Shown here in pieces: positions 1-64,000 of a DNA stretch of 64,000 bases. Within the stretch, counting starts at the first letter, position 1; the number at the start of each line of letters is the position of its first letter. This DNA is from Schlegelella aquatica (GTDB taxonomy: Bacteria; Pseudomonadota; Gammaproteobacteria; Burkholderiales; Burkholderiaceae_C). A model generated the notes under the pieces. The model saw only the letters and a program-made list of their open reading frames with translations. It was not told the origin of the DNA and searched no databases. The stretch is from NCBI RefSeq assembly GCF_026013905.1, contig NZ_CP110257.1, forward strand, positions 310,001 through 374,000. Reading direction: 5' to 3'. The position numbers and the translations under genes were made by a program.

Positions 1-2
1 CC

Positions 3-809
3 GCAGGGCAGAGCGAGGTGCTGATGGGCGAGGCGATCAAGGCGCTGGGGTGGCCGCGCCTGTCGTACGTCGTCTCGACCAAGTTCTACTGGGGCCTGAG
101 CGAGGGGCCCAACCAGAAGAACACCCTCAACCGCAAGTACCTGATGCACGCCATCGACGGCTCGCTCAAGCGGCTGCAGCTCGACCACGTGGACCTCGTG
201 TTCTGCCATCGGCCCGACGCGAACACGCCGATCGAAGAGACGGTGTGGGCGATGAGCGACATGATCCGCCAGGGCAAGGCCCTGTACTGGGGCACGAGCG
301 AGTGGAGCGCCGACGAGATCCGCGCGGCCTGGGAGATCGCCGAGCGCCACCACCTGCACAAGCCGGTGATGGAACAGCCGCAGTACCACCTGTTCCACCG
401 CCGCCGCGTCGAGAAGGAGTATGCGCGCCTGTACGAAGACATCGGCCTGGGCTTGACCACCTGGAGCCCGCTCGCCTCGGGGTTGCTGACCGGCAAGTAC
501 CGCCAGGGCATCCCGGCGGGCAGTCGCGGCTCGATGGAGAACCTCAGCTTCCTGCGCGAGCAGCTCACCGACCCGGCCAAGAACGAGGCGGTCGGGCGGC
601 TGGAGGAGATCGCGCGCGAGCTCGACGCCAGCGTCGCGCAGTTGGCGATCGCATGGTGCGCGCGCCATCCGCGCGTGAGCACCGTCATCACCGGCGCTTC
701 GCGCCTGGAGCAGTTGCGTCACAACCTGGGCGCGCTGGAGGTGCTGCCTCGCCTCACGCCCGAAGTGCTCGAGCGCATCGACGAGATTTCGAAGCCTTTG
801 GCGCGCTGA
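3..809 (+). CDS. Aldo/keto reductase (Kv-beta/YghZ-like), 5' end outside window
   Basis: NADPH-dependent aldo/keto reductase of the potassium-channel beta-subunit-like class; substrate unknown. The reading frame is already open at the left edge (codons from base 3 give A-G-Q-S-E), so the first roughly 50-60 residues, including the catalytic Asp and Tyr of the family, lie outside the window. Visible landmarks are the catalytic-Lys segment (VSTKFYW), the His in FCHRPD, the WGTSEW segment, and the C-terminal cofactor region [17 protein letters not shown]. These match the barrel core and NADPH-binding end of the family. Start codons inside the window (GTG 18, ATG 24) are internal and should not be used. 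The family call is confident; the physiological role cannot be told. Confidence 0.9.
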
Positions 810-871
810 CGGCGGCCGCGCGCCCGACGCTCACCGCGCGCCCTCGCGGCGGCCCCTTGCCGGGCGCTGCG

Positions 872-1459
872 TCAGGCCGCCGCAGCGCCCAGCCCCAGCG
901 GGGCCGGGGTGTTCATCAGGATGCGCAGGAACACCGGCCGGTAGGCGCCGTCCGGCGTGGGATCGGCCAGCGGATCGCGATTGCGCGCGAACGCCTCGTC
1001 CAACGTCTGGCGGTCGGCCTCGGTCAGCACGCGCTCGGCCACCGGCAGCACCTGCGACTCCTCCACGTGCATGTGGTCGAGGTAGAAGTCCACGTAATTG
1101 CGCACCGCCTGCTCGAAGGCGCCGCGTCGCTCCTCGCCCATCATCTCGTAGGCGAGCAGAGCGTGTTCGAGGTCGCGGATGGCGCGCTCGCCTCGTTCGT
1201 GCTCCCGATCCAGCCGGTCCAGGGCCTCGTCGCACTCCCGCGTGCGGCTGCGGACCATCGGGAACAGCAGCTCGGACTCCTTGGTGTGGTGCAGCCGCTC
1301 CGGGAACTCGTCCACATAGAACAGCATCGCCCGCAACAGCGCGAAGTCCGGGGGCGTGGCGTCGCGCCGGTACTGGTCCAGCAGCAAGACGAGCGAACGC
1401 AGCACCGAGGCGAGTGCGCGGTGCTCGTCACGGATGATCTTGAAGGCATTGGCGGCCAT
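872..1459 (-). CDS. Hemerythrin-like HHE-domain protein
   Basis: Probable cytoplasmic four-helix hemerythrin-like protein (195 aa) that could bind a non-haem di-iron centre for O2/NO sensing, iron storage or stress repair. Helix-borne metal-ligand candidates are H13 (RDEHRAL), H57/H58 with E61 (LHHTKESELLFP), H87 (DREHERG) and the late DHMHVEE segment. The start was set at the ATG at 1459 (MAANAFKIIRDEH), because the 31 residues upstream in the same open frame are Arg/Ala-rich and unlike the family. No signal peptide. It converges on the aldo/keto reductase gene with 62 bases between the stops. The role is inferred from the domain only. Confidence 0.85.
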   Translation of the reverse strand: MAANAFKIIRDEHRALASVLRSLVLLLDQYRRDATPPDFALLRAMLFYVDEFPERLHHTKESELLFPMVRSRTRECDEALDRLDREHERGERAIRDLEHALLAYEMMGEERRGAFEQAVRNYVDFYLDHMHVEESQVLPVAERVLTEADRQTLDEAFARNRDPLADPTPDGAYRPVFLRILMNTPAPLGLGAAAA

Positions 1460-1599
1460 GGGGCGTCTCCTCGCGCGGCCCGGCCATCGCGCGGGCAGCG
1501 TGTGCGACCGAGCATTCCATGCAGCGGCGCAGGCCGTCTTGCGCTGGATCAAGGGGCGCTGCGGCCCGTGCCCGAGCGACGCATTCCGGGGCGGGCGCC

Positions 1600-2298
1600 T
1601 CAGCGCACCGACACCTCGCTGGCCTTGGCTTGGCGCAAGGCCTTGATGCGGGCGCGGATCTCACGCTCCGTCGGGTCCAGGGGCGGCTTGCCGGCACGGC
1701 GGCGCTCGTTCTCGATGCGGCGGCGCACGTCCTCGACCTGCTGCATCTGCAGCCGCACGAAGTTCGCCAAGTCCTCGACGGCACCCAGCCCGCCCGGCAG
1801 CACGGTGTGCGGCAGCTTCACGGCCTTGCCGTCGTCGAGCACGAAGGCCACGTAGCAGCCGCCCAGCGGGCCCAGCAGCCGCTTCTCGACGACGTGCACC
1901 TCCTTGATCCGGGCCACCGGCGCTCGCCGCGCCGAATGGCGCCACCCGCGCCGCCATGTGACGAACTTGACGCTGCAAGCCACCCGCTCCCAGCGCCAGA
2001 GATCCCAGCCCATCGCCGCGCCCCAGGCCAGCGCGGCCAGCGGCCAGCCCCATCCCCAGCCGAACGCCACCGCGGCCCACACCGCGGTACCCGCCGCGGC
2101 GACCGCCGCCCAGACCGGGTAGAGGTCCTGCTCGCCGGGCGTCCAACTGCTGCGGTGGTACACGCACGAATCCACGTGCGCGCCCGACAGCGGCTGCGCC
2201 GCCAGCACCACGGCACGCACCGCGCGCAGCACGCCGGTGTGCATCAGCATCATGAGCACCAGACTGGCGGCCAGCCCCGCCAGGGACAGCAGGCTCAT
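1600..2298 (-). CDS. Unknown membrane protein with charged C-terminal tail
   Basis: Not recognised as a named family. The 232-residue product has an N-terminal hydrophobic segment (about residues 3-35), a second hydrophobic, Trp/Gly-rich stretch (about 63-97), and then a soluble part. The middle (about 105-160) looks like a small beta-rich domain with CYVAFVLDDGKAVKLP. The last 70 residues are a strongly charged Arg/Lys/Glu helix, probably a cytoplasmic coiled or basic tail. It lies between the hemerythrin-like gene and murU on the same strand with wide spacing, so operon membership is uncertain. Codon use matches the surroundings, which supports a real gene. Function unknown. Confidence 0.6.
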   Translation of the reverse strand: MSLLSLAGLAASLVLMMLMHTGVLRAVRAVVLAAQPLSGAHVDSCVYHRSSWTPGEQDLYPVWAAVAAAGTAVWAAVAFGWGWGWPLAALAWGAAMGWDLWRWERVACSVKFVTWRRGWRHSARRAPVARIKEVHVVEKRLLGPLGGCYVAFVLDDGKAVKLPHTVLPGGLGAVEDLANFVRLQMQQVEDVRRRIENERRRAGKPPLDPTEREIRARIKALRQAKASEVSVR

Positions 2299-2438
2299 CG
2301 TCCAACCCTCTCTTGCGCTCCGCCGGCCCCGGCCGTGGCGCGCCCCATCTCGTTCGTGTCGTGCCTCGTCGCGCGGGCGGCGAGGGGTCTTTCAGCGCCC
2401 CTGCGTCCGGTGCCGCGTTCGCTTGGCCACGACGCTTT

Positions 2439-3161
2439 CTACGCCGAAGCGGGCGGCGCGTCCATATTGAGCGCCTGCCATTGCGCGGGCGTACCCACAT
2501 TTTCCCAGCGGCCGCGGTAGATCTCCACACCGATGAGCCGCTCTTGCATGCCTTTGCGCAACAGGGGGCCGAGCGGGGCCCGGGTGCCGGGGGGCAGCCC
2601 CGCGCACAGCTCGCGGCGCATCAGCGCCAGGTTCGCATACGTCCAGCGCTGCCCGTCCGGGCCGGTGCCGTCGGCCAGCCCCAGTCCGTCGGCGCCGATG
2701 CCGAAGTCGCCGCGGGGGTGGAAGGGCGGGTTCGGCACGAGCCACAGCTGCGCCAGCCGCCCGCTGTGCACGAAGGCGCGCGCTTGCTGCGCGTCGAACC
2801 GGAACTCCGGCGCGAAGATGTCGCCCGAGACGACCCAGAAACACTCGCCCAGCCAGGGCAGCGCCTTCGCGATGCCCCCGGCCGTCTCCAGCGCCCCGCC
2901 GTGGTCCCGGCCTTCCATCGAGTAATGGATCTTGAGGCCCCAGCGCGAACCGTCGCCCAGTGCGGCGGGGAACTGCTCCTCCAGCCAGGCGGTGTTGACG
3001 ACCACCTCGCGCACGCCGGCCGCGGCCAGTGCCTCCAGGTGCCAGACGATGAGCGGTTTGCCGCGCACCGGCAGCAACGGCTTGGGGCAGGTGTCGGTGA
3101 GCGGTCGCATGCGCTCGCCCCGGCCGGCGGCCAGGACGATGGCTTTGAGGTTGTCGGTCAT
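2439..3161 (-). CDS. murU: Nucleotidyltransferase, probable N-acetylmuramate-1-phosphate uridylyltransferase
   Basis: A 240-residue single-domain sugar-phosphate nucleotidyltransferase. The N-terminal signature [20 protein letters not shown] carries the GxGxRxxPLT...PK pattern that binds the nucleotide and the sugar phosphate. The family branch with W-H-L-E and NTAWLEEQ segments plus a short C-terminus fits MurU of the peptidoglycan-recycling shortcut, which makes UDP-MurNAc from MurNAc-1-P and UTP. In proteobacteria its partner kinase AmgK is often adjacent, but no amgK lies next to it in this window, so the substrate is an inference from sequence type. It is transcribed divergently from transketolase. 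Confidence 0.75.
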
Positions 3162-3248
3162 GGCGGCAAGAGGAGGCTGGGACGCAAGGCGCTGACTCCG
3201 GCTCCGCGGCGGCGAGCCGGGCCGCAGCGCCCAGGCGGCGGAAACCGG

Positions 3249-3273
3249 CCGATTATCGGGGGACCTTTACAAT
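3249..3273 (+). promoter_or_regulatory. Candidate tkt promoter and operator-like palindrome
   Basis: Upstream of transketolase an 11-base perfect palindrome (CCGATTATCGG, 3249-3259) is followed by TTTACAAT, whose TACAAT (3268-3273) resembles a sigma-70 -10 hexamer. No convincing -35 is visible, so this is a weak prediction based only on spacing and composition in an otherwise GC-rich intergenic region. Confidence 0.3.
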
Positions 3274-3343
3274 TGCGGCTTCCTTTCCACCTCCCAGTTC
3301 CCTCCGGGCCTCGCACGTGCGCGGGGCCGTCGACAGGTTCCAC

Positions 3344-5365
3344 ATGGCCGACACCACCCTGATGGCCAACGCGATCCGCGCGTTGGCAATGGATGCAGTT
3401 CAACAAGCCAATTCCGGCCACCCCGGCGCCCCGATGGGCATGGCCGAGATCGCCGTGGCGCTGTGGAGCCGCCACCTGCGGCACAACCCCGCCAACCCCC
3501 AGTGGCTCGACCGCGACCGTTTCGTGCTGTCCAACGGTCACGGCTCGATGCTGATCTACGCCTTGTTGCATCTGACCGGCTACGACCTGCCGATCGAGGA
3601 GCTGAAGGCCTTCCGCCAGCTGCACAGCAAGACGCCGGGGCACCCCGAGGTCGGCATCACCCCCGGCGTCGAAACCACCACCGGCCCGCTGGGCCAGGGC
3701 ATCACCAACGCGGTGGGCATGGCGCTGGCCGAAAAGCTCCTGGCCAAGGAGTTCAACCGGCCCGGCTACGAGATCGTCAACCACCACACCTACGTGTTCC
3801 TCGGCGACGGCTGCCTGATGGAAGGCATCAGCCACGAGGCCTGCTCGCTCGCGGGCGCCTGGAAGCTCAACAAGCTCATCGCGCTGTACGACGACAACAA
3901 CATCTCGATCGACGGCGAGGTGGGCCCCTGGTTCCAGGACGACACGCCCAAGCGCTTCCAGGCCTACGGCTGGAACGTCATCGGCCCGATCGACGGCCAC
4001 GACGTGGACGCCGTGGACCAGGCGATCGCGCAGGCCAAGCACAGCACCGACCGGCCCACGCTGATCGTGTGCAAAACCATCATCGGCAAGGGCGCCCCCA
4101 CGCGGGCGGGCACCGCCAAGGCGCACGGCGAGGCGCTCGGGACCGAGGAGATCCGCGGCACGCGCGAGGCGCTGGGCTGGCCGCACGAGCCCTTCGTCGT
4201 GCCCCAGGAGGTCTATGCGCTGTGGGACGGCAAGACCCGCGGGCAGGCACTGGAGCAGTCGTGGAACGCGCTGTTCGAGGGCTACCGCGCCGAGCACCCG
4301 GAGCTCGCCGCCGAGTTCGAGCGCCGCATGAAGGGCGAGCTGCCCGCGCAGTTCGCGCAGATCGCGGTGGACGCCGCGGTGAACGCGCATCAGAAGGGCG
4401 AGACGGTCGCCACGCGCAAGGCCAGCCAGATCGCGCTGGAGCACTACACCGCCGCGCTGCCCGAGCTGCTCGGCGGCTCCGCCGACCTGACCGGCTCGAA
4501 CCTCACCAACACCCATGCCACCCCGGCGCTGCGATTCGACGCCGACGGCCATCCCAACGGCGGGCGCCACATCAACTACGGCGTGCGCGAGTTCGGCATG
4601 GCGGCCATCATGAACGGCATCGCGCTGCATGGCGGCTTCATCCCCTACGGCGGCACCTTCCTGACCTTCAGCGACTACTCGCGCAACGCCATCCGCATGG
4701 CCGCGCTGATGAAGCAGCGCGTGATCCACGTCTTCACGCACGACTCCATCGGTCTGGGCGAAGATGGCCCCACGCACCAGTCCATCGAGCACGCGTCGGC
4801 GCTGCGCCTCATCCCCAACCTCGAGGTCTGGCGCCCGGCCGACACTGCCGAGACGGCCGTGGCCTGGGCGTGCGCGCTGCAAAGCCGCAGCCGCCCGACG
4901 GCGCTCTTGCTGTCGCGCCAGAACGTGCCCTACCTGCCCAAGGCGGGGCTGGAGGACATCGCCAAAGGCGCCTACGTGCTGGCCGAGCCGAGCGAGGTGG
5001 GCCTCAAGAAGAAGCCCCAGGCCGTCATCATCGCCACCGGCTCCGAGGTGCAACTCGCGCTGCACGCGCAGGCGGCGTTGGCGCAGGAGGGCATCGCGGT
5101 GCGTGTCGTCTCGATGCCCTCGACCACCGTGTTCGACCGCCAACCGGCGCAGTACAAGCGCTCGGTGCTGCCCGAGGGCCTGCCCCGTGTGGCCGTGGAG
5201 GCGGGCGTGACCGACTTCTGGTGGAAGTACCGTGTCGATGCGGTGGTCGGGATCGACACCTACGGAGAATCCGCGCCGGCCGCCGTGCTGTTCAAGCACT
5301 TCGGCTTCACGGCGGAGAATGTGGCCGACACCGTGCGCGTGGTGCTGCGGGGAAAGCGTTCTTGA
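3344..5365 (+). CDS. tkt: Transketolase
   Basis: Thiamine-diphosphate enzyme transferring two-carbon ketol units between sugar phosphates in the pentose phosphate pathway (and the Calvin cycle where present). The 673-residue product has full family length. The N-terminal domain carries [13 protein letters not shown] and the ThDP/Mg motif beginning GDG (D155) and ending at DDNN about 30 residues later. The pyrimidine domain has [13 protein letters not shown] and [10 protein letters not shown], and the C-terminal domain includes the [10 protein letters not shown] segment. Start chosen at ATG 3344 ([14 protein letters not shown]), because the nine residues upstream in frame are not family-like. 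GAPDH follows 64 bases downstream on the same strand, a common pairing in betaproteobacteria that suggests cotranscription. Confidence 0.97.
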
Positions 5366-5429
5366 GCCGCGCGTGCCGCGCCAGGCGGCCGGCGCCACGA
5401 AGATTGACTGTCATCACAGGAGCGAAGCC

Positions 5430-6440
5430 ATGACCATCAAAGTTGCCATCAACGGATACGGCCGCATCGGCCGCAACGTGCTGCGCGCCCACTACGAAGG
5501 CGGCAAGAAGCACGACATCCAGATCGTCGCGATCAACGACCTGGGCGACCCCAAGACCAACGCGCACCTCACGCAGTACGACACCGCGCACGGCAGGTTC
5601 CCGGGCCAGGTGAGCGTCGATGGCGACTACATGGTGGTCAACGGCGACAAGATCCGCGTGCTGGCCAACCGCAACCCCGCCGAGCTGCCCTGGGGCGAGC
5701 TGGGCGTGGACGTGGTGCTCGAGTGCACCGGCTTCTTCACCAGCAAGGAGAAGGCCTCCGCGCACCTGAAGGGCGGCGCCAAGAAGGTCATCATCTCCGC
5801 GCCCGGCGGCAAGGACGTGGATGCGACCATCGTCTATGGCGTCAACCACGGCACGCTCAAGGCCGAGCACACGGTGATCTCCAACGCCAGCTGCACCACC
5901 AACTGCCTGGCCCCGCTGGTCAAGCCGCTGCACGACAAGATCGGCATCGAGAACGGGCTGATGACCACCGTCCACGCCTTCACCAATGACCAGGTGCTGA
6001 CGGACGTCTACCACGAGGACCTGCGCCGCGCGCGCAGCGCCACGCAGAGCATGATCCCCACCAAGACCGGCGCGGCCGCCGCGGTGGGCCTGGTGCTGCC
6101 CGAGCTCAACGGCAAGCTCGACGGCTTCGCGATCCGCGTGCCCACCATCAACGTGTCGATCGTGGACCTGAGCTTCATCGCCAAGCGCGACACCACGGTC
6201 GAGGAGGTCAACCAGATCCTCAAAGACGCCTCCGAAGGCGAGCTCAAGGGCATCCTGGGCTACAACACGCTGCCGCTGGTCAGCGTCGACTTCAACCACA
6301 ACCCGCACTCGTCGGTCTTCGACGCCACGCTCACCAAGGTCAGCGGCCGCCTGGTCAAGGTGTCGAGCTGGTACGACAACGAGTGGGGCTTCAGCAACCG
6401 CATGCTGGACACCACCGTCGCATTGATGAACGCGAAGTGA
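5430..6440 (+). CDS. gap: Type I glyceraldehyde-3-phosphate dehydrogenase
   Basis: Phosphorylating NAD-dependent GAPDH of glycolysis/gluconeogenesis, 336 aa. The N-terminal Rossmann fold begins [10 protein letters not shown]; the catalytic Cys is C155 in [13 protein letters not shown]; the C-terminal half carries the usual [18 protein letters not shown] and [13 protein letters not shown] segments. The start is ATG 5430, preceded by a good GGAG ribosome site (ACAGGAGCGAAGCC). A strong hairpin terminator sits 42 bases after the stop, so tkt-gap is probably a two-gene unit. Nothing atypical is seen; phosphoglycerate kinase is not next to it here. Confidence 0.98.
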
Positions 6441-6481
6441 CGCGGCGGCGCGGGCCGACCGCCCGCGCGAGCGTCTGACCG

Positions 6482-6519
6482 ACCGCCCCCTCTGCCGGCA
6501 GGCATCGGGGGCGGTTTTG
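6482..6519 (+). terminator. Rho-independent terminator after gap
   Basis: Arms ACCGCCCCC (6482-6490) and GGGGGCGGT (6507-6515) form a 9-bp GC stem with a 16-base loop, followed by TTTT overlapping the arm end. It ends the tkt-gap transcript before the protease gene. Confidence 0.85.
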
Positions 6520-6684
6520 CATGGAGAGCGCGTGGACAGAGGGCGTTACAGTGCAGATGTGACAAACACGACAGAGCGGTAAGCGCTTCTCAGCGGGAGC
6601 CGACTTTCGTGCCAGCGATCGGCACAATCCCGCGGACTGCCCGGGCCTGCGCACCGGGAATGCCACGCCAACCGGCAAGCAGAG

Positions 6685-8442
6685 ATGGGTAAGACATTTC
6701 ACAAGGTGATGACGGCGCTGCTGGCCCTGATGCTGGCCGGCGCGGCTGCCGCGGCCGAGCCGCCGCGCACACCGGCTCATGGGTTGCTCGTCAAGATCAA
6801 GGACTCGGCCTTGCAGGCACGGGCCGCCGCGGCCGGGGCCCCCAGCGGCACGCAGGCCGGGCCGTCGGAGGCCGAGAGCCGGCGGGCGCATGTCGCCGCG
6901 GTCGTCGAGCGCCGGCTGGGCCGGGCGCTGCCGGCCAGTGCGGCGCGCGTGGCCCGGGCCGCGGCTCCCGAGGTGCGAGCGGTCACGCCGCGCGTTCACT
7001 TGGTGGACTGGGGCGTCGCCCTGGCTCCCTCGGACGCGGCCCGGCTGGCCACGCAGCTCGAGGAGGACCCGGACGTCGAGTTCGTCGAATACAACGTGAT
7101 GGAGCGGCGGCTCGAGGTGGTGCCGAACGATCCGCGCTACACCGGACAGTGGTGGCTCAAGGGGCTGTCCAGCTCGTCCTTGGGCGTGCCTCGGGTGTCC
7201 ACCGCCTGGGACACCGGGGCCCAGCGCGGCGTACCGGGAGCACCGGTGGCGATCCTCGATACCGGCAAGACGTCCCACCCCGATCTCGACGCGAAGTGGC
7301 TGAGCGGATGGGACTTCGTCGACGGCGACGCCGATGCCACCGATCCCGGCGACTACACCTCGAACGGCGATTGCGCCGGCACGGCGGCGCAGGACAGCTC
7401 CTGGCACGGCACCGCCACGGCCGGCATCATCGCGGCCCAAGGCGACAACCTGCAGTGGGTGGCCGGGGTCCATTGGGCCACGCCGGTCCTGCCCGTGCGC
7501 GTGGCCGGCAAGTGCGGAGCGCTCATCTCGGACATCGTCGCGGGCATGCGGTGGGCCGCGGGCCTCGTGCCCGGCGTGCGCGCCGGACAGCCCACCCCGA
7601 CTCCCAACGGCAGTCCGGCGCGGATCATCAACCTCAGCTTCGGCGGCACGGGGGAGTGCACGCAGACCTATCGGGACGCGATCAACGAGATCCGCAGCCG
7701 CGGGGCGGTCCTCGTCGTGGCCGCCGGGAACGAGGCGGGTGCGGTCGCCCGCCCGGCCAACTGCCCCGGCGTCATTGCCGTGGCCGCGGTGAACAAGTCG
7801 GGCATCAAGACCAGCTACTCCAACTTCGGCCCGCAGGTCACGATCAGCACCGTGGGGGGAGACCCCGCGGACCTCGGCATCTGCGGTGCGTACTTCGGCG
7901 ATGGAGGCTTGCTGACGACCGGCAACAGCGGGCGCACCACGCAGGAGCAGCCGGCGGCCACGTTGGTGGCGGGCACCAGCTTCTCGGCGCCCATCGTGAG
8001 CGGCGTGGCCGCTCTCATGCTGACGGTGAACCCCGCCCTGACGGTGGACCAGCTCGTCCACGGCCTGCGCGTGTCGGCCCGCCCGCATGTGGAGGCGTCG
8101 AAGCTCGGGACCTGCTGGGCCTCGAACCATGAGCACTGCGCGTGCTCGACGGCGATCTGCGGCGCCGGCCTGCTCGACGCTCCCGAGGCACTGCGGTACG
8201 CCGAGAACCCCGCGGCCTACACCTCTCTCCCGTGGCCGACGCAGGCCCCGGAGCCCGGCCTGGTCGAGGCCTGCGCGCAGGCCAAGCGAGCGGCCGGCGT
8301 GCCCCTCGATCCTCCCGAGGCCTCCGCAGGCGGCGATGGCGGTGGCCTCCTGGGCGCGCCCTGGATCCTCGCATTGGTGCTTTGGGCCTGGGCTGCCTCG
8401 CGGGCCCGTGACCGAGGCCGGCGCGGGTCGGTTCCGTTCTAG
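6685..8442 (+). CDS. Secreted S8 (subtilisin-like) serine protease with GlyGly-CTERM tail
   Basis: Exported subtilase of 585 aa. A signal peptide (about residues 1-24, ending AAAAAEPP) is followed by an inhibitor-like prodomain (about 30-140), then the catalytic domain with D192 (AILDTGKT), H241 (SWHGTATAG) and S432 (GTSFSAPIVSG), so the triad is complete. The spacer after residue 490 is Pro-rich, and the C-terminus (about 545-585) has SAGGDGGG, a hydrophobic helix and an Arg-rich end. That layout matches GlyGly-CTERM anchors processed by rhombosortase and passed on by type II secretion. No rhombosortase lies in the window. Its TAG stop shares the CTAG tetramer with the stop of the convergent downstream gene. 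Confidence 0.93.
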   Translation: MGKTFHKVMTALLALMLAGAAAAAEPPRTPAHGLLVKIKDSALQARAAAAGAPSGTQAGPSEAESRRAHVAAVVERRLGRALPASAARVARAAAPEVRAVTPRVHLVDWGVALAPSDAARLATQLEEDPDVEFVEYNVMERRLEVVPNDPRYTGQWWLKGLSSSSLGVPRVSTAWDTGAQRGVPGAPVAILDTGKTSHPDLDAKWLSGWDFVDGDADATDPGDYTSNGDCAGTAAQDSSWHGTATAGIIAAQGDNLQWVAGVHWATPVLPVRVAGKCGALISDIVAGMRWAAGLVPGVRAGQPTPTPNGSPARIINLSFGGTGECTQTYRDAINEIRSRGAVLVVAAGNEAGAVARPANCPGVIAVAAVNKSGIKTSYSNFGPQVTISTVGGDPADLGICGAYFGDGGLLTTGNSGRTTQEQPAATLVAGTSFSAPIVSGVAALMLTVNPALTVDQLVHGLRVSARPHVEASKLGTCWASNHEHCACSTAICGAGLLDAPEALRYAENPAAYTSLPWPTQAPEPGLVEACAQAKRAAGVPLDPPEASAGGDGGGLLGAPWILALVLWAWAASRARDRGRRGSVPF

Positions 8443-8663
8443 CGAGACGCTTCGGACGCGGCCGCCGAAGGGGTGCTGGCCGACCGGGGGGCGGCCCGGC
8501 TCCCGGTCGCGACCCGTATGGCTTCGGGCCGGACCTGCTGCTGCAGCCGCTGCGGCTCGCGCGCGTCGGGCGGCCAGGGGAGCACGGCGACGAGCATGCC
8601 CTGGCTCCAGGCATAAAAGCCGACGTTCGCCAGCACCAGCAGCAGAACCAGCAGTCTCAACAT
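8439..8663 (-). CDS. Short membrane-anchored protein, probable SPOR-family N-terminus only
   Basis: 74 residues. An N-terminal signal anchor (MLRLLVLLLVLANVGFYAWS) is followed by REPQRLQQQVRPEAIRV and an Ala/Ser-rich tail. The N-terminal half resembles the start of SPOR-domain proteins that follow birA-coaX in many Burkholderiales. No SPOR domain follows, so the protein is either naturally short or a truncated relative. The start codon overlaps the 3' end of birA by 7 bases, which suggests translational coupling. No RNA-like or other feature explains the frame. Function unknown; if real it is an inner-membrane protein with a periplasmic tail. Confidence 0.6.
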   Translation of the reverse strand: MLRLLVLLLVLANVGFYAWSQGMLVAVLPWPPDAREPQRLQQQVRPEAIRVATGSRAAPRSASTPSAAASEASR

Positions 8664-9472
8664 GGGCGCACGCTCACTTCTCCGACGGCGACCGTCCGGA
8701 CGCCGGCCGCAGTATGCACGAGCAAGGCGCCTTCATCGTCGACGCCCAGGGCCACGCCTTCCGGCGCCTCGGGCTCGGTGGTTTGCACGGTGCGCCCGCG
8801 CAGCAGATCGCGCGCTTCGAAGCGGGCGCGAAAGGCCGCGAACCCCTCGCGTTCGAACTCGTGCAGCGCACGCACGACGGCCGGCGCCACCCGTCGCAGC
8901 ACCTCGGCCGCATCGATGCCGGGCAGGAGCTCCTCCAGTCCGGCGGGCCGGTTGCGCGGATCGGGCCAGCCCGCGGGGCCCCCGTCCGGGCTGCGCACGT
9001 TGAGGCCGATGCCCACCACCGCCTGCCGGGTGGACGGCGCCGTCCCCACCGTCTCGATGAGGATGCCGCCGAGCTTGCGTCCCTCGCCTGCCGGGCCGCG
9101 GCCCGCGCACCACAGGTCGTTCGGCCACTTGATCTGCACCTCGGGCGCGAGCGCCTCGGCCACCGCCACGCCTACCGCGAGCGAGAGCCCGGCCCACTGC
9201 CGGGGCGCATAGGGCACGCCCACCGAGAAGGTGAGCGAATCCCCGGGCGCCGAGATCCAGCGGCGGCCCTGGCGTCCTCGGCCCTGGCGCTGGTGCTCGG
9301 CGACCAGCAGGCAGGCACTGCGGTCGCCCGCGCGCGCGCGCGTGAGCAGCGTCTCGTTCGTCGAATCGAGTTCGGCCGCCACCTCCACCGTGATGCCGGG
9401 CCACTCGGCCTGCAAGGCCTGCCACAGCGCCTCGGTGGGCCAGGGATGCGCAGGCCGGACGAAAGTAGCCAT
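8657..9472 (-). CDS. birA: Biotin--[acetyl-CoA-carboxylase] ligase, catalytic form
   Basis: Attaches biotin to the carboxyl-carrier subunit of acetyl-CoA carboxylase through biotinyl-5'-AMP. The 271-residue protein begins directly with the ligase fold: substrate entry at STNETLL, the adenylate-binding loop GRGRQGR (64-70), then KWPNDLW and the KLGGILIET strand, ending with the small SH3-like domain. There is no N-terminal winged-helix domain, so it should not repress biotin genes as E. coli BirA does. The usual neighbour coaX (type III pantothenate kinase) is absent, and the next gene is the short SPOR-like frame. A GTG or downstream Met start is possible, but ATG 9472 gives a sensible N-terminus. 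Confidence 0.93.
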   Translation of the reverse strand: MATFVRPAHPWPTEALWQALQAEWPGITVEVAAELDSTNETLLTRARAGDRSACLLVAEHQRQGRGRQGRRWISAPGDSLTFSVGVPYAPRQWAGLSLAVGVAVAEALAPEVQIKWPNDLWCAGRGPAGEGRKLGGILIETVGTAPSTRQAVVGIGLNVRSPDGGPAGWPDPRNRPAGLEELLPGIDAAEVLRRVAPAVVRALHEFEREGFAAFRARFEARDLLRGRTVQTTEPEAPEGVALGVDDEGALLVHTAAGVRTVAVGEVSVRPC

Positions 9473-9524
9473 GGCGGAGGGAACGGGACGATGTCGGGGC
9501 GACGAACAGGCCGCGAGGCCCCTC

Positions 9525-10043
9525 TCAGCGCTTGGGCGCCAGCATGGTGCCCCGGCACTTCGGGCTGCCGCAGCGGCAGGCGTATTGCTTCTTCAGCTTG
9601 GGGGTGTAGCGCTCGTCGATGACCAGGCCATAGTCGTAGAAGAGTTCCTCGCCCGGCACGATGTCGCGCAGCGCCTTGATGAACACGCGACCGTCGATCT
9701 CCTCGGCCTCGCAGTTGGGCTCGCAGGCATGGTTGATCCAGCGTGCCGCATTGCCGCCGTACTTGGCGTCGATGACGTGCTCTTCGTCGATGTGGAAGTA
9801 GAAGGTGTGGTGCGGGTCGTTCGGGTCGTGCGGATGGCGGCGCAACGCCTCCTGCCAAGTGATGACCTCGCCCTTGTACTCGATGATCGTCTCGCCCTGC
9901 CGGATGGGGGCCACCGCAAAGACGCCCTTGCCGTGCACGCCGGAGCGCCGCACCTGGATGCGACGGCCCCGGGGGGTGGCGCGGGGGCGCGCGGGGGCGG
10001 CTGGGGCCGCCTGGCGGACACGAGAGGGCCGGACTTGCGTCAT
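9525..10043 (-). CDS. SET-domain protein-lysine methyltransferase
   Basis: Bacterial SET-domain protein (172 aa), predicted to transfer methyl groups from S-adenosylmethionine to lysine side chains. After a basic, Arg/Pro/Ala-rich tail of about 27 residues come the SET motifs: SGVHGKGVFA (34-43), RWINHACEPNC (101-111, the NHxCxPN cofactor knot) and GEELFYDYG (131-139). The post-SET cysteines C156, C158 and C163 (CRCGSPKC), together with C111, would hold a zinc ion. All core motifs are intact. The basic tail could contact DNA or an acidic partner. It is divergent from a TlpA-like gene across an alternating purine-pyrimidine tract. The target protein is not predictable. Confidence 0.9.
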   Translation of the reverse strand: MTQVRPSRVRQAAPAAPARPRATPRGRRIQVRRSGVHGKGVFAVAPIRQGETIIEYKGEVITWQEALRRHPHDPNDPHHTFYFHIDEEHVIDAKYGGNAARWINHACEPNCEAEEIDGRVFIKALRDIVPGEELFYDYGLVIDERYTPKLKKQYACRCGSPKCRGTMLAPKR

Positions 10044-10070
10044 GGACAGTTTGTGTACATTGAAATGAGG

Positions 10071-10097
10071 GCGCGCGCGTACGTGCGCGCACGCGCG
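10071..10097. repeat. 27-base alternating purine-pyrimidine (Z-DNA-prone) tract
   Basis: From GCGCGCGCGTAC through GCACGCGCG the bases alternate purine/pyrimidine without a break for 27 positions, mostly CG and CA/TG steps. The centre at GTAC is also nearly palindromic. It lies in the 115-base gap between the divergent SET and TlpA-like genes, upstream of both starts. Such tracts can adopt left-handed DNA under negative supercoiling; that effect here is inference. Confidence 0.7.
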
Positions 10098-10158
10098 AGA
10101 GCCGGCATTGTAGGCGCGCGCACCTCACCGATCCCGATCTGCGTACCCGAGGCCCCGC

Positions 10159-10698
10159 ATGGACACGATCGATACAGTACTTGAGGCGCATGACGAGCCG
10201 CACTGCGAGGCGCGCCGCCGCTGGCTGCGTGCGGCGGGGGCGGCGGCGCTGGCCGGCGTCGTGACGCGTGTCCGGGCCGAGCCGCCCGCCGTGGGCAAGC
10301 CTTTGCGCCTGCCGGACGTGCCGCTGGTGGGCGGAGGCCGTTACGGCGAGGCCCAGGCCCGCGGCAAGGTGCTGGTGCTCTACTGGTGGGCCACCTGGTG
10401 CCCGTTTTGCGCGGAGCAAAGCCCGCTGATCCACGAGGCGTGGCTCAAGCACCGCGCCCGGGGGCTGGAGGTGCTCGCCATCTCGATCGACAAGCAGGAG
10501 GCCACCGTGCGCGAGTACCTGGCCGCCAAGGGCTACCGGTATCCGGTGGCCATGAACACGCCGGCCTTGGCATCGGTCTTGCCCAAACCCAAGGGCTTGC
10601 CGGTGACGTGGGTGCGCGGCCGCGAGGGCACCGTGGTGTACGCCGAGGCGGGACAACTGTTCCCCGAGGACATCCAGGCCTTCGAGAAGTATCTTTGA
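10159..10698 (+). CDS. TlpA-like periplasmic thioredoxin-fold reductase
   Basis: A 179-residue thiol-disulfide protein of the TlpA/ResA group. A twin-arginine-like export segment (RRRWLRAAGAAALAG, about 19-33) precedes a thioredoxin fold with the active site WCPFC (C81, C84), followed by ISIDKQEATVREYL and the cis-Pro loop GLPVTWV. This group keeps haem-site or other periplasmic cysteines reduced. The replacement of the more usual WCxPC by WCPFC places it near variants with uncertain partners. It precedes topB by 14 bases and may be cotranscribed, although the functions are unrelated. The start ATG 10159 gives an N-terminal cytosolic extension of about 18 residues before the Arg pair. Confidence 0.88.
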   Translation: MDTIDTVLEAHDEPHCEARRRWLRAAGAAALAGVVTRVRAEPPAVGKPLRLPDVPLVGGGRYGEAQARGKVLVLYWWATWCPFCAEQSPLIHEAWLKHRARGLEVLAISIDKQEATVREYLAAKGYRYPVAMNTPALASVLPKPKGLPVTWVRGREGTVVYAEAGQLFPEDIQAFEKYL

Positions 10699-10712
10699 AC
10701 CGACAGGAAGCG

Positions 10713-13301
10713 ATGAGCAAAGCTCTGGTGATTGCCGAGAAGCCCTCGGTCGCGCAGGACATCGTGCGCGCCTTGACCCCGGTGGCCGGCAAGTTCGACA
10801 AGCACGACGAGTATTTCGAGAACGACCGCTACGTCGTGACCTCGGCGGTGGGCCACCTCGTCGAGATCAAGGCGCCCGAGGAGTACGACGTCAAGCGCGG
10901 CAAGTGGAGCTTCGCGCACCTGCCGGTCATCCCGCCGCATTTCGAGCTGAGCCCCATCGACAAGAGCAAGGGGCGGCTCAACGCGATCGTCAAACTCATC
11001 CGGCGCAAGGACGTGACCGAGATCATCAACGCCTGTGACGCGGGGCGCGAAGGCGAACTCATCTTCCGCCTCATCGTGCAGTACGCGACGCCGGCCAAGG
11101 GGGGGCTCGACAAGACGATCAAGCGCCTGTGGTTGCAGTCGATGACGCCCGAGGCCATCCGCGAGGGCTTCGAGCGGCTGCGCACCGACGAACAGATGCA
11201 GCCGCTCGCCGAGGCCGCCCGCTGCCGCTCGGAAGCCGACTGGCTGGTCGGCATCAACGGCACGCGGGCCATGACGGCCTTCAACTCGCGCGACGGGGGC
11301 TTCTTCCTCACCACCGTGGGCCGGGTGCAGACGCCCACGCTGTCCATCGTCGTCGAGCGCGAGGAGAAGATCCGCAAGTTCGTCGCGCGCGACTACTGGG
11401 AGGTCAAGGCGACCTTCGCCGCTGCTGCGGGCGTCTACGAGGGCAAGTGGTTCGACCCCAAGTGGAAGAAGCCCGCCGACGGCGACGCCGAGCAGCGCGC
11501 GGACCGGCTGTGGGATGCGAAGACGGCCGAGGCGATCGCGGCGGCCGTGCGCGGGCGCGATGCCTCGGTCACCGAGGAGGCCAAGCCCAGCACGCAACTG
11601 AGCCCCTTGCTCTACGACCTCACCTCGCTGCAACGCGAGGCCAACTCGCGCTTCGGCTTCTCGGCCAAGACGACGCTCGCGCTCGCGCAGGCGCTGTACG
11701 AAAAGCACAAGGTGCTGACCTACCCGCGCACGGACTCGCGCGCACTGCCGGAGGACTACCTGGGCGTGGCGCGCAAGACGCTGGAGATGCTGGCCGGCGA
11801 CGAAGGCGCGCGGGCGTATGCGCCCTTTGCGGCCAAGGCGCTCAGGGACGGCTACGTCAAGCCGAACAAGCGCATTTTCGACAACGCCAAGGTCTCGGAC
11901 CACTTCGCGATCATTCCCACGCTGCAGGCGCCCAAGAACCTGAGCGAGCCGGAGCAAAAGCTCTACGACATGGTCGTCAAGCGCTTCCTGGCGGTGTTCT
12001 TCCCCGCGGCCGAGTACCTCGTCACCACGCGGGTGACCACCGTGGCGCACGCCGGCCGGGACTACCACTTCCAGACCAACGGGAAGGTGCTCGTCCAGCC
12101 CGGCTGGCTCGCCGTCTACGGCAAGGAGGCGCAGGAGGACGACGCCACGCTCGTGCCCGTGCGCCCGGGCGAGACGGTGCACAACGAGGACGTCACCGTC
12201 CACGCGCTCAAGACGCGCCCGCCGGCGCGCTACACCGAAGCGACGCTGCTCTCGGCCATGGAAGGTGCGGGCAAGCTGGTCGAGGACGACGAGCTGCGCG
12301 AGGCGATGCAGGAGAAGGGCCTGGGCACGCCAGCCACGCGCGCGGCCATCATCGAGGGCCTCATCACCGAGAAGTACCTGGTGCGCGAGGGCCGCGAGCT
12401 CGTGCCCACGGCCAAGGCGTTTCAGCTGATGACGCTGTTGCGCGGCCTCGGCGTGGAGGACCTCACCAAGCCCGAGCTCACCGGCAACTGGGAGTACCAG
12501 CTCGCGCAGATGGAACGCGGGCGTCTGAGCCGCCAGGCCTTCATGAACGAGATCGCGCGCATGACCGAGCGCATCGTGCAAAAGGCCAAGGAGTACGACC
12601 GCGACACCATCCCGGGCGACTACGCGACGCTCGAGACGCCTTGCCCCAAGTGCGGTGGCGTGGTCAAGGAGAACTACCGGCGCTTCACCTGCACCGGTAG
12701 GAGCGGTCAGGACGAAGGCTGCGGCTTCTCGATCAGCAAGATCCCGGGCGGCCGCAGCTTCGAGCTGCACGAAGTCGAGCAGTTCCTGCGCGACAGACGC
12801 ATCGGCCCGCTCGAAGGGTTCCGCTCCAAGGCAGGGTGGCCCTTCACCGCCGAGCTCAAGCTCGTGTGGGACGACGAGATCGACAACTACAAGCTCGAGT
12901 TCGACTTCGGCGAGGACGCCAAGAAGGAAGCCGAGGAAGGCGAGGTGGACTTCAGCGCCCAGGAGCCGCTGGGCCACTGCCCCAAGTGCAAGGGCCGGGT
13001 CTACGAGCACGGCACGAGCTACGTCTGCGAGCACAGCGTGGGCGCCCACCCGACCTGCGACTTCAAGAGCGGCAAGATCATCCTGCAGCAGCCGATCGCG
13101 CGCGAGCAAATGACCAAGCTGCTCAAGGAAGGCCGCACGGACCTGCTGGAGAACTTCGTCTCCAACAAGACGCGGCGCAAGTTCAAGGCCTTCCTCGCGT
13201 GGGACGCCAAGGAGGGCAAGGTGGGCTTCGAGTTCGAGCCGCGCGCGGCCAAGAAGGTGCCGGCCAAGAAGGCCCCGGCGAGGAAGGCCGCCGCGGGCTG
13301 A
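10713..13301 (+). CDS. topB: DNA topoisomerase III with C-terminal zinc ribbons
   Basis: Type IA topoisomerase that cuts and passes single strands, decatenating DNA. The 862-residue protein has a Toprim domain with ACDAGREGE (D109), the catalytic Tyr in YPRTDSR (Y337), and GLGTPATRAAIIE. After the core it carries two zinc-ribbon modules, the first beginning CPKCGG (about 643) and the second CPKCKG (about 755). The tail is Lys/Ala-rich (KKVPAKKAPARK), likely for nonspecific DNA contact. It is longer than E. coli TopB, and the C-terminal arrangement is typical of chromosomal betaproteobacterial copies, not the plasmid TraE type. Start ATG 10713 follows an AGGAAG ribosome site. Confidence 0.95.
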   Translation: MSKALVIAEKPSVAQDIVRALTPVAGKFDKHDEYFENDRYVVTSAVGHLVEIKAPEEYDVKRGKWSFAHLPVIPPHFELSPIDKSKGRLNAIVKLIRRKDVTEIINACDAGREGELIFRLIVQYATPAKGGLDKTIKRLWLQSMTPEAIREGFERLRTDEQMQPLAEAARCRSEADWLVGINGTRAMTAFNSRDGGFFLTTVGRVQTPTLSIVVEREEKIRKFVARDYWEVKATFAAAAGVYEGKWFDPKWKKPADGDAEQRADRLWDAKTAEAIAAAVRGRDASVTEEAKPSTQLSPLLYDLTSLQREANSRFGFSAKTTLALAQALYEKHKVLTYPRTDSRALPEDYLGVARKTLEMLAGDEGARAYAPFAAKALRDGYVKPNKRIFDNAKVSDHFAIIPTLQAPKNLSEPEQKLYDMVVKRFLAVFFPAAEYLVTTRVTTVAHAGRDYHFQTNGKVLVQPGWLAVYGKEAQEDDATLVPVRPGETVHNEDVTVHALKTRPPARYTEATLLSAMEGAGKLVEDDELREAMQEKGLGTPATRAAIIEGLITEKYLVREGRELVPTAKAFQLMTLLRGLGVEDLTKPELTGNWEYQLAQMERGRLSRQAFMNEIARMTERIVQKAKEYDRDTIPGDYATLETPCPKCGGVVKENYRRFTCTGRSGQDEGCGFSISKIPGGRSFELHEVEQFLRDRRIGPLEGFRSKAGWPFTAELKLVWDDEIDNYKLEFDFGEDAKKEAEEGEVDFSAQEPLGHCPKCKGRVYEHGTSYVCEHSVGAHPTCDFKSGKIILQQPIAREQMTKLLKEGRTDLLENFVSNKTRRKFKAFLAWDAKEGKVGFEFEPRAAKKVPAKKAPARKAAAG

Positions 13302-13367
13302 AACGGCGCGCCGCTTACGTAGTTGCCGTAGCGGCGGCTGCGGGCGCTGTGCGCATACTGCGGCGCC

Positions 13368-14336
13368 ATGTCGTCCGCCGTCTACTTCAAGCTGCTGGCC
13401 ATCTTCGTCGTCGTCTCGGTCGGGTGGGCGGCCGGGCGCATGCGCTTCTTCGGCGGCGGCGAGGCGGCGAGGGCGCTGTCGAACACCACCTTCTTCCTGT
13501 TCGCGCCGGCGCTGCTTTTTCGCACGACGGCACGCATCGACTTCGACCGGCTGCCATGGTCGACGGTGCTGGCGTACTTCGCGCCGGTGGTCGGGCTGAT
13601 GCTGCTCGTCTATGCGCACCAGCGGCGGCGCCGGCCCGAGGCTGCAGCCGAGCCGAGCGTGCGCGCCATCACGGCGACTTTCAGCAACACGGTGCAGCTC
13701 GGCATCCCGGTCGCCGCCGCGCTCTTCGGCGAGGCGGGGCTCTCGGTGCATCTGGCGGTCGTGAGCCTGCACGCGCTGACCTTGCTGTCCGTCGTCACGG
13801 TGCTCGTGGAACTGGACCTGGCCCGCGCGGCCGAAGGCCACGCGCGTCGCAGCCTCCTGGCGACGCTCGGCACGACGGTGCGCAACACGGTGATCCATCC
13901 CGTGGTGCTGCCGGTGCTGCTCGGGCTCGGGTGGAACGTGGCGGGCTGGCCGATCCCCCCGGCCGTGGACGAGATCCTGGTCATGCTGGGGCAGGCGGTG
14001 GTCCCCGCCTGCCTCATCGCCATCGGGATGTCGCTCGCGCACTATGGCATTCGCGGGTCGCTGGCGGCGGCGGCCGCGCTGTCCGTCCTCAAGCTGGTGG
14101 TGCAGCCGGCGCTGGTGCTGGCGGTGGGGCACTTCGGGCTGGGTCTGTCCGGCGTGCCGCTCGCGGCCATCGTCATGTGCGCCTCACTGCCAGCCGGCAC
14201 CAACTCGATGATGTTCTCGCAACGCTACGCCACGCGCGAAGCCGAGGTGACGACCACGCTCGTGGTCTCGACGCTCGCTTTCGTGGTGACCGCGCCGCTG
14301 TGGATCGCGCTGTTGCAGTGGCTCTCGCCACCCTGA
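13368..14336 (+). CDS. AEC-family auxin efflux/malonate-type permease
   Basis: Inner-membrane transporter of the auxin efflux carrier family (322 aa) with about ten hydrophobic segments in two five-helix halves separated by a short polar loop (roughly residues 155-165). Recognisable family features are the N-terminal FFLFAPALLFR segment, the STNTVQLGIP-like turn (here FSNTVQLGIPVAAALFG) and the C-terminal PAGTNSMMF crossover. Relatives move organic acids or amino acids; the substrate cannot be assigned. It sits alone between topB and proA on the same strand, with modest spacing. Confidence 0.9.
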   Translation: MSSAVYFKLLAIFVVVSVGWAAGRMRFFGGGEAARALSNTTFFLFAPALLFRTTARIDFDRLPWSTVLAYFAPVVGLMLLVYAHQRRRRPEAAAEPSVRAITATFSNTVQLGIPVAAALFGEAGLSVHLAVVSLHALTLLSVVTVLVELDLARAAEGHARRSLLATLGTTVRNTVIHPVVLPVLLGLGWNVAGWPIPPAVDEILVMLGQAVVPACLIAIGMSLAHYGIRGSLAAAAALSVLKLVVQPALVLAVGHFGLGLSGVPLAAIVMCASLPAGTNSMMFSQRYATREAEVTTTLVVSTLAFVVTAPLWIALLQWLSPP

Positions 14337-14405
14337 CACGGAAGGCGCCGGCGCGCACGCCGGGTGGGACGGGATCGAGCGACGCTTGATGAGACAATTC
14401 CCGTC

Positions 14406-15689
14406 ATGACTGCGATCGACCTTCAGGCCTACATGGCCCATGTCGGCGCCGCCGCCCGCGCGGCCGCCACGGCGATGGCCGCGGCCCCCACCGCCGCGAA
14501 GAACGACTGCCTGCTGCGCCTGGCGGCGCTGATCCGCGCCGAGCGCGAGACGCTGCAAGCCGCCAACGCGAAGGACGTGGCGGGCGCCCGGGAGGAGCGG
14601 GGCCTGCCGGCGCCGATGGTCGATCGCCTGCGCATCACCGACAAGGTCGTCGAGCAGATGGCCGAGAACTGCCTTCAGGTGGCGGCATTGCCGGACCCCG
14701 TGGGCGAGATGACGAACCTGCGCCGCCGGCCCACGGGCATCGTGGTGGGCCAGATGCGCGTGCCGATCGGCGTGTTCGGCATGATCTACGAGAGCCGCCC
14801 GAACGTGACGATCGAGGCCTCGTCGCTGGGCATCAAGAGCGGCAACGCCTGCATCCTGCGCGGCGGATCGGAGGCGCTGCACTCGAACCTCGCGCTGTGG
14901 AAGCTCGTGCAGCGCGCCCTCGTGGAAAGCGGCCTGCCCGCCACGGCTGTGCAGCTCATCGAGACGACCGACCGCGAGGCCGTGGGCCGGCTGATCGCGA
15001 TGCCGGAATACGTGGACGTCATCATTCCGCGCGGCGGCAAGTCGCTGATCGAGCGCATCAGCCGCGAGGCCCGGGTGCCCGTCATCAAACACCTGGACGG
15101 CAACTGCCACGTGTACGTCGATGCCGAGGTCGACCTCGACCTGGCGGTCAAGGTCACCGACAACGCCAAGACGCAGAAATACAGCCCCTGCAACGCTGCC
15201 GAGTCCCTGCTGGTGCACGAGAAGTCGGCGCCGCAGTTCCTGCCGCGCATCGGCGCGATCTTGGCGGCCAAGGGCGTGGAGATGCGCTGCGACCGACACG
15301 CCAAGGCGCTGCTGGCCGACGTGCCGGGCGCCCGGCTGGTCGATGCGGTCGAGTCCGACTGGAGCGAGGAGTACCTCGCGGCGGTCATCAGCATCAAGGT
15401 GGTCGCGAGCCTCGACGAAGCGATCGCGCACATCAACCGCTACGGCTCGCACCACACCGACGCCATCCTCACGACGAACCACCCGAACGCGATGCGCTTC
15501 CTGCGCGAGGTCGACTCCGCCAGCGTGATGGTCAACGCCTCCACGCGGTTCGCGGACGGCTTCGAGTACGGCCTGGGCGCCGAGATCGGCATCTCGACCG
15601 ACAAGTTCCACGCGCGTGGGCCGGTCGGCCTCGAAGGGCTCACATCGATGAAGTGGGTGGTGCTGGGGCAAGGCGAGGTCCGCACCTGA
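14406..15689 (+). CDS. proA: Glutamate-5-semialdehyde dehydrogenase (gamma-glutamyl phosphate reductase)
   Basis: Second step of proline synthesis: reduces gamma-glutamyl phosphate with NADPH to glutamate semialdehyde. The 427-residue cytoplasmic enzyme has the ALDH-like fold with the catalytic Cys C262 in [12 protein letters not shown]. Other family landmarks are [19 protein letters not shown] (here [15 protein letters not shown]), [10 protein letters not shown] and the C-terminal [17 protein letters not shown]. The start was moved to ATG 14406 ([10 protein letters not shown]), since the 14 residues before it are not conserved. The usual partner proB is not nearby; in this order it is often with obgE elsewhere. 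Confidence 0.97.
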
Positions 15690-15723
15690 GGCGCCCGCGC
15701 CGCTCGTCGATCGCCCGAACACC

Positions 15724-16524
15724 ATGCGTGACGTGAAAGCCCTCGTGCTGTTCTCCGGTGGGCAGGACTCCACGGCCTGCCTCGCGTGGGCGCTCGACCG
15801 CTATGCCGAGGTCGAGACGGTGGGCTTCGACTACGGCCAGCGCCACCGGGTGGAGCTCGAGTGCCGGCAGACGGTGCGCGAGGAACTCCAGCGCCGCTTC
15901 CCGCAGTGGGCGGGCCGACTGGGGGCCGATCATCTGCTGGACCTGTCGCTGCTCGGCCAGCTCTGCGCCACCGCGCTCACGCCCGGGCAGCCGGCGGGCC
16001 GCGCCGAACCGGCCGCAGGCCCCGGCGCGGCGCCGGCACCGGCCGATGGGGCGCAGCAGACGTACCCGGCGATCGAGCAGCCGGCGGGCGGCCTGCCCAA
16101 CACCTTCGTGCCCGCGCGCAATCTGCTCTTCCTCACCTTTGCTGCGGCGCTGGCCTACCGGCGCGGTGCGCGCGTGCTCGTGGGCGGCATGTGCGAGACG
16201 GACTACTCGGGCTACCCCGACTGCCGCGACAACACGATGAAGGCCATGCAGGTGGCCTTGAGCCTGGGGTTGGATCAGCCGCTCACGATCGAGACGCCGC
16301 TGATGTTCCTCACCAAGGCCGAGACCTGGGCGCTCACCGAGCGCCTCGGCGGGCGCGCGCTCAATGAATTGATCGTCGAGCACACGCACACCTGCTACCT
16401 CGGCGAGCGCGGCCGGCGCCACCCATGGGGCCACGGCTGCGGGCAGTGCCCCGCGTGCGAGCTGCGCCAGCGGGGGTACGAGGCCTGGCAGCAAGCCTCG
16501 GGCGTGACGCATCCTGCGGCCTGA
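15724..16524 (+). CDS. queC: 7-cyano-7-deazaguanine synthase
   Basis: Converts 7-carboxy-7-deazaguanine, ammonia and ATP to preQ0 in queuosine biosynthesis. The 266-residue protein has the N-type ATP pyrophosphatase loop [12 protein letters not shown] (SGGQDS 11-16) and four zinc cysteines near the end: C224, C239, C242 and C245 ([10 protein letters not shown]). The segment around residues 80-120 is longer than usual and low in complexity (Ala/Pro/Gly-rich), an insertion between the core strands that probably loops out. It follows proA by 34 bases. The other queuosine genes are not in the window. Confidence 0.95.
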
Positions 16525-16592
16525 CCGCGGCTTCGGCGCACCGCACGCCGCGGTGCCTGCTAGAGTGCGGGCACACCACAAGGAGAGGGACG

Positions 16593-17186
16593 ATGACCAC
16601 GGGCCAATGGGTGAGTTGGATCGTGCTGGCGATCCTCGTGTTCTGGGCGGTCGGGGCCTACAACCGCCTCGTGCGGCTGCGCAACGAGATCGCCAACGCC
16701 TATGCGCAGATCGACGTGCAGCTCAAGCGCCGCTACGACCTCATCCCCAACCTGGTCGAGACGGCGCGCAAGTACATCTCGCACGAACGCGAGACGCTGG
16801 AGGCGGTGATCGCGGCGCGCAACCAGGCGACGACCGCCGCGGGCGAAGTGCGCCAGCGGCCCACCAGCGCGAAGGCGGTGGGCGCGCTCGCGGTGGCCGA
16901 GCAGGCGCTCGACGGCTCGCTCGCACGCCTGATGGCCGTGGTCGAGAACTACCCCGAGCTCAAGGCCGACGAGACGCTGCGCGAGCTGTCCGAGGAGCTG
17001 ACGAGCACCGAGAACCGCATCGCCTTCGCCCGCCAGGCCTTCAACGACGCCGCGCTGGACTACAACAACGCGGCGCAGCAGTTCCCCACCAACCTCGTCG
17101 CGGGCGTCTTCGGCTTCAAGGAGGCGGGCATGCTGCAGTCGACCACCCACGAGGCCGAGCGCCAGGCGGTGCGGGTGCAGTTCTGA
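16593..17186 (+). CDS. LemA family protein
   Basis: A 197-residue LemA protein: one N-terminal transmembrane helix (about 6-22, WVSWIVLAILVFWAVGAY) followed by a long alpha-helical bundle with the family core NEIANAYAQIDVQLKRRYDLIPNL-type segment and ENRIAFARQAFNDAALDYN. LemA proteins are membrane anchored, often paired with a membrane protease or TPM protein, and their biochemical role is unclear. Here the next gene, 43 bases on, encodes an M48 peptidase, which supports a LemA-M48 functional pair in envelope protein quality control. Start ATG 16593 has an excellent AAGGAGAGG ribosome site. Confidence 0.93.
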   Translation: MTTGQWVSWIVLAILVFWAVGAYNRLVRLRNEIANAYAQIDVQLKRRYDLIPNLVETARKYISHERETLEAVIAARNQATTAAGEVRQRPTSAKAVGALAVAEQALDGSLARLMAVVENYPELKADETLRELSEELTSTENRIAFARQAFNDAALDYNNAAQQFPTNLVAGVFGFKEAGMLQSTTHEAERQAVRVQF

Positions 17187-17229
17187 GTCCCAGGGCGGCC
17201 TCGCCGAACCCGGGCCCCTCCAGAAGGCC

Positions 17230-19131
17230 ATGCGTTTCCGTGCCCACCAGGCAGCGGCCCACGTCGCCACGCGCCGGCTGCTCCTGCTCTTTGCGCTGGT
17301 GCTCGTGCTGCTGGTGTTCGCGGTCAACGCGGCGCTGGCGCTGATCTACCGCCTCACCTTCCCCTGGGCGAGCGGCTATCCGGCCTACTTCTTCGAGACG
17401 AACACCGGCCTCGTACTGCTGTTCGTGCTGGTCGGCTGCGTCCTGGAGAGCCTGCGCCTGCGCGAAGGCGGCCGCCATGTGGCGCGGCTCGTCGGCGGCC
17501 GGGCCGTCAGCGGCGAGGAGGGCGCCGCGCCGCGCGACCGCTACGAGCAACGCCTGCTCAACGTCGTCGCCGAGATGGCCATCGCCTCCCGGCTGCCCAT
17601 GCCGCAGGTGTACGTGCTGCCCCGCGAGGAGGGCATCAACGCCTTCGCCGCCGGCTGGGGGCCCGAGGACGCGGTGCTCGCCGTCACGCACGGCGCGCTC
17701 ATGCGGCTCACGCGCGAGGAGCTGCAAGGGGTGGTCGCGCACGAGTTCGCGCACATCGGTCATGGCGACATGCGGCTGAACATGCGGCTCATCGGCCTGG
17801 TGTGGGGCCTGCAGATGGTGCACACCTTCGGCCACGCGCTGGCTGAACCCGACGAGCTCGGCCGGCGCCCGGCCAGCACGCCGTTCGGCCTCGCCCTGAT
17901 GGCCGTGGGCGCGCTCGGGTGGATGGCGGGCCGCGTGCTGAAGGCCGCCGTGTCGCGCCAGCGCGAGTACCTCGCCGATGCGTCGGCCGTGCAGTACACC
18001 CGCAACGTGGAAGGGCTGGGGGGAGCCCTGCGCAAGATCGCCGACCAGCTGCGGCATCACCGCCAGCGCTGGGTCAGCGCGCAGGCCGAGCCCTTGTCGC
18101 ATCTGTTCTTCTCGCCGGGGGGCCGGTGGTTGGCCACGCACCCGCCTCTCGAAGATCGCATCGCGCGGCTCTACGGCGCCCCGCGCCCGGCGCTGCCGGC
18201 CCTGCCGTTGCCGGAGCCGCCCGATGAGCCCCTGCTGCCCGTCGCCGCCATGGGGCTCGCCTCCGGTGGCAGCGCGGCCGTACGGGCGGCTCGCGTCGCT
18301 TCGGCGCCGGGGCCGGAGGGTGGGGCCGCAGAGCAAGGGCGCTTGCATGATCCGGTGCAGCACGCGGCGAGCGGAGGTGCACTCCAGCGCGACCGCGAGA
18401 CGCTCGCGCGGGTGACCCGCTGGCACGGGCCGGGCGAGCGCAAGGCGGCGGTTCTCGCGCTGCTGGCGGACGGCGACGAACGCGGATGGCAGGCGTGGGC
18501 CGAGGAAACGCGCGGCTTGGCGGTGGCGGCCGCCGTGCGCGCCGAGGTCGAGTCCCTGGGGCCGGCCGCGCGGCTGCCTGCCCTGGAGTTGATGCTGCGG
18601 CGCAGTGCCGGTGCACCGCTCGAAGAGCGTCGTGCACTGGCCGAAGCGGCTCGCCGCGTGATGCAGGCGGACCGCCAGATCGACCCTGGCGAGCGCCTGC
18701 GCTGGATGCTCCTGCGTCACGTGCTGTCCGGCAGCCGCACGAGCGCTCCTGCGCCGGCCGACGATAACCATATTGCTCATCTGTCGAAGGACGTCGCCGT
18801 CTGGACCGCGTTTCTGGCGAGAATCATCGACGTACCCGGTTGGTACGACGACGTGTTGCGCGAGCTGTTGCCCGCAGAGCGACGGCCCGTCGGCGTGCCC
18901 GCCGATGGCGAGGCGCTGTGGCAGGCGTGGCAGTCGCTGGAGCGGCTGGCGGCGATGCAGCGGCCGTTGCTGGTGCGCACGTGGGTGTCGACGGCCTGCC
19001 GGGCTGCGGGCGGCGAGCCGCTGCCGCAGCCCTGGGCCGATGCCTTGCGCATCAGCGCGTGTTTGCTGAATACCCCTAGCCCGCAGGCCCTGTCACGGCA
19101 ATACATTGAAGTCGCGACCGACGCCGCATGA
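17230..19131 (+). CDS. M48 membrane metallopeptidase with long C-terminal extension
   Basis: A 633-residue zinc metalloprotease. Two N-terminal transmembrane helices (about 20-42 and 57-75) precede the M48 catalytic domain with HEFAH (H171-H175) as zinc site and catalytic Glu, and the downstream REYLADASAVQYTRN segment carrying the third ligand. The core ends near residue 320. The remaining 300 residues are a helical, Ala/Arg/Leu-rich extension with no recognisable catalytic motif. HtpX-type relatives are about 290 residues, so the extension is distinctive of the LemA-associated subgroup. Probably cotranscribed with lemA. The true HtpX is encoded separately at 54844. Confidence 0.9.
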   Translation: MRFRAHQAAAHVATRRLLLLFALVLVLLVFAVNAALALIYRLTFPWASGYPAYFFETNTGLVLLFVLVGCVLESLRLREGGRHVARLVGGRAVSGEEGAAPRDRYEQRLLNVVAEMAIASRLPMPQVYVLPREEGINAFAAGWGPEDAVLAVTHGALMRLTREELQGVVAHEFAHIGHGDMRLNMRLIGLVWGLQMVHTFGHALAEPDELGRRPASTPFGLALMAVGALGWMAGRVLKAAVSRQREYLADASAVQYTRNVEGLGGALRKIADQLRHHRQRWVSAQAEPLSHLFFSPGGRWLATHPPLEDRIARLYGAPRPALPALPLPEPPDEPLLPVAAMGLASGGSAAVRAARVASAPGPEGGAAEQGRLHDPVQHAASGGALQRDRETLARVTRWHGPGERKAAVLALLADGDERGWQAWAEETRGLAVAAAVRAEVESLGPAARLPALELMLRRSAGAPLEERRALAEAARRVMQADRQIDPGERLRWMLLRHVLSGSRTSAPAPADDNHIAHLSKDVAVWTAFLARIIDVPGWYDDVLRELLPAERRPVGVPADGEALWQAWQSLERLAAMQRPLLVRTWVSTACRAAGGEPLPQPWADALRISACLLNTPSPQALSRQYIEVATDAA

Positions 19132-19269
19132 GGGCGTTGCGTCGCACACGGACGCTGCCCACGTTCGGCGGCGTGCCGGTCACTCGGTGCCGGCGCCCCT
19201 GCGGCGCTCGCCGGGAGGGCGGTGCGGCTGCCGTGGCGGCCCAGGCAGAAGACGATTGGAGGAACAACG

Positions 19270-19593
19270 ATGAAGCCGACACCCGCGTGGGGCGTGCTGC
19301 TGGCCCTGGTGACCAGCGCGGCCCATGCGCAGCAAGACCCCGGGCCTCAGGCCTTGTACGTGAAGAGCCTCGCGGCCACCTGCGCCAACTGCCACGGCAC
19401 GAACGGGCGCACCGTGCCCACCTCGTCCGTGCCGGCGCTGGCCGGTATGCCACGCACCTACATCATCGAGCAGATGAAGGCGTTCAAGTCCGGCGCGCGG
19501 CCCGCCACGGTCATGCACCAGCTGGCCAAGGGCTACAACGACGCGCAGATCGAGGCGATCGCCGGGTACTTCGCCGCACAGCCGCGGCAGTGA
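19270..19593 (+). CDS. fccA: Monohaem cytochrome c, sulfide dehydrogenase cytochrome subunit
   Basis: Periplasmic class I cytochrome c of 107 aa: signal peptide to about residue 20 (SAAHAQQ), one haem site CANCH (C38, C41, H42), and a likely axial Met at M60 (ALAGM) or M82 (VMHQ). It lies 19 bases upstream of the flavoprotein subunit and is the expected electron acceptor of the flavocytochrome c sulfide dehydrogenase. Only one haem motif is present, unlike the dihaem FccA of Allochromatium, so this is the short monohaem type. Start ATG 19270 has a strong GGAGGAACAACG leader. Confidence 0.9.
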   Translation: MKPTPAWGVLLALVTSAAHAQQDPGPQALYVKSLAATCANCHGTNGRTVPTSSVPALAGMPRTYIIEQMKAFKSGARPATVMHQLAKGYNDAQIEAIAGYFAAQPRQ

Positions 19594-19612
19594 GCAGCAG
19601 GGGGAGTCACAG

Positions 19613-20884
19613 ATGCAACGTCGATCGTTTCTCCACGGTGCCGCGGCGCTCGGCGCGCTGGGCCTCGCGGGCTGCGCCACCTCTCGCGTGCCGGCCAAGG
19701 CCCAGGTGGTGGTGGTCGGGGGCGGCTATGGCGGCGCCACGGCGGCCAAGTACCTGCGCATGTGGTCCGACTACCGGCTGCAGGTGGTGCTGGTCGAGCC
19801 CAACGACGCCTTCGTCTCCTGCCCGGTCTCGAACCTGGTGCTGGGCGGCTACAAGACGATGGCCGACATCACCACGCCATACGACAACCTGCGCAAGCGG
19901 CACGGCGTGACGCTGGTGAAGGACCGGGCCGAGCGCATCGACCCGGCCAAGAAGACCGTCACGCTCGCCTCGGGCGCCACCATCGCCTACGACAAGCTGG
20001 TGCTCTCGCCCGGCATCGACCTGATGTTCGACGGCATCCAGGGCCTGAAGGCCGCGCACGACGAAGGCCGCATCCTGCAGGCGTGGAAGGCCGGCCCCGA
20101 GACGGCCGCACTGCGCCGGCAGCTCGAAGCGATGCCCGACGGCGGCGTGTACGCCCTCACGATCCCCGAGGCGCCGTACCGCTGCCCGCCCGGTCCGTAC
20201 GAGCGGGCCTGCCAGGTGGCCAGCTACTTCAAGGCCGCCAAGCCCCGCTCGAAGGTGCTGGTGCTGGATGCCAACCAGGACGTCACCTCCAAGGGCCCGC
20301 TGTTCAAGAAGGTGTGGGCCGAGCAGTTCGCGGGCATCGTCGAGTATCGTCCGCAGCACAACGCGGTGGCGGTCGATGCCAAGTCCGGGGTGATCAAGTT
20401 CGACGTGCAAGACGAGGTCAAGGCCGACGTGCTGAACGTGCTGCCGCCGATGCGCGCCGGCCTGATCGCGGTGCAGACCGGTCTGGCCAACGCCAATGCC
20501 CGGTGGTGCAACGTGGACTACCTGACCTTCCAGTCCACCGCAGCCAAGGACATCCACGTGCTCGGCGACTCGATCCAGATTGCCCCGGGCATGCCGAAGT
20601 CCGGGCATATGGCGAACTCGCACGCCAAGGTGGCGGCGGCCGCGATCCTCGCCGAGCTGGCGGGCTGGCCGGTCAACCCTGCGCCGATGCTGACCAACAC
20701 CTGCTACAGCTTCGTGGACGGCAAGAACGTCATCCACGTGGCCAGCGTGCACGAGTACGTCGCGGCCGAAAAGACCTTCAAGACCGTCGCAGGGTCGGGC
20801 GGGGTGTCCACCGGCCCCTCGGAAATGGAAGGTGTTTACGGCTGGAACTGGGCCCAGAACATCTGGGCCGACATGCTGGCCTGA
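19613..20884 (+). CDS. fccB: Flavocytochrome c sulfide dehydrogenase, flavin subunit
   Basis: Periplasmic FAD protein (423 aa) that oxidises sulfide to sulfur/polysulfide and passes electrons to FccA. A twin-arginine-type leader (QRRSFLHGAAALGALGLAG) ends at a Cys (C21). The Rossmann nucleotide motif VVVVGGGYGGATAA follows, then C70 in FVSCPVSN, the position of covalent FAD attachment in the family. The redox-active cysteine pair is represented by C191 (YRCPPGP) and C364 (NTCYS). The C-terminal FCSD domain ends with the GWNWAQNIWADML tail. With fccA it forms a two-gene operon; no sox genes are near. Confidence 0.93.
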   Translation: MQRRSFLHGAAALGALGLAGCATSRVPAKAQVVVVGGGYGGATAAKYLRMWSDYRLQVVLVEPNDAFVSCPVSNLVLGGYKTMADITTPYDNLRKRHGVTLVKDRAERIDPAKKTVTLASGATIAYDKLVLSPGIDLMFDGIQGLKAAHDEGRILQAWKAGPETAALRRQLEAMPDGGVYALTIPEAPYRCPPGPYERACQVASYFKAAKPRSKVLVLDANQDVTSKGPLFKKVWAEQFAGIVEYRPQHNAVAVDAKSGVIKFDVQDEVKADVLNVLPPMRAGLIAVQTGLANANARWCNVDYLTFQSTAAKDIHVLGDSIQIAPGMPKSGHMANSHAKVAAAAILAELAGWPVNPAPMLTNTCYSFVDGKNVIHVASVHEYVAAEKTFKTVAGSGGVSTGPSEMEGVYGWNWAQNIWADMLA

Positions 20885-20995
20885 CGGCGAACCCGCCCGC
20901 CGCGCGGCGCCGCCACGGGGCCGCGCGGCGGGGCGCTCGTGCGCATGCGAGGGGCCCGGCAGGCCCGCGCGGGCGGAGGCCCTAGACTCTCGCCC

Positions 20996-22354
20996 GTGAA
21001 CCCCCCCTCGATTCCTCTGGCGCGACTGCTCGCGCACACCGCCGACGCCGTGCAGGCCGTGCGCGCCGGCCGCTCGCTCAACGACGCCCTGCGGGCCTGC
21101 CCGGCGGGCGCGCGTCCCGGCACGCAAGCACTCGCCTTCGACGCCATGCGCCGGCTCGGCCATGCCGAGTGCCTGCGCCGCCGGCTCGTGCCGCGCGCGC
21201 CGGCGCCGTGGACGGACGCGCTGCTGCTCACCGCGCTGTCGTTGCTCGAGCGCAGCGGCGGCGCGCCCTACCCGGACCACACCTTGGTGGACCAGGCGGT
21301 CGAGGCCGCCAAGGCACGCGACCGCCGCTCCGGCGCCTTCGTCAACGCGGTGCTCAGGCGCTTTCTGCGCGAGCGCGAGGCCTTGCGTGCCCAGGTCCGG
21401 GCGCAGCCCCTGTCGCAGTGGGACCACCCCCAGTGGTGGATCGAGCGGTTGCGCGCCGACTGGCCCGAGCACTGGCAGGACCTGCTCGCCTTCGACAACA
21501 CGCGCGCCCCGCTCGCGCTGCGGGTCAACCTTCGGCGCACCACCCAGGCGCGCGCGCTGGAGCGCCTGCGCGAAGCGGGGCTCAGCGCCTGGCCCGCGGG
21601 GCCCTGGGGCGTGGTGGTCGATCCCCCTCGGCCCGTCCACGAGATCCCCGGCTTCGCCGAAGGCGAGCTCTCGGTGCAGGACACGGCTGCGCAGCTGGCC
21701 GCGCCGCTGCTGCTCGGGATGCAAGCTCCCGTGGACCGGCCGTGGCTCGCGCCCGGTGCCCGGGTGCTCGACGCCTGCGCCGCGCCCGGGGGCAAGACGG
21801 CCCACTTGCTCGAGCTGGCCGAGCTCGACGTGGTGGCGCTCGACGTGGACCCGGACCGCCTGGCCCGCGTGCAGGACACCCTCGGTCGGCTGGGCCTGCA
21901 TGCCACCCTGTGCGCTGCCGATGCCCGCGAGACGGCCGCCTACTCGGGCGGTCGTCCGTTCGACGCGATCCTGCTCGATGCGCCGTGCAGCGCCTCGGGC
22001 ATCGTGCGCCGGCACCCCGACGTGCGATGGCTGCGGCGCGCGTCCGACGTGGAGGCGCTCGTGCGGCTGCAGGCCGAACTGCTCGACCGGCTGTGGCCTG
22101 TGCTGGCCCCGGGCGGCCGGCTGCTGTACTGCACCTGCTCCGTCTTCCGTGCCGAAGGCGAGGAGCAGATCGACGCTTTTTTGCAACGGCAATCCCAGGC
22201 CCGCCGCCTGCCGGCGCCCGGCCACCTGCTTCCGATGCCGCACAATCAGACGGAACCAGGGGGGTCGCAGGGCGCCGCAGCCCCGGCGGCCGACGTGCAG
22301 GGCTTCCGCGCGGACGGCTTCTATTACGCCCTGCTCCAGAAACACAACGGCTGA
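20996..22354 (+). CDS. rsmB: 16S rRNA (cytosine(967)-C(5))-methyltransferase
   Basis: Methylates C967 of 16S rRNA. The 452-residue enzyme starts with a NusB-like RNA-binding domain (about 10-150) and continues with the Rossmann methyltransferase: SAM motif LDACAAPGGKTAHLLEL, the first cysteine C331 in DAPCSASGIVRRHPD and the catalytic-base/nucleophile pair cysteine C381 in CTCSVF. The GTG at 20996 (VNPPSIPLARLL) was chosen; an upstream GTG/ATG in the same frame would add Arg/Gly-rich residues not typical of the family. It heads the conserved betaproteobacterial block rsmB-DUF4390-ntrY-ntrX. Confidence 0.93.
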   Translation: MNPPSIPLARLLAHTADAVQAVRAGRSLNDALRACPAGARPGTQALAFDAMRRLGHAECLRRRLVPRAPAPWTDALLLTALSLLERSGGAPYPDHTLVDQAVEAAKARDRRSGAFVNAVLRRFLREREALRAQVRAQPLSQWDHPQWWIERLRADWPEHWQDLLAFDNTRAPLALRVNLRRTTQARALERLREAGLSAWPAGPWGVVVDPPRPVHEIPGFAEGELSVQDTAAQLAAPLLLGMQAPVDRPWLAPGARVLDACAAPGGKTAHLLELAELDVVALDVDPDRLARVQDTLGRLGLHATLCAADARETAAYSGGRPFDAILLDAPCSASGIVRRHPDVRWLRRASDVEALVRLQAELLDRLWPVLAPGGRLLYCTCSVFRAEGEEQIDAFLQRQSQARRLPAPGHLLPMPHNQTEPGGSQGAAAPAADVQGFRADGFYYALLQKHNG

Positions 22355-22435
22355 ATCTGCACCGTGCTTTGCGAACACCGGGTGATCGCTGCTGTTCGGC
22401 CCGTGCTCGCAAGGGCGCGGCCGGGCGCTTCACCG

Positions 22436-23002
22436 ATGGGCCTGCGGGCCGTCGGGCGCCTCGTCCGCGCGTTTTTGCTCGCATGCTGGTGTGTGTGGAG
22501 CGGCGCGGCCCTGGCGGCCAGCATCCAGTTGCGAGACGTCGAGGTGGGCCGCAGCGAGGAGTCCGTGGTGTTGGGCTTCCAGGCCGAGTTCGTGCTGCCC
22601 AAGGCGGTCGAAGACGCGCTGCTGCGCGGCGTGCCGCTGCATTTCGCCGCGGAGGCCACCACCTACCGGCCCCGCTGGTACTGGCGAGACGAGCGCATCG
22701 CCCGCGCCACGCGGACCTGGCGCCTGGCGTACCAGCCCTTGACGCGGCGCTACCGTGTCACCTTCGGCAGCCTCAACCAGCACTACGAGTCGCTGTCCGA
22801 GGCGCTTGCGGCGGTGCGCAGCGTCTCGCGCTGGCGCATCGCCGACATCGGCCAGTTCGATCCCGGCGAGCGCTACTACATCGAGGTGCGCTACCGGCTC
22901 GACACCTCGCAGCTGCCCCGGCCCCTGCAGATCGGCATCGAGGGACAGGCCGACTGGGACCTGTCGGCCGAGAGCACGGTGATCGTGCAGGACTTACAGT
23001 GA
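22436..23002 (+). CDS. DUF4390 exported protein
   Basis: A 188-residue protein of the DUF4390 family with an N-terminal signal (hydrophobic run RAFLLACWCVWSGAALA, cleavage near residue 30). The mature part is beta-rich, with segments such as GFQAEFVLPKAVEDALLRG and the WRLAYQPLTRRYRV strand that mark the family. Its function is not known; the gene is reproducibly found just ahead of the ntrY-like kinase and ends 7 bases before it, so a role in the signal chain or the envelope is plausible. Start ATG 22436 was preferred over an earlier in-frame ATG at 22364, because it places the signal peptide at the N-terminus. Confidence 0.88.
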   Translation: MGLRAVGRLVRAFLLACWCVWSGAALAASIQLRDVEVGRSEESVVLGFQAEFVLPKAVEDALLRGVPLHFAAEATTYRPRWYWRDERIARATRTWRLAYQPLTRRYRVTFGSLNQHYESLSEALAAVRSVSRWRIADIGQFDPGERYYIEVRYRLDTSQLPRPLQIGIEGQADWDLSAESTVIVQDLQ

Positions 23003-23009
23003 GCCCGCC

Positions 23010-25292
23010 GTGAGCAAAGCCACCCGTTGGGCCTGGATCATCTCGCTGGTCGCACTGTCCGGCGCGGGGCTGGTGTTGATGTTCTTGCTGGCCCTGTCCA
23101 CCAACAATCGGCAGCTCTACGAGCAGTACTACGGCTGGCTGCTCGGCCTGAACGTGGCCATCGCCACCTTCCTTGCGCTGGTGATCTCGATTGCCGGCGT
23201 GCGCCTGGCGGTGCGCATGCGACGGCGCAAGTTCGGCAGCCGGTTGCTCGCCAAGCTCGCCGGCATCTTCGCGATGGTCGGCGTGCTCCCGGGTCTCATC
23301 ATCTACACCGTCTCGTATCAGTTCGTCTCCCGCAGCATCGAGAGCTGGTTCGACGTGCGCGTCGAAGGCGCCCTGGACGCCGGCCTCAACCTCGGGAGGG
23401 TGACCCTCGACACGCTCGTCAACGACCTGTCGGTCAAGACGCGCAGTGCGGCCGAGCGGCTCGCCGCCGAGAACCGCGATGCGGCGCTCGCGTTGGCGCT
23501 CGAGCGCATCCGCGACCAGCTCTCCGCCCAGGACGTGGCCCTGCTGGGACCGAACGGGGCGCCCATCGCGGCGGTGGGGATCGCGCGCGAGGCGCTCACC
23601 CCCGAGCGCCCCACGTCTCAGCGCCTGCGAGAAGCGCGCACGCAGCGCGTGGTCTCGCAGCTCGAAGGGCTCGACGGCGAGGCGGTGCAGCCGCGCATCC
23701 GTGTGCTCGCGCACGTGCCCTCGTCTTCGTTCAGCCTGGCCGCCGAGGACCGCTATCTGCAGGTGACGCAGCTGCTGCCTTCGACGCTGGCCGCCAACGC
23801 GATCGCCGTGCAGAACGCGTATCGCGAGTACCAGCAGCGTGCTCTGGCCCGCGAGGGGCTGCGCACGATGTACATCGGCACCCTCACGCTGACCCTGTTC
23901 CTCGCGGTGTTCGGGGCGGTGCTGCTGGCCGTCATCCTCGGCAACCAGCTCGCGCGGCCGCTGCTGCTGCTGGCCGAGGGCGTGCGGCAGGTGGCGCAGG
24001 GCGACCTCACGCCGAAACAGGTGTTCGCCTCGCGCGACGAGCTGGGAGGCCTGACCCGCTCGTTCGCCGACATGACGCAACAGCTGTCGGACGCCCGCGC
24101 GCTCGTGCAGCGCAGCCTGAGCGAGCTGGAGGCGGCCAAGACGAACTTGCAGACCATCCTCGACAACCTCACCGCCGGCGTCATCGTGCTCGACCCCGCC
24201 GGACGCATCGAGACCGTCAATCCGGGGGCGACGCGCATCCTGCGGCTGCCGCTCGGAGCCTGCCTCGGCCGCACGCTCGCCGAGGTGCCGGGCCTGGAGG
24301 CCTTCGCCGGCGAGGTGCAGCGGTTGTTCGACATGCACGCAGCCGGCAGCGAGGCCGCCGAGCGCGACCACTGGCAGCAGTCCATGGACCTGCAACCGCC
24401 CCCCGATGCGCCGGCGGGGCGCGGACCCATCACCCTGCTCGTGCGCGGTGCCTGGCTGCCGCAGCAGGCGCGGCTGCTGGTCTTCGACGACATCACCGAG
24501 GTCGTCTCCGCGCAGCGGTCCGTCGCGTGGGCCGAAGTGGCGCGGCGTCTCGCGCACGAGATCAAGAACCCGCTCACGCCCATCCAGCTGTCCGCCGAGC
24601 GGCTGCAGCACAAGCTCGAGTCCAAGCTCGAAGGGCCGGACCAGCAAATGCTCGCCCGGTCGGTCGCCACCATCGTCAACCAGGTGGGCGCGATGAAGCA
24701 GCTCGTCAACGAGTTTCGCGACTACGCGCGCCTGCCCGCGGCCAAGCTGGCGCCGTTGGACCTCAATGCCCTCGTCAACGAGGTGATCGGCCTGTACGGC
24801 GCGGCGATCGAAGCCGGGCGCCTCAAGGTGGAATGCGAGCCCGGCCTGCCGCGCATCATGGGCGATGCCACGCAGTTGCGCCAAGTGGTGCACAACCTGC
24901 TGCAGAACGCGCTCGATGCGGTGGCCGAGCGCCCCGATGGCCGCGTGCGCCTGTGGACCGAAGCCTCGCGCGCCGAGGACGGGGGCCTGCGCGCGGTGCG
25001 CCTCGTGGTGGCGGACAACGGGCCCGGCTTCGCCGAGGGCGTGCTGGCGCGTGCGTTCGAGCCCTACGTGACGACCAAGAGCAAGGGCACCGGCCTGGGG
25101 CTTGCGGTGGTCAAGAAGATCGCCGACGAACACGGCGCACGCATCCGCCTCAAGAACCTGCCGGCGCCGCCCGAGGCCCCGCCGGGCGTCGCGGCGGGCG
25201 GGGCGCAAGTTTCGCTATCATTTTCGACGTTCGCTCCATCCAGCCCTGCGTGCCCAGACGGCGCCTCCACGGTTGCCGGAGCAGGAAGTTGA
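23010..25292 (+). CDS. ntrY: NtrY-like membrane sensor histidine kinase
   Basis: A 760-residue inner-membrane kinase. Three N-terminal hydrophobic helices (about 9-30, 45-68, 80-100) precede a periplasmic/extracytoplasmic stretch, a further helix (about 285-315), a HAMP linker, a PAS domain (about 385-490), and the HisKA domain with phospho-acceptor H516 in RRLAHEIKNPLTPIQ. The ATPase domain has DNGPGF and GTGLGLAVVKKI. NtrY kinases sense nitrogen or redox status; which signal applies here is unknown. The partner regulator begins 4 bases after the stop. Confidence 0.92.
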   Translation: MSKATRWAWIISLVALSGAGLVLMFLLALSTNNRQLYEQYYGWLLGLNVAIATFLALVISIAGVRLAVRMRRRKFGSRLLAKLAGIFAMVGVLPGLIIYTVSYQFVSRSIESWFDVRVEGALDAGLNLGRVTLDTLVNDLSVKTRSAAERLAAENRDAALALALERIRDQLSAQDVALLGPNGAPIAAVGIAREALTPERPTSQRLREARTQRVVSQLEGLDGEAVQPRIRVLAHVPSSSFSLAAEDRYLQVTQLLPSTLAANAIAVQNAYREYQQRALAREGLRTMYIGTLTLTLFLAVFGAVLLAVILGNQLARPLLLLAEGVRQVAQGDLTPKQVFASRDELGGLTRSFADMTQQLSDARALVQRSLSELEAAKTNLQTILDNLTAGVIVLDPAGRIETVNPGATRILRLPLGACLGRTLAEVPGLEAFAGEVQRLFDMHAAGSEAAERDHWQQSMDLQPPPDAPAGRGPITLLVRGAWLPQQARLLVFDDITEVVSAQRSVAWAEVARRLAHEIKNPLTPIQLSAERLQHKLESKLEGPDQQMLARSVATIVNQVGAMKQLVNEFRDYARLPAAKLAPLDLNALVNEVIGLYGAAIEAGRLKVECEPGLPRIMGDATQLRQVVHNLLQNALDAVAERPDGRVRLWTEASRAEDGGLRAVRLVVADNGPGFAEGVLARAFEPYVTTKSKGTGLGLAVVKKIADEHGARIRLKNLPAPPEAPPGVAAGGAQVSLSFSTFAPSSPACPDGASTVAGAGS

Positions 25293-25296
25293 CTGC

Positions 25297-26007
25297 ATGG
25301 CCACCATACTTGTTGTTGACGACGAGCTCGGCATCCGCGCCCTGCTGTCGGAGATCCTCACCGACGAAGGCCACACCGTGGAGCTGGCCGAAAATGCCGC
25401 GCAGGCCCGGGCCTTTCGCGAGCGCAGCCGCCCGGATCTCGTGCTGCTCGACATCTGGATGCCCGACGTGGACGGCATCACGCTGCTCAAGGAGTGGGGT
25501 GCCAGTGGCCAGCTGACGATGCCGGTCATCATGATGTCGGGCCACGGCACCATCGACACCGCGGTGGAAGCCACCAAGTTCGGCGCGATGGCCTTCCTCG
25601 AAAAGCCGATCACGCTGCAGAAGCTGCTGCGTGCGGTGGAGCAGGCCTTGTCGCGCCAGACGCCGGCGCGGCCGTCTGCATCGCCGCTCGCGCCTGCGAC
25701 CCCCAACCACCTGGCCGGCCGCCCGGTCGCCGCCGACGGCGTGCCGGCGCACGGCGCCGGGGGGGCTGCGCTGGCACCCGCCCAGGGCAATGGCCCGCAG
25801 GCCGAGCAAGTGTTCGTGCTCGACCGCCCGCTGCGAGAAGCACGCGACGCCTTCGAGAAGGCCTACTTCGAGTTCCACCTCGCCAAGGAAAACGGAAGCA
25901 TGACCCGCGTGGCCGAGAAGACGGGCCTCGAGCGCACGCACCTGTACCGCAAGCTCAAGCAGCTGGGGGTGGACCTCACGCGCAACAAACGCAGCCACGG
26001 AAACTGA
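25297..26007 (+). CDS. ntrX: NtrX-like response regulator lacking the AAA+ domain
   Basis: A 236-residue regulator: receiver domain with phospho-acceptor D52 (LVLLDIWMPDVDG), K-box at EKPITL, then an Ala/Pro/Gly-rich linker (about 122-172) and a C-terminal Fis-type helix-turn-helix (MTRVAEKTGLERTHLYRKLKQLG). True NtrX proteins carry a sigma-54 ATPase domain between these parts. It is absent here, so this protein can bind DNA but not open sigma-54 promoters, as in other betaproteobacterial members. The HTH most resembles Fis-family domains that read GC-rich inverted sites. The tRNA-Phe promoter overlaps the end of this gene. Confidence 0.92.
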   Translation: MATILVVDDELGIRALLSEILTDEGHTVELAENAAQARAFRERSRPDLVLLDIWMPDVDGITLLKEWGASGQLTMPVIMMSGHGTIDTAVEATKFGAMAFLEKPITLQKLLRAVEQALSRQTPARPSASPLAPATPNHLAGRPVAADGVPAHGAGGAALAPAQGNGPQAEQVFVLDRPLREARDAFEKAYFEFHLAKENGSMTRVAEKTGLERTHLYRKLKQLGVDLTRNKRSHGN

Positions 26008-26013
26008 TATACT
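26008..26013 (+). promoter_or_regulatory. -10 element of the tRNA-Phe promoter
   Basis: TATACT lies 13 bases before the tRNA 5' end, just past the ntrX stop codon. The expected -35 region falls inside the last codons of ntrX and is poorly matched. Position and near-consensus hexamer support a dedicated tRNA promoter. Confidence 0.6.
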
Positions 26014-26026
26014 GTGAGTCTTCGCT

Positions 26027-26102
<76 letters not shown>

Positions 26103-26110
26103 CCATTCAG

Positions 26111-26143
26111 CGCCCAACCCTCTCCGGTTGGGCGTTTTCGTTT
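26111..26143 (+). terminator. tRNA-Phe terminator
   Basis: CGCCCAACC (26111-26119) pairs with GGTTGGGCG (26126-26134), loop of six, followed by TTTTCGTTT. The same hairpin is duplicated at 35758. Confidence 0.92.
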
Positions 26144-26274
26144 CCGGGTTCCCCGACGCCGCGCGGGGTTCCGGGCCATTCTGCCTGCGCCGCGCCCCAC
26201 TGCCGGGGGCGCCTGAATGGGGCAGGTTCGACTCTGCTCCGCCCTCTCTTCTCTCGAAACCTGCGCCAACTTCT
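26111..26274 (+). repeat. Left copy of 164-bp direct repeat
   Basis: Begins with the tRNA-Phe terminator and runs to CCAACTTCT. Hand alignment with 35758-35921 gives 158 matches in 164 positions and no gaps. Just upstream, both copies also share CACCACCAT, which here is the tRNA 3' end. Confidence 0.93.
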
Positions 26275-26306
26275 TGGCGCAAGCGCACGCAAGCGGCCTT
26301 GCGCCA
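26275..26306. repeat. Hairpin at left island junction
   Basis: Immediately inside the left repeat, TGGCGCAAG (26275-26283) and CTTGCGCCA (26298-26306) form a perfect 9-bp inverted repeat with a 14-base loop. A second dyad, CGTGAC (26108+200 region, 26308-26313) and GTCACG (26324-26329), follows directly. Neither has a T-run, so termination is not the obvious role; a recombination or IS-end remnant is possible. Confidence 0.5.
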
Positions 26307-26361
26307 CCGTGACTTACACCTGCGTCACGCAGAGCAGTTGCCCATGGCGCTTGCTCGGGTG

Positions 26362-26718
26362 TCAGCCCGGTCGGTTCAACAGCGATCGGGGCCATTGCTG
26401 GAAGCTCATGCGGTCCAGCACCTGGTACTCGCAGTCCTCGTCGCTGAGGTTGTACAGCGACTGGATGAACAGCAGCCGCACCATCACCTCGGTGGGGTAC
26501 GGCGGGCGCCCGCCTTTGCTACGGTCAGCGCGAGGGCAGGCGGTGTCGACCCGGGCGGCAATGGCCGCGAAGTCGATCAGTTCGTCCATTGCTGCCAGGT
26601 TGGCAATGAAGCCGCCGAGCTTGGCTTGGCGCTGGTCCTGCACGAACAGGTCAGCGCCAGGCTGGTGACGCCAGAAAGACGAGGGCTTGATGCGCGGGGT
26701 GATCATGGGCGACATCAT
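26362..26718 (-). pseudogene. Truncated IS5-family transposase (N-terminal part)
   Basis: 118 codons matching the N-terminus of an IS5/IS1182-like DDE transposase: FVQDQRQAKLGGFIANLAAMD, then GGRPPYPTEVMVRLLFIQ and LSDEDCEYQVLDRMSFQ. Similarity stops at about base 26400, where native proteins continue toward the first catalytic Asp, and the frame ends in unrelated residues (WPRSLLNRPG). The whole DDE core and the far end of the insertion sequence are missing, so it is inactive. It lies at the left inner edge of the island, as expected for scars of insertion and deletion. Confidence 0.85.
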
Positions 26719-26805
26719 GCCGGCTCACTGGCGACAACGGTTAGGGAGGTTTCGAGAAGTGCCCCAAAGGCACTTGGGCTGGCTCGCCCCAACTGCTTCA
26801 CCTCA

Positions 26806-28188
26806 TCAGGTTCCGCCTGGGAACTCCAGGCAGAACCGGGTCCTGCCCTGCGCGGACGTCACGCTGATCGATCCTCCATGGGTTTGCATAATGGCGCGGG
26901 TAATCGCCAATCCCAGCCCTGCGCCGTCGGTTTCCGGATGTGACCGCGATGGGTCGGCCCGGTAAAAGCGATCGAACAGGCGCGGCAAGATCTTCGGCTC
27001 GATGTCCTCGCCGGTGTTCTCGACGCTCACCCGGGTGGCTTGGGAAGACTGGCTGATCTCGATCGTGACCTCGCCATGTGGCGGCGTGTGGCGCAGCGCG
27101 TTCGAAAGCAGATTGCTCAGGGCACGGCGGAACATCAAGCGATCACCGACGATCTCGCCCTCACCACGCTGAGCCAGTCTGACGCCCTTCTCATCGGCGA
27201 CCGCCTCATAGAACTCAATCAGGGCGTGCGTTTCCTCGGCTGCCGAGAAACGTTCCCGGTTCGGCAGCATCATCCCGCGTTCGGCCTTGGCCAGGAACAG
27301 CATATCGGACACCATGCGGCCCAGACGCTGCAGTTCCTCGGCATTGGAAGCCAGGATCTCCCGGTAGGTATCGGCATCGCGCCGGGTAGCCAACGCGACC
27401 TGGGTCTGGGTCAGCAGGTTGCTCAGGGGGGTGCGCAGCTCATGCGCCAGATTCGACGAGAACTCCGACAGTCGCGTGAACGCGTCTTCCAGCCGGTCCA
27501 GCATCTTGTTGAGTTCGTGAGCCAGATCGGCCATTTCGATGGGTACCGCCTCGACGGGCATGCGCTGGTGCAGCCGCTGGCTCGTGAGCGTGGTGGCTCT
27601 GGATTTCATGGCACGCAATGGCGCCAGCCCCTTGTACGCGGCAAACCAGCTCAGCAAGCCACAGATGACGATCGTCACGACGGCATAGGTCATCAGGGTG
27701 CGCCGCAACTCCAGCATGAACCGTGTGTGATGCGCCGTGTCCATGGCAACGAGGATGTCCAGCCGCGTCGTTGCGTCATAGGCTGGAATAACCCGGACAC
27801 GCATCCCGCGAAACGCCTGCCCTGCGTCGGCCCAATGGATCAGCGCGTCGTTGCCGTTGCCTTCATCCGCCGGTGACAGTTCGCGCGGGAGGCGAAATCC
27901 TTCGGACTGGAAGAGCGTTTCACCTTTCGAATCGTGGACGCTGACGTACAGCCCGTGATGGTGGCTCAATGCCTCACGCAGCAGCCACTTGGCGTCCTCG
28001 GTCGAATTGGATCGCGCCAAAATATCCTCGATCAGGTGCTGCTTGTCCTGCAGCGCCATGTGATCCAGCTCGATGAAATGCCGCTCGGATGCAGCGATGA
28101 CCAACAAGGCCAATCCAAACACCACAGCCCCAGCCGCCAACGTAAAGAAGAGGGTGAGCCGGGTCGTCAGTGACAGGGAGCGAAACAT
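26806..28188 (-). CDS. cusS: Heavy-metal sensor histidine kinase
   Basis: Inner-membrane kinase of the CusS/CopS/SilS group, 460 aa. TM1 about 10-32, a periplasmic sensor loop with several His residues (SHHHGLYVSVHDSKGE, AHHTRF), TM2 about 164-184, HAMP, HisKA with H249 (SSNLAHELRTPLSNL), and an ATPase domain with NLLSNALRHTPPHG and GAGLGLAITRAIM. It is expected to detect periplasmic Cu(I)/Ag(I) and phosphorylate CusR. The gene abuts cusR (0 bases between stop and start). Both lie divergent from the copper genes they should control. Confidence 0.93.
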   Translation of the reverse strand: MFRSLSLTTRLTLFFTLAAGAVVFGLALLVIAASERHFIELDHMALQDKQHLIEDILARSNSTEDAKWLLREALSHHHGLYVSVHDSKGETLFQSEGFRLPRELSPADEGNGNDALIHWADAGQAFRGMRVRVIPAYDATTRLDILVAMDTAHHTRFMLELRRTLMTYAVVTIVICGLLSWFAAYKGLAPLRAMKSRATTLTSQRLHQRMPVEAVPIEMADLAHELNKMLDRLEDAFTRLSEFSSNLAHELRTPLSNLLTQTQVALATRRDADTYREILASNAEELQRLGRMVSDMLFLAKAERGMMLPNRERFSAAEETHALIEFYEAVADEKGVRLAQRGEGEIVGDRLMFRRALSNLLSNALRHTPPHGEVTIEISQSSQATRVSVENTGEDIEPKILPRLFDRFYRADPSRSHPETDGAGLGLAITRAIMQTHGGSISVTSAQGRTRFCLEFPGGT

Positions 28189-28872
28189 TCAGCGCTCCTC
28201 CGGTGCTTCCAATACGTAACCCATGCCACGTACGGTGTGGATCAGCTTGACCTCATGACCCTCATCAATCTTCGCGCGCAAGCGCCGGATGGCCACCTCG
28301 ATCACATTGGTATCGCTGTCGAAATTCATGTCCCAGACCTGCGAGGCGATCAGCGAGCGGGGCAGAACCTCGCCATGACGGCGCATCAGCAGTTCCAGCA
28401 AGCCGAACTCTTTGGCCGTCAGGCTGATTCGTCGCCCGCCGCGTGAAACGCGTCGGCGCAGCAGGTCCAGTTCGAGATCGGCCACGCGCAGCACGGTGCT
28501 CTCGTTGCCACTGCGCCCCCGGCGCAGGATCGTGCGCACGCGGGCCAGCAATTCGGCAAAGGAGAAAGGCTTGACCAGATAGTCGTCCGCACCGAGTTCA
28601 AGGCCTTTGACCCGGTCTTCCACCTGATCGCGTGCGGTCAGGAACAGCACCGGCATCTGCAGGCCGCGATGGCGCAAGGACTGCAGTACCTGCCAGCCGT
28701 CGAGGCCGGGCAGCATCACATCCAGGATGACCAGGTCGTACTCGCCCTGCAAGGCCAGGTGCAGACCATCGGCGCCGTCTTGCGCCAGATCGACCACGAA
28801 ACCCGCTTCGCTCAAGCCTTGTCGCAGGTAGTCGCCCGTTTTGGGTTCATCTTCGACCATCAATATCTTCAT
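28189..28872 (-). CDS. cusR: Heavy-metal response regulator (OmpR type)
   Basis: A 227-residue OmpR-family regulator: receiver domain with acidic pocket ED (8-9), phospho-acceptor D51 ([14 protein letters not shown]) and K in [12 protein letters not shown], then a winged-helix DNA-binding domain with [22 protein letters not shown] and [11 protein letters not shown]. It should bind a dyad in the gap before the multicopper oxidase gene. First gene of the cusRS pair. Confidence 0.95.
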
Positions 28873-28934
28873 GCGGATGCTCGGCCGTATCCGATAAACG
28901 CCAGTGTGACGATTTTTAGCGCACCTGACGCATT

Positions 28935-28952
28935 GATGACAAACATGTAATC
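28935..28952. promoter_or_regulatory. Candidate CusR/CopR box
   Basis: In the divergent gap between cusR and the multicopper oxidase, GATGACAAACATGTAATC forms an inverted repeat, ATGACA-N4-TGTAAT with flanking G/C pairing (one mismatch). This resembles the TGACA-type and TTACA-type dyads bound by CopR/CusR regulators. The gap (28873-29047) is also AT-rich compared with the chromosome. Confidence 0.6.
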
Positions 28953-29047
28953 GTTCAGACAGCTTCCTGACAGCGGTGCGCCCCTAGCATCCCAGCACTC
29001 ATCCGCCGAATTAGAAACTCACTGCAGAAACTCTCCGCGAGGATCCC

Positions 29048-30907
29048 ATGCCCCCTTTGAGACCGTTTCATTCACCATGGCCGTCCGTGCCCTCGCGGCG
29101 GCGCTTCGTGCGCGGCTTGGTCGCCGGCGGCGTGATGGTCGGCCTGTCACCCTGGGTGCGTGCTGCGGCGCAGGGGCTGGCCGACACGCGCACGGGTGCG
29201 GCGCCCGTGCTCAGCGGCACGAACATCGACCTGGTGGTTGCCGAGTCGCCGGTCAACTTCACCGGCAGGCCAAGGATGGCGACCACCATCAACGGCTCCA
29301 TCCCGGCGCCAACGCTCAAACTTCGGGAAGGCGACACGGTCACCATCCGCGTCACCAACCGCCTGCGCGAGGCCACCTCGATCCACTGGCACGGGATCAT
29401 CCTGCCCTACCAGATGGACGGGGTGCCTGGGGTCAGTTTCCCGGGCATCGCCCCTGGCGAAACCTTCACCTACCAGTTTCGCCTCGAACAAACCGGCACC
29501 TACTGGTATCACTCGCACTCCGGCACGCAGGAGCAGACCGGCATGTACGGGGCCTTGATCGTCGAGCCGCGTGAGGCAGACCCCATCCGCGCCGACCGCG
29601 ACCATGTCGTGCTGCTGTCCGACTGGACCGACGAAGACCCCATGCGGGTGCTCGCCAAGCTCAAGGCGCAAAGCGACTACTACAACTTCAATCAGCCGAC
29701 GGCGATCGATTTTTTCCGTGACGTGGCCGACATGGGGCTCTCCCGCGCACTGGACAAACGTGCGATGTGGAACCACATGCGGATGAACCCGACCGACCTG
29801 GCCGATCTCTCGGGGGCGACATTGACCTACCTGATGAACGGCGTCACCCCTGCCGGCAATTGGACTGGCCTGTTCCGGCCGGGCGAGCGCGTGCGTCTGC
29901 GGTTCATCAACGGCGCGGCCAACACCTTCTACGACGTGCGCATCCCGGGGCTCAAGATGACGGTGGTGCAAAGCGACGGGCAGAACGTCGAGCCCGTCAC
30001 CGTCGATGAGTTCCGCTTCGGGCCGGGCGAGACCTACGACGTGATCGTCACGCCCCGAGAGGACGCCTACACGATCTTCGCGCAATCGATGGATCGAACC
30101 GGCTTCGCCCGCGGCACGCTCGCGGTGCGCGAGGGCTTGAACGCCGCCGTGCCTGCTCTCGATCCCGTCGAATGGCTCACCATGGCCGACATGATGGGCG
30201 CGATGGACCACGGCGCGATGGGGCATGGCGGCTCGGCCATGGGCGCGATGGACCACGGCGCGATGGGCCACGACATGCCGGGCATGAAGCACGACATGTC
30301 CGGCATGAACCATGGCGCGATGGCCATGGATCACGGCCAGCACGCGATGCATGGCATGACAGGCGGCGCGATGGCCAAGCCCAGCGCCACGGTCCGTCAC
30401 GCACGCACGGAATACGGCCCAAGCACGGATATGCGGGTGGACATGCCGCGCACCAATCTTGACGATCCGGGCATTGGCCTGCGCAACAACGGCCGGCGCG
30501 TGCTGACGCTGGCCGACCTCAAAACGATCGGCGGCCCTCTCGATCCTCGCGGGGCCGAGCGCGAGATCGAGCTGCACCTCACCGGCAACATGGAGCGCTA
30601 TACCTGGTCGCTCGACGGCCTCGAGTTCGGCAAGAGCACGCCGGTGCATCTGAAGTATGGCGAGCGGGTGCGCATCATCCTGCACAACGACACGATGATG
30701 ACCCACCCGATGCATTTGCATGGGCTGTGGAGCGAGGTGGAAACACCCGACGGGCAGTTCCTGGTGCGTCGCCACACCATCCCGGTGCAGCCCGCGCAGC
30801 GCGTCAGCTTCCTCGTGACCGCCGACGCCCTGGGGCGTTGGGCCTGGCACTGCCACCTGATGTTGCACATGGACATGGGCATGTTCCGTGTGGTGGTCGT
30901 GTCATGA
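29048..30907 (+). CDS. copA: Periplasmic multicopper oxidase (CopA/PcoA type)
   Basis: A 619-residue copper-resistance laccase-like oxidase. Twin-arginine leader (SRRRFVRGLVAGG, 16-28) for folded export. Cupredoxin domains carry the four copper-ligand blocks: H113/H115 (HWHG), H155/H157 (YHSHSG), H553/H556/H558 (HPMHLHG) and H601-C602-H603 with H607 and M612 (HCHLMLHMDMGM). Between domains 2 and 3, residues 379-442 form a Met/His-rich insertion with repeated MDHGAMGH units, a known Cu(I)-binding feature of PcoA/CopA. The role is to oxidise Cu(I) and bind copper in the periplasm. Its stop overlaps the copB start (ATGA). Confidence 0.95.
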   Translation: MPPLRPFHSPWPSVPSRRRFVRGLVAGGVMVGLSPWVRAAAQGLADTRTGAAPVLSGTNIDLVVAESPVNFTGRPRMATTINGSIPAPTLKLREGDTVTIRVTNRLREATSIHWHGIILPYQMDGVPGVSFPGIAPGETFTYQFRLEQTGTYWYHSHSGTQEQTGMYGALIVEPREADPIRADRDHVVLLSDWTDEDPMRVLAKLKAQSDYYNFNQPTAIDFFRDVADMGLSRALDKRAMWNHMRMNPTDLADLSGATLTYLMNGVTPAGNWTGLFRPGERVRLRFINGAANTFYDVRIPGLKMTVVQSDGQNVEPVTVDEFRFGPGETYDVIVTPREDAYTIFAQSMDRTGFARGTLAVREGLNAAVPALDPVEWLTMADMMGAMDHGAMGHGGSAMGAMDHGAMGHDMPGMKHDMSGMNHGAMAMDHGQHAMHGMTGGAMAKPSATVRHARTEYGPSTDMRVDMPRTNLDDPGIGLRNNGRRVLTLADLKTIGGPLDPRGAEREIELHLTGNMERYTWSLDGLEFGKSTPVHLKYGERVRIILHNDTMMTHPMHLHGLWSEVETPDGQFLVRRHTIPVQPAQRVSFLVTADALGRWAWHCHLMLHMDMGMFRVVVVS

Positions 30908-31848
30908 AACTCATCCCAAGTAGATTCGCCATGAAACCCTGCTCTCTCTTCACGGCGGCGCTGGTGCTGCTCGGTGCGGCGCCCGTCTGGGCGCAAACAC
31001 CGACGGAAGGCGGCGCCCATGCCGCGCACTCGGGCGCGGCTGCCGCCCCAACGCGCGCCCCATCGTCCGCGAACGCCACCATGGACCACGGCAGCATGCG
31101 CATGCAAGGCGGAGCCGCCCCCGCCGATGCCCGCGATCCGCACGCGTATGCCAATGGCTTGACCTTGGAGTCGGGCCCGTACGCATTTCCTGGGCCACGG
31201 CAACTGCGGCTGTCCGATGAACATGCGTTTGGCAGCGTGCTCCTCGATCGCCTGGAGCGCGTCGACACGAAGGACGGCAACGCCACCGCCTATGAGGCGC
31301 AAGCCTGGTTCGGCGGCACCTACGACCGCCTGGTCCTCAAGGCCGAAGGGGACGTCGCCGACGGCAAACTGGAGGAGGCACGCACCGAGGTCCTTTGGGG
31401 CCACGCGGTGGCTCCGTTCTGGGACACCCAACTCGGGGTGCGGCAGGACAGCGGCGCCGGCCCTGACCGGACTTGGCTCGCTGTGGGCATCCAAGGGCTC
31501 GCCCCGTACTGGTTCGACGTCGATGCCACGGCCTACGTCGGCGGCGCGGGACGCACGGCACTGCGCCTGTCGGGCGAGTACGAGCTCCTGCTCACCCAGC
31601 GCCTGATTCTGCAGCCCCGCATGGAAGTCAATCTGTATGGCCGGCGCGATGAAGCGCGTGGCCTGGGAAGTGGGCTGGCCGATGCGGCGGCAGGCCTGCG
31701 CCTGCGTTACGAGTTCTCGCGCCAGTTCGCGCCCTATGTCGGCGTCGAATGGGCGGGCAAGTTTGGACAGACGGCGGATTTTGCGCGCGCCGAAGGGCAG
31801 CGCACCCGGCAAACGCGGTATGTGGCGGGCGTGCGCCTGTGGTTCTAG
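30904..31848 (+). CDS. copB: Outer-membrane copper-resistance protein CopB
   Basis: A 314-residue CopB/PcoB. A signal peptide (MKPCSLFTAALVLLGAAPVWAQ begins at the second Met, 30931) leads into a short His/Met-rich N-terminal part (GGAHAAHSG, MDHGSMRMQG) and then the conserved barrel, with FGSVLLDRLE, WFGGTYDRLVLKAEGD and the final aromatic LWF typical of outer-membrane strands. The start at 30904 (ATGA overlap with copA) gives coupled translation; the alternative at 30931 gives the cleaner signal peptide. CopB is thought to bind or export copper at the outer membrane. Its N-terminal metal-binding region is shorter than in Pseudomonas CopB. Confidence 0.92.
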   Translation: MKLIPSRFAMKPCSLFTAALVLLGAAPVWAQTPTEGGAHAAHSGAAAAPTRAPSSANATMDHGSMRMQGGAAPADARDPHAYANGLTLESGPYAFPGPRQLRLSDEHAFGSVLLDRLERVDTKDGNATAYEAQAWFGGTYDRLVLKAEGDVADGKLEEARTEVLWGHAVAPFWDTQLGVRQDSGAGPDRTWLAVGIQGLAPYWFDVDATAYVGGAGRTALRLSGEYELLLTQRLILQPRMEVNLYGRRDEARGLGSGLADAAAGLRLRYEFSRQFAPYVGVEWAGKFGQTADFARAEGQRTRQTRYVAGVRLWF

Positions 31849-31901
31849 CAGCGCCCACGCACAACCACGATCTCATTCACGAATCCCATCAGGAGCATCC
31901 A

Positions 31902-32417
31902 ATGATGAAGAAAACCTTGAGCGTTTTGGCGCTGAGCGCGTTGCCTGTGTTGGCGCTGGCCGCCGGCAATCATCAGGGCGGCCATGGCATGGCCGGGCAC
32001 GACATGCAAGGCATGCACGGTTCGATGCACGGTGGCGCATCACACTCCAACGTCGGCAAGCCAGGCGATCCCGCCAAGGTCGACCGCACCATCGAGGTGG
32101 TCATGGACGACACGATGCGGTTCACGCCCGCCACCATCACGGTCAAAAAGGGCGAGACGATCCGCTTCTTTGTCAAAAACGCGGGCAAGGTGCCGCATGA
32201 AATGGTGGTCGGCTCCTTGCAGGAGCTCAAAGAACACGCTGAGATGATGCGCAAGATGCCGCAGATGCAGCATGCCGAGCCGAACATGGTGACGCTGCAG
32301 CCCGGCCAGCGCGGCGGGCTGGTCTGGCTGTTCGATCAGCCCGGCACGGTGGACTTCGCTTGCCTCGTCCCCGGCCATATGGAAGCGGGCATGGCGGGCA
32401 AGATCGTCGTCGAGTAA
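31902..32417 (+). CDS. Periplasmic cupredoxin (CopI-like)
   Basis: A 171-residue exported blue-copper protein. The signal (MMKKTLSVLALSALPVLALA) is followed by a Met/His-rich segment (GGHGMAGHDMQGMHGSMHGG, 27-46) and a cupredoxin domain. Type-1 copper ligands fit H99 (VPHEMV), C154 (DFACLVPGH), H159 and M164. Such proteins in cop clusters of betaproteobacteria (CopI/CopC-like roles) are needed for copper tolerance. A strong AGGAG ribosome site precedes ATG 31902. It lies third in the plus-strand copper unit. Confidence 0.9.
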   Translation: MMKKTLSVLALSALPVLALAAGNHQGGHGMAGHDMQGMHGSMHGGASHSNVGKPGDPAKVDRTIEVVMDDTMRFTPATITVKKGETIRFFVKNAGKVPHEMVVGSLQELKEHAEMMRKMPQMQHAEPNMVTLQPGQRGGLVWLFDQPGTVDFACLVPGHMEAGMAGKIVVE

Positions 32418-32441
32418 GCAGCATCACCGGGAGTCCTTGTC

Positions 32442-32924
32442 ATGCACCAAACCGGTGATCAACCGTTCCCCCGGCGGCGCAGGCTGCTGCTGGCGGTGCT
32501 TGCGCTGAGTCTTCCCTCCCTGGCACCAGCCGCCGCACCGCAGACGCTTGCCGTGCAGGTGTGGAAGGACCCGAACTGTGGGTGTTGCAAGGACTGGATT
32601 GCCCACCTGGAGAAAAGCGGATTCCGCGTGAATGCCGTCGACCAGGGCAACGGCGCGGCCCGCGCTCGCCTCGGGATGCCGCAGAAATTCGGTTCCTGCC
32701 ATACGGCCCTGATCCAGGGCTATGTGATCGAAGGCCACGTACCCGCCACGGACATCCAGCGGCTGCTCAAGGAAAAGCCCCAAGCCCTGGGCTTGGCGGT
32801 GCCGGGCATGCCCATTGGTTCACCCGGCATGGACGGGCCGGTGTATGGCGGCCGACGTGATGCCTACCAGGTCTTGCTGGTTGGGAAAGACGGGTCGGCA
32901 CAAGTGTTCAGTTCCCATCCATGA
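32442..32924 (+). CDS. DUF411 metal-binding protein
   Basis: A 160-residue exported protein of the DUF411 family. N-terminal basic residues and a hydrophobic segment (RRRRLLLAVLALSLPSLAPAA) form a signal peptide. The signature KDPNCGCCKDW puts three cysteines close together (C46, C48, C49), and a further Cys occurs in GSCHTALI. The fold is thioredoxin-like, and the cysteines are thought to bind Cu(I). The gene follows the cupredoxin by 24 bases in the same direction, consistent with periplasmic copper buffering. Confidence 0.88.
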   Translation: MHQTGDQPFPRRRRLLLAVLALSLPSLAPAAAPQTLAVQVWKDPNCGCCKDWIAHLEKSGFRVNAVDQGNGAARARLGMPQKFGSCHTALIQGYVIEGHVPATDIQRLLKEKPQALGLAVPGMPIGSPGMDGPVYGGRRDAYQVLLVGKDGSAQVFSSHP

Positions 32925-32943
32925 AGAAACCCCTCACCCGGCG

Positions 32944-33189
32944 ATGAGCGCGACGCATCATGATCACCACCCCGACACGCGTGGCTCGTCCGGCCTGAGC
33001 CGGCGTGTCAGGATCGCGTTGCTGATGGTGGCCCTCATCGGCGGCTTCTACCTGCTGCGCGAGCACTGGAGCCATGTCGCAGGCAATTGGGTGTACCTGT
33101 TGCTGCTAGCGTGCCCGCTGATGCACCTGCTGCATGGCCACGGCAGGCATGGCGCACTGCCCGACAACCGCCCCGACAAAGAGGCCTGA
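32944..33189 (+). CDS. DUF2933 small membrane protein
   Basis: An 81-residue protein with a His-rich start ([14 protein letters not shown]), two hydrophobic helices (about 25-41 and 47-63) and a His-rich end ([10 protein letters not shown]). The His clusters on either side of the hairpin membrane segment suggest metal binding. It matches the DUF2933 proteins found beside copper ATPases. Spacing is 20 bases after DUF411 and 4 bases before the ATPase, so coupled expression is likely. Biochemical role not known. Confidence 0.85.
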
Positions 33190-33193
33190 AGCC

Positions 33194-35551
33194 ATGGACC
33201 TGCGATCTGCGCACGACCACCGCCGACACACCCACGACCACCCGAGCGCACAGCAGCGGGCCGAAGGTCTGAAGGACCCTGTCTGCGGCATGGACGTGAC
33301 CGCGCAGTCCGAGCACCACGTCGAACACGCAGGCCGGCGCTTTTATTTCTGCAGCGCCCGGTGCCGGGCGAAGTTCGTCGCCGAACCGGCGCGCTATGCC
33401 CACAGCGGCCACGCGCCTTCGCCTGTCGAAGCGCCGGCGCTGGCCGCAGGAACCATCTACACCTGCCCCATGCACCCCGAGATCCGGCAGGATCACCCCG
33501 GTCATTGTCCGAAGTGCGGCATGGCGCTGGAGCCGGTGCTGCCCGATCTCCAAGAAGAAGAGAGTCCCGAGCTGCGCGATTTCCAGCGCCGCTTCTGGTA
33601 CACCCTGCCGCTGACCGTCATGGTCACTGTGCTTGCCATGTTCGGCCACCAGTTGCATTGGTTCGAGGCGCGCACACAGACCTGGATCGAACTCGTTCTG
33701 TCCCTGCCCATCGTCCTGTGGGCGGGTCGGCCGTTCTTCGTGCGCGGCTGGCAGTCCGTGGTCCATCGCAGCCCGAACATGTGGACCCTGATCGGGCTGG
33801 GCACCGGGGCGGCGTTCGTCTACAGCGTGGCGGCGACCGTGGCCCCACAACTGTTCCCGGACTCGTTCGTGTCCATGGGACGGGTCGCGGTGTACTTCGA
33901 GGCGGCGGCGGTGATCATTTCCCTGACCCTGCTGGGGCAGGTACTGGAACTCAAGGCGCGTTCGCAGACCTCGGCCGCCATCAAGTCCTTGCTCGGACTG
34001 ACCCCCAAGACCGCCCGGCGCCTTCGCGACGATGGCACGGAAGAGGACGTGCCCCTGACGCACATCCATGTCGGCGATCGGCTGCGCATTCGACCCGGCG
34101 AAAAGGTTCCGGTCGATGGCACCGTCCTCGAGGGCCGCAGCGCCGTGGACGAATCGATGCTGACGGGCGAGCCCCTGCCCGTGACCAAGCAGGCAGGCGA
34201 CAAGGTCATCGGCGCGACACTCAATACCAGTGGCGCGCTCGTCATGGTCGCCGAACGTGTCGGCGCGGCGACCATGCTGTCCCAGATCGTGCAAATGGTG
34301 GCGCAGGCGCAGCGGTCCAAGGCGCCGATGCAGCGCATGGCCGATGTCGTGGCGGGCTATTTCGTGGTCGCGACGGTGTCCATCGCCGTGCTGACCTTTT
34401 TTGCCTGGGGCCTGTTCGGGCCGGAACCGCGCTGGGTTTTTGGCCTCATCAACGCCGTGGCTGTGCTGATCATCGCCTGCCCCTGCGCGCTGGGCTTGGC
34501 CACGCCCATGTCGATCATGGTGGCGACCGGGCGAGGGGCTACGCAGGGGGTGCTGTTTCGCGATGCCGCCGCGATCGAGAAAATGCGCCAGGTCGATACC
34601 CTGATCGTCGACAAGACCGGCACATTGACCGAGGGCCGGCCGCGCTATCAGACGACGATCGCAGCCGAAGGCTTCACCGCCGACGAGGCCTTGCGACTGG
34701 CTGCCAGCCTCGACCAGGGCAGCGAGCACCCGTTGGCCGAAGCCATCGTCACGGCCGCGCGCGAGCAGGGCCTGGTGCTCTCACGCGCCGAGGAGTTCGA
34801 CTCGCACTCAGGCATCGGCGTGCGCGGGCGCGTCGATGGACATGCCGTGGCACTGGGCAACACCGCGCTGATGGAACAGCTCGGTGTGGACGTGCGGCCA
34901 TTGGCCGAGCGGGCGGAGGCGCTGCGCACCGAGGGGGCCAGCGTCATGTATCTGGCCGTCGATCACGCGCTCGCCGCAGTCCTGGCCGTCGCCGACCCGG
35001 TGAAGAAGACCACACCGCAAGCGCTGGCGTCGCTGCGCGCGGAGGGCTTGCGCGTCGTCATGGCCACGGGCGACGGTCTGACCACGGCCAAGGCCGTGGC
35101 GGCGCGCTTGGGCATCGATGAGGTGCATGGCGAGGTCAAGCCCGCCGACAAACTGCAACTGGTGGAGCGGCTGCAGCGCGAGGGGCGTATCGTTGCGATG
35201 GCTGGTGACGGCATCAATGATGCCCCGGCCTTGGCAAAGGCCGACGTCGGTATCGCCATGGGCACCGGCACCGACGTGGCGATGAACAGCGCACAGATCA
35301 CGCTCGTCAAGGGTGACCTGCGCGGTATTGCGGTGGCGCGCGCCTTGTCAGTGGCCACGGTCCGCAACATGAAGCAGAACCTGATGTTCGCCTTTCTCTA
35401 CAACGCACTGGGCATTCCCATTGCGGCCGGCGTGCTGTATCCGCTCACCGGTTGGCTGCTTTCACCGTTGATCGCCGCCCTGGCGATGAGTCTCAGCTCC
35501 GCATCGGTGATCGGCAATGCGCTGCGTTTGCGCGGCGTCCGTCTTGTCTGA
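33194..35551 (+). CDS. copA: Cu(I)/Ag(I)-exporting P1B-type ATPase
   Basis: A 785-residue heavy-metal ATPase that exports Cu(I) from the cytoplasm. Instead of ferredoxin-like HMA domains it carries a His-rich head, a YHS domain with DPVCGMDV and YFCSARC, and a heavy-metal-binding module YTCPMHPEI...[12 protein letters not shown]. These N-termini are typical of the SilP/CopA branch on resistance islands. Membrane helices follow, then TGE (LTGEPLP), the CPC metal gate C429/C431 ([11 protein letters not shown]), phosphorylated D473 (DKTGTLTEG), SEHPLAEAI and [10 protein letters not shown]. All catalytic motifs are intact. It ends the copper unit. Start ATG 33194 was chosen over an upstream in-frame ATG inside DUF2933. 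Confidence 0.96.
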
Positions 35552-35757
35552 ACACGAGGATCGTCGCGCGTGCCGTGGTGGGTGCTGGTTGCACTCCCAG
35601 ATCGCTGGGTCTGTCGTATCGGTTGCCACCCGACGTTGGACACCTGATCCCTATCGAGGCCTGGAATGCTCTCGACCACGGCACTGAGGGCCCGGGATTG
35701 CTCAATCGTTGAGAGAGTGGGTTGGATTCCGGTCGCGTCTGCACCACCATCCTTCCA
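35552..35757. other. Noncoding island edge with possible tRNA 3' remnant
   Basis: 206 bases without a credible gene. Near its end, GGTTGGATTCC (35730-35740 region) differs from a canonical tRNA T-loop block GGTTCGATTCC by one base and is followed 10 bases later by CACCACCAT, matching the tRNA-Phe 3' end context at 26098-26106. The T-stem pairs badly, so it would be a decayed fragment. This fits a duplicated tRNA end from ancient integration but is weak on its own. Confidence 0.35.
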
Positions 35758-35790
35758 CGCCCAACCCTCGCCGGTTGGGCGTTTTCGTTT
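35758..35790 (+). terminator. Duplicated terminator hairpin
   Basis: CGCCCAACC (35758-35766) pairs with GGTTGGGCG (35773-35781), followed by TTTTCGTTT. With one loop substitution (T to G) it is identical to the tRNA-Phe terminator and could end the copper transcript. Confidence 0.85.
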
Positions 35791-35921
35791 CCGGGTTCCC
35801 CGACACCGCGCGGGGTTCCGGGCCATTCTGCCTGCGCTGCGCCCCACTGCCGGGGGCGCCTGAATGGGGCAGGTTCGACTCCGATCTGCCCTCTCTTCTC
35901 TCGAAACCTGCGCCAACTTCT
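35758..35921 (+). repeat. Right copy of 164-bp direct repeat
   Basis: Same orientation and length as 26111-26274 with six substitutions. It contains the terminator hairpin again and ends two bases before the aqpS stop codon, so the arsenic operon starts exactly at the repeat edge. Confidence 0.93.
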
Positions 35922-35923
35922 GA

Positions 35924-36652
35924 TCAGCGAGGCGCAGCGCGGGCCGAGCGGGTGTCGCCTTCGGCCGTCCCAGAAGCCTCGATCACGTTGGGATGTCCAG
36001 CCGGATGGAGCCGCGCCTCGAAGGCGTTGTGGATGGCGAGGCCGATCGCTGCTCCCACCAGCTCGGCCAGCATGAAGCCGGGAGCGCTGGCAGGCGCGAT
36101 GCCAGCAAAGCTGTCGCTGAACATGCGACCGACGACAGCGGCCGGATTGGCGAAGGACGTGGATGCAGTGAACCAGTAGGCCGCGCCGATATAGCTGGCG
36201 ACCATTGCCGCCGCGCGGCCCGCTGGCGCGCGCAGGATCACCAGCAGCAGCCCTGCAGTCGCCACGGCCTCCGCGATCCACTGGCCGGTACCCGTCCGCA
36301 TCTTGGTAGAGAACTGCAGGACGGCCAAGTCGAACATGGCGTGCGCCAGCCACGCACCGAGGATCGCGCCGAACAACTGCGCGGCGATGTACGGGAGCAG
36401 CGCAGTCCTCGGCAGCTCGCCGCGCCACGCCATCACGGCACTCACCGCCGGATTGAAGTGCGCCCCGCTGATCGGGCCGAACACTTCAATCAGGATGTAT
36501 AGCCCGCCGACCGTGGCGAGCGTATTGGCCAGCAGCGTGACAGCGACGTTGCCGCCGGCCAAGCGCTCGGCCATGATGCCCGAGCCGATCACGACGGCCA
36601 GCAGCAGCGCGGTACCGAGCGCTTCGCCAGCCAACTTGCGGGGCAGGTCCAT
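35924..36652 (-). CDS. aqpS: Aquaporin-family channel of an arsenic operon (AqpS-like)
   Basis: A 242-residue MIP channel with six hydrophobic helices and both pore boxes, HFNPAVSAV and FANPAAVVG. In rhizobial ars operons AqpS replaces a pump and lets As(OH)3 formed by ArsC leave down its gradient; the same role is inferred here from context. The start was set at ATG 36652 (MDLPRKLAGEALGTALL). The longer frame to 36901 adds an 83-residue non-membrane, Arg-rich segment read antiparallel to part of arsC and is rejected. It is the last gene of the arsR-arsI-arsC-arsC-aqpS unit. Its stop lies two bases from the right repeat. Confidence 0.9.
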   Translation of the reverse strand: MDLPRKLAGEALGTALLLAVVIGSGIMAERLAGGNVAVTLLANTLATVGGLYILIEVFGPISGAHFNPAVSAVMAWRGELPRTALLPYIAAQLFGAILGAWLAHAMFDLAVLQFSTKMRTGTGQWIAEAVATAGLLLVILRAPAGRAAAMVASYIGAAYWFTASTSFANPAAVVGRMFSDSFAGIAPASAPGFMLAELVGAAIGLAIHNAFEARLHPAGHPNVIEASGTAEGDTRSARAAPR

Positions 36653-36654
36653 CG

Positions 36655-37161
36655 TCAGCTCTTCGCGATCTTGGCCAGCGCCTGCTGGAGGTCTGCCTTG
36701 CTCATCGTCTCCAGCGGGAGTTGCAGCAGCTGCAGCATGCGGTAGCCGATGGCCTGGCGGGTCAGTTCGAACGCGCGGCGCTTGCCGTCGTCGCCGCCCT
36801 CGGCGTTCGACGGATCGGGGTAGCCCCAGTGCACCTTGACCGGCTGCTCCCCTGTGCCGCCGAAGAACACCGGGCACTGTTCGGCCGCAGCACTGTCGCA
36901 CACCGTGATGACGATCGACAGCGGCGGCGCATCGTCGCCACTGAACTCGTCCCAGCTCTTGCTCCGGTAGCCGGTGGTGTCCACGCCGGCGTTGTGTAGC
37001 GCCTCCAGCGCGAACGGGTTGACGCGGCCGCTGGGCGCACTGCCGGCGCTGTAGGCCCGCACGTCCTTGCCAAGCTTCTTTGCCCAGTGGTTGAGCATGC
37101 CTTCACCGAGAACGCTACGTGCGGAGTTGTGGGTACAGAGGATGAGAACGTTGATCGTCAT
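36655..37161 (-). CDS. arsC: Arsenate reductase, LMW-PTP/thioredoxin type (second copy)
   Basis: A 168-residue cytoplasmic arsenate reductase. N-terminal phosphatase loop CTHNSAR (C9, R15; CX5R) and the redox pair C88 and C96 (VCDSAAAEQCPV) are the three cysteines of the thioredoxin-coupled mechanism. Conserved AYSAGSAPSG and WGYPDPSNAEG segments support the call. It is 21 bases downstream of another arsC and 2 bases before the aqpS start. The two ArsC copies are clearly diverged (CTHNSAR versus CTGNSAR loops), so they are not a recent duplication. Confidence 0.93.
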   Translation of the reverse strand: MTINVLILCTHNSARSVLGEGMLNHWAKKLGKDVRAYSAGSAPSGRVNPFALEALHNAGVDTTGYRSKSWDEFSGDDAPPLSIVITVCDSAAAEQCPVFFGGTGEQPVKVHWGYPDPSNAEGGDDGKRRAFELTRQAIGYRMLQLLQLPLETMSKADLQQALAKIAKS

Positions 37162-37182
37162 GGGTGTGCTGGTGTCATATCG

Positions 37183-37677
37183 TCATTGCTGGCCGATGTC
37201 GCGCACGGCGTTCTGCAGCGACATCCGGTCGAGGGAATCATGAGGCAGTGCCAGCAGGAGCTCGATGCGGCGCTTGAGCAAGTAGCTCGCGTCGAGAAAA
37301 GCCTTGCGCTTGGCCTCGTCGCTGCCTTCAACGGCGGCGGGATCAGGCATGCCCCAGTGCGCTGTCACCGGTTGGCCCGGCCAGACGGGGCACACCTCGC
37401 CGGCGGCTTTGTCGCAGACGGTGAAGACAAAATCCAGCGGTGGCGAGTCGGGCGTCGCGAACTCTTCCCAGCCCTTGCTGCGGTAGCCGGTGGTCGGCAG
37501 CCCGAGCTGTGCCAGGGCCTGCAGGGTAAAGGGATTTACCTCGCCTTTTGGAGTGCTACCGGCCGAGTAGGCGCGAAAGCGGCCGCGACCCATATGGTTC
37601 ATCAGGGCCTCGGCCAGGATCGACCGGGCCGAGTTGCCGGTGCAGACCAACAAGACGGTGTAGACGCGATCAATCAC
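37183..37677 (-). CDS. arsC: Arsenate reductase, LMW-PTP/thioredoxin type (first copy)
   Basis: A 164-residue arsenate reductase with CX5R loop CTGNSAR (C12-R18), redox cysteines C88 and C96 (VCDKAAGEVCPV), and HWGMPDPAAVEG. The start was placed at GTG 37677 (read as Met, then IDRVYTVLLVCTG), which overlaps the stop region of arsI by 9 bases. A TTG at 37695 would add six residues. Reduced arsenite can leave through AqpS. Product length is normal for the family. Confidence 0.92.
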   Translation of the reverse strand: MIDRVYTVLLVCTGNSARSILAEALMNHMGRGRFRAYSAGSTPKGEVNPFTLQALAQLGLPTTGYRSKGWEEFATPDSPPLDFVFTVCDKAAGEVCPVWPGQPVTAHWGMPDPAAVEGSDEAKRKAFLDASYLLKRRIELLLALPHDSLDRMSLQNAVRDIGQQ

Positions 37678-37685
37678 GGCCAGCC

Positions 37686-38159
37686 TCAGCAGCAAGAGGA
37701 CGAGGGCTTGACAGCGATGCCGACCGGCTTGCCACGGGGCGTCGGTGCGCAGCAGACACCGCCAGCCTCGCTCTGCGCCGCCTTCTCGCTGAACACCGGG
37801 ATGGTGGCCAGCGTACGGAAGTGCTCCCAGGCAACGCCTTGCGGATCGGTGACCCAGTGCTTCTCGCTCTGGGCATAGCAGCAGGTGGTCTGGCCTTCAT
37901 CGAACAGTGCCATGTCGGCAGCCTGGGCGCGTGCCTTCAACTCGGCGAGTTCCTCGGCATTGTCGGTTTGGAAGCCGAGATGGTCGACGCCCGGTTTGCC
38001 GCCGCGCGTCGAGATCGCGAAGTTGATCCTCGGGTCGTCGAGCATCCACTTGGCGTAGTCGCTCTCCAGGCGGGTGGGCTCGGCGCCGAACAGCTTGGAG
38101 TAGAAGGCCACGCTCTGAGCGAGGTCCTCGACGTGGACATGAACGTGGAAGCGCTTCAT
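37686..38159 (-). CDS. arsI: ArsI/CadI-type dioxygenase (C-As lyase family)
   Basis: A 157-residue vicinal-oxygen-chelate protein. Iron ligands of ArsI are matched by H5, H60 and E112 (VHVHV, GVDHLGF, AWEHF), and the substrate-binding vicinal cysteines by C93-C94 (QTTCCYA). ArsI cleaves the C-As bond of trivalent methyl and aromatic arsenicals. The C-terminus is longer and carries further cysteine pairs (GVCCAP, SSSCC), as in many ArsI/CadI proteins. Annotated relatives are also called CadI, so cadmium or another soft metal cannot be excluded. Second gene of the operon, 12 bases after arsR. Confidence 0.88.
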   Translation of the reverse strand: MKRFHVHVHVEDLAQSVAFYSKLFGAEPTRLESDYAKWMLDDPRINFAISTRGGKPGVDHLGFQTDNAEELAELKARAQAADMALFDEGQTTCCYAQSEKHWVTDPQGVAWEHFRTLATIPVFSEKAAQSEAGGVCCAPTPRGKPVGIAVKPSSSCC

Positions 38160-38171
38160 CGTGGTTCCTTT

Positions 38172-38495
38172 TCAACAGTTGCAGGAGGTGGCGGCTTCGG
38201 GGAGACAGACCTCGCCCTGGCAGCAGTTCTCGGTGAGGTAGCCCAGCAGCGCACTCATGTGCTCGAACGACGCCCGATAGACCAAGTGGCGCCCCTGACG
38301 CTCCTGCGTCACCAGGCCGGCGTTCATCAGCTCCTTGAGGTGGAAAGACAGCGTTGCCGGCGGGATACCGGTGGCTTCGGCAATGACCCCAGGCGTCATG
38401 CCTTGCGACCCGGCGACCACCAGCGTCCGGAAGATCTGCAGGCGGTTACTCTGGGCGAGCGCGGCAAGGGATCGGACGACATCTTTCTCTTTCAT
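38172..38495 (-). CDS. arsR: ArsR-family repressor
   Basis: A 107-residue winged-helix repressor, first gene of the arsenic operon. The DNA-reading helix lies in ATGIPPATLSFHLKELMNAGL (about 41-61). The arsenite site is C-terminal, with C91-C92 and C97 (TENCCQGEVC), plus C105 and C107 at the very end. This layout resembles the C-terminal Cys triad of the Acidithiobacillus ArsR type, not the ELCVCDL site in the DNA-binding helix of plasmid R773 ArsR. It should repress its own operon and release on As(III). Confidence 0.93.
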   Translation of the reverse strand: MKEKDVVRSLAALAQSNRLQIFRTLVVAGSQGMTPGVIAEATGIPPATLSFHLKELMNAGLVTQERQGRHLVYRASFEHMSALLGYLTENCCQGEVCLPEAATSCNC

Positions 38496-38516
38496 GTTTC
38501 TATGATAGTCGAAATA
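38496..38516. promoter_or_regulatory. Candidate ArsR operator/promoter
   Basis: Immediately before the arsR start, TTTC (38497-38500) and GAAA (38511-38514) flank TATGATAGTC in an AT-rich dyad, and the minus strand offers TATCAT as a possible -10. If that -10 is used, transcription would begin almost at the ATG, a leaderless start. No good -35 is visible. Confidence 0.45.
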
Positions 38517-38723
38517 TGGAAGCGATGCACTCCACCCGCCTGGCGAAAGTGGCGGCCAGCCAATGAGGTGTGATGTACGGGATGCGGCCGCCGTAGAACG
38601 TGAACCCGCCGCAGCAGCAGCGCGGGCCGTACCGCCGCTCCCCGCAAGGGCCGGGGTTGATGCTCCTCAACCTGCGGCCGCTGCCTGTCGCGAGACTGAA
38701 AAAGTTTCATCAGCCGAGCCGCC

Positions 38724-41544
38724 GTGCATCCGACCGCCTCGCCGACGCAAGCGCTCCCCGCGGCGCGTCCGGGCGCGGACGCTGCGGGGCTGCTGTCGCT
38801 GGTGGAGGCGACGCTACGGGAGCTGCGCCCGGGCGCCGCGGAGCTGCCGCCGGTCACGCTTGCCAGCCGGCTCGACCAGGACCTGAGGCTCGACAGCCGC
38901 GCCCGCATGGAACTGCTGCAGCGCGTCGAGCGGGCCTTCGGCGTCGCCCTGCACGAGGACGCGCTGGGGGCGGCGGAAACCGTGGCGGACCTCTTGCGTG
39001 CGGTGGAGCGCGGGCACCCGCTGGGGTCGGCCGTGGCCAGGCCCCCGCCTCCCGCACCGTCCCCAGGGACTTGGGCGGGCACACCGCAGACCGCTTCCAC
39101 CTTGCTGGAGGTGCTGGCGTGGCACGTGCGAGAGCATGCCGATCGCGTGCAGGTGGCGGTGCTGGAGGAGGGAGACGAGCGCCCCATCACCTACGGCGCG
39201 CTTGCGGCCGATGCGGCGGCGGTCGCCGCCGGGCTGCAGTCGCTGGGCGTCGCGCCGCGGGAGACCGTGGCGATCATGCTGCCCACCTGCCCCGAGTACT
39301 TCGGCACCTACCTGGGCATTCTGATGGCCGGAGCGATTCCGGTACCGATCTACCCGCCGGGGCGGCCCTCGCAGATCGAGGAGCACGTGCTGCGGCACGG
39401 CGCGTTGCTGGACAATGCCCGCGCTGTGGCCCTCGTCACCGTGCCGCAGGCGCGGATGGTCGCCCGGCTGCTCCAGGCCCGGGTGGCTGGCTTGCGCGCC
39501 GTCGTCACACCGCAGCAGCTGGCCGCGCGGGGCGGGGTGCCGGCGCCTGCGGCCGTGGCGGGCGAGGACGTTGCCTTCATCCAGTACACCTCGGGCAGCA
39601 CCGGCAGTCCCAAGGGGGTGGTGTTGTCACATGCCAACCTGCTGGCCAACATCCGCGCCATGGCGCAAGCCATCGAGGCGAGCCCACGCGACGTGTTCGT
39701 CAGCTGGCTGCCCCTGTACCACGACATGGGCCTCATCGGCGCCTGGCTGGGCAGCCTCTACGTTGGCATGTCGCTGGTGGTCATGTCACCGCTGGCCTTC
39801 CTGGCGCGGCCCCTGCACTGGCTGCAGACGCTGCAGCGATGGGGAGGGACGCTGTCGGCGGCGCCCAACTTCGCGTACGAACTGTGTCTGCGGCGAATCG
39901 ACGATGCTGCCCTGGCCGACCTCGATCTGCGCTCGGTCCGCGCACTGTTCAACGGGGCCGAAGCGGTCAGCGCAGCCACGGTGCGCCGCTTCAGCGAGCG
40001 CTTTGCCACCTGCGGCCTGCGTGCCGAGGCCATGGCACCTGTCTACGGGCTGGCGGAGGCTTCGGTCGGCCTGCTGTTCCCGCCGCTCGGGCGGGCGGCG
40101 CCCGTGGATGCTTTGCAGCGCGAGCCGTTCAGCCTGGAAGGCCGCGCGTTGCCCGCCGCTGCCGATGACCCGAACGCTCTGCGCTTCGTCGGCTGCGGCA
40201 GACCCTTGGCCGGCCATGAGGTCCGCATCGTCGATTCGCAGGGCCGCGAGCTCGGCGAGCGCGTGGAGGGCCGGCTGGAGTTCCGCGGCCCATCGGCGAC
40301 GCGCGGCTACTTCCGCGATCCGCAGAAAACCGCGCAGCTGTTCCACGACGGCTGGCTGGACACCGGTGACCGCGCCTATGCGGCCGCGGGCGACATCTAC
40401 ATCACCGGCCGGGTGAAGGACATCGTCATTCGCGGCGGGCGCAACCTCTACCCGGAGGAGATCGAGGATGCGGTGGGGCGTGTGGAGGGCATCCGCAGGG
40501 GTTGCGTGGCGGTGTTCGGCAGTCCCGATGCCGCCACCGGCACGGAACGCCTGGTTGTGCTGGCGGAGGCCAGGCCCGGCGCCGCGGCTGGGCGAAGCGG
40601 TGACGCGGGCCGTGATCGACACCATCGGCGAACCGCCGGATGAAGTGGTGCTCGCCCCGCCGCACACCGTGCTCAAGACCTCCAGCGGCAAGATCCGGCG
40701 CTCTGCGTGCAAGGCACTGTACGAGCGCGGGGGCGCCCATCTCGGCCCTGCGCCCGCACACCTGCAACTGCTGCCGCTGGCAGCCGGCGCGGCTTGGCTT
40801 CGACTGCAGCACGTCCTCGGCGCCGGGGGGGCAGCCTGCTGTTCGCGGGGTATGCGACCGCGCTGTTCGGACTTCTCGCGCCGCCCACCTGGCTGCTGGC
40901 GGTCGCTCAGTCCAATCCCGCACGCGCCTGGGCCATCTGCCGTGCGTCCGCGCGCGCACTCCTCGCGCTCACCGGCATGACGCCGCGGGTCGAGGGCCTG
41001 CAGAACATCCCTGCGGGGGCGTGCGTGATCGTGAGCAACCATGGCAGTTACCTCGACGGGGTCGTGCTGGTGGCGGTCTTGCCGAGGCCGTGCGACTTCA
41101 TCGCCAAGGCCGAACTGCGGCAGCAGCGCATCGCCGGCCCCTTCCTGCGCCGGCTCGGCGCTGGCTTCGTCCAACGCTTCGACCTGCGCCGCGCGGTGCA
41201 GGACGCGCAGGCGCTGACGGCGCATGCACGGCGCGGACACGCACTGGTGGTGTTCCCCGAAGGGACCTTCAGGGCTGCCCCCGGCTTGCTGCCGTTCCAC
41301 CTGGGGGGCCTTCCTTGCCGCCGCGCAGGCGCAGGTGCCGGTCGTGCCCCTGGTCCTGCGCGGCAGCCGAGCCGCGCTGCCGGACGGTAGCTGGCGGCCG
41401 CGCCGCGCCCGGTTGGAAGTCCACGTCCTGCCGCCGCTGCCACAGCCAGGGGAAGGCGACCTGTTCGCGCGCGCGGTGCGGCTGCGAGATGCGGCTTACA
41501 CGGCGATCGCCGGGCGGCTCGAACCGGCGCAAGACGCGCCGTGA
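38724..41544 (+). pseudogene. ACP / AMP-ligase / PlsC acyltransferase fusion, three frameshifts
   Basis: The intact ancestor would be about 940 aa. Frame from GTG 38724: acyl-carrier-like domain (pantetheine Ser in RLDSRARMELL, S58), then a fatty-acyl-AMP ligase with YTSGSTGSPKGVV, LPLYHDMGLIG and KDIVIRGGRNLYPEE. Near 40570-40585 the reading changes frame (continues LGEAVTRAVIDTIG and KTSSGKIRRSAC), changes back near 40825 at a run of seven G, continuing FAGYATALFGLLAPP and the PlsC motifs VSNHGSYLDG and FPEGTFRAAPG, and changes again near 41305 at a run of six G (GAFLAAAQAQVPVVPLV to the stop). Frames alternate 0-1-0-1. Either a decayed lipid-activating gene or assembly errors at G runs. 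Confidence 0.8.
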
Positions 41545-41581
41545 GCCTGCGGCCCGGCCCACGGCGGATGAGGAGACAAGC

Positions 41582-42540
41582 ATGCGTGTTGCCCCTCAGC
41601 TGACACTGGACACCATCCGGTCCGGGCAAGCTCCCACGCTGCCGGCCCTTTCGAGGAGCGCTGCCGCCGCTGCCCTGAGGCCGAGGCCTACCGTCACCGA
41701 GACCCGCCCGACGGCGTTTGGACCCGCTTGCGATGGGACGAGATGGCGCGCAGAGTGGCCCGGTGGCGCGGCGCTCTGGCGGCCGAGAACCTGGGGGCCG
41801 GCGAGCGCGTGGCGGTGATGCTGCCCAACGGGGTGGACTGGGTGTGCCTCGACCAGGCTGCGCTGTCGCTGGGACTGGTCGTGGTGTCGCTGTACCCGAC
41901 CGACAACCCGGAAGACGCCGGCTACATCCTTGCCGACAGCGGTGCGCGCCTGCTCGTAACGGAGGTGCCGCAGTGGCAGCGGCTCCAGCCCCATGCGGCG
42001 CCGCTCACGCAGCTGGCGCGCGTGGTCTGCGTCGACTCGGACGCAGCTCCCCCAGGCGGGCTCCTGCACGGGCTGGAGCCCTGGCTAGGCGCAGCGCGCC
42101 CCGAGCCGCCTGCTGCGCCGGCCGATCCCCGTGACCTCGCCACGATCATTTACACCTCAGGTACCACCGGTCGCCCCAAGGGAGTGGTGCTGTCGCACCG
42201 CAACATCATTGCCAACATCGAGGCTGTTCTTCAGGGGATCGCCGGCTACCGGGAGGACGTGTTCCTGTCCTTCCTGCCGCTGTCGCATGCGCTGGAGCGG
42301 ACGGTGGGCTACTACCTGCCGATCGCCACCGGTGGCGCGGTGGTGTTCGCCCGCTCCATCCAGACACTGGCGGAGGACCTGCTCGCCGTCCAGCCCAGCA
42401 TGCTGGTGTCCGTGCCGCGGCTGTACGAGCGCGTCTACGCCCGGCTGCAGCAGCAGCTGGAGTCCGGCGGTGTGCCGGCGCGCGTCCTGTTCGAATGGGC
42501 GGAGTCGGTCGGCTGGCGCCGCTTCGAGGCGGCACAACAC
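41582..42540 (+). pseudogene. FadD15-like long-chain acyl-CoA ligase, frameshifted and truncated
   Basis: Start ATG 41582 (MRVAPQLTLDTIRSGQAP), then a one-base deletion near 41649 (GCCCTTTCGAG) moves the reading to the +1 frame, where FEERC-like sequence, YTSGTTGRPKGVV and PLSHALERTVGYY continue. Similarity stops at about 42540 (GWRRFEAAQH); the C-terminal half with the second adenylation motifs is missing. The open frame runs straight on into the MFS gene. With the fused ligase upstream this was probably an acyl-activation/lipid pair, now lost. Confidence 0.8.
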
Positions 42541-42663
42541 CGCGGCGTCGTGGCTGCACCCGATCATGACGGGCACGGCTCCTCGGCCGGACGACCGCTC
42601 GTTGCACGGCCACGGCCGGGTTTCGTTCTTGAGCCTAGCCCCTCACTTCCGACAGAGTCCACG

Positions 42664-43839
42664 TTGGCACGAGACGCGAGTCCTCTGACCAGGCTCCCCA
42701 CCGGCGTGTGGGTCCTCGGTTTCGTCAGCCTGCTGATGGACATCTCCTCCGAGATGATCCACAGCCTCCTGCCGCTGTTCATGGTGGGCACGTTGGGTGC
42801 GAGCGCCGTCGCGGTCGGTCTGATCGAGGGCTTGGCGGAGTCGACGGCACTGGTCGTCAAAGTGTTCTCGGGGGCGCTGAGCGACTACCTGGGCAAGCGC
42901 AAGGGGCTGGCGGTGTTCGGCTACGCCTTGGGGGCGTTGACGAAGCCGCTGTTCGCCGTCGCGCCGACGACGGGCGTCGTGCTTGCGGCCCGTCTGCTCG
43001 ATCGCGTGGGCAAGGGCGTGCGGGGAGCGCCTCGCGACGCCCTGGTGGCAGACCTCGCGCCGGCCGCAGTGCGTGGTGCGGCCTTCGGCCTTCGGCAGTC
43101 GTTGGACACGGTGGGGGCGGTCCTCGGGCCGCTCTTGGCCGTGGGCCTGATGCTGTGGTGGGCCAACGATTTCCGGGCCGTGTTCTGGGTGGCCGTGATC
43201 CCAGGGCTGCTCGCCGTCGCACTCCTGCAATGGGGGGTGGACGAACCCGCGCGCCATGTCGGTGAGAAGCGCACCAACCCCATTCGCCGCGAAAACCTTC
43301 GGCGATTGGGCGGCGCGTACTGGTGGGTGGTCGCCGTGGGCGCGGTCTTCACGCTGGCCCGTTTCAGCGAGGCCTTTCTGGTGCTGCGTGCCGAGCAGAG
43401 CGGCATCGCGGTCGCGCTGGTGCCGTTGGTGATGGTGGCGATGAACGTCGTCTACGCTGCGTCGGCCTATCCCTTCGGGCAGTTGTCCGACCGCATGAAC
43501 CACAAGGCGCTGCTGGCCCTGGGACTGCTCGTGCTGATCGCGGCCGACGTCGTGCTCGCACTCGGCGGCCATTGGACGACGGTGCTGGCCGGCGTGGCGC
43601 TGTGGGGCATCCACATGGGAATGACCCAGGGCCTGCTCGCCACCATGGTGGCCGATACAGCGCCCGCCGAGCTGCGGGGCACGGCCTTCGGGGTCTTCAA
43701 TCTGGTCAGTGGTTTCGCCATGCTCGTGGCGAGCGTCGTGGCCGGTCTGTTGTGGGACCGGCTCGGCGCATCGTTCACCTTCTACGCGGGGGCTGCATTC
43801 AGTGCCCTGGCCTTGCTCGGGCTGTTGAAGAAGCCCTGA
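42664..43839 (+). CDS. MFS transporter
   Basis: A 12-helix major facilitator protein of about 391 aa, of the group with LPTGVWVLGFVSLLMDISSEM at the first helix, LSDYLGKRKGLAVFGY in the helix 2-3 loop and RGAPRDALVADLAPA. The frame is continuous with the truncated ligase (open from 41728), but family proteins begin close to the RLPTGVW segment. TTG 42664 is the best nearby start, with no strong ribosome site. The first in-frame ATG (42736) would cut the first helix. Relatives occur next to metal-resistance genes; substrate unknown. It may be expressed only if a new promoter was captured. Confidence 0.8.
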   Translation: MARDASPLTRLPTGVWVLGFVSLLMDISSEMIHSLLPLFMVGTLGASAVAVGLIEGLAESTALVVKVFSGALSDYLGKRKGLAVFGYALGALTKPLFAVAPTTGVVLAARLLDRVGKGVRGAPRDALVADLAPAAVRGAAFGLRQSLDTVGAVLGPLLAVGLMLWWANDFRAVFWVAVIPGLLAVALLQWGVDEPARHVGEKRTNPIRRENLRRLGGAYWWVVAVGAVFTLARFSEAFLVLRAEQSGIAVALVPLVMVAMNVVYAASAYPFGQLSDRMNHKALLALGLLVLIAADVVLALGGHWTTVLAGVALWGIHMGMTQGLLATMVADTAPAELRGTAFGVFNLVSGFAMLVASVVAGLLWDRLGASFTFYAGAAFSALALLGLLKKP

Positions 43840-44041
43840 GCGACATCGGCCACCAGGCGTTCCAAATTCTTGTGTTGCGGGTGTAAACGGCGGGGGCGAA
43901 GACCTGGCCCCGCACTGAGCCCCACGGGTCGCCGCGGCCTCGGTTTGACCTGGCTCAGAGTCGCGGCAGTCGTCGGCCCTATCGTGGGCGGGTGGCGCGC
44001 CGAGCGGGCCCGGCCCGCGTTGCCATTCGCGCCTCGAACTC

Positions 44042-44311
44042 ATGGCCAAGCGATTTCCGATCCGTCCGCTGCACCCGGAGCGCGTGTGCTGGGGATGCGA
44101 CCAGTACTGCCCCTCCGACGCTCTCAAGTGCGGCAACGGCACCGTCAGAACGCCTCACCCGGTGGAGGTGTTCGGGGACGACTGGATGGACTGGGGGCTG
44201 GATGCCGGCGCCGCGACGACGGGCGCCGACGCCCCCGCCGGGACGCCGACGGACGCCCCGCGGGCCGCGAAGGCGCCGGGATCGCCTGAAGAGGCGGCCG
44301 AGCGCGTCTGA
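44042..44311 (+). CDS. DUF3079 small cysteine-rich protein
   Basis: An 89-residue protein of the DUF3079 family: MAKRFPIRPLHPERVCWGCDQYC start with cysteines C16, C19, C23 and C30 (CWGCDQYCPSDALKCGNG), then HPVEVFGDDWMDW. The four cysteines can hold a metal or cluster. The last 35 residues are Ala/Pro/Thr-rich and not conserved. Soluble, no signal peptide. It is widespread in Burkholderiales with no known role. It marks the return to core sequence after the decayed genes. Confidence 0.85.
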   Translation: MAKRFPIRPLHPERVCWGCDQYCPSDALKCGNGTVRTPHPVEVFGDDWMDWGLDAGAATTGADAPAGTPTDAPRAAKAPGSPEEAAERV

Positions 44312-44398
44312 GACAAGCAGGGCGGCGGGACGGCGCCGCCCTGACCCGGCACGCAGCCGGGGCGCCGCGGTCCATGCAGACGGGCCGGTGGGCACGCA

Positions 44399-44404
44399 TA
44401 CAAT
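44399..44404 (+). promoter_or_regulatory. Candidate yajC -10 element
   Basis: TACAAT 38 bases before the yajC GTG in a GC-rich gap of 130 bases. The -35 region is poor, so the site is tentative. Confidence 0.35.
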
Positions 44405-44441
44405 GGAACGTTCCCCATCGTCCGTTACTGGAGACTCAAGC

Positions 44442-44768
44442 GTGTTCATTTCCGACGCATTCGCACAAGCCGCGCCGGCCGCGCAACCTGGCGCCGAATC
44501 GACGCTGGTGAGCCTGTTGCCCCTGGTGCTGATGTTCGTGGTGCTCTACTTCATCATGATCCGGCCGCAGATGAAGCGCCAGAAAGAGCACAAGGCCATG
44601 ATCGAGGCCTTGGCCAAGGGCGATGAAGTCGTCACCGCCGGCGGCGTGCTCGGCAAGGTGTCGAAGCTCGGCGAGGCCTATCTCCACCTCGAGGTCGCCA
44701 ACGGCGTCGAGATCCAGATCCAGCGCAGCGCCGTCGTCCAGGTGCTGCCCAAGGGCACGCTGAAGTAA
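44442..44768 (+). CDS. yajC: Preprotein translocase subunit YajC
   Basis: A 108-residue single-pass inner-membrane protein that associates with SecDF. N-terminal part FISDAFAQAAPAA, one transmembrane helix (about 21-41) ending YFIMIRPQMKRQKEHK, then the cytoplasmic domain with GDEVVTAGGVLGKV. The start is the GTG at 44442, with GGAG seven bases upstream (TGGAGACTCAAGC); the frame is open upstream but without a family-like sequence. Leads yajC-secD-secF. The tgt/queA genes that precede yajC in many proteobacteria are not here. Confidence 0.95.
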   Translation: MFISDAFAQAAPAAQPGAESTLVSLLPLVLMFVVLYFIMIRPQMKRQKEHKAMIEALAKGDEVVTAGGVLGKVSKLGEAYLHLEVANGVEIQIQRSAVVQVLPKGTLK

Positions 44769-44842
44769 TTCCGCCGGCGCCCGCGGCGCCGCGCCCGCCC
44801 GCGCTCCCCCGTTCCTGCGGGCGCGGGCCCGAAAGAGGCCTC

Positions 44843-46705
44843 ATGAACCGCTATCCGTGGTGGAAATACGCGATCCTGGTGATCGCGGTCGTGGTCGGGT
44901 TCATCTACACCCTGCCAAACTTCTTTGGCGAGGCGCCTGCGGTGCAGGTTTCCAGCGGCAAGGCCACCCTGAAGGTCGACGCCGCCCTGGCCGAGCGCGT
45001 CGAGCGCATCCTGAAGGAAGCGGGCGTGCAGCCCGACTTCGTGCAGTTCGAGGGCAACTCGGTGCGCGCCCGTTTCGGCGACACCGACACCCAGCTGCGG
45101 GCCAAGGACGCGCTGCAGCGTGCCCTCAACCCCGACCCGCAGGATCCGAGCTACATCGTCGCCCTCAACCTCGTCTCGCGCTCGCCGCAGTGGCTGACCT
45201 CGCTGCGGGCGCGGCCCATGTACCTCGGACTGGACCTGCGCGGCGGCGTGCACTTCCTGATGCAGGTGGACATGAAGGCCGCGCTGACCAAGCGCGCGGA
45301 GGCGATGGCCGGCGACGTGCGCACCATGCTGCGTGAGAAGGACATCCGTCATGCAGGCATCTCGCGTGTGGGTGACGACGTCGAGGTGCGCTTCCGCGAC
45401 GCCCAGGCGCTGGCCGCTGCGCAGCGTGTCCTGACCGACCAGTTGCCGGACCTCCAATGGACCGAGGCCGGGCAGGGCAACGAGCTGCGCCTGGTCGGCC
45501 GGCTCAAGCCCGAGGCTGCTCGCCGAGTGCAGGAGCAGGCGCTCAAGCAGAACATCACCACGCTGCACAACCGCATCAACGAACTGGGCACCACCGAGCC
45601 GGTGATCCAGCAGCAGGGCCTGGACCGCGTGGTGGTGCAGCTGCCCGGCGTGCAGGACACCGCGCGCGCCAAGGACATCATCGGGCGCACCGCCACGCTG
45701 GAGGTGCGACTGGTGGACGACAGCGCCGAGGCGATGGCCGCGCTGTCCGGCAACGGCCCCGTGCCTTTCGGCACCGAACGGTATGTCGAGCGGGGGGGCG
45801 GCCCGATCATCGTCAAACGCCAGGTCATCCTCACCGGCGAGAACCTCACCGACGCACAGGCCGGCTTCGACGAGCAGCAGCAGCCGGCGGTGCACCTCAC
45901 GCTCGACGCCAAGGGCGCGCGCATCTTCCGCGACGTCACCCGCGAGAACGTCGGCAAGCGCATGGCGATCCTGCTGTTCGAGAAGGGCAAGGGCGAGGTC
46001 GTGACCGCGCCGGTCATCCGTACCGAGATCGGCGGCGGGCGGGTGCAGATCTCCGGCCGCATGACCACGCAGGAAGCGAACGACGTGGCGCTCCTGCTGC
46101 GCGCGGGCTCGCTCGCGGCGCCGATGGAGATCATCGAGGAGCGCACCATCGGGCCGAGCCTGGGCGCCGACAACATCGCCAAGGGCTTCAACAGCGTGCT
46201 GTGGGGCTTCGTCGCGGTGGGCGTCTTCATGATCGCCTACTACCTGCTGTTCGGCTTGTTCTCCACGCTGGCGCTGGCCGTCAACCTGCTGCTGCTGGTG
46301 GCGCTGTTGTCGATGCTGCAGGCCACCCTGACGCTGCCCGGCATCGCGGCCATCGCGCTCACCCTGGGCATGGCGATCGACGCCAACGTGCTGATCAACG
46401 AGCGCGTGCGCGAGGAGCTGCGCAACGGCGCGGCCCCTCAGACGGCCATCCATGCCGGCTACGAGCGGGCCTGGGCCACCATCCTGGACTCCAACGTGAC
46501 CACGTTGATCGCGGGGGTGGCGCTGCTGGCCTTCGGTTCGGGCCCGGTGCGCGGTTTCGCGGTCGTTCACGTGCTGGGCATCCTCACCTCGATGTTCTCC
46601 GCCGTGTTCTTCTCGCGCGGGCTCGTCAATCTGTGGTACGGCCGTCGCAAGAAGCTCAAGTCCGTGTCGATCGGCCAGGTCTGGAAACCGCAACAGCAGT
46701 CGTGA
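44843..46705 (+). CDS. secD: Protein translocase subunit SecD
   Basis: A 620-residue RND-type membrane protein that uses proton flow to complete export through SecYEG. TM1 (about 8-26), a large periplasmic region with the P1 domain, including GLDLRGGVHFLMQVD, and then five helices in the C-terminal 170 residues with the conserved LNLLLLVALLSMLQATLTLPG and the AIDANVLINERVREE proton-pathway segment. Full family length. It follows yajC by 74 bases; secF starts 50 bases after it. Confidence 0.97.
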   Translation: MNRYPWWKYAILVIAVVVGFIYTLPNFFGEAPAVQVSSGKATLKVDAALAERVERILKEAGVQPDFVQFEGNSVRARFGDTDTQLRAKDALQRALNPDPQDPSYIVALNLVSRSPQWLTSLRARPMYLGLDLRGGVHFLMQVDMKAALTKRAEAMAGDVRTMLREKDIRHAGISRVGDDVEVRFRDAQALAAAQRVLTDQLPDLQWTEAGQGNELRLVGRLKPEAARRVQEQALKQNITTLHNRINELGTTEPVIQQQGLDRVVVQLPGVQDTARAKDIIGRTATLEVRLVDDSAEAMAALSGNGPVPFGTERYVERGGGPIIVKRQVILTGENLTDAQAGFDEQQQPAVHLTLDAKGARIFRDVTRENVGKRMAILLFEKGKGEVVTAPVIRTEIGGGRVQISGRMTTQEANDVALLLRAGSLAAPMEIIEERTIGPSLGADNIAKGFNSVLWGFVAVGVFMIAYYLLFGLFSTLALAVNLLLLVALLSMLQATLTLPGIAAIALTLGMAIDANVLINERVREELRNGAAPQTAIHAGYERAWATILDSNVTTLIAGVALLAFGSGPVRGFAVVHVLGILTSMFSAVFFSRGLVNLWYGRRKKLKSVSIGQVWKPQQQS

Positions 46706-46755
46706 TGTCAGGATGAGGGCCGGCGGCGCCGGCCCCCTCCCGACGGGGAACTACG

Positions 46756-47790
46756 ATGGAATTCTTCCGTATCAAGCGCGACATCCCGTTCATGCGGCAC
46801 GCGCTGGTGTTCAACATCATTTCGTTGGTCACCTTCCTGGCCGCCGTGTTCTTCCTCGTCACGCGCGGGCTGCATTTCTCGATCGAGTTCACCGGCGGCA
46901 CCGTGCTGGAGGTGCAGTACAGCCAGCCGGCCCAGCTCGAGCGCGTGCGGGGGACGGTCGAGTCGATGGGCTTCGGCGAGGTGCAGGTGCAGAACTTCGG
47001 CACCGCGCGCGACGTGCTCATCCGCCTGCCCCTGCGCGGCGACGTCAAGCAAAGCGAGGTGGTCGGGCGCGTGTTCGAGGCGCTGTGCCGGGCCGAGTCC
47101 GGCACCGTGCAGACGGTGCAGCAGACGACCGACCAGGGGCAGAGCGTCTCCCGCCAGGTTTGTGCCGCCGGCGGGGCCGAGCCCCTGCGGTTGCAGCGCA
47201 GCGAGTTCGTCGGCCCGCAGGTGGGCTCGGAGCTGGCACGCGACGGCGCGCTCGCGCTCGCCGTCACGATCGCCGGCATCATGATCTACCTGGCGCTGCG
47301 CTTCGAGTGGAAGTTTTCGGTCGCGGCGATCATCGCCAACCTGCACGACGTCGTCATCATCCTGGGCTTCTTCGCCTTCTTCCAGTGGGAGTTCTCGCTG
47401 TCGGTGCTGGCCGCCGTGCTCGCGGTGCTCGGCTACTCGGTCAACGAGTCGGTCGTGATCTTCGACCGCATCCGCGAAGCCTTCCGCAAGTTCCGCAAGA
47501 TGACCACCGCCGAGGTGATCGACCACGCCATCACCAGCACGATGAGCCGCACCATCATCACGCACGGCTCCACGCAGCTGATGGTGCTGTCGATGCTGCT
47601 CTTCGGCGGGCCGACGCTGCACTACTTCGCCGTGGCCCTGACCATCGGCATTCTGTTCGGCATCTATTCGTCGGTCTTCGTGGCGGCGGCCGTCGCGATG
47701 TGGCTGGGCGTCAAGCGCGAGGACCTCGTCAAGGCCGGCGCCCGGAAGGACGGCGATCCGAACGACCCGAACGCGGGCGCGGTGGTGTAG
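46756..47790 (+). CDS. secF: Protein translocase subunit SecF
   Basis: A 344-residue partner of SecD: TM1 (about 16-36), a periplasmic domain beginning IEFTGGTVLEVQ, and five C-terminal helices including YSVNESVVIFDRIRE and STMSRTIITHGSTQLMVL. The periplasmic part is about 25 residues longer than in E. coli around residues 113-145 and contains two cysteines (EALCRAESG and RQVCAAGG) that could form a disulfide. The membrane part is normal. The start is ATG 46756. Confidence 0.96.
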   Translation: MEFFRIKRDIPFMRHALVFNIISLVTFLAAVFFLVTRGLHFSIEFTGGTVLEVQYSQPAQLERVRGTVESMGFGEVQVQNFGTARDVLIRLPLRGDVKQSEVVGRVFEALCRAESGTVQTVQQTTDQGQSVSRQVCAAGGAEPLRLQRSEFVGPQVGSELARDGALALAVTIAGIMIYLALRFEWKFSVAAIIANLHDVVIILGFFAFFQWEFSLSVLAAVLAVLGYSVNESVVIFDRIREAFRKFRKMTTAEVIDHAITSTMSRTIITHGSTQLMVLSMLLFGGPTLHYFAVALTIGILFGIYSSVFVAAAVAMWLGVKREDLVKAGARKDGDPNDPNAGAVV

Positions 47791-47835
47791 AGTTGCTGTC
47801 ATCTTCAGCACCGGACCGCTGGCACGCAGCTCACC

Positions 47836-50142
47836 ATGGCGACTTCCGCCGACCCGAGGGCCCTGGCCATACAGGCGCGGCGACGCTTTCTGAGTTTGTT
47901 GCGCCAGGGCCTGTCGCAGGTGCTGCTCAACGTGGAGGAAGGGGCCAAGCAATTGGCCACCCAGCCGGCTCCGCCCGAGCTGCTGCTGCGCCGGCGTGAT
48001 GCGTGGGCCGACCTTCAGCGCTTGCGCCCGGCGCTGCAGGCGGCGCTGATCGAACGCCTCGACCAGCGCGACTTGCAGTTGCAAAACGGGGGCTTCATGC
48101 CCACCCCGGTCGGCCTCGCCCACCGCGGCGCGGAGCTCTCGCTGGTGGACGACGCCACCATCGAGCACGAGATCCTCAGCTCACGCCTGGCGCTCGCGGC
48201 GATGGATCTCGCGTCCTTCGAGTTCAGCGATCTGCGTTCTCGCATGCAGGCGCTCGAGCGCCGGGAGGACCTGGCCAACGGCGACGTCCTGCGCCCCCAC
48301 GTCGTCGCGCGCGACGTGCTCGACGCCTGGCGCTCGGTCGGCCTCAGTCTCGAATGCTGGCGCTCGGTGCAGCCCATCGTCCACGAGGAACTCGCGCATC
48401 TGATGGTGCTGGGTTACCACGAGACGAACAAGTCGCTCATCGGCCAGGGCGTGCTGCCCGAAATCGACCTGCGCCCCATGATCCGCCGTGCGCGCGACGT
48501 GGGCGTGGGGCCGTCCGCCGTGGGGAGCCGGGGGGGCGAGCTGGCCGGCAGCGCCGGCGCCGCCGCGAGCGGCGCGCCCTCCGGCTCCGGTTCGCCGAGC
48601 GTGCGCGGCGCCGTGGGTGAGGAAACCCGCCTCATGACGCGGTCGGCGCAGCTGCTGCGCGCGCCCGAGCAGGCGCAGGCCGTGCTGGGGCGCCTGAACC
48701 GACTGGTCGGCCAGCAGGTGCCGGGTTTCCAGCCCACCACCGTCTTCCACTCGCCCTCGCCCCGGCTGGTGGCCGCGATCGCCGAGGCCGAGCGCGACGT
48801 GGCACAACGTCTGCGCAGCACGGGCGCGGGCGGCATGGTGGTCAGCGCGCCGCAGGATCTGGTCGAGGACCTGCAGCACCGCAAGCAGGCGCTCAAGCGT
48901 GCTGCCGAGTCTCCCATCGAGCGCGCCACGATCGAGATCGTCGCCTTGCTGTTCCAGAGCATCCTGACCGAGGAGCGCCTGCCCGCGTCGGTGCGGGTGT
49001 GGTTCGCGCGGCTGCAGATGCCGGTGCTGCGCGTCGCAGTCAGCGAGCCGGACTTCTTTGCGACGCTCGACCACCCCGCACGCAAGCTGATCGACCGCAT
49101 GGGCGCCTGCGTGATGGGCTTCGATGCCTCCACCGCGGGTGCCATGGGCGAGGCGCTCGAAAAGGAGATCAAGCGCGTCGTGCAGGTGGTCGAGGCGTAT
49201 CCCGACACGGGCCGGCGCGTGTTCCAGACCGTGCTGGTCGAGTTCGAGAAGTTCCTCGAGCACTACTTCCGCAACGAGAACGAGGTGTCGCGCAAGGGCG
49301 TGTCGCTGGCACAGCAGGTCGAGCAGCGCGAGATCCTGGCGATCCAGTACACGATCGAGCTGCGCAAGATGCTCAACGAGGTGCCGGTGCAGGAGGGTGT
49401 GCGCGAGTTCCTGTTCCAGATCTGGGCGGACGTGCTCGCCATGACCGCCGTCAAGACCGGCGCGCAGAGCGAGCAGACCAAGGCGATGAAGCGCGCCGCG
49501 GCCGATCTGATCTGGTCGGCCAGCGCCAAGGTCTCGCGCGAGGAGCGCGCCGAGGTCATCCGCCGGCTGCCGCCGCTGCTCAAGACCCTGCGCGAAGGGA
49601 TGGCGAACGCCGGGGTGCCGACCGACAAGCAGGACGCCCACCTGCAGGCCTTGAACAACTCGCTGGCGGCCGCCTTCACCGCCAAGACTGCGGCCATTCC
49701 GCCGGACCGCCTGGACCAGCTGATGCTGCGGCTCGAGACGCTCGAGGAGATGCTGCCGGACACCGAGGTCGAGATCGACGAATCGATGGTGCTCGACCTG
49801 TCGGACCACGAGACGCGCGACCTCGAAGTGGTGGCCGAAGGCGGCTCGATTCCGAGTCCGGCGATGATCGCGTGGGCGCGCGGGCTGCAGGTCGGCAGCT
49901 GGTTCAAACTCGATTACCGCGGGCGCAACGAACCGGTGCAGCTCGCATGGCTCGGCCTGCGCAAGCAGTTGAGCCTGTTCGTCTCGCCCACCGGGCGGTG
50001 CGTGCTGTTCCAGCAGCACCGCCTTGCCGCGTTCTTGCAGGCCGGCTTGCTGGTGCCCGCCGAGGAAGAGGCCTTGACGGTGCGGGCCACGCGCGATGCG
50101 CTGGCCAAGCTCGACGCAGACCCGAGCCGGCTGCTGAGCTAG
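47836..50142 (+). CDS. DUF1631 family protein
   Basis: A 768-residue, mainly alpha-helical, soluble protein matching DUF1631, a family largely confined to beta- and gammaproteobacteria; function unknown. Visible segments are RRRFLSLLRQGLSQVLLNVEEG at the start, LARLQMPVLRVAVSEPDFF-like (here WFARLQMPVLRVAVSEPDFF) in the middle and a C-terminal PilZ-like beta region with GSWFKLDYRGRNEPVQLAWLG. That last segment resembles c-di-GMP-binding PilZ folds, though the RxxxR motif is not clear. A low-complexity Gly/Ser/Ala linker lies at about 230-260. The stop codon directly abuts that of convergent smg. Confidence 0.88.
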   Translation: MATSADPRALAIQARRRFLSLLRQGLSQVLLNVEEGAKQLATQPAPPELLLRRRDAWADLQRLRPALQAALIERLDQRDLQLQNGGFMPTPVGLAHRGAELSLVDDATIEHEILSSRLALAAMDLASFEFSDLRSRMQALERREDLANGDVLRPHVVARDVLDAWRSVGLSLECWRSVQPIVHEELAHLMVLGYHETNKSLIGQGVLPEIDLRPMIRRARDVGVGPSAVGSRGGELAGSAGAAASGAPSGSGSPSVRGAVGEETRLMTRSAQLLRAPEQAQAVLGRLNRLVGQQVPGFQPTTVFHSPSPRLVAAIAEAERDVAQRLRSTGAGGMVVSAPQDLVEDLQHRKQALKRAAESPIERATIEIVALLFQSILTEERLPASVRVWFARLQMPVLRVAVSEPDFFATLDHPARKLIDRMGACVMGFDASTAGAMGEALEKEIKRVVQVVEAYPDTGRRVFQTVLVEFEKFLEHYFRNENEVSRKGVSLAQQVEQREILAIQYTIELRKMLNEVPVQEGVREFLFQIWADVLAMTAVKTGAQSEQTKAMKRAAADLIWSASAKVSREERAEVIRRLPPLLKTLREGMANAGVPTDKQDAHLQALNNSLAAAFTAKTAAIPPDRLDQLMLRLETLEEMLPDTEVEIDESMVLDLSDHETRDLEVVAEGGSIPSPAMIAWARGLQVGSWFKLDYRGRNEPVQLAWLGLRKQLSLFVSPTGRCVLFQQHRLAAFLQAGLLVPAEEEALTVRATRDALAKLDADPSRLLS

Positions 50143-50589
50143 TCAGTGGATGAGCCGGTCGGCGGCGTCGACGAACAACTCGTCGAGGATCAGCGCGTCC
50201 GGCTCCTCGCCGAGGCTCCAGAACACCATCAGCACGATGATCTTCAGGTCCTCCAGGCGCACCGGAGCGCTCGCCATCGCACGGTCGATGACGATCTCGC
50301 GCAGGTGCGGCGGCAGGACGCCCGCGCTCTCCAGGAACGAGATGAAGCCGATGCATTCCTCGCCGAGCAGGTCGAGCTCTGCTGGTGTGAAGACGCGCAG
50401 GCTGTCGGGCCGCTGGCTGGCTCCGTGCGATTGCACCAGCTGGTGCAGGCCTTCGAGCCAGTGCAGCGCTTCCTCGATCTCGTCGCTCTCGAAGCCGACG
50501 GCGGTCAGCTTGCGCGCGAGCTGGGCGGCGTCCGGGCATGCGTCGGGCCGCCAGTAGTTCTCGTAGAGATAGACGAGCACGTCGAACAT
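50143..50589 (-). CDS. smg: DUF494 family protein Smg
   Basis: A 148-residue Smg protein: MFDVLVYLYENYW start, helical middle, and the conserved end with IVLMVFWSLGEEPDALILDELF. The gene is classically located beside dprA (smf) and def/fmt, as here; its function is not known. It was set to start at ATG 50589, since the upstream open frame to 51696 is the antisense-like shadow of dprA. dprA begins upstream on the same strand, 111 bases away, suggesting one transcript. Confidence 0.93.
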   Translation of the reverse strand: MFDVLVYLYENYWRPDACPDAAQLARKLTAVGFESDEIEEALHWLEGLHQLVQSHGASQRPDSLRVFTPAELDLLGEECIGFISFLESAGVLPPHLREIVIDRAMASAPVRLEDLKIIVLMVFWSLGEEPDALILDELFVDAADRLIH

Positions 50590-50699
50590 GCGTCCCACTA
50601 TACCCCAGCGCATCGGGCCGGGACCGTGGCAGGGGTAACGCGGGCAGCTGCGATCGGCGCGGGCGCCCCCGGCGGCCGAGGGCGGATCGGCCCGGATTG

Positions 50700-51806
50700 T
50701 CAGGCCCGTTCGAGGCGCTGGAACAGCTGGCCCGGCAAGCGGGCGACGTGGCCCTCGAGCTCCAGCTCCAACAGCCGTGCCGAGAGCTCGGCCGCGGGCC
50801 AGCCGGTGCGCGCGACCAGGGCGTCGAGGCTGGCGGGGTCGTGGCCCAGGGCCTCGAGCACCGGGTCCCGGGCCGTGGGCGCGTGGTCGGCCGGGCCGGC
50901 GCAGGCGGCGGCGGGGGCAGGGGCGTCCAGGCGCAGTTCCTCCAGGATGTCCTCGGCGCCTTCGACGAGCTTGGCCCCCTGCTTGATGAGCAGGTGGCAG
51001 CCGCGCGACTGCGGCGAGTGGATCGATCCCGGGATGGCGAACACCTCGCGTCCCTGCTCGGCGGCGAGCCGGGCGGTGATCAACGAGCCCGAATGCACGG
51101 CGGCCTCGACGACCAGCGTGCCGCACGTCATGCCCGAGATGATCCGGTTGCGCCGCGGGAAATTGGGCTTGAGAGGAGGCGTGCCGAGCGGGTACTCGCT
51201 CACGATCAGCCCCTCGTCGGCCAGGCGGTGCGCGAGCGCGAGGTGCCGCTTCGGATAGACGCGGTCGAGGCCGGTGCCGACGACGGCGACCGTGCGCCCC
51301 GGGCCTTCGAGGGCGCCTTCGTGTGCCGCGCCGTCGATGCCCAGGGCCAGGCCGGAGACCACCGTCAGGCCCGCCTGGCTGAGGTGCCGGGCGAAGCTGC
51401 GCGCATTTTCGGCACCTTGCGGCGTCGGGTTGCGGCTGCCCACGACGGCGAGGGACGGGGCGTTGAGGAGTTCGCGGCGGCCGAGCGTGTAGAGCAGCAG
51501 GGGCGGGTCGGGGATGTCGAGCAGGCGCTGCGGGTAGTGCGCGTCCCCCAGGGTGACGATGGCCCGGCGCGGGTCGGCGCCGAGCCACTGCCAGGCGGCC
51601 TCCACATGCTCGGCCCAGCCTTGCGGCTCGGCGGCCAGCGCGCCGGCCACCTCCGGGGGCGCGAGCGCGCGCCAGGCGGTGGGCCCGGCCTCCCACACCG
51701 CCTGCGGCGAGCCGAAGGCGGCGAGCAGCCGGCGCGCCTCCTGCGGGCCCAGATCAGGGGTCTCGAGGAGCCGCAGCCACGCGGCGAGTTCGTCCTTGTC
51801 GATCAC
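50700..51806 (-). CDS. dprA: DNA-processing protein DprA
   Basis: A 368-residue DprA/Smf: N-terminal SAM-like helices, then the Rossmann-type DprA domain with VGSRNPTPQGAENARSFA and SGLALGIDGAAHEGAL, and IPGSIHSPQSRGCHLLIKQGA. A C-terminal winged-helix domain (about 300-368) completes it. It loads RecA on incoming single-stranded DNA during transformation, so the strain may be competent or descend from competent ancestors. Position between smg and the LysM gene is the usual one. Confidence 0.96.
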   Translation of the reverse strand: MIDKDELAAWLRLLETPDLGPQEARRLLAAFGSPQAVWEAGPTAWRALAPPEVAGALAAEPQGWAEHVEAAWQWLGADPRRAIVTLGDAHYPQRLLDIPDPPLLLYTLGRRELLNAPSLAVVGSRNPTPQGAENARSFARHLSQAGLTVVSGLALGIDGAAHEGALEGPGRTVAVVGTGLDRVYPKRHLALAHRLADEGLIVSEYPLGTPPLKPNFPRRNRIISGMTCGTLVVEAAVHSGSLITARLAAEQGREVFAIPGSIHSPQSRGCHLLIKQGAKLVEGAEDILEELRLDAPAPAAACAGPADHAPTARDPVLEALGHDPASLDALVARTGWPAAELSARLLELELEGHVARLPGQLFQRLERA

Positions 51807-51854
51807 CGTGAGAGTATCAGGCGCCGCGCCGGGGGCGAGGCGCGATCCCTGCGG

Positions 51855-53027
51855 TCAAGGCTGGGTGAAGCGGTCGCCGATCTTGACCGGCTCCTGCACG
51901 TCGAGGATCAAGGCATAGGACATGCGCTCGAACGTGCGGAACACGAACAGCAGCCCGTGCCGCTCGTCGGGCAGCTTGATGGGCGTGCGGCTGCCGTCCG
52001 TGGTGTCGCGGGTCTCGCGGCCGTAGCGCCACAGCGCGAGCACGTGCCCGCGCTCCAGCCCGTCCTTGGCGCCCTTGTTCAACGCGACGATCTGGTTCTG
52101 CCCGGCGGTGAGCGCCTCGCCGTAGATCGAGACGATCAGGCCTTCGATGTTCTGCTGCGGCGCGTGCGGCACGTAGTTGACGAACTCGCGGCCAGGTACG
52201 GGAGCGAGACGGTCGCCCACGCCGATCTCCAGCCGCGTGGACTGGACGGTGAAGGTGGCCGGGATGATCTCGCCCTTGGCGCCGGTGCCGCCGGGGCGGG
52301 TGAACTCGGCGGCGCCGAGGTACACCGCCTCGTAGCCCAGCACTTCCTTGGTGGCCGGGTCGAGCAGCGGCCTGGGATTGCGGAAGATGCGCCAATCGCG
52401 CGCGTTGGCGATGTCGCCGCGCACGTAGGCATGCTCGCCGCGGCTGATGACCACCCGGCCCTCCTGCGTGGCGACGATGCGGGGGGCGGTGTCGAGCTCG
52501 TTGGTGTCGAAGATGACCGCTTCGTTGAGGAACGGCTCGATCAGATGCAGCGGGATCGAGGGGATCGCGCCCTGGCCGAGGGACTGGGCCCTCACGCGCG
52601 GCGAAAGCTTGACCGTCTGCCCGTCGCCCACGGGCTGGCCGACGCGAAGGCGGGCGCGGCCGTCGACTTTCTCCAGGTAGAGGATCTGGCCCGGGTAGAT
52701 GAGGTGGGGATTGCGGATCTGGTCGAGGTTCATGCCCCACAGCTCGGGCCAGCGCCACGGGCGGCGCAGGAAGACGGCGGAGATGTCCCAGAGCGTGTCG
52801 CCGCGCTTGACGGTGTAGGTGTCGGGGGCGTTCGGGGCCAGCTCCGACAGCGGCACGCCGGCCTGGGCGACCTGCTGCGCGGTGGCTCGCTGCTGCGGCG
52901 TGACCGGGTAGGTGGTGGCCCCCGCGGTGGACGCGCCTGCCGCCAGCACGGCTGCGAGGGCCCCCGGGAGGATGCGAGACGCCAGGAAGCCCGCCGGACG
53001 GGCGCGCAGCATCGAGGTTCGGGTCAT
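51855..53027 (-). CDS. LysM peptidoglycan-binding protein
   Basis: A 390-residue exported protein. The signal peptide extends to about residue 38 (AVLAAGASTAGATTY). A LysM domain (about 70-120) has YTVKRGDTLWDISAVFL and NPHLIYPGQILYL. The long remainder is beta-rich and belongs to a conserved betaproteobacterial extension with no known catalytic motif. It should sit in the periplasm bound to glycan. It is divergent from def across a 257-base gap, and the pairing LysM-dprA against def-fmt is conserved in the order. Confidence 0.9.
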   Translation of the reverse strand: MTRTSMLRARPAGFLASRILPGALAAVLAAGASTAGATTYPVTPQQRATAQQVAQAGVPLSELAPNAPDTYTVKRGDTLWDISAVFLRRPWRWPELWGMNLDQIRNPHLIYPGQILYLEKVDGRARLRVGQPVGDGQTVKLSPRVRAQSLGQGAIPSIPLHLIEPFLNEAVIFDTNELDTAPRIVATQEGRVVISRGEHAYVRGDIANARDWRIFRNPRPLLDPATKEVLGYEAVYLGAAEFTRPGGTGAKGEIIPATFTVQSTRLEIGVGDRLAPVPGREFVNYVPHAPQQNIEGLIVSIYGEALTAGQNQIVALNKGAKDGLERGHVLALWRYGRETRDTTDGSRTPIKLPDERHGLLFVFRTFERMSYALILDVQEPVKIGDRFTQP

Positions 53028-53284
53028 GCAGGGTCTCCGCTCTCCGTCACGGCCTGGAAATGGGCGGCCATGGCGTCATATGGTTAATGGTTTTGGGGCC
53101 GCCGAGCAGCTGCAATTCGGCGAAAATCCTCACTTAGTTTCACAGATTCTGCCGATAAACCCTTGATGTCGCAACGAAATCTGCCGGCCCTCACCACGGG
53201 AGCGGCACTGCGTCACGCTCGGCGCGTTGCCTGCCGTCGACAGCGGCGGCCCGCGCCGGCAAGGGTGAAAGGACCGCACGCACC

Positions 53285-53797
53285 ATGGCCAAACTGAACA
53301 TCCTGCGCTACCCCGATCCCCGCCTGCACAAGGTGGCCCGACCGGTGGAGCAGGTGGACGAGCGCATCCGCCAGCTCGTGGACGACATGCTGGAGACGAT
53401 GTACGACGCGCACGGCGTCGGACTGGCGGCCACGCAGGTGGACGTGCACGAGCGCGTGATCGTCATCGACGTCTCCGACGACCGCAACGAGCCGCGGGTG
53501 CTCATCAACCCCGAGATCGTCTGGGCGAGCGAGGAGAAGATCGTCTGGGAGGAGGGCTGCCTGTCGGTGCCTGCCGTGTACGACAAGGTGCAGCGCCACG
53601 CGCAAGTCACCGTCAAAGCGCTCGACCGCGACGGACGCGAATACCGTTTCGACGCCGACGGCCTGCTGGCAGTGTGCGTGCAGCACGAGATGGACCACCT
53701 GATGGGCAAGGTGTTCGTCGAGTACCTCTCGCCGCTCAAGCGCAACCGCATCAAGACGAAGATGCTCAAGCGCGAACGCGAGGAAGTGCGTGGCTGA
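53285..53797 (+). CDS. def: Peptide deformylase
   Basis: A 170-residue metal hydrolase that removes the formyl group from nascent proteins. The three motifs are intact: GVGLAATQV (45-53), EEGCLSVP with metal ligand C92, and HEMDHLMG with H134 and H138 as ligands and the catalytic Glu between them. First gene of def-fmt-htpX. The 258-base gap upstream contains an AT-rich zone around 53130-53160 that could hold promoters for both divergent genes. Confidence 0.97.
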
Positions 53798-53810
53798 GCG
53801 CGGGGGCCGC

Positions 53811-54785
53811 ATGCGGGTGGCCTTCGCCGGCACGCCGGAGTTCGCGCGTGCGGCGCTGCAGCGGCTGGTCGCGGCCGACTTCGAGGTGCCGCTGGTGCTG
53901 ACGCAACCCGACCGGCCGGCGGGGCGGGGCATGAAGCTCACCCCCAGCCCGGTCAAGCAGTGCGCGCTGGAGCGCGGCCTGGTCGTCGTGCAGCCCCGCA
54001 GTCTGCGGCTCGATGGCAAGTACCCGGAGGATGCCTCCGAGGCGCGCGCCGCCCTCGAGGCCGCGCGGCCCGACGTGATGGTGGTCGCCGCCTACGGCCT
54101 GATCCTGCCCCGGTGGGTGCTCGACCTGCCGCGCCTGGGCTGCCTGAACATCCACGCCTCGCTGCTGCCACGCTGGCGGGGGGCCGCGCCCATCCACCGC
54201 GCCATCGAGGCGGGCGATGCCGTGACGGGCATCACCATCATGCAGATGGACGAGGGGCTGGACACCGGCGACATGCTGCTGGTCGAGCGCGAGCCGATCC
54301 GCCCGGACGACACCACCGGCTCGCTGCACGACCGTTTGGCCGCGCTCGGCGCGCGGCTCATCGTCGAGGCGCTCGAACTGGCAGCCTGCGGCGGGCTGTC
54401 TCGCACGCCGCAGCCGGCCGGGGGCGTGACCTATGCGCACAAGATCGACAAGGCCGAGGCGGCGATCGACTGGAGGCAGCCGGCCACCGTGATCGAGCGG
54501 CGGATGCGGGCCTTCGACCCCTTCCCGGGGGCGTGGTCGGTGTTGGCCGGGGTGCCGCTGAAGTGCTGGCGCGGCGTGCCGGCGGGCGGCTCGGGTGAAC
54601 CCGGGCGTGTCTTGCGGGTCGAAGCGCAGGGCCCGGTGGTGGCCTGCGGAGAAGGAGCGCTCCAGCTCACCGAACTCCAGAAGCCCGGCGGGCGGCGCTT
54701 GGCGGCCGCCGAGTTCCTGGCCGGGCACCCGCTGGAGGCCGGGGCGGTGTTCGAGCTCCCCCCCGCCGAGCCGCCCGGCACGTGA
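53811..54785 (+). CDS. fmt: Methionyl-tRNA formyltransferase
   Basis: Formylates initiator Met-tRNA with 10-formyl-THF. The 324-residue protein has the N-terminal formyltransferase fold with FAGTPEFA, the active-site segment [21 protein letters not shown] and [10 protein letters not shown], and the C-terminal OB-type tRNA-binding domain. The start ATG 53811 ([12 protein letters not shown]) fits the family. A GTG at 53790 overlapping the def stop would add seven residues and may be the coupled start. Works with def and with the folate enzyme at 56209. Confidence 0.97.
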
Positions 54786-54843
54786 CTTGATTTGCAACCG
54801 AAGGGCCGCATTTGAGCTGCGGTCCACGAGACGAGAAGGACGC

Positions 54844-55707
54844 ATGATGTTCAACCTGCTCAAAACGGCCATCCTGATGGCCGCCATCACGGCCCTGTTC
54901 ATGGCGCTGGGCGCGCTGATCGGCGGGCAGCAGGGCATGCTCGTCGCGCTGGCGGTCGCGCTGGCGATGAACTTCTTCAGCTACTGGTACAGCGACAAGC
55001 TGGTGCTGAAGATGTACAACGCCCGCGAGGTGGACGAGACCACCGCGCCGCACTTCTACCGCATGGTGCGCGAGCTCGCGCAGCGCGCGGGGCTGCCCAT
55101 GCCGCGCGTGTACGTCATCGACGAGCAGGCGCCCAACGCCTTCGCCACCGGCCGCAATCCGCAGAACGCCGCGGTGGCCGCCACCACCGGCATCATGCGC
55201 ATCCTGACCGAGCGCGAACTGCGGGGCGTGATGGCCCACGAACTGGCGCACGTGAAGCACCGCGACATCCTGATCTCGACGATCAGCGCGACGATGGCCG
55301 GTGCGATCTCGATGCTGGCGAACTTCGCGATGTTCTTCGGCGGGCGCGACGGCGAGGGGCGGCCGGCCAATCCGGTGGTGGGCCTGCTGGTGGCGCTCCT
55401 GGCCCCTATCGCGGCCAGCCTGATCCAGATGGCGATCAGCCGGGCGCGTGAGTTCGAGGCCGACCGCGGCGGCGCGGAGATCTCCGGCGATCCGCAGGCC
55501 TTGGCCTCGGCGCTCGAGAAGATCCACCACTACGCGCGCGGCATTCCGCTCGAGACGGCCGAGCGCCACCCCGAGACGGCGCAGATGATGATCATGAATC
55601 CGCTGTCGGGCGGGGGGCTGAGCAGCTTGTTCAGCACCCACCCGAGCACGGAGGAGCGTGTCGCGCGGCTGCTTGCGATGGCGCGCGGCGGCATGGTGTC
55701 CCGCTGA
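54844..55707 (+). CDS. htpX: Protease HtpX
   Basis: A 287-residue membrane zinc protease for quality control of inner-membrane proteins. Two N-terminal helices (about 5-45), zinc motif HELAH (H132-H136, catalytic E133), two more hydrophobic segments (about 150-210), and the [14 protein letters not shown] glutamate-ligand region, ending with [14 protein letters not shown]. Start ATG 54844 has a second ATG directly after. Third gene after def-fmt, followed by a terminator. Confidence 0.96.
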
Positions 55708-55779
55708 TCGCGCTCGTGGCGCCGGGCGCGGCCGCCGCAAGCGCGGCGCTCAAGTTCCGGCCGCGACGGCCGATGATGC

Positions 55780-55811
55780 AAAGGCAAGCCGCGTCTTCGG
55801 CTTGCCTTTTT
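55780..55811 (+). terminator. Rho-independent terminator after htpX
   Basis: AAAGGCAAGCCG (55780-55791) pairs with CGGCTTGCCTTT (55798-55809) with a six-base loop and a T-run ending at 55811. A 12-bp stem, perfect. Confidence 0.93.
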
Positions 55812-55823
55812 CGTACCGCCACC

Positions 55824-56174
55824 ATGACCTTGCGCCCACTGTTCATCGCCTGTCTCGTGCTGCCGCTGCTGGCCGCCTGCGATCAGCTGGGCATCGAGTC
55901 GGCGGAGAAGATCGCCGCGCGCAAGGAAGCCGAGGGCAAGGCGCTGGGCGGTGCGTGCCGGCATGCGGGCCGGGCCATCGAGGACTGCTACGCGCTCAAT
56001 CCCAAGGCCGAGAAGGCCGCGGTGTTCGCGGGCTGGCGCGAGATGAACGACTACATGCGCGAGAACAAGATCGAAGAGGTCGTCCCGCAGATCGCGCATC
56101 CCCGTGCCCGCCGGCCGGTCGAGACGGCCGAGGCCGCCGAGGCCCCGCCCGAGAAGAAGCGTCGCGCCGAATAG
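55824..56174 (+). CDS. Small lipoprotein, unknown function
   Basis: A 116-residue predicted lipoprotein: signal sequence MTLRPLFIACLVLPLLAAC with lipobox LAAC, lipidated at C19. The mature part has an ESAEKIAARKEAEGKALGG helix, two cysteines (ACRHAGRAIEDCYALNPK) that could form a disulfide, and a charged Lys/Arg/Glu tail. The ATG at 55824 is 12 bases after the htpX terminator, so a separate promoter is needed unless readthrough occurs. No named family recognised. Longer frames starting upstream span the terminator and are rejected. Confidence 0.72.
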   Translation: MTLRPLFIACLVLPLLAACDQLGIESAEKIAARKEAEGKALGGACRHAGRAIEDCYALNPKAEKAAVFAGWREMNDYMRENKIEEVVPQIAHPRARRPVETAEAAEAPPEKKRRAE

Positions 56175-56208
56175 CGCGGGGCCGCGAGGGCCGCCGAGCC
56201 GAAGCGAT

Positions 56209-56859
56209 TCACTCCGCGACGACGCCGCGTTCGGTCACGATCGCCGAGAGCGGGTGGTCGTGCGGTTCGGGCACGAAGTCCACCTCCGACGCGCTCCAGG
56301 CGATGCCGATCGCCGTGACGTGGGGGTGCTCTGCCAGCCAGCGGTCGAAGTAGCCCCCGCCATAGCCCAGCCGGTAGCCGCGGCGCGTGTAGCCGACGCA
56401 GGGCACCAGCACCACGTCGGGCACCACGGTCGGGCCGGCACAGCCGGGGATGCCGCATTCGTCGGTGAGGGTGGGCTCTTCGCCGTTCCACGCACGGTAC
56501 TCCATCGAACGTGGATTCTTCCGCGCCCATGGCAATGCACCGGGCAGGGAGGCCGTGCGGCCGTCAGCGCGCAACGCGAGCACTGCGTTAAATTCGGATC
56601 GAAGGGGCCAGTACAGGCCGAGCCGCTCGGGCTCGAGTTGCAGCACCACGTCACGCAGATGCGCGGCGAGGGCCTGCTCGGCGGCCGGGTGCAGGGCCGA
56701 CGCGGCCCACTGCTCGCGCTCCTGGAGCAGCCGGGCGCGCAAGGCGACGCGCTCGGAGGGGCCGGCAGGAGCCGGGCCGCCGCTCGACGAGAGGCCCGAC
56801 GGGCCGGGCTCGGCGCTGGACGGAGAGCTGGAGCGAGGGGCGGCAGGGGCAGAACACAT
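56209..56859 (-). CDS. 5-formyltetrahydrofolate cyclo-ligase
   Basis: ATP-dependent conversion of 5-formyl-THF to 5,10-methenyl-THF. The 216-residue protein has the family pattern: LGLYWPLRSEFN, then DVVLVPCVGYTRRGYRLGYGGGYFDRWL with the phosphate/Mg loop, and GIAWSASEVDFVPEPHD. The first 36 residues are Ser/Ala/Pro-rich and not conserved. The start used, ATG 56859, overlaps the ATG of the divergent transglycosylase gene (CATG at 56857-56860), so the two promoters must lie inside the opposite gene. Upstream in-frame codons run antisense to the transglycosylase and are rejected. Confidence 0.92.
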   Translation of the reverse strand: MCSAPAAPRSSSPSSAEPGPSGLSSSGGPAPAGPSERVALRARLLQEREQWAASALHPAAEQALAAHLRDVVLQLEPERLGLYWPLRSEFNAVLALRADGRTASLPGALPWARKNPRSMEYRAWNGEEPTLTDECGIPGCAGPTVVPDVVLVPCVGYTRRGYRLGYGGGYFDRWLAEHPHVTAIGIAWSASEVDFVPEPHDHPLSAIVTERGVVAE

Positions 56860-56875
56860 GGATGGGGCACACAGC

Positions 56876-58915
56876 GTGAAGTCAGTATATCGACGGCCTT
56901 TCGAAGCGTCCCTCGCGTCCGGCGTGCGGCGTGCGGCTGCGGCGTTGGGCATCGTGCTCGGCGTGGCGGCGGGCCTGGCGCCCGCGCCGGCCGCGGCGCA
57001 GTCGGATGTCGTCGTGCAGGCGCGCGAGGCCTGGCGCAAGCGCGATGCGCGCCAGCTTGCGGCGCTGAAGATCCAGGCGGCCTCGCAGCAGCACCCGCTC
57101 GCGATGTGGGTGGACTACTGGGAACTGCTCAACCGGCTGCAGGAGGCCACGCCCGAGGAGGTGCAGGCCTTCTTCGAGCGGTGGCCCGACACCTACGTCG
57201 AAGATCGGATGCGCAACGACTGGCTGCTCGAGCTCGGGCGTCGCCGCGACTGGGGCCGCTTCGCGGCCGAGTACCCGAAGTTCCGCATGCAAGACGACCG
57301 TGAGGTCGCGTGCTATGCGGTGTTGGCGCGCCACCAGGCCGGCGAGGATGTGCGCCGGGCGGCCGTGGAGGCGTGGCGCGCGCAGCGCGAGGCTGATCAG
57401 GGCTGCTCGCTCATGGCCCTCACGCTGCACGGCGCCGGCGAGCTGCCCGCCTCGGAGGTGTGGCGCAAGGCAAGACACGCTTTCGACGCCCACAAGCGCA
57501 ACGCGGCCCGGCAGGCCGTCGTGCTCGCCGGCACCGAATTCGCGAACAAGTTCGACGAGCTGGTGGACAACCCGGCCCGCTACCTCGCCCGCAAGGCGGC
57601 GGCACGCCCCCACGCCGAGGCCGAACTCGCCGCGATGGCCTTGGCCCGCCTGGCCGCGAGCGATCCCGAGGCGGCGGCCAAGCAGATGGAAGACGGTTGG
57701 GAGCGGCGCCTGCCCGCGCCGCTCGCCTCCTGGGCCTGGGCCAGCATCGCCAAGCAGGCGTCCATCCGGCTGCTGCCCCATGCGGCCGACTACTTCCAGC
57801 GGGCGAGCATGGGCGCGCACGAGACGGAGTGGTCGGACGACATGCTGGCGTGGAAGGCGCGTGCCGCCCTTCGCGCCGGGCGCTGGCAGCAGGTCGTGCA
57901 GGCCATCAATGCGATGGGCCCGGCCGAGCAGGCCGACGCCGGCTGGGTGTACTGGAAAGCGCGGGCGCTGTCGGCCATCGCTGGCGACTCGCAGGACGGC
58001 GAGGCGTTGCGGCGCCAGTCGCGCGAGTTGCTGGAATCGATCGCCGGGCAACCGACGTACTACGGCAAGCTCGCGACCGAAGACCTCGGACGCCCGCTGG
58101 AGCTGCCGCCCAAGCCCGCCCCGTTGACCGAGGCCGAGCGCGAAGCGGCCCGCAGCAACCCGGGGCTGACGCGCGCGCTGCAGCTCATCGCCCTCGGGCT
58201 GCGCAACGAGGGCGTGCGCGAGTGGAACTGGACGCTCAGTTTCACCAGTGCCGGGCGCATGGACGATCGGCAACTCCTGGCCGCCGCCGAGCGCGCCTGC
58301 GCCGCGCAGGTGTGGGACCGCTGCATCAACACGAGTGACCGCACGAAGGCCGAGTTCGACCTGGACACGCGCTTTCCGACGCCGTTTCGCCGCGAGGTGA
58401 CGACACGTGCGCGCGAGATCGGCCTCGATCCGGCCTACGTGTACGGCCTCATTCGGCAGGAGTCGCGCTTCATCATGGACGCGCGCTCCGGCGTGGGCGC
58501 ATCGGGGCTGATGCAGCTGATGCCGGCGACGGCCCGTTGGACGGCCAAGAAGATCGGCCTGCCTTACTCGCCGGAGCTCATCACCGACCGCGACACCAAC
58601 ATCGCGCTGGGCACGAGCTACCTGAAACTCGTGCTCGACGACATGGGCGGCTCGCAGGTGCTGGCGGCCGCCGCCTACAACGCCGGGCCCAACCGGCCGC
58701 GCCGCTGGCGCGAAGGGGCGGTGCTGGAGGCGCCGGTGTGGGTGGAGAGCATCCCCTTTGCCGAGACGCGCGATTACGTCAAGAAGGTGTTGTCCAACGC
58801 GACCTACTATGCGGCGCAACTGCACGGACGCATGACCTCGCTGCGAGCGCGGCTGGGCCAGGTGATCGGCCCGCGCGATCCCAATGCGCCGCCCCCGCAA
58901 CCGGACCTGCCTTGA
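56876..58915 (+). CDS. slt: Soluble lytic murein transglycosylase
   Basis: A 679-residue periplasmic Slt70-like enzyme that cleaves MurNAc-GlcNAc bonds to leave 1,6-anhydro ends. A signal peptide up to about residue 42 (GLAPAPAAAQ), a long superhelical U-domain of alpha-helical repeats (about 45-480), and the C-terminal SLT domain with catalytic E529 (LIRQESRF), GASGLMQLMPATA and AAAYNAGP. GTG 56876 was used; ATG 56858 (MDGAHS) would add six residues and overlaps the divergent start. Released anhydro-muropeptides could feed the recycling route of MurU. Confidence 0.94.
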   Translation: MKSVYRRPFEASLASGVRRAAAALGIVLGVAAGLAPAPAAAQSDVVVQAREAWRKRDARQLAALKIQAASQQHPLAMWVDYWELLNRLQEATPEEVQAFFERWPDTYVEDRMRNDWLLELGRRRDWGRFAAEYPKFRMQDDREVACYAVLARHQAGEDVRRAAVEAWRAQREADQGCSLMALTLHGAGELPASEVWRKARHAFDAHKRNAARQAVVLAGTEFANKFDELVDNPARYLARKAAARPHAEAELAAMALARLAASDPEAAAKQMEDGWERRLPAPLASWAWASIAKQASIRLLPHAADYFQRASMGAHETEWSDDMLAWKARAALRAGRWQQVVQAINAMGPAEQADAGWVYWKARALSAIAGDSQDGEALRRQSRELLESIAGQPTYYGKLATEDLGRPLELPPKPAPLTEAEREAARSNPGLTRALQLIALGLRNEGVREWNWTLSFTSAGRMDDRQLLAAAERACAAQVWDRCINTSDRTKAEFDLDTRFPTPFRREVTTRAREIGLDPAYVYGLIRQESRFIMDARSGVGASGLMQLMPATARWTAKKIGLPYSPELITDRDTNIALGTSYLKLVLDDMGGSQVLAAAAYNAGPNRPRRWREGAVLEAPVWVESIPFAETRDYVKKVLSNATYYAAQLHGRMTSLRARLGQVIGPRDPNAPPPQPDLP

Positions 58916-59002
58916 GGTGCGACGGGCCGCCGCAGCAGATCGTCCGAGGACGGCACCGGTGCTGTGACGAGTTCGACGGAGAAGTTCGACGGGAGAAGCA
59001 AG

Positions 59003-59965
59003 ATGAATAACAACATCCTCGTGTTGGGCGGTTCCGGGTTCGTCGGAACCCACTTGTGCGAAAAGCTGGTGGAGCGCAATCACGGCGGCAGCGGCACGAT
59101 CGTGGTGCCCACCCGGTGGCGCGGCCATGCGCGTCACATCCAGATGCTGCCCACGCTGGAGGTGGAGCAAGCCGACGTGCACGACCCGTCGCAACTGGCG
59201 CGCTTGCTCGCCGGCTGCGATGCGGTGGTCAACCTGGTGGCCATCCTGCACGGTCGCGAACGCGAGTTCGAGCGGGTGCACGTGGAACTGCCCCGCAAGC
59301 TGGCCGAGGCCTGCCGGCGCGTCGGGGTGCGGCGGGTGGTGCACGTGAGCGCGCTGGGCGCCGCGCCCGACGCCCCGTCGATGTACCTGCGCTCCAAGGC
59401 GCGCGGCGAAGCGGTGCTTCTGGAAGGCGGGGACCTGGACGTGACCACCCTGAGGCCGTCGGTGATGTTCGGCGCGGAGGACCGCTTCCTCAATCTGTTC
59501 GCGCGCTTGCAACGGGTGCTGCCCGTGATGCCGCTGGCCGCGGCCGACGCCAAGTTCCAGCCGGTGTGGGTGGAGGACGTGGCCCACGCGATCGTGCGGT
59601 GCATCGACGACACGTCGACCATCGGGCGCATCTTCGAACTCGTGGGCCCGCAGGTCTACACCTTGCGCGAACTGGTGCACTGCGCCGGCGTGTGGGCCGG
59701 GCACCCGCGCCCGATCGTCCCGTTGCCCCGTCCCCTCGCCTGGTTGCAGGCGCTGTTGATGGAGTGGCTGCCCGGCCAGCCCTTGATGAGCCGCGACAAC
59801 CTGGCCTCGATGCGCGTGCCCAATGTGGCGACCGGCCGGCATCCGGGCTTGGAGGCGCTGGGCATTGCGCCGGTCGGGCCTGCGGCTGTGGCGCCCGGCT
59901 ACCTCGGGCCCGCCGAGGGCAAGGTGCGGCTCAACCTCTTCCGCGCGGCGGCGCGACGGGTCTGA
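59003..59965 (+). CDS. NDUFA9-like NAD(P)-binding protein
   Basis: A 320-residue atypical short-chain dehydrogenase of the complex I NDUFA9 subunit family. The N-terminal nucleotide motif GGSGFVGTHL follows MNNNILVL; VVHVSALGA and FGAEDRFLNLFARL are conserved. The usual catalytic YxxxK is present only as YLRSKARGE, so dehydrogenase activity is uncertain. In betaproteobacteria this gene commonly precedes a GST and cca, as here. Start ATG 59003 has a GGGAGAAG ribosome site. Confidence 0.9.
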   Translation: MNNNILVLGGSGFVGTHLCEKLVERNHGGSGTIVVPTRWRGHARHIQMLPTLEVEQADVHDPSQLARLLAGCDAVVNLVAILHGREREFERVHVELPRKLAEACRRVGVRRVVHVSALGAAPDAPSMYLRSKARGEAVLLEGGDLDVTTLRPSVMFGAEDRFLNLFARLQRVLPVMPLAAADAKFQPVWVEDVAHAIVRCIDDTSTIGRIFELVGPQVYTLRELVHCAGVWAGHPRPIVPLPRPLAWLQALLMEWLPGQPLMSRDNLASMRVPNVATGRHPGLEALGIAPVGPAAVAPGYLGPAEGKVRLNLFRAAARRV

Positions 59966-60067
59966 GGGCGGGCCCGGGGCCGCGACCGGCGGCGAGGTCC
60001 GCATGGCCGGGACGGGCGGCGCGGTTGGCGCTAGCATGGGGCGCTGTTCTCCCGTGGAGCGCGCATC

Positions 60068-60751
60068 GTGCAACTGATCATCGCCAACAAGAACTACTCG
60101 TCCTGGTCGCTTCGACCGTGGCTGCTGATGACCGCTTTGGAGATCCCCTTCGAGGAGGTCAAGCTGCGCCTGGATTTCGAGGAGGGCTCGGAGTTCAAGC
60201 GCTTCCTCGCGGGCTACACACCCGCCGGTCGGGTGCCCGTGCTCGTCGACGAGGGCTTTGCGGTGTGGGAGACGCCGGCCATCGTCGAGTACCTGGCCGA
60301 GAAGTTCCCCGCCAAACCCATCTGGCCGGCCGATGCGAAGGCCCGCGCCCGGGCGCGCAGCGTCTGCGCGGAGATGCACGCGGGCTTCGTCGCGCTGCGG
60401 CAGCACTTTCCGATGAACATCGAGGCGTCGCTGCTGGAGGTGGGCCGGCGCGTGCTCGCCAGCGAACCTGCCGTCGTGCGAGACGTCCAGCGCATCGTGC
60501 AGATGTGGACGCAGTTGCTCGACGCCTCCGGCGGGCCGTTCCTGTTCGGCGGGTTCTCGAATGCCGACGCCTACTTCGCGCCGGTCTGCACCCGGCTGCG
60601 CACCTATGGCGTGCCGGTGCCGCCTGCGGTGCAAGCGTACGTGGATCGCGTGTGGTCCTTGCCCGCGATGCAGGCGTGGGTGCGCGAGGCGATGGCCGAG
60701 CAGGACTTCCTCGACTTCGACGAGCCGTATCGCTCGCGCCGAGCCGGATGA
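60068..60751 (+). CDS. Glutathione S-transferase family protein
   Basis: A 227-residue cytoplasmic GST. The N-terminal thioredoxin fold starts QLIIANKNYSSWSLRPWLLM, with the glutathione-site Ser in SSWS and WETPAIVEYLAEKFP. The C-terminal domain is all helical and includes FLFGGFSNADAYFAPV. The SSWSLRPW start is typical of the zeta/maleylacetoacetate-like branch, but the substrate cannot be inferred. The start is GTG 60068 with a weak upstream purine run. It runs convergent to the PEP-CTERM gene, with a hairpin between. Confidence 0.92.
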   Translation: MQLIIANKNYSSWSLRPWLLMTALEIPFEEVKLRLDFEEGSEFKRFLAGYTPAGRVPVLVDEGFAVWETPAIVEYLAEKFPAKPIWPADAKARARARSVCAEMHAGFVALRQHFPMNIEASLLEVGRRVLASEPAVVRDVQRIVQMWTQLLDASGGPFLFGGFSNADAYFAPVCTRLRTYGVPVPPAVQAYVDRVWSLPAMQAWVREAMAEQDFLDFDEPYRSRRAG

Positions 60752-60755
60752 GAGA

Positions 60756-60775
60756 ACGGGCCCCGAGGGGCCCGT
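60756..60775. terminator. Bidirectional hairpin between GST and PEP-CTERM genes
   Basis: ACGGGCCCC and GGGGCCCGT pair almost completely (60756-60775). No T-run on the plus strand, so its terminator role for the convergent genes is only probable. Confidence 0.5.
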
Positions 60776-60813
60776 CGGCTCGTGGCCCGCGACGAGGCGG
60801 GCCGCAGTTCACC

Positions 60814-61320
60814 TCAGCCCTGGCGACGGCGGCGCGACATGTAGCCCAGCGCGCCCAGGCCCGCGAGCATCAGCGCGTAGGTCTCCGGCTCGGGGATGGG
60901 CTGAGCCACCGCCGAGAAGGAGTAGCTGCCGCCCGCCCAGCCGGTCACTGTGCCGGCCACGCGGAAGTAGTAGTCGTTGCCGGCGGTCAGGAACACGTCG
61001 TTGAGCTGGTAGGAGCCGTCCACCAGGCTCGCCGCACCCAGGAAGGTGTTGGACGAGTCGTACAGCGACAGCGAGAAGTTGGCGATGTCCAGGAACTGGA
61101 TGCCGTTGAGCGAGAGCTTGAGGTTCGTCGCGCTGCCCGAGACGTCGCTGTCGAGGACGAGGTCGAAGATGTAGTCGTCGGCGAAGGTCAGCCCGGGAGA
61201 CGTGAAGGTCCGGGTGACGACATCGGGCTGGTCGTCGAGCACGCCCAGGTCCGTCGCCATCGCCGGCGTCGCGGCGGCAGCAGCAAGAGCCAGGGCGGCG
61301 ATCCAAGGTTTCAGTTTCAT
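60814..61320 (-). CDS. FxDxF-type PEP-CTERM exported protein
   Basis: A 168-residue exported protein with signal peptide [22 protein letters not shown], a beta-rich domain (about 30-130) of the FxDxF family ([21 protein letters not shown]), and a C-terminal sorting signal: PEPETYAL, a hydrophobic helix and RRRRQG. PEP-CTERM proteins are trimmed by exosortase and placed at the cell surface or in exopolysaccharide. No exosortase or polysaccharide genes are in the window. The start ATG 61320 gives a perfect signal peptide; the longer frame upstream is rejected. Confidence 0.9.
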
Positions 61321-61517
61321 ATCACTCCCCAAATTTGCAGCGTTACGGAATCGCGGCTGCGAGCGGCATGCCCCGCGGGGCCGCCACCGTGCCGCCAGCA
61401 AGTTGTATCGGTGGGATGGTTTCACACCCATCCCGTGCGCGCGGGACGGCGGCGGGCATGGGCACTGCTCTGCGGACGGGGTTCGTTACGGCGCGCGGGC
61501 TCGCGCATACTGGCGCC

Positions 61518-62756
61518 ATGAAGGTCTACATGGTCGGCGGGGCGGTGCGCGATCGCCTGCTCGGGTTGCCCGTGCAGGATCGCGACTGGGTCGTGGTGGG
61601 CGCGACGCCGCAGGAGATGGTGGCGGCCGGCTACACGCCGGTGGGGCGCGACTTCCCGGTGTTCCTGCATCCCGAGACGCGGGAGGAGTACGCGCTGGCG
61701 CGCACCGAGCGCAAGACAGGACGCGGTTACCACGGTTTCACTTTTCATGCGGCGCCGGACGTGACGCTCGAGCAGGATCTGTTGCGCCGTGACCTCACCA
61801 TCAATGCGATGGCCGAGGACGAGGAGGGCCGGCTGATCGACCCCTACGGGGGGCTGCACGACTTGCAGGCGCGGGTGCTGCGGCATGTGTCGCCCGCCTT
61901 CGCCGAGGACCCGGTGCGCATCCTGCGCCTGGCCCGCTTCGCCGCCCGCTTCACCGACTTCAGCGTGGCCGGCGAGACGTTGATGCTCATGCGCCGCATG
62001 GTCGAGCACGGCGAGGTGGACGCGCTCGTGCCCGAGCGCGTGTGGCAGGAACTCGCCCGCGGCTTGATGGAGCCCCGGCCCTCGCGGATGTTCGAGGTGC
62101 TGCGCGCCTGCGGGGCGCTCGCGCGCATCCTGCCGGAAGTGGACCGGCTGTGGGGCGTGCCGCAGCGGGCGGACTACCACCCCGAAGTGGACACCGGCCT
62201 GCACCTGATGCTGGTGCTCGACATGGCGGCGAGCCTCGAAGCGCCGCTGGAAGTGCGCTTCGCATGCCTGTGCCACGACCTGGGCAAGGGCACCACACCG
62301 CCGGACATCCTGCCGCGCCACCTCGGACACGAGCAGCGCAGCGTCGAGCTGCTGCGCGGGCTCTGCCAGCGCCTGCGCGTGCCCACCGAGTGCCGCGAAC
62401 TGGCGGAAGTGGTGGCGCGTGAGCACGGTCATGTGCATCGCAGCGGCGAGTTCGGTCCGGCGGCCGTGGTGCGGTTGCTGGAGCGGTGCGACGCGTTTCG
62501 GCGGCCCCAGCGCTTCGAGCAGATGCTGCTGGCCTGCGAATGCGATGCGCGGGGCCGGTTGGGTCTGGAGCGGCAGCCCTACGCGCCGCGACCCCGGCTG
62601 CTGGCGGCGTTGCGGGCCGCGCAAGGGGTCTGTACCGCGCTGGTGGCCGAAGAGGCACTCGCCCGTGGCCTGCAGGGCCCGCGCATCGCCCAGGCGATTC
62701 ACGAAGCCCGGGCCCGCGCGGTGGCCGCGGCCCTGCCTGGCATGCCCGCGCCCTGA
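61518..62756 (+). CDS. cca: Multifunctional CCA tRNA nucleotidyltransferase
   Basis: Adds or repairs the CCA end of tRNAs without a template. The 412-residue class II enzyme has [10 protein letters not shown], the catalytic acidic pair in [19 protein letters not shown] and [16 protein letters not shown] in the N-terminal half, and a C-terminal HD phosphohydrolase domain (about 225-330) with CHDLGKGTT and HEQRSVELL, which gives the 2',3'-cyclic phosphodiesterase/phosphatase activity. The start is ATG 61518. Linkage with MidA-type methyltransferase downstream is usual in the order. Confidence 0.97.
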
Positions 62757-62942
62757 GGTGGGCAGGGCACGCGAAGGCCGTCCCGTGAGCCCGCGGCTTT
62801 TCCCCTGCGGGGCAGTCGATCAATCGACGTCGCGCTGGCGTCCGTGCACCTCGCGGTAGAAGATGCGCCCAGGCGCCCGAGGGGCGCCGTGCCCGCGGCC
62901 CGGAGTGCGCCAGAGCCCGACGCCGCATCATGGGGGGCGGCC

Positions 62943-63320
62943 ATGGACATCCCGCAGACGATCGAGCGGCTCGGCTTTCGCAAGTGGTACGAGCGCGAGT
63001 TGGTGCGCAGTCATCTGCATCTCGTGCTGATGCTGCTCGGGCTGGTGGGGCTGTTCGCGGCGGCCGAAGCCTATGGCGACAGCCGGGTGTGGTCGGATCG
63101 GGCGCTGATGGGGCTGTGCGCGGCCGTGAGCGCGGCCATCTCGTTATGGGCGTTGCGGCGCTACCTCTACCTGCTGCTCCATGCCGAGGACGTCGCCAAT
63201 CAGGCCGTGTGCCCGCAGTGCCGCGCCTATGCGGCGTGGAGCCTGCAGGGGACGGACGAAGGCGGGCGCCTGTGCGTGCGCTGCAACCGCTGCGCGCGAC
63301 GCTGGGATATCCACCTCTAG
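62943..63320 (+). CDS. Two-helix membrane protein with C-terminal zinc ribbon
   Basis: Not recognised as a named family. A 125-residue protein with a short amphipathic start, two transmembrane helices (about 26-42 and 55-78), and a cytoplasmic zinc ribbon made of C90/C93 (CPQC) and C111/C114 (CVRC), with one more Cys at 117. The layout (membrane hairpin plus ribbon) suggests a small adapter or sensor. The next genes run in the opposite direction. Start ATG 62943 was chosen because the 33 upstream residues are Pro/Ala-rich and lack helix propensity. Real by codon use and order; function unknown. Confidence 0.7.
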   Translation: MDIPQTIERLGFRKWYERELVRSHLHLVLMLLGLVGLFAAAEAYGDSRVWSDRALMGLCAAVSAAISLWALRRYLYLLLHAEDVANQAVCPQCRAYAAWSLQGTDEGGRLCVRCNRCARRWDIHL

Positions 63321-63338
63321 GGCCGCCGGCCCTCGCGC

Positions 63339-63533
63339 CTAGAACAGCTTGCCCACCAGCATCGCGAGGAAGCTCAGCAGCACCGTGGTGGCGATGGGCA
63401 GGTGCCATTCGCGCCCGCCGAGCTTGAAGTGCAGGTCGCCGGGCAAGCGGCCGAGCCCCAGCTTCTCGAGCCAGGGGCGCAGTCCGTTGAACAGCACCAG
63501 CACGATGACTACGACGAGCAGCCAGCGCAGCAT
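63339..63533 (-). CDS. DUF2905 small membrane protein
   Basis: A 64-residue inner-membrane protein: TM1 (about 3-18, VVVIVLVLFNG), a loop with LGRLPGDLHFKLGGREWHLP that defines DUF2905, and TM2 (about 46-62). Unknown function, conserved throughout Gram-negative bacteria, commonly next to the MidA-like methyltransferase gene, whose end is 6 bases upstream here. Confidence 0.92.
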   Translation of the reverse strand: MLRWLLVVVIVLVLFNGLRPWLEKLGLGRLPGDLHFKLGGREWHLPIATTVLLSFLAMLVGKLF

Positions 63534-63539
63534 GGGGCC

Positions 63540-64000
63540 CTACAGCGTGTGGGTGCGGTCGCCGTAGGCGAAGCCGAGGGCGTCGTCCAGCGCGATGCCG
63601 CGCGCGAAGCCGATCACCTTGAACAGCTCTCCCATCTCGTGCTCGCCGACGAGCTTTTGCACCGCGGCCACGTCGCGCAGGCGCTCGGCCGTGGCGGTGC
63701 CGTCGTCCGGCGGCAGCAGCTCCAGCAGCCCGCAGTTGAGCAGGAAGTGCCCCTGGCTGGTGTAGCCGATCACATCCAGCCCCGCGTCCTGGCCCGCCAG
63801 TGCGATGCCGGTGAAATTGACGTGGGCGGTGAGGTCCTTGAGCCCCAGGTCCGAGAGCGGATCGGTGTCGCTGCGGTGCGCGCGGTGGCACATCAAGGTG
63901 CCCCCGCTGCGTTGCGGGTGGTAGTACTCGTGCTCGGGGAATCCGTAGTCCAGGAAGAACGCCGCCCCCCGCCGCAGCCGCTCGGCCAGCGTGCGGACGA
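63540..64000 (-). CDS. MidA/NDUFAF7-type SAM-dependent methyltransferase, 5' end outside window
   Basis: The C-terminal 150 or so residues of a COG1565/NDUFAF7-like methyltransferase, cut by the right window edge. Beyond the first Met in the window (63896) the frame stays open to 64000 with FFLDYGFPEHEYYHPQRSGG, the substrate-arginine-methyltransferase-like segment; HVNFTGIALAG and TSQGHFLLNCG follow. Mitochondrial NDUFAF7 dimethylates an arginine of complex I; the bacterial role is unknown but intriguing beside the NDUFA9-like gene. No start visible. Confidence 0.9.
   Translation of the reverse strand, partial: VRTLAERLRRGAAFFLDYGFPEHEYYHPQRSGGTLMCHRAHRSDTDPLSDLGLKDLTAHVNFTGIALAGQDAGLDVIGYTSQGHFLLNCGLLELLPPDDGTATAERLRDVAAVQKLVGEHEMGELFKVIGFARGIALDDALGFAYGDRTHTL

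Follow-up and report, generated by a model that had tools for sequence, protein, structure and literature searches.

CIMEs and their tandem accretion are known from work on streptococcal ICESt-type elements, and in E. coli the 178-bp repeats of tyrT (rtT) start at a tRNA 3' end and are similar in length to the repeats described here. For AcaML1, a phage with its own large serine recombinase, Table 2 of the published report gives the target as 'srrA' (read here as ssrA) and the direct repeats as '10, 10' (PMC3826726). In Dehalococcoides, tandem ssrA islands with a serine recombinase module are reported together with 15 islands without it, which the authors suggest to be possible cis-mobilizable elements (CIMEs) that move by accretion; their repeat consists of 20 bp of ssrA, and the insertion is placed in the T-loop (PMC3146451).

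In the present study, the window (the whole stretch of 64,000 nucleotides from Schlegelella aquatica) was examined for a comparable system. We read positions 26103-35749 as an integrated copper-resistance element that lacks a recombinase and uses an AcaML1-type serine-recombinase attachment system, and we put the probability of this reading at about two in three. Like AcaML1, the element has a CCACCA boundary at the 3' end of an RNA gene and a left end made of CCACCA and a terminator-like hairpin; unlike that phage it holds copper genes only and has a different right-end sequence, so that it is not classed here as an AcaML1-type phage and its use of the same enzyme is proposed by analogy only. 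With the Dehalococcoides islands it shares the tandem arrangement at an RNA-gene 3' end, and differs in its CCACCA core, in its targets (tRNA-Phe, tRNA-Ala and ssrA) and in ends that carry a terminator. The likeness to CIMEs lies in attachment-type ends without recombination genes, which in T. ignava may be stacked beside an element that has them: CCACCA junctions and ends recurring in relatives (26103-26274 and 35690-35749) were found on both sides. A difference from CIMEs is the near-identity of the element across genera and, going by record titles, classes. The features of the locus are as follows.

26027-26102, + strand: tRNA-Phe(GAA), the host gene (ARAGORN, Rfam); the element starts at its CCACCA 3' end, 26097-26102
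26103-26274, + strand: element left end (left repeat), a terminator-like hairpin at 26109-26136 and then about 130 bp; recurs at ssrA, tRNA-Ala and other tRNA-Phe genes of relatives
26396-26767, - strand: IS fragment of 372 bp, presumably of the IS5 family, with the N-terminal part of a transposase (DUF772); matches three further sites of the genome at 97-98% identity (sequence match, Pfam)
26806-28188, - strand: cusS-like sensor kinase (Pfam PF21085 CusS, HisKA, HATPase)
28189-28872, - strand: cusR-like response regulator (Pfam PF00072 and PF00486)
29048-30907, + strand: multicopper oxidase, CopA type (Pfam PF07732, PF00394, PF07731)
30931-31848, + strand: CopB (Pfam PF05275)
31902-32417, + strand: cupredoxin (Pfam PF00127/PF13473)
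32442-32924, + strand: DUF411 protein (Pfam PF04214)
32944-33189, + strand: DUF2933 small protein (Pfam PF11666)
33194-35551, + strand: heavy-metal P-type ATPase with YHS, HMBD, E1-E2 and HAD domains (Pfam)
35690-35749, + strand: element right end, 60 bp, ending in CACCACCA (CCACCA); conserved in relatives
35750-35921, + strand: right repeat, a terminator-like hairpin at 35757-35782 and about 130 bp, taken to be the left end of the following element; unit-type left ends after right ends recur in relatives
35924-38495, - strand: neighbouring arsenic-type set of a MIP channel, two LMWPc (ArsC-like) proteins, a glyoxalase-fold protein and an ArsR-type regulator (Pfam)

The initial annotation had described two direct repeats of equal length and about 96% identity, and this was borne out: the copies at 26111-26274 and 35758-35921 are 164 nt each, lie on the same strand and are identical at 158 of 164 positions in an ungapped pairwise comparison, and a BLAST search of the genome with the left copy recovers the right copy at E = 2.5e-75. 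Ungapped extension gives 178 nt (26097-26274 versus 35744-35921, 168/178 identical). The extended copy begins with the last 6 nt of the tRNA-Phe (CCACCA) and the identity then continues downstream, and neither a distal repeat of the tRNA 3' part beyond these 6 nt nor a nearby integrase was found, which agrees with the earlier remark that the locus is unlike a usual tRNA-site island. The bracketing of the copper set without a recombinase also held, with neither recombinase nor transfer genes in the Pfam assignments of the eight copper genes and 0 matches to PF07508 and to PF00239, the serine recombinase models, in the whole genome.

The repeated unit had further been taken for the natural flank of tRNA-Phe, and here the comparison spoke otherwise. 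Among eight same-genus genomes, the match at the tRNA-Phe locus covers the tRNA only in G003 and G008, the tRNA and 41 nt in G001, the tRNA and about 90 nt at 84-87% in G002, G004 and G007, and the whole unit at 79-80% in G005 and G006; unit-like sequence is thus found there in 5 of the 8 congeners. Elsewhere the unit follows ssrA (in Tepidimonas ignava), tRNA-Ala or non-RNA junctions, and it moves with the copper genes. The unit is common at tRNA-Phe, yet portable. That it might be dispersed at other loci had been named as a point against an island; it is indeed dispersed, and the copies examined are mostly the ends of islands or prophages. We rejected a passive terminator-type repeat without a role in mobility, between two copies of which the copper genes would lie by chance: co-transfer of the full unit with the copper genes between genera and the exact conservation of the right end in many genera leave this hardly credible, even though the genomes G002, G004 and G007 hold many partial copies and the terminator part of the unit recurs at a tRNA-Ala of the own genome (C1:1254726-1254786, 87% over 61 nt by BLAST). 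A further partial copy in the same genome lies at C1:227583-227696 (93% over 114 nt, BLAST). The rtT repeats differ in being tandem repeats inside a tRNA operon; the unit in the window is an island end, and an Rfam scan of the window gave only the tRNA above threshold. On plasmids, the unit was seen in a single weak record, Eleftheria terrae, at three places.

The right end is identical at 60 of 60 positions in T. ignava, C. manganoxidans, C. caldifontis, Tibeticola and two Tepidicella. Across 84,980 species genomes its 46-nt core has 16 exact matches, and IMG/VR adds 2; copper DNA lies upstream in 12 of these 18 places within the stretch fetched. Positions 35690-35749 were also considered as a tRNA pseudogene, which was dropped, since ARAGORN reports no tRNA there and the same 60 bp stand at other right ends. 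This 60-bp segment adjoins the right copy of the unit on its left side. Neither the segment nor the partial unit copies elsewhere in the genome nor the arsenic-type set had been mentioned in the initial annotation.

The initial annotation had favoured an acquired island over vertical core genes, and the relatives support this. CusR is 99% identical to that of a different genus, whose NtrX and NtrY (both assigned by eye) show 69% and 55% identity, so that the copper genes are not vertical core. In T. ignava, copper DNA with the left unit is located at ssrA and is 97% identical to the window over 9.4 kb. A second type of left end, 1637 bp long and 99-100% identical in 7 places, is intact in 8 loci, of which three follow a tRNA-Phe, three follow an AcaML1-type right end and two are preceded by another sequence ending in CCACCA. 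The complete element measures 12,412 bp, and none of its called genes encodes a recombinase. This negative applies to called genes, as the gene maps were made with a home-made codon-model gene finder that misses foreign genes, for example cusS and DUF411 of the window; for Tepidiphilus margaritifer it is backed by 0 genome-wide matches to PF00239 or PF07508. Between T. margaritifer and the gammaproteobacterial MAG KatS3mg121 the complete element is 97.85% identical over 12,417 bp. The window copy is without the regulator/cation-transporter-like segment and without copK, and its left end is swapped; it is probably a shortened derivative, as the earlier suggestion of a remnant of something larger had it. 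For Tepidiphilus no clean empty site was found, one MAG flank match (95%) starting 70 bases in with no adjoining tRNA. The joint that a circular form would have, with the right end running into the second left end, has 0 exact matches in viral_contigs; that left end by itself also has 0 there, so that this search is uninformative. Among the matches listed for open-licence literature there was no report on copper islands of Caldimonas, Tepidimonas or Tepidiphilus.

The earlier proposal that homologous recombination between copies of the 164-bp unit put the copper genes beside this tRNA-Phe has points for and against it. Unit copies stand on both sides of the window element, the window-type left end is common to the genomes G000, G032 and G391 (165-173/178 identical) with its first 44 nt more variable and more site-specific than the other 134, and one genome (G138) holds the unit and the IS fragment without copper genes. 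In T. ignava these first 44 nt match the ssrA flank of a congener, so that at that locus the exchange may have occurred past the terminator or through homology, and homology may also account for the left end in the window. For the right side, downstream sequence is present for 17 of the 18 core places and gives 15 non-identical flanks, 4 of them unit-type and 11 not, so that homology on that side is often missing. As the 8 loci with the other left end also have the same CCACCA junction, in genomes that share the same right end, recombination between unit copies is a quite unlikely account of the locus.

Transposition was considered because an IS fragment lies inside the left part of the element. 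A composite transposon requires two intact terminal IS copies, and only this single, internal 372-bp fragment is present, not flanking both sides; the copper elements of C. caldifontis and Tibeticola have the same right end and no IS fragment. The repeats themselves are hardly paired transposon ends, being direct and starting at an RNA-gene 3' end. Both versions were judged very improbable, and the composite transposon was discarded.

For the preferred reading, an element inserted through an AcaML1-type attachment system, the phages supply the model. Prophages with CCACCA-hairpin left ends carry a serine recombinase, as AcaML1 does, and the AcaML1 record (JX507079) has CCACCATTTA at both its start and its end. 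Among the best 80 of 599 confirmed recombinase-bearing IMG/VR loci, 9 hold a tRNA, in every case Phe or Ala, and by eye the CCACCA-hairpin left end follows it in 8 of the 9. A motif search with the tail of the unit or with the right end of the copper element matched only 3 of these 80 loci, so that most prophage ends are too diverged for it. Direct contacts between the two kinds of element were also found. In T. ignava the prophage to the right of a copper-type right end resembles AcaML1, with 94.8% identity in the recombinase and 97.8% over 312 bp in the left end; the genome of the window has no such recombinase-bearing neighbour. An AcaML1-type right end lies directly left of a copper-type left end in three genomes, matching at about 87% over 90 bp in C. 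caldifontis and in KatS3mg121 and at 34/34 bp in T. fonticaldi, and C. caldifontis has a recombinase-bearing element on the same contig, about 53 kb from the copper element. The DUF2924 recombinase marker was detected in 10 of 17 genomes with copper genes or a copper-type right end, a count that leaves out a duplicate genome, a viral record and G183.

The 7 that lack this marker include the own genome, Tibeticola and T. margaritifer; this counts against the preferred reading, as does the unit-like sequence at tRNA-Phe in 5 of the 8 congeners. All three have the element and no PF07508 match. Together with the difference between the copper and AcaML1 right ends and with tyrosine recombinase matches (PF00589) in 15 of 17 genomes or records searched, this would suit a different site-specific recombinase, such as a tyrosine integrase, acting on the CCACCA ends while serine-recombinase phages merely share the hot spot. 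The two PF00589 matches of the own genome are both about 1-2 Mb from the element, and by position none of the PF00589 matches comes closer than 35 kb to a copper element wherever the contig of that element is known, a weak point as the assemblies are fragmented. Since the phages that share these left ends carry a serine recombinase, we consider a different recombinase unlikely.

Under the serine-recombinase reading, recombination would take place in or beside the terminal CCACCA of tRNA and tmRNA genes. The left end coming in would bring its own terminator, so that the RNA gene would still have a terminator as well as its 3' end, and the flank would be displaced to a position beyond the element's right end (35690-35749). 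T. fonticaldi shows what such a displaced flank would look like, its right end continuing into 39 nt that, by eye, stand after ssrA in a congener. Further elements could enter at the same CCACCA and so produce a tandem stack of islands, in which the right repeat of the window would be the left end of an older neighbouring element and not a target duplication. The recombinase for movement was probably supplied by a co-resident phage. As judged by sequence comparison, the ends are shared, more than one RNA gene serves as target, transfer between genera has occurred and tandem junctions exist. From these we infer the acting enzyme, the exact crossover site and continued excision, and mobilisation of the copper element by a phage enzyme is suggested by analogy.

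In a wider and tentative form, AcaML1-type phages and islands that lack a recombinase and carry copper, BREX-like defence, type I restriction or arsenic cargo could make up a docking network. Their ends would be interchangeable, the left one a portable terminator and the right one a half-site resembling a tRNA T-arm; by means of these ends they would dock at the 3' CCA of various RNA genes, form tandem stacks and be moved by the phage enzyme between distant bacteria of shared hot habitats. If it holds, the preferred reading would explain how a near-identical copper set without an insertion gene is found in distant bacteria at different RNA genes. It would also define two ends open to a test with a single known phage enzyme, and provide a signature by which cargo islands free of a recombinase could be found that scans for an integrase and tRNA-derived repeats would miss.

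A right end for the arsenic neighbour was sought by eye among the four + strand CCACCA motifs in 35900-44600, none of which is followed by a terminator; that no right end was recognised there speaks against the preferred reading. The arsenic-type set itself sits directly right of the right copy of the unit.

The two 164-bp direct repeats described in the initial annotation as bounding a copper-resistance island were borne out, being identical at 158 of 164 positions (168 of 178 when extended ungapped). The extended left repeat starts with CCACCA, the final six bases of tRNA-Phe. The features are:

26027-26102, tRNA-Phe
26103-35749, copper element
26111-26274, left copy of the repeated unit
35690-35749, right end of the element, 60 bp, directly left of the right repeat, with terminus CACCACCA
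35758-35921, right copy of the unit
35924-38495, arsenic-type gene set

Between the repeats, Pfam identified CusS, a response regulator, a multicopper oxidase, CopB, a cupredoxin, DUF411, DUF2933 and a P-type ATPase. The G+C content is 0.65 for 26103-35749, against 0.70-0.71 for 1-26026 and 44441-64000. The island was said to contain no integrase, and this was confirmed: two serine-recombinase models gave no match in the whole genome (one contig, 3.35 Mb), and both of its tyrosine recombinases lie far from the island. The arsenic-type set (G+C about 0.66) adjoins the right repeat and has only weak relatives among the other fetched loci (L145); its right end was looked for in the window and not found. 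Further right, a single ORF (41743-43839) fuses a truncated AMP-binding domain in frame with an MFS transporter, which looks like a deletion joint.

The proposal that the left repeat is the natural flank of tRNA-Phe was not supported in that form. Among eight genomes of the same genus, the whole unit was matched there at 79-80% in G005 and G006; the match ran about 90 nt past the tRNA (84-87%) in G002, G004 and G007, which also carry many partial copies, and 41 nt past it in G001, and was confined to the tRNA in G003 and G008 (flanks past the tRNA were read directly for G001 and G003). Furthermore, the unit is also found at ssrA and tRNA-Ala. The unit or right end was present in 20 of 399 genomes of the family, our own included, in a search that scored at most two candidates per genome and listed 28 places. 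By ARAGORN, tRNA-Phe precedes 12 of these, tRNA-Ala one and tmRNA two (two of these 15 places belong to G264 and match over the first 42-45 nt only), and most of the others follow non-RNA sequence with a CCACCA terminus. In Tepidimonas ignava, the unit and copper genes lie directly 3' of ssrA, with 97% identity to the corresponding 9.4 kb of the window. Between the two genomes, identity is 54% for RsmB, 55% for NtrY and 69% for NtrX, core proteins that were named by eye, and 99% for CusR. The unit and copper genes thus occur jointly at another RNA gene in another genus and, as judged from these sequence comparisons, the unit is portable.

A 46-nt core of the right end was found at 16 exact places in a collection of 84,980 species: Tepidicella (2), Tepidiphilus (4, one a MAG), Tepidimonas (3 places in 2 species), Thermomonas hydrothermalis, Tibeticola, two Caldimonas, and three MAGs titled Gammaproteobacteria, Porticoccaceae and Chloroflexi, the last of which could be a binning error. 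Two additional IMG/VR records brought the total to 18. Sequence beyond CACCACCA is present in 17 of the 18 and gives 15 non-identical flanks; four are of unit type (L131, L141, L143, L144) and many begin with a hairpin and T run. Copper DNA lies upstream within the fetched stretch in 12 of the 18 (in L141 beyond other genes), the upstream sequence ending within 0.75 kb at four loci. In two others (L139, L147) copper is replaced by genes that we take to be BREX-like, a label based in part on the DUF6079 domain. These DUF6079/AAA genes, in an IMG/VR record (L147) and in T. ignava (L139/L063), are other cargo bounded by a copper-type right end. By eye, right ends of various elements (L071, L091, L076, L155 and others) often show GGTT or a near variant about 24 nt before CCACCA, an arrangement resembling the tRNA T-arm; it is a possible candidate for a recombinase half-site.

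Comparison of C. caldifontis with Tibeticola sediminis placed the element boundaries at CCACCA on both sides. The element of Tepidiphilus margaritifer is 12,412 bp long and 97.85% identical to that of MAG KatS3mg121 over 12,417 bp. It comprises a hairpin left end, three features labelled by eye (a MerR-type regulator, a cation-transporter-like gene and a short EAL-like piece), the copper set and copK (from Pfam CopK in a sister copy), with no recombinase among its called genes. The window version aligns to it from position 2538 on, plus 38 bp farther left, lacks positions 11566-12352 (copK), and has another left end and an IS fragment. Between copies of this window-type left end, apart from one identical pair, 36-41 of the first 44 nt and 127-132 of the remaining 134 nt are identical, the first 44 nt being the more variable. 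In T. ignava, these 44 nt correspond to sequence flanking ssrA in a congener. For this version, either crossover would take place beyond the terminator or the left end may have been swapped through homologous exchange. An exact-sequence test of little power did not find a circular joint in viral_contigs.

The second, copper-type left end is intact at eight loci, preceded by tRNA-Phe (three), by a right end of the type of AcaML1, an Acidithiobacillus phage with a serine recombinase (three), or by different CCACCA-terminated sequence (two). In T. fonticaldi, the 39 nt beyond the copper-type right end are, by eye, the ssrA-following sequence of a congener, as expected of a displaced flank. In G183, about 77 kb separate tRNA-Phe plus unit from a second CCACCA plus unit, and hold a serine recombinase, DUF2924, a terminase-like gene and, by eye, tail and capsid genes. 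Scanning all fetched loci for CCACCA plus terminator gave 30 distinct RNA-gene ends (18 tRNA-Phe, 8 tRNA-Ala, 4 tmRNA), counts from which no target preference can be read because tRNA-Phe guided the choice of loci, and 39 other rows, some of which list a single site in overlapping registers, while a few look like chance.

In viral_contigs, at least 599 stretches with the recombinase were confirmed. Among the best 80, 37 have at least 4.5 kb ahead of it and nine contain a tRNA by ARAGORN (seven Phe, two Ala). In eight of the nine, inspection by eye shows a CCACCA-hairpin left end after the tRNA; L255 is doubtful. The AcaML1 recombinase was the top phage record among the matches listed (58%). 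The circular record of AcaML1 starts with CCACCATTTA and a hairpin and finishes with ...GGTTCCGTGTTCCGCCACCATTTA; a table in PMC3826726 gives the phage's target as 'srrA' with repeats of 10. In T. ignava, a prophage lies right of a copper-type right end; its recombinase shows 94.8% identity to that of AcaML1, and its left end 97.8% over 312 bp. IMG/VR record L148 aligns with AcaML1 over 7.6 kb at 94.8% identity, and its genes shown are identical to T. ignava genes. Conversely, copper-type left ends have an AcaML1-type right end immediately to their left in C. caldifontis and KatS3mg121 (about 87% over 90 bp) and in T. fonticaldi (34/34 bp). These junctions show that the phages and copper elements have common docking sites and can adjoin on either side, and we infer from the shared site a shared enzyme. 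Of 17 genomes with copper genes or a copper-type right end, 10 carry DUF2924, which accompanies the recombinase; none of 14 controls does (duplicate genome rows merged to one; the viral record and G183 omitted). In AcaML1-type right ends the GGTT-like motif is 19 nt ahead of CCACCA, spaced as in tRNA-Phe.

The nearest precedent found (PMC3146451) is the ssrA islands of Dehalococcoides, which are tandem and accompanied by a serine recombinase; 15 without a recombinase module might be cis-mobilizable. The copper element is distinguished by its CCACCA core, by several RNA genes as targets, by a left end that brings a terminator, and by a different spread.

Other copies of the unit were also observed. 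A third copy in our own genome (C1:227583-227696; first 114 bp, 93%; L003, C1:226083-229196) follows sequence terminating in CCACCA and is flanked, by eye, by HsdS/HsdM-like genes and a dienelactone-hydrolase-like ORF; it may mark the end of a further island whose cargo is type I restriction. A second copper cluster of C. manganoxidans (L064; G006 C57) is diverged (71-80% identical) and shares its contig with a unit that is diverged as well. Inside or beside the unit of Tepidicella xavieri and Tepidimonas fonticaldi (L097, L144) are an IS110-family transposase and, by eye, a ParDE-like pair. In G264 (L087, L095), an identical GTGCGCC... sequence, which we take to resemble a group II intron start, follows the terminators of both tRNA-Phe and ssrA.
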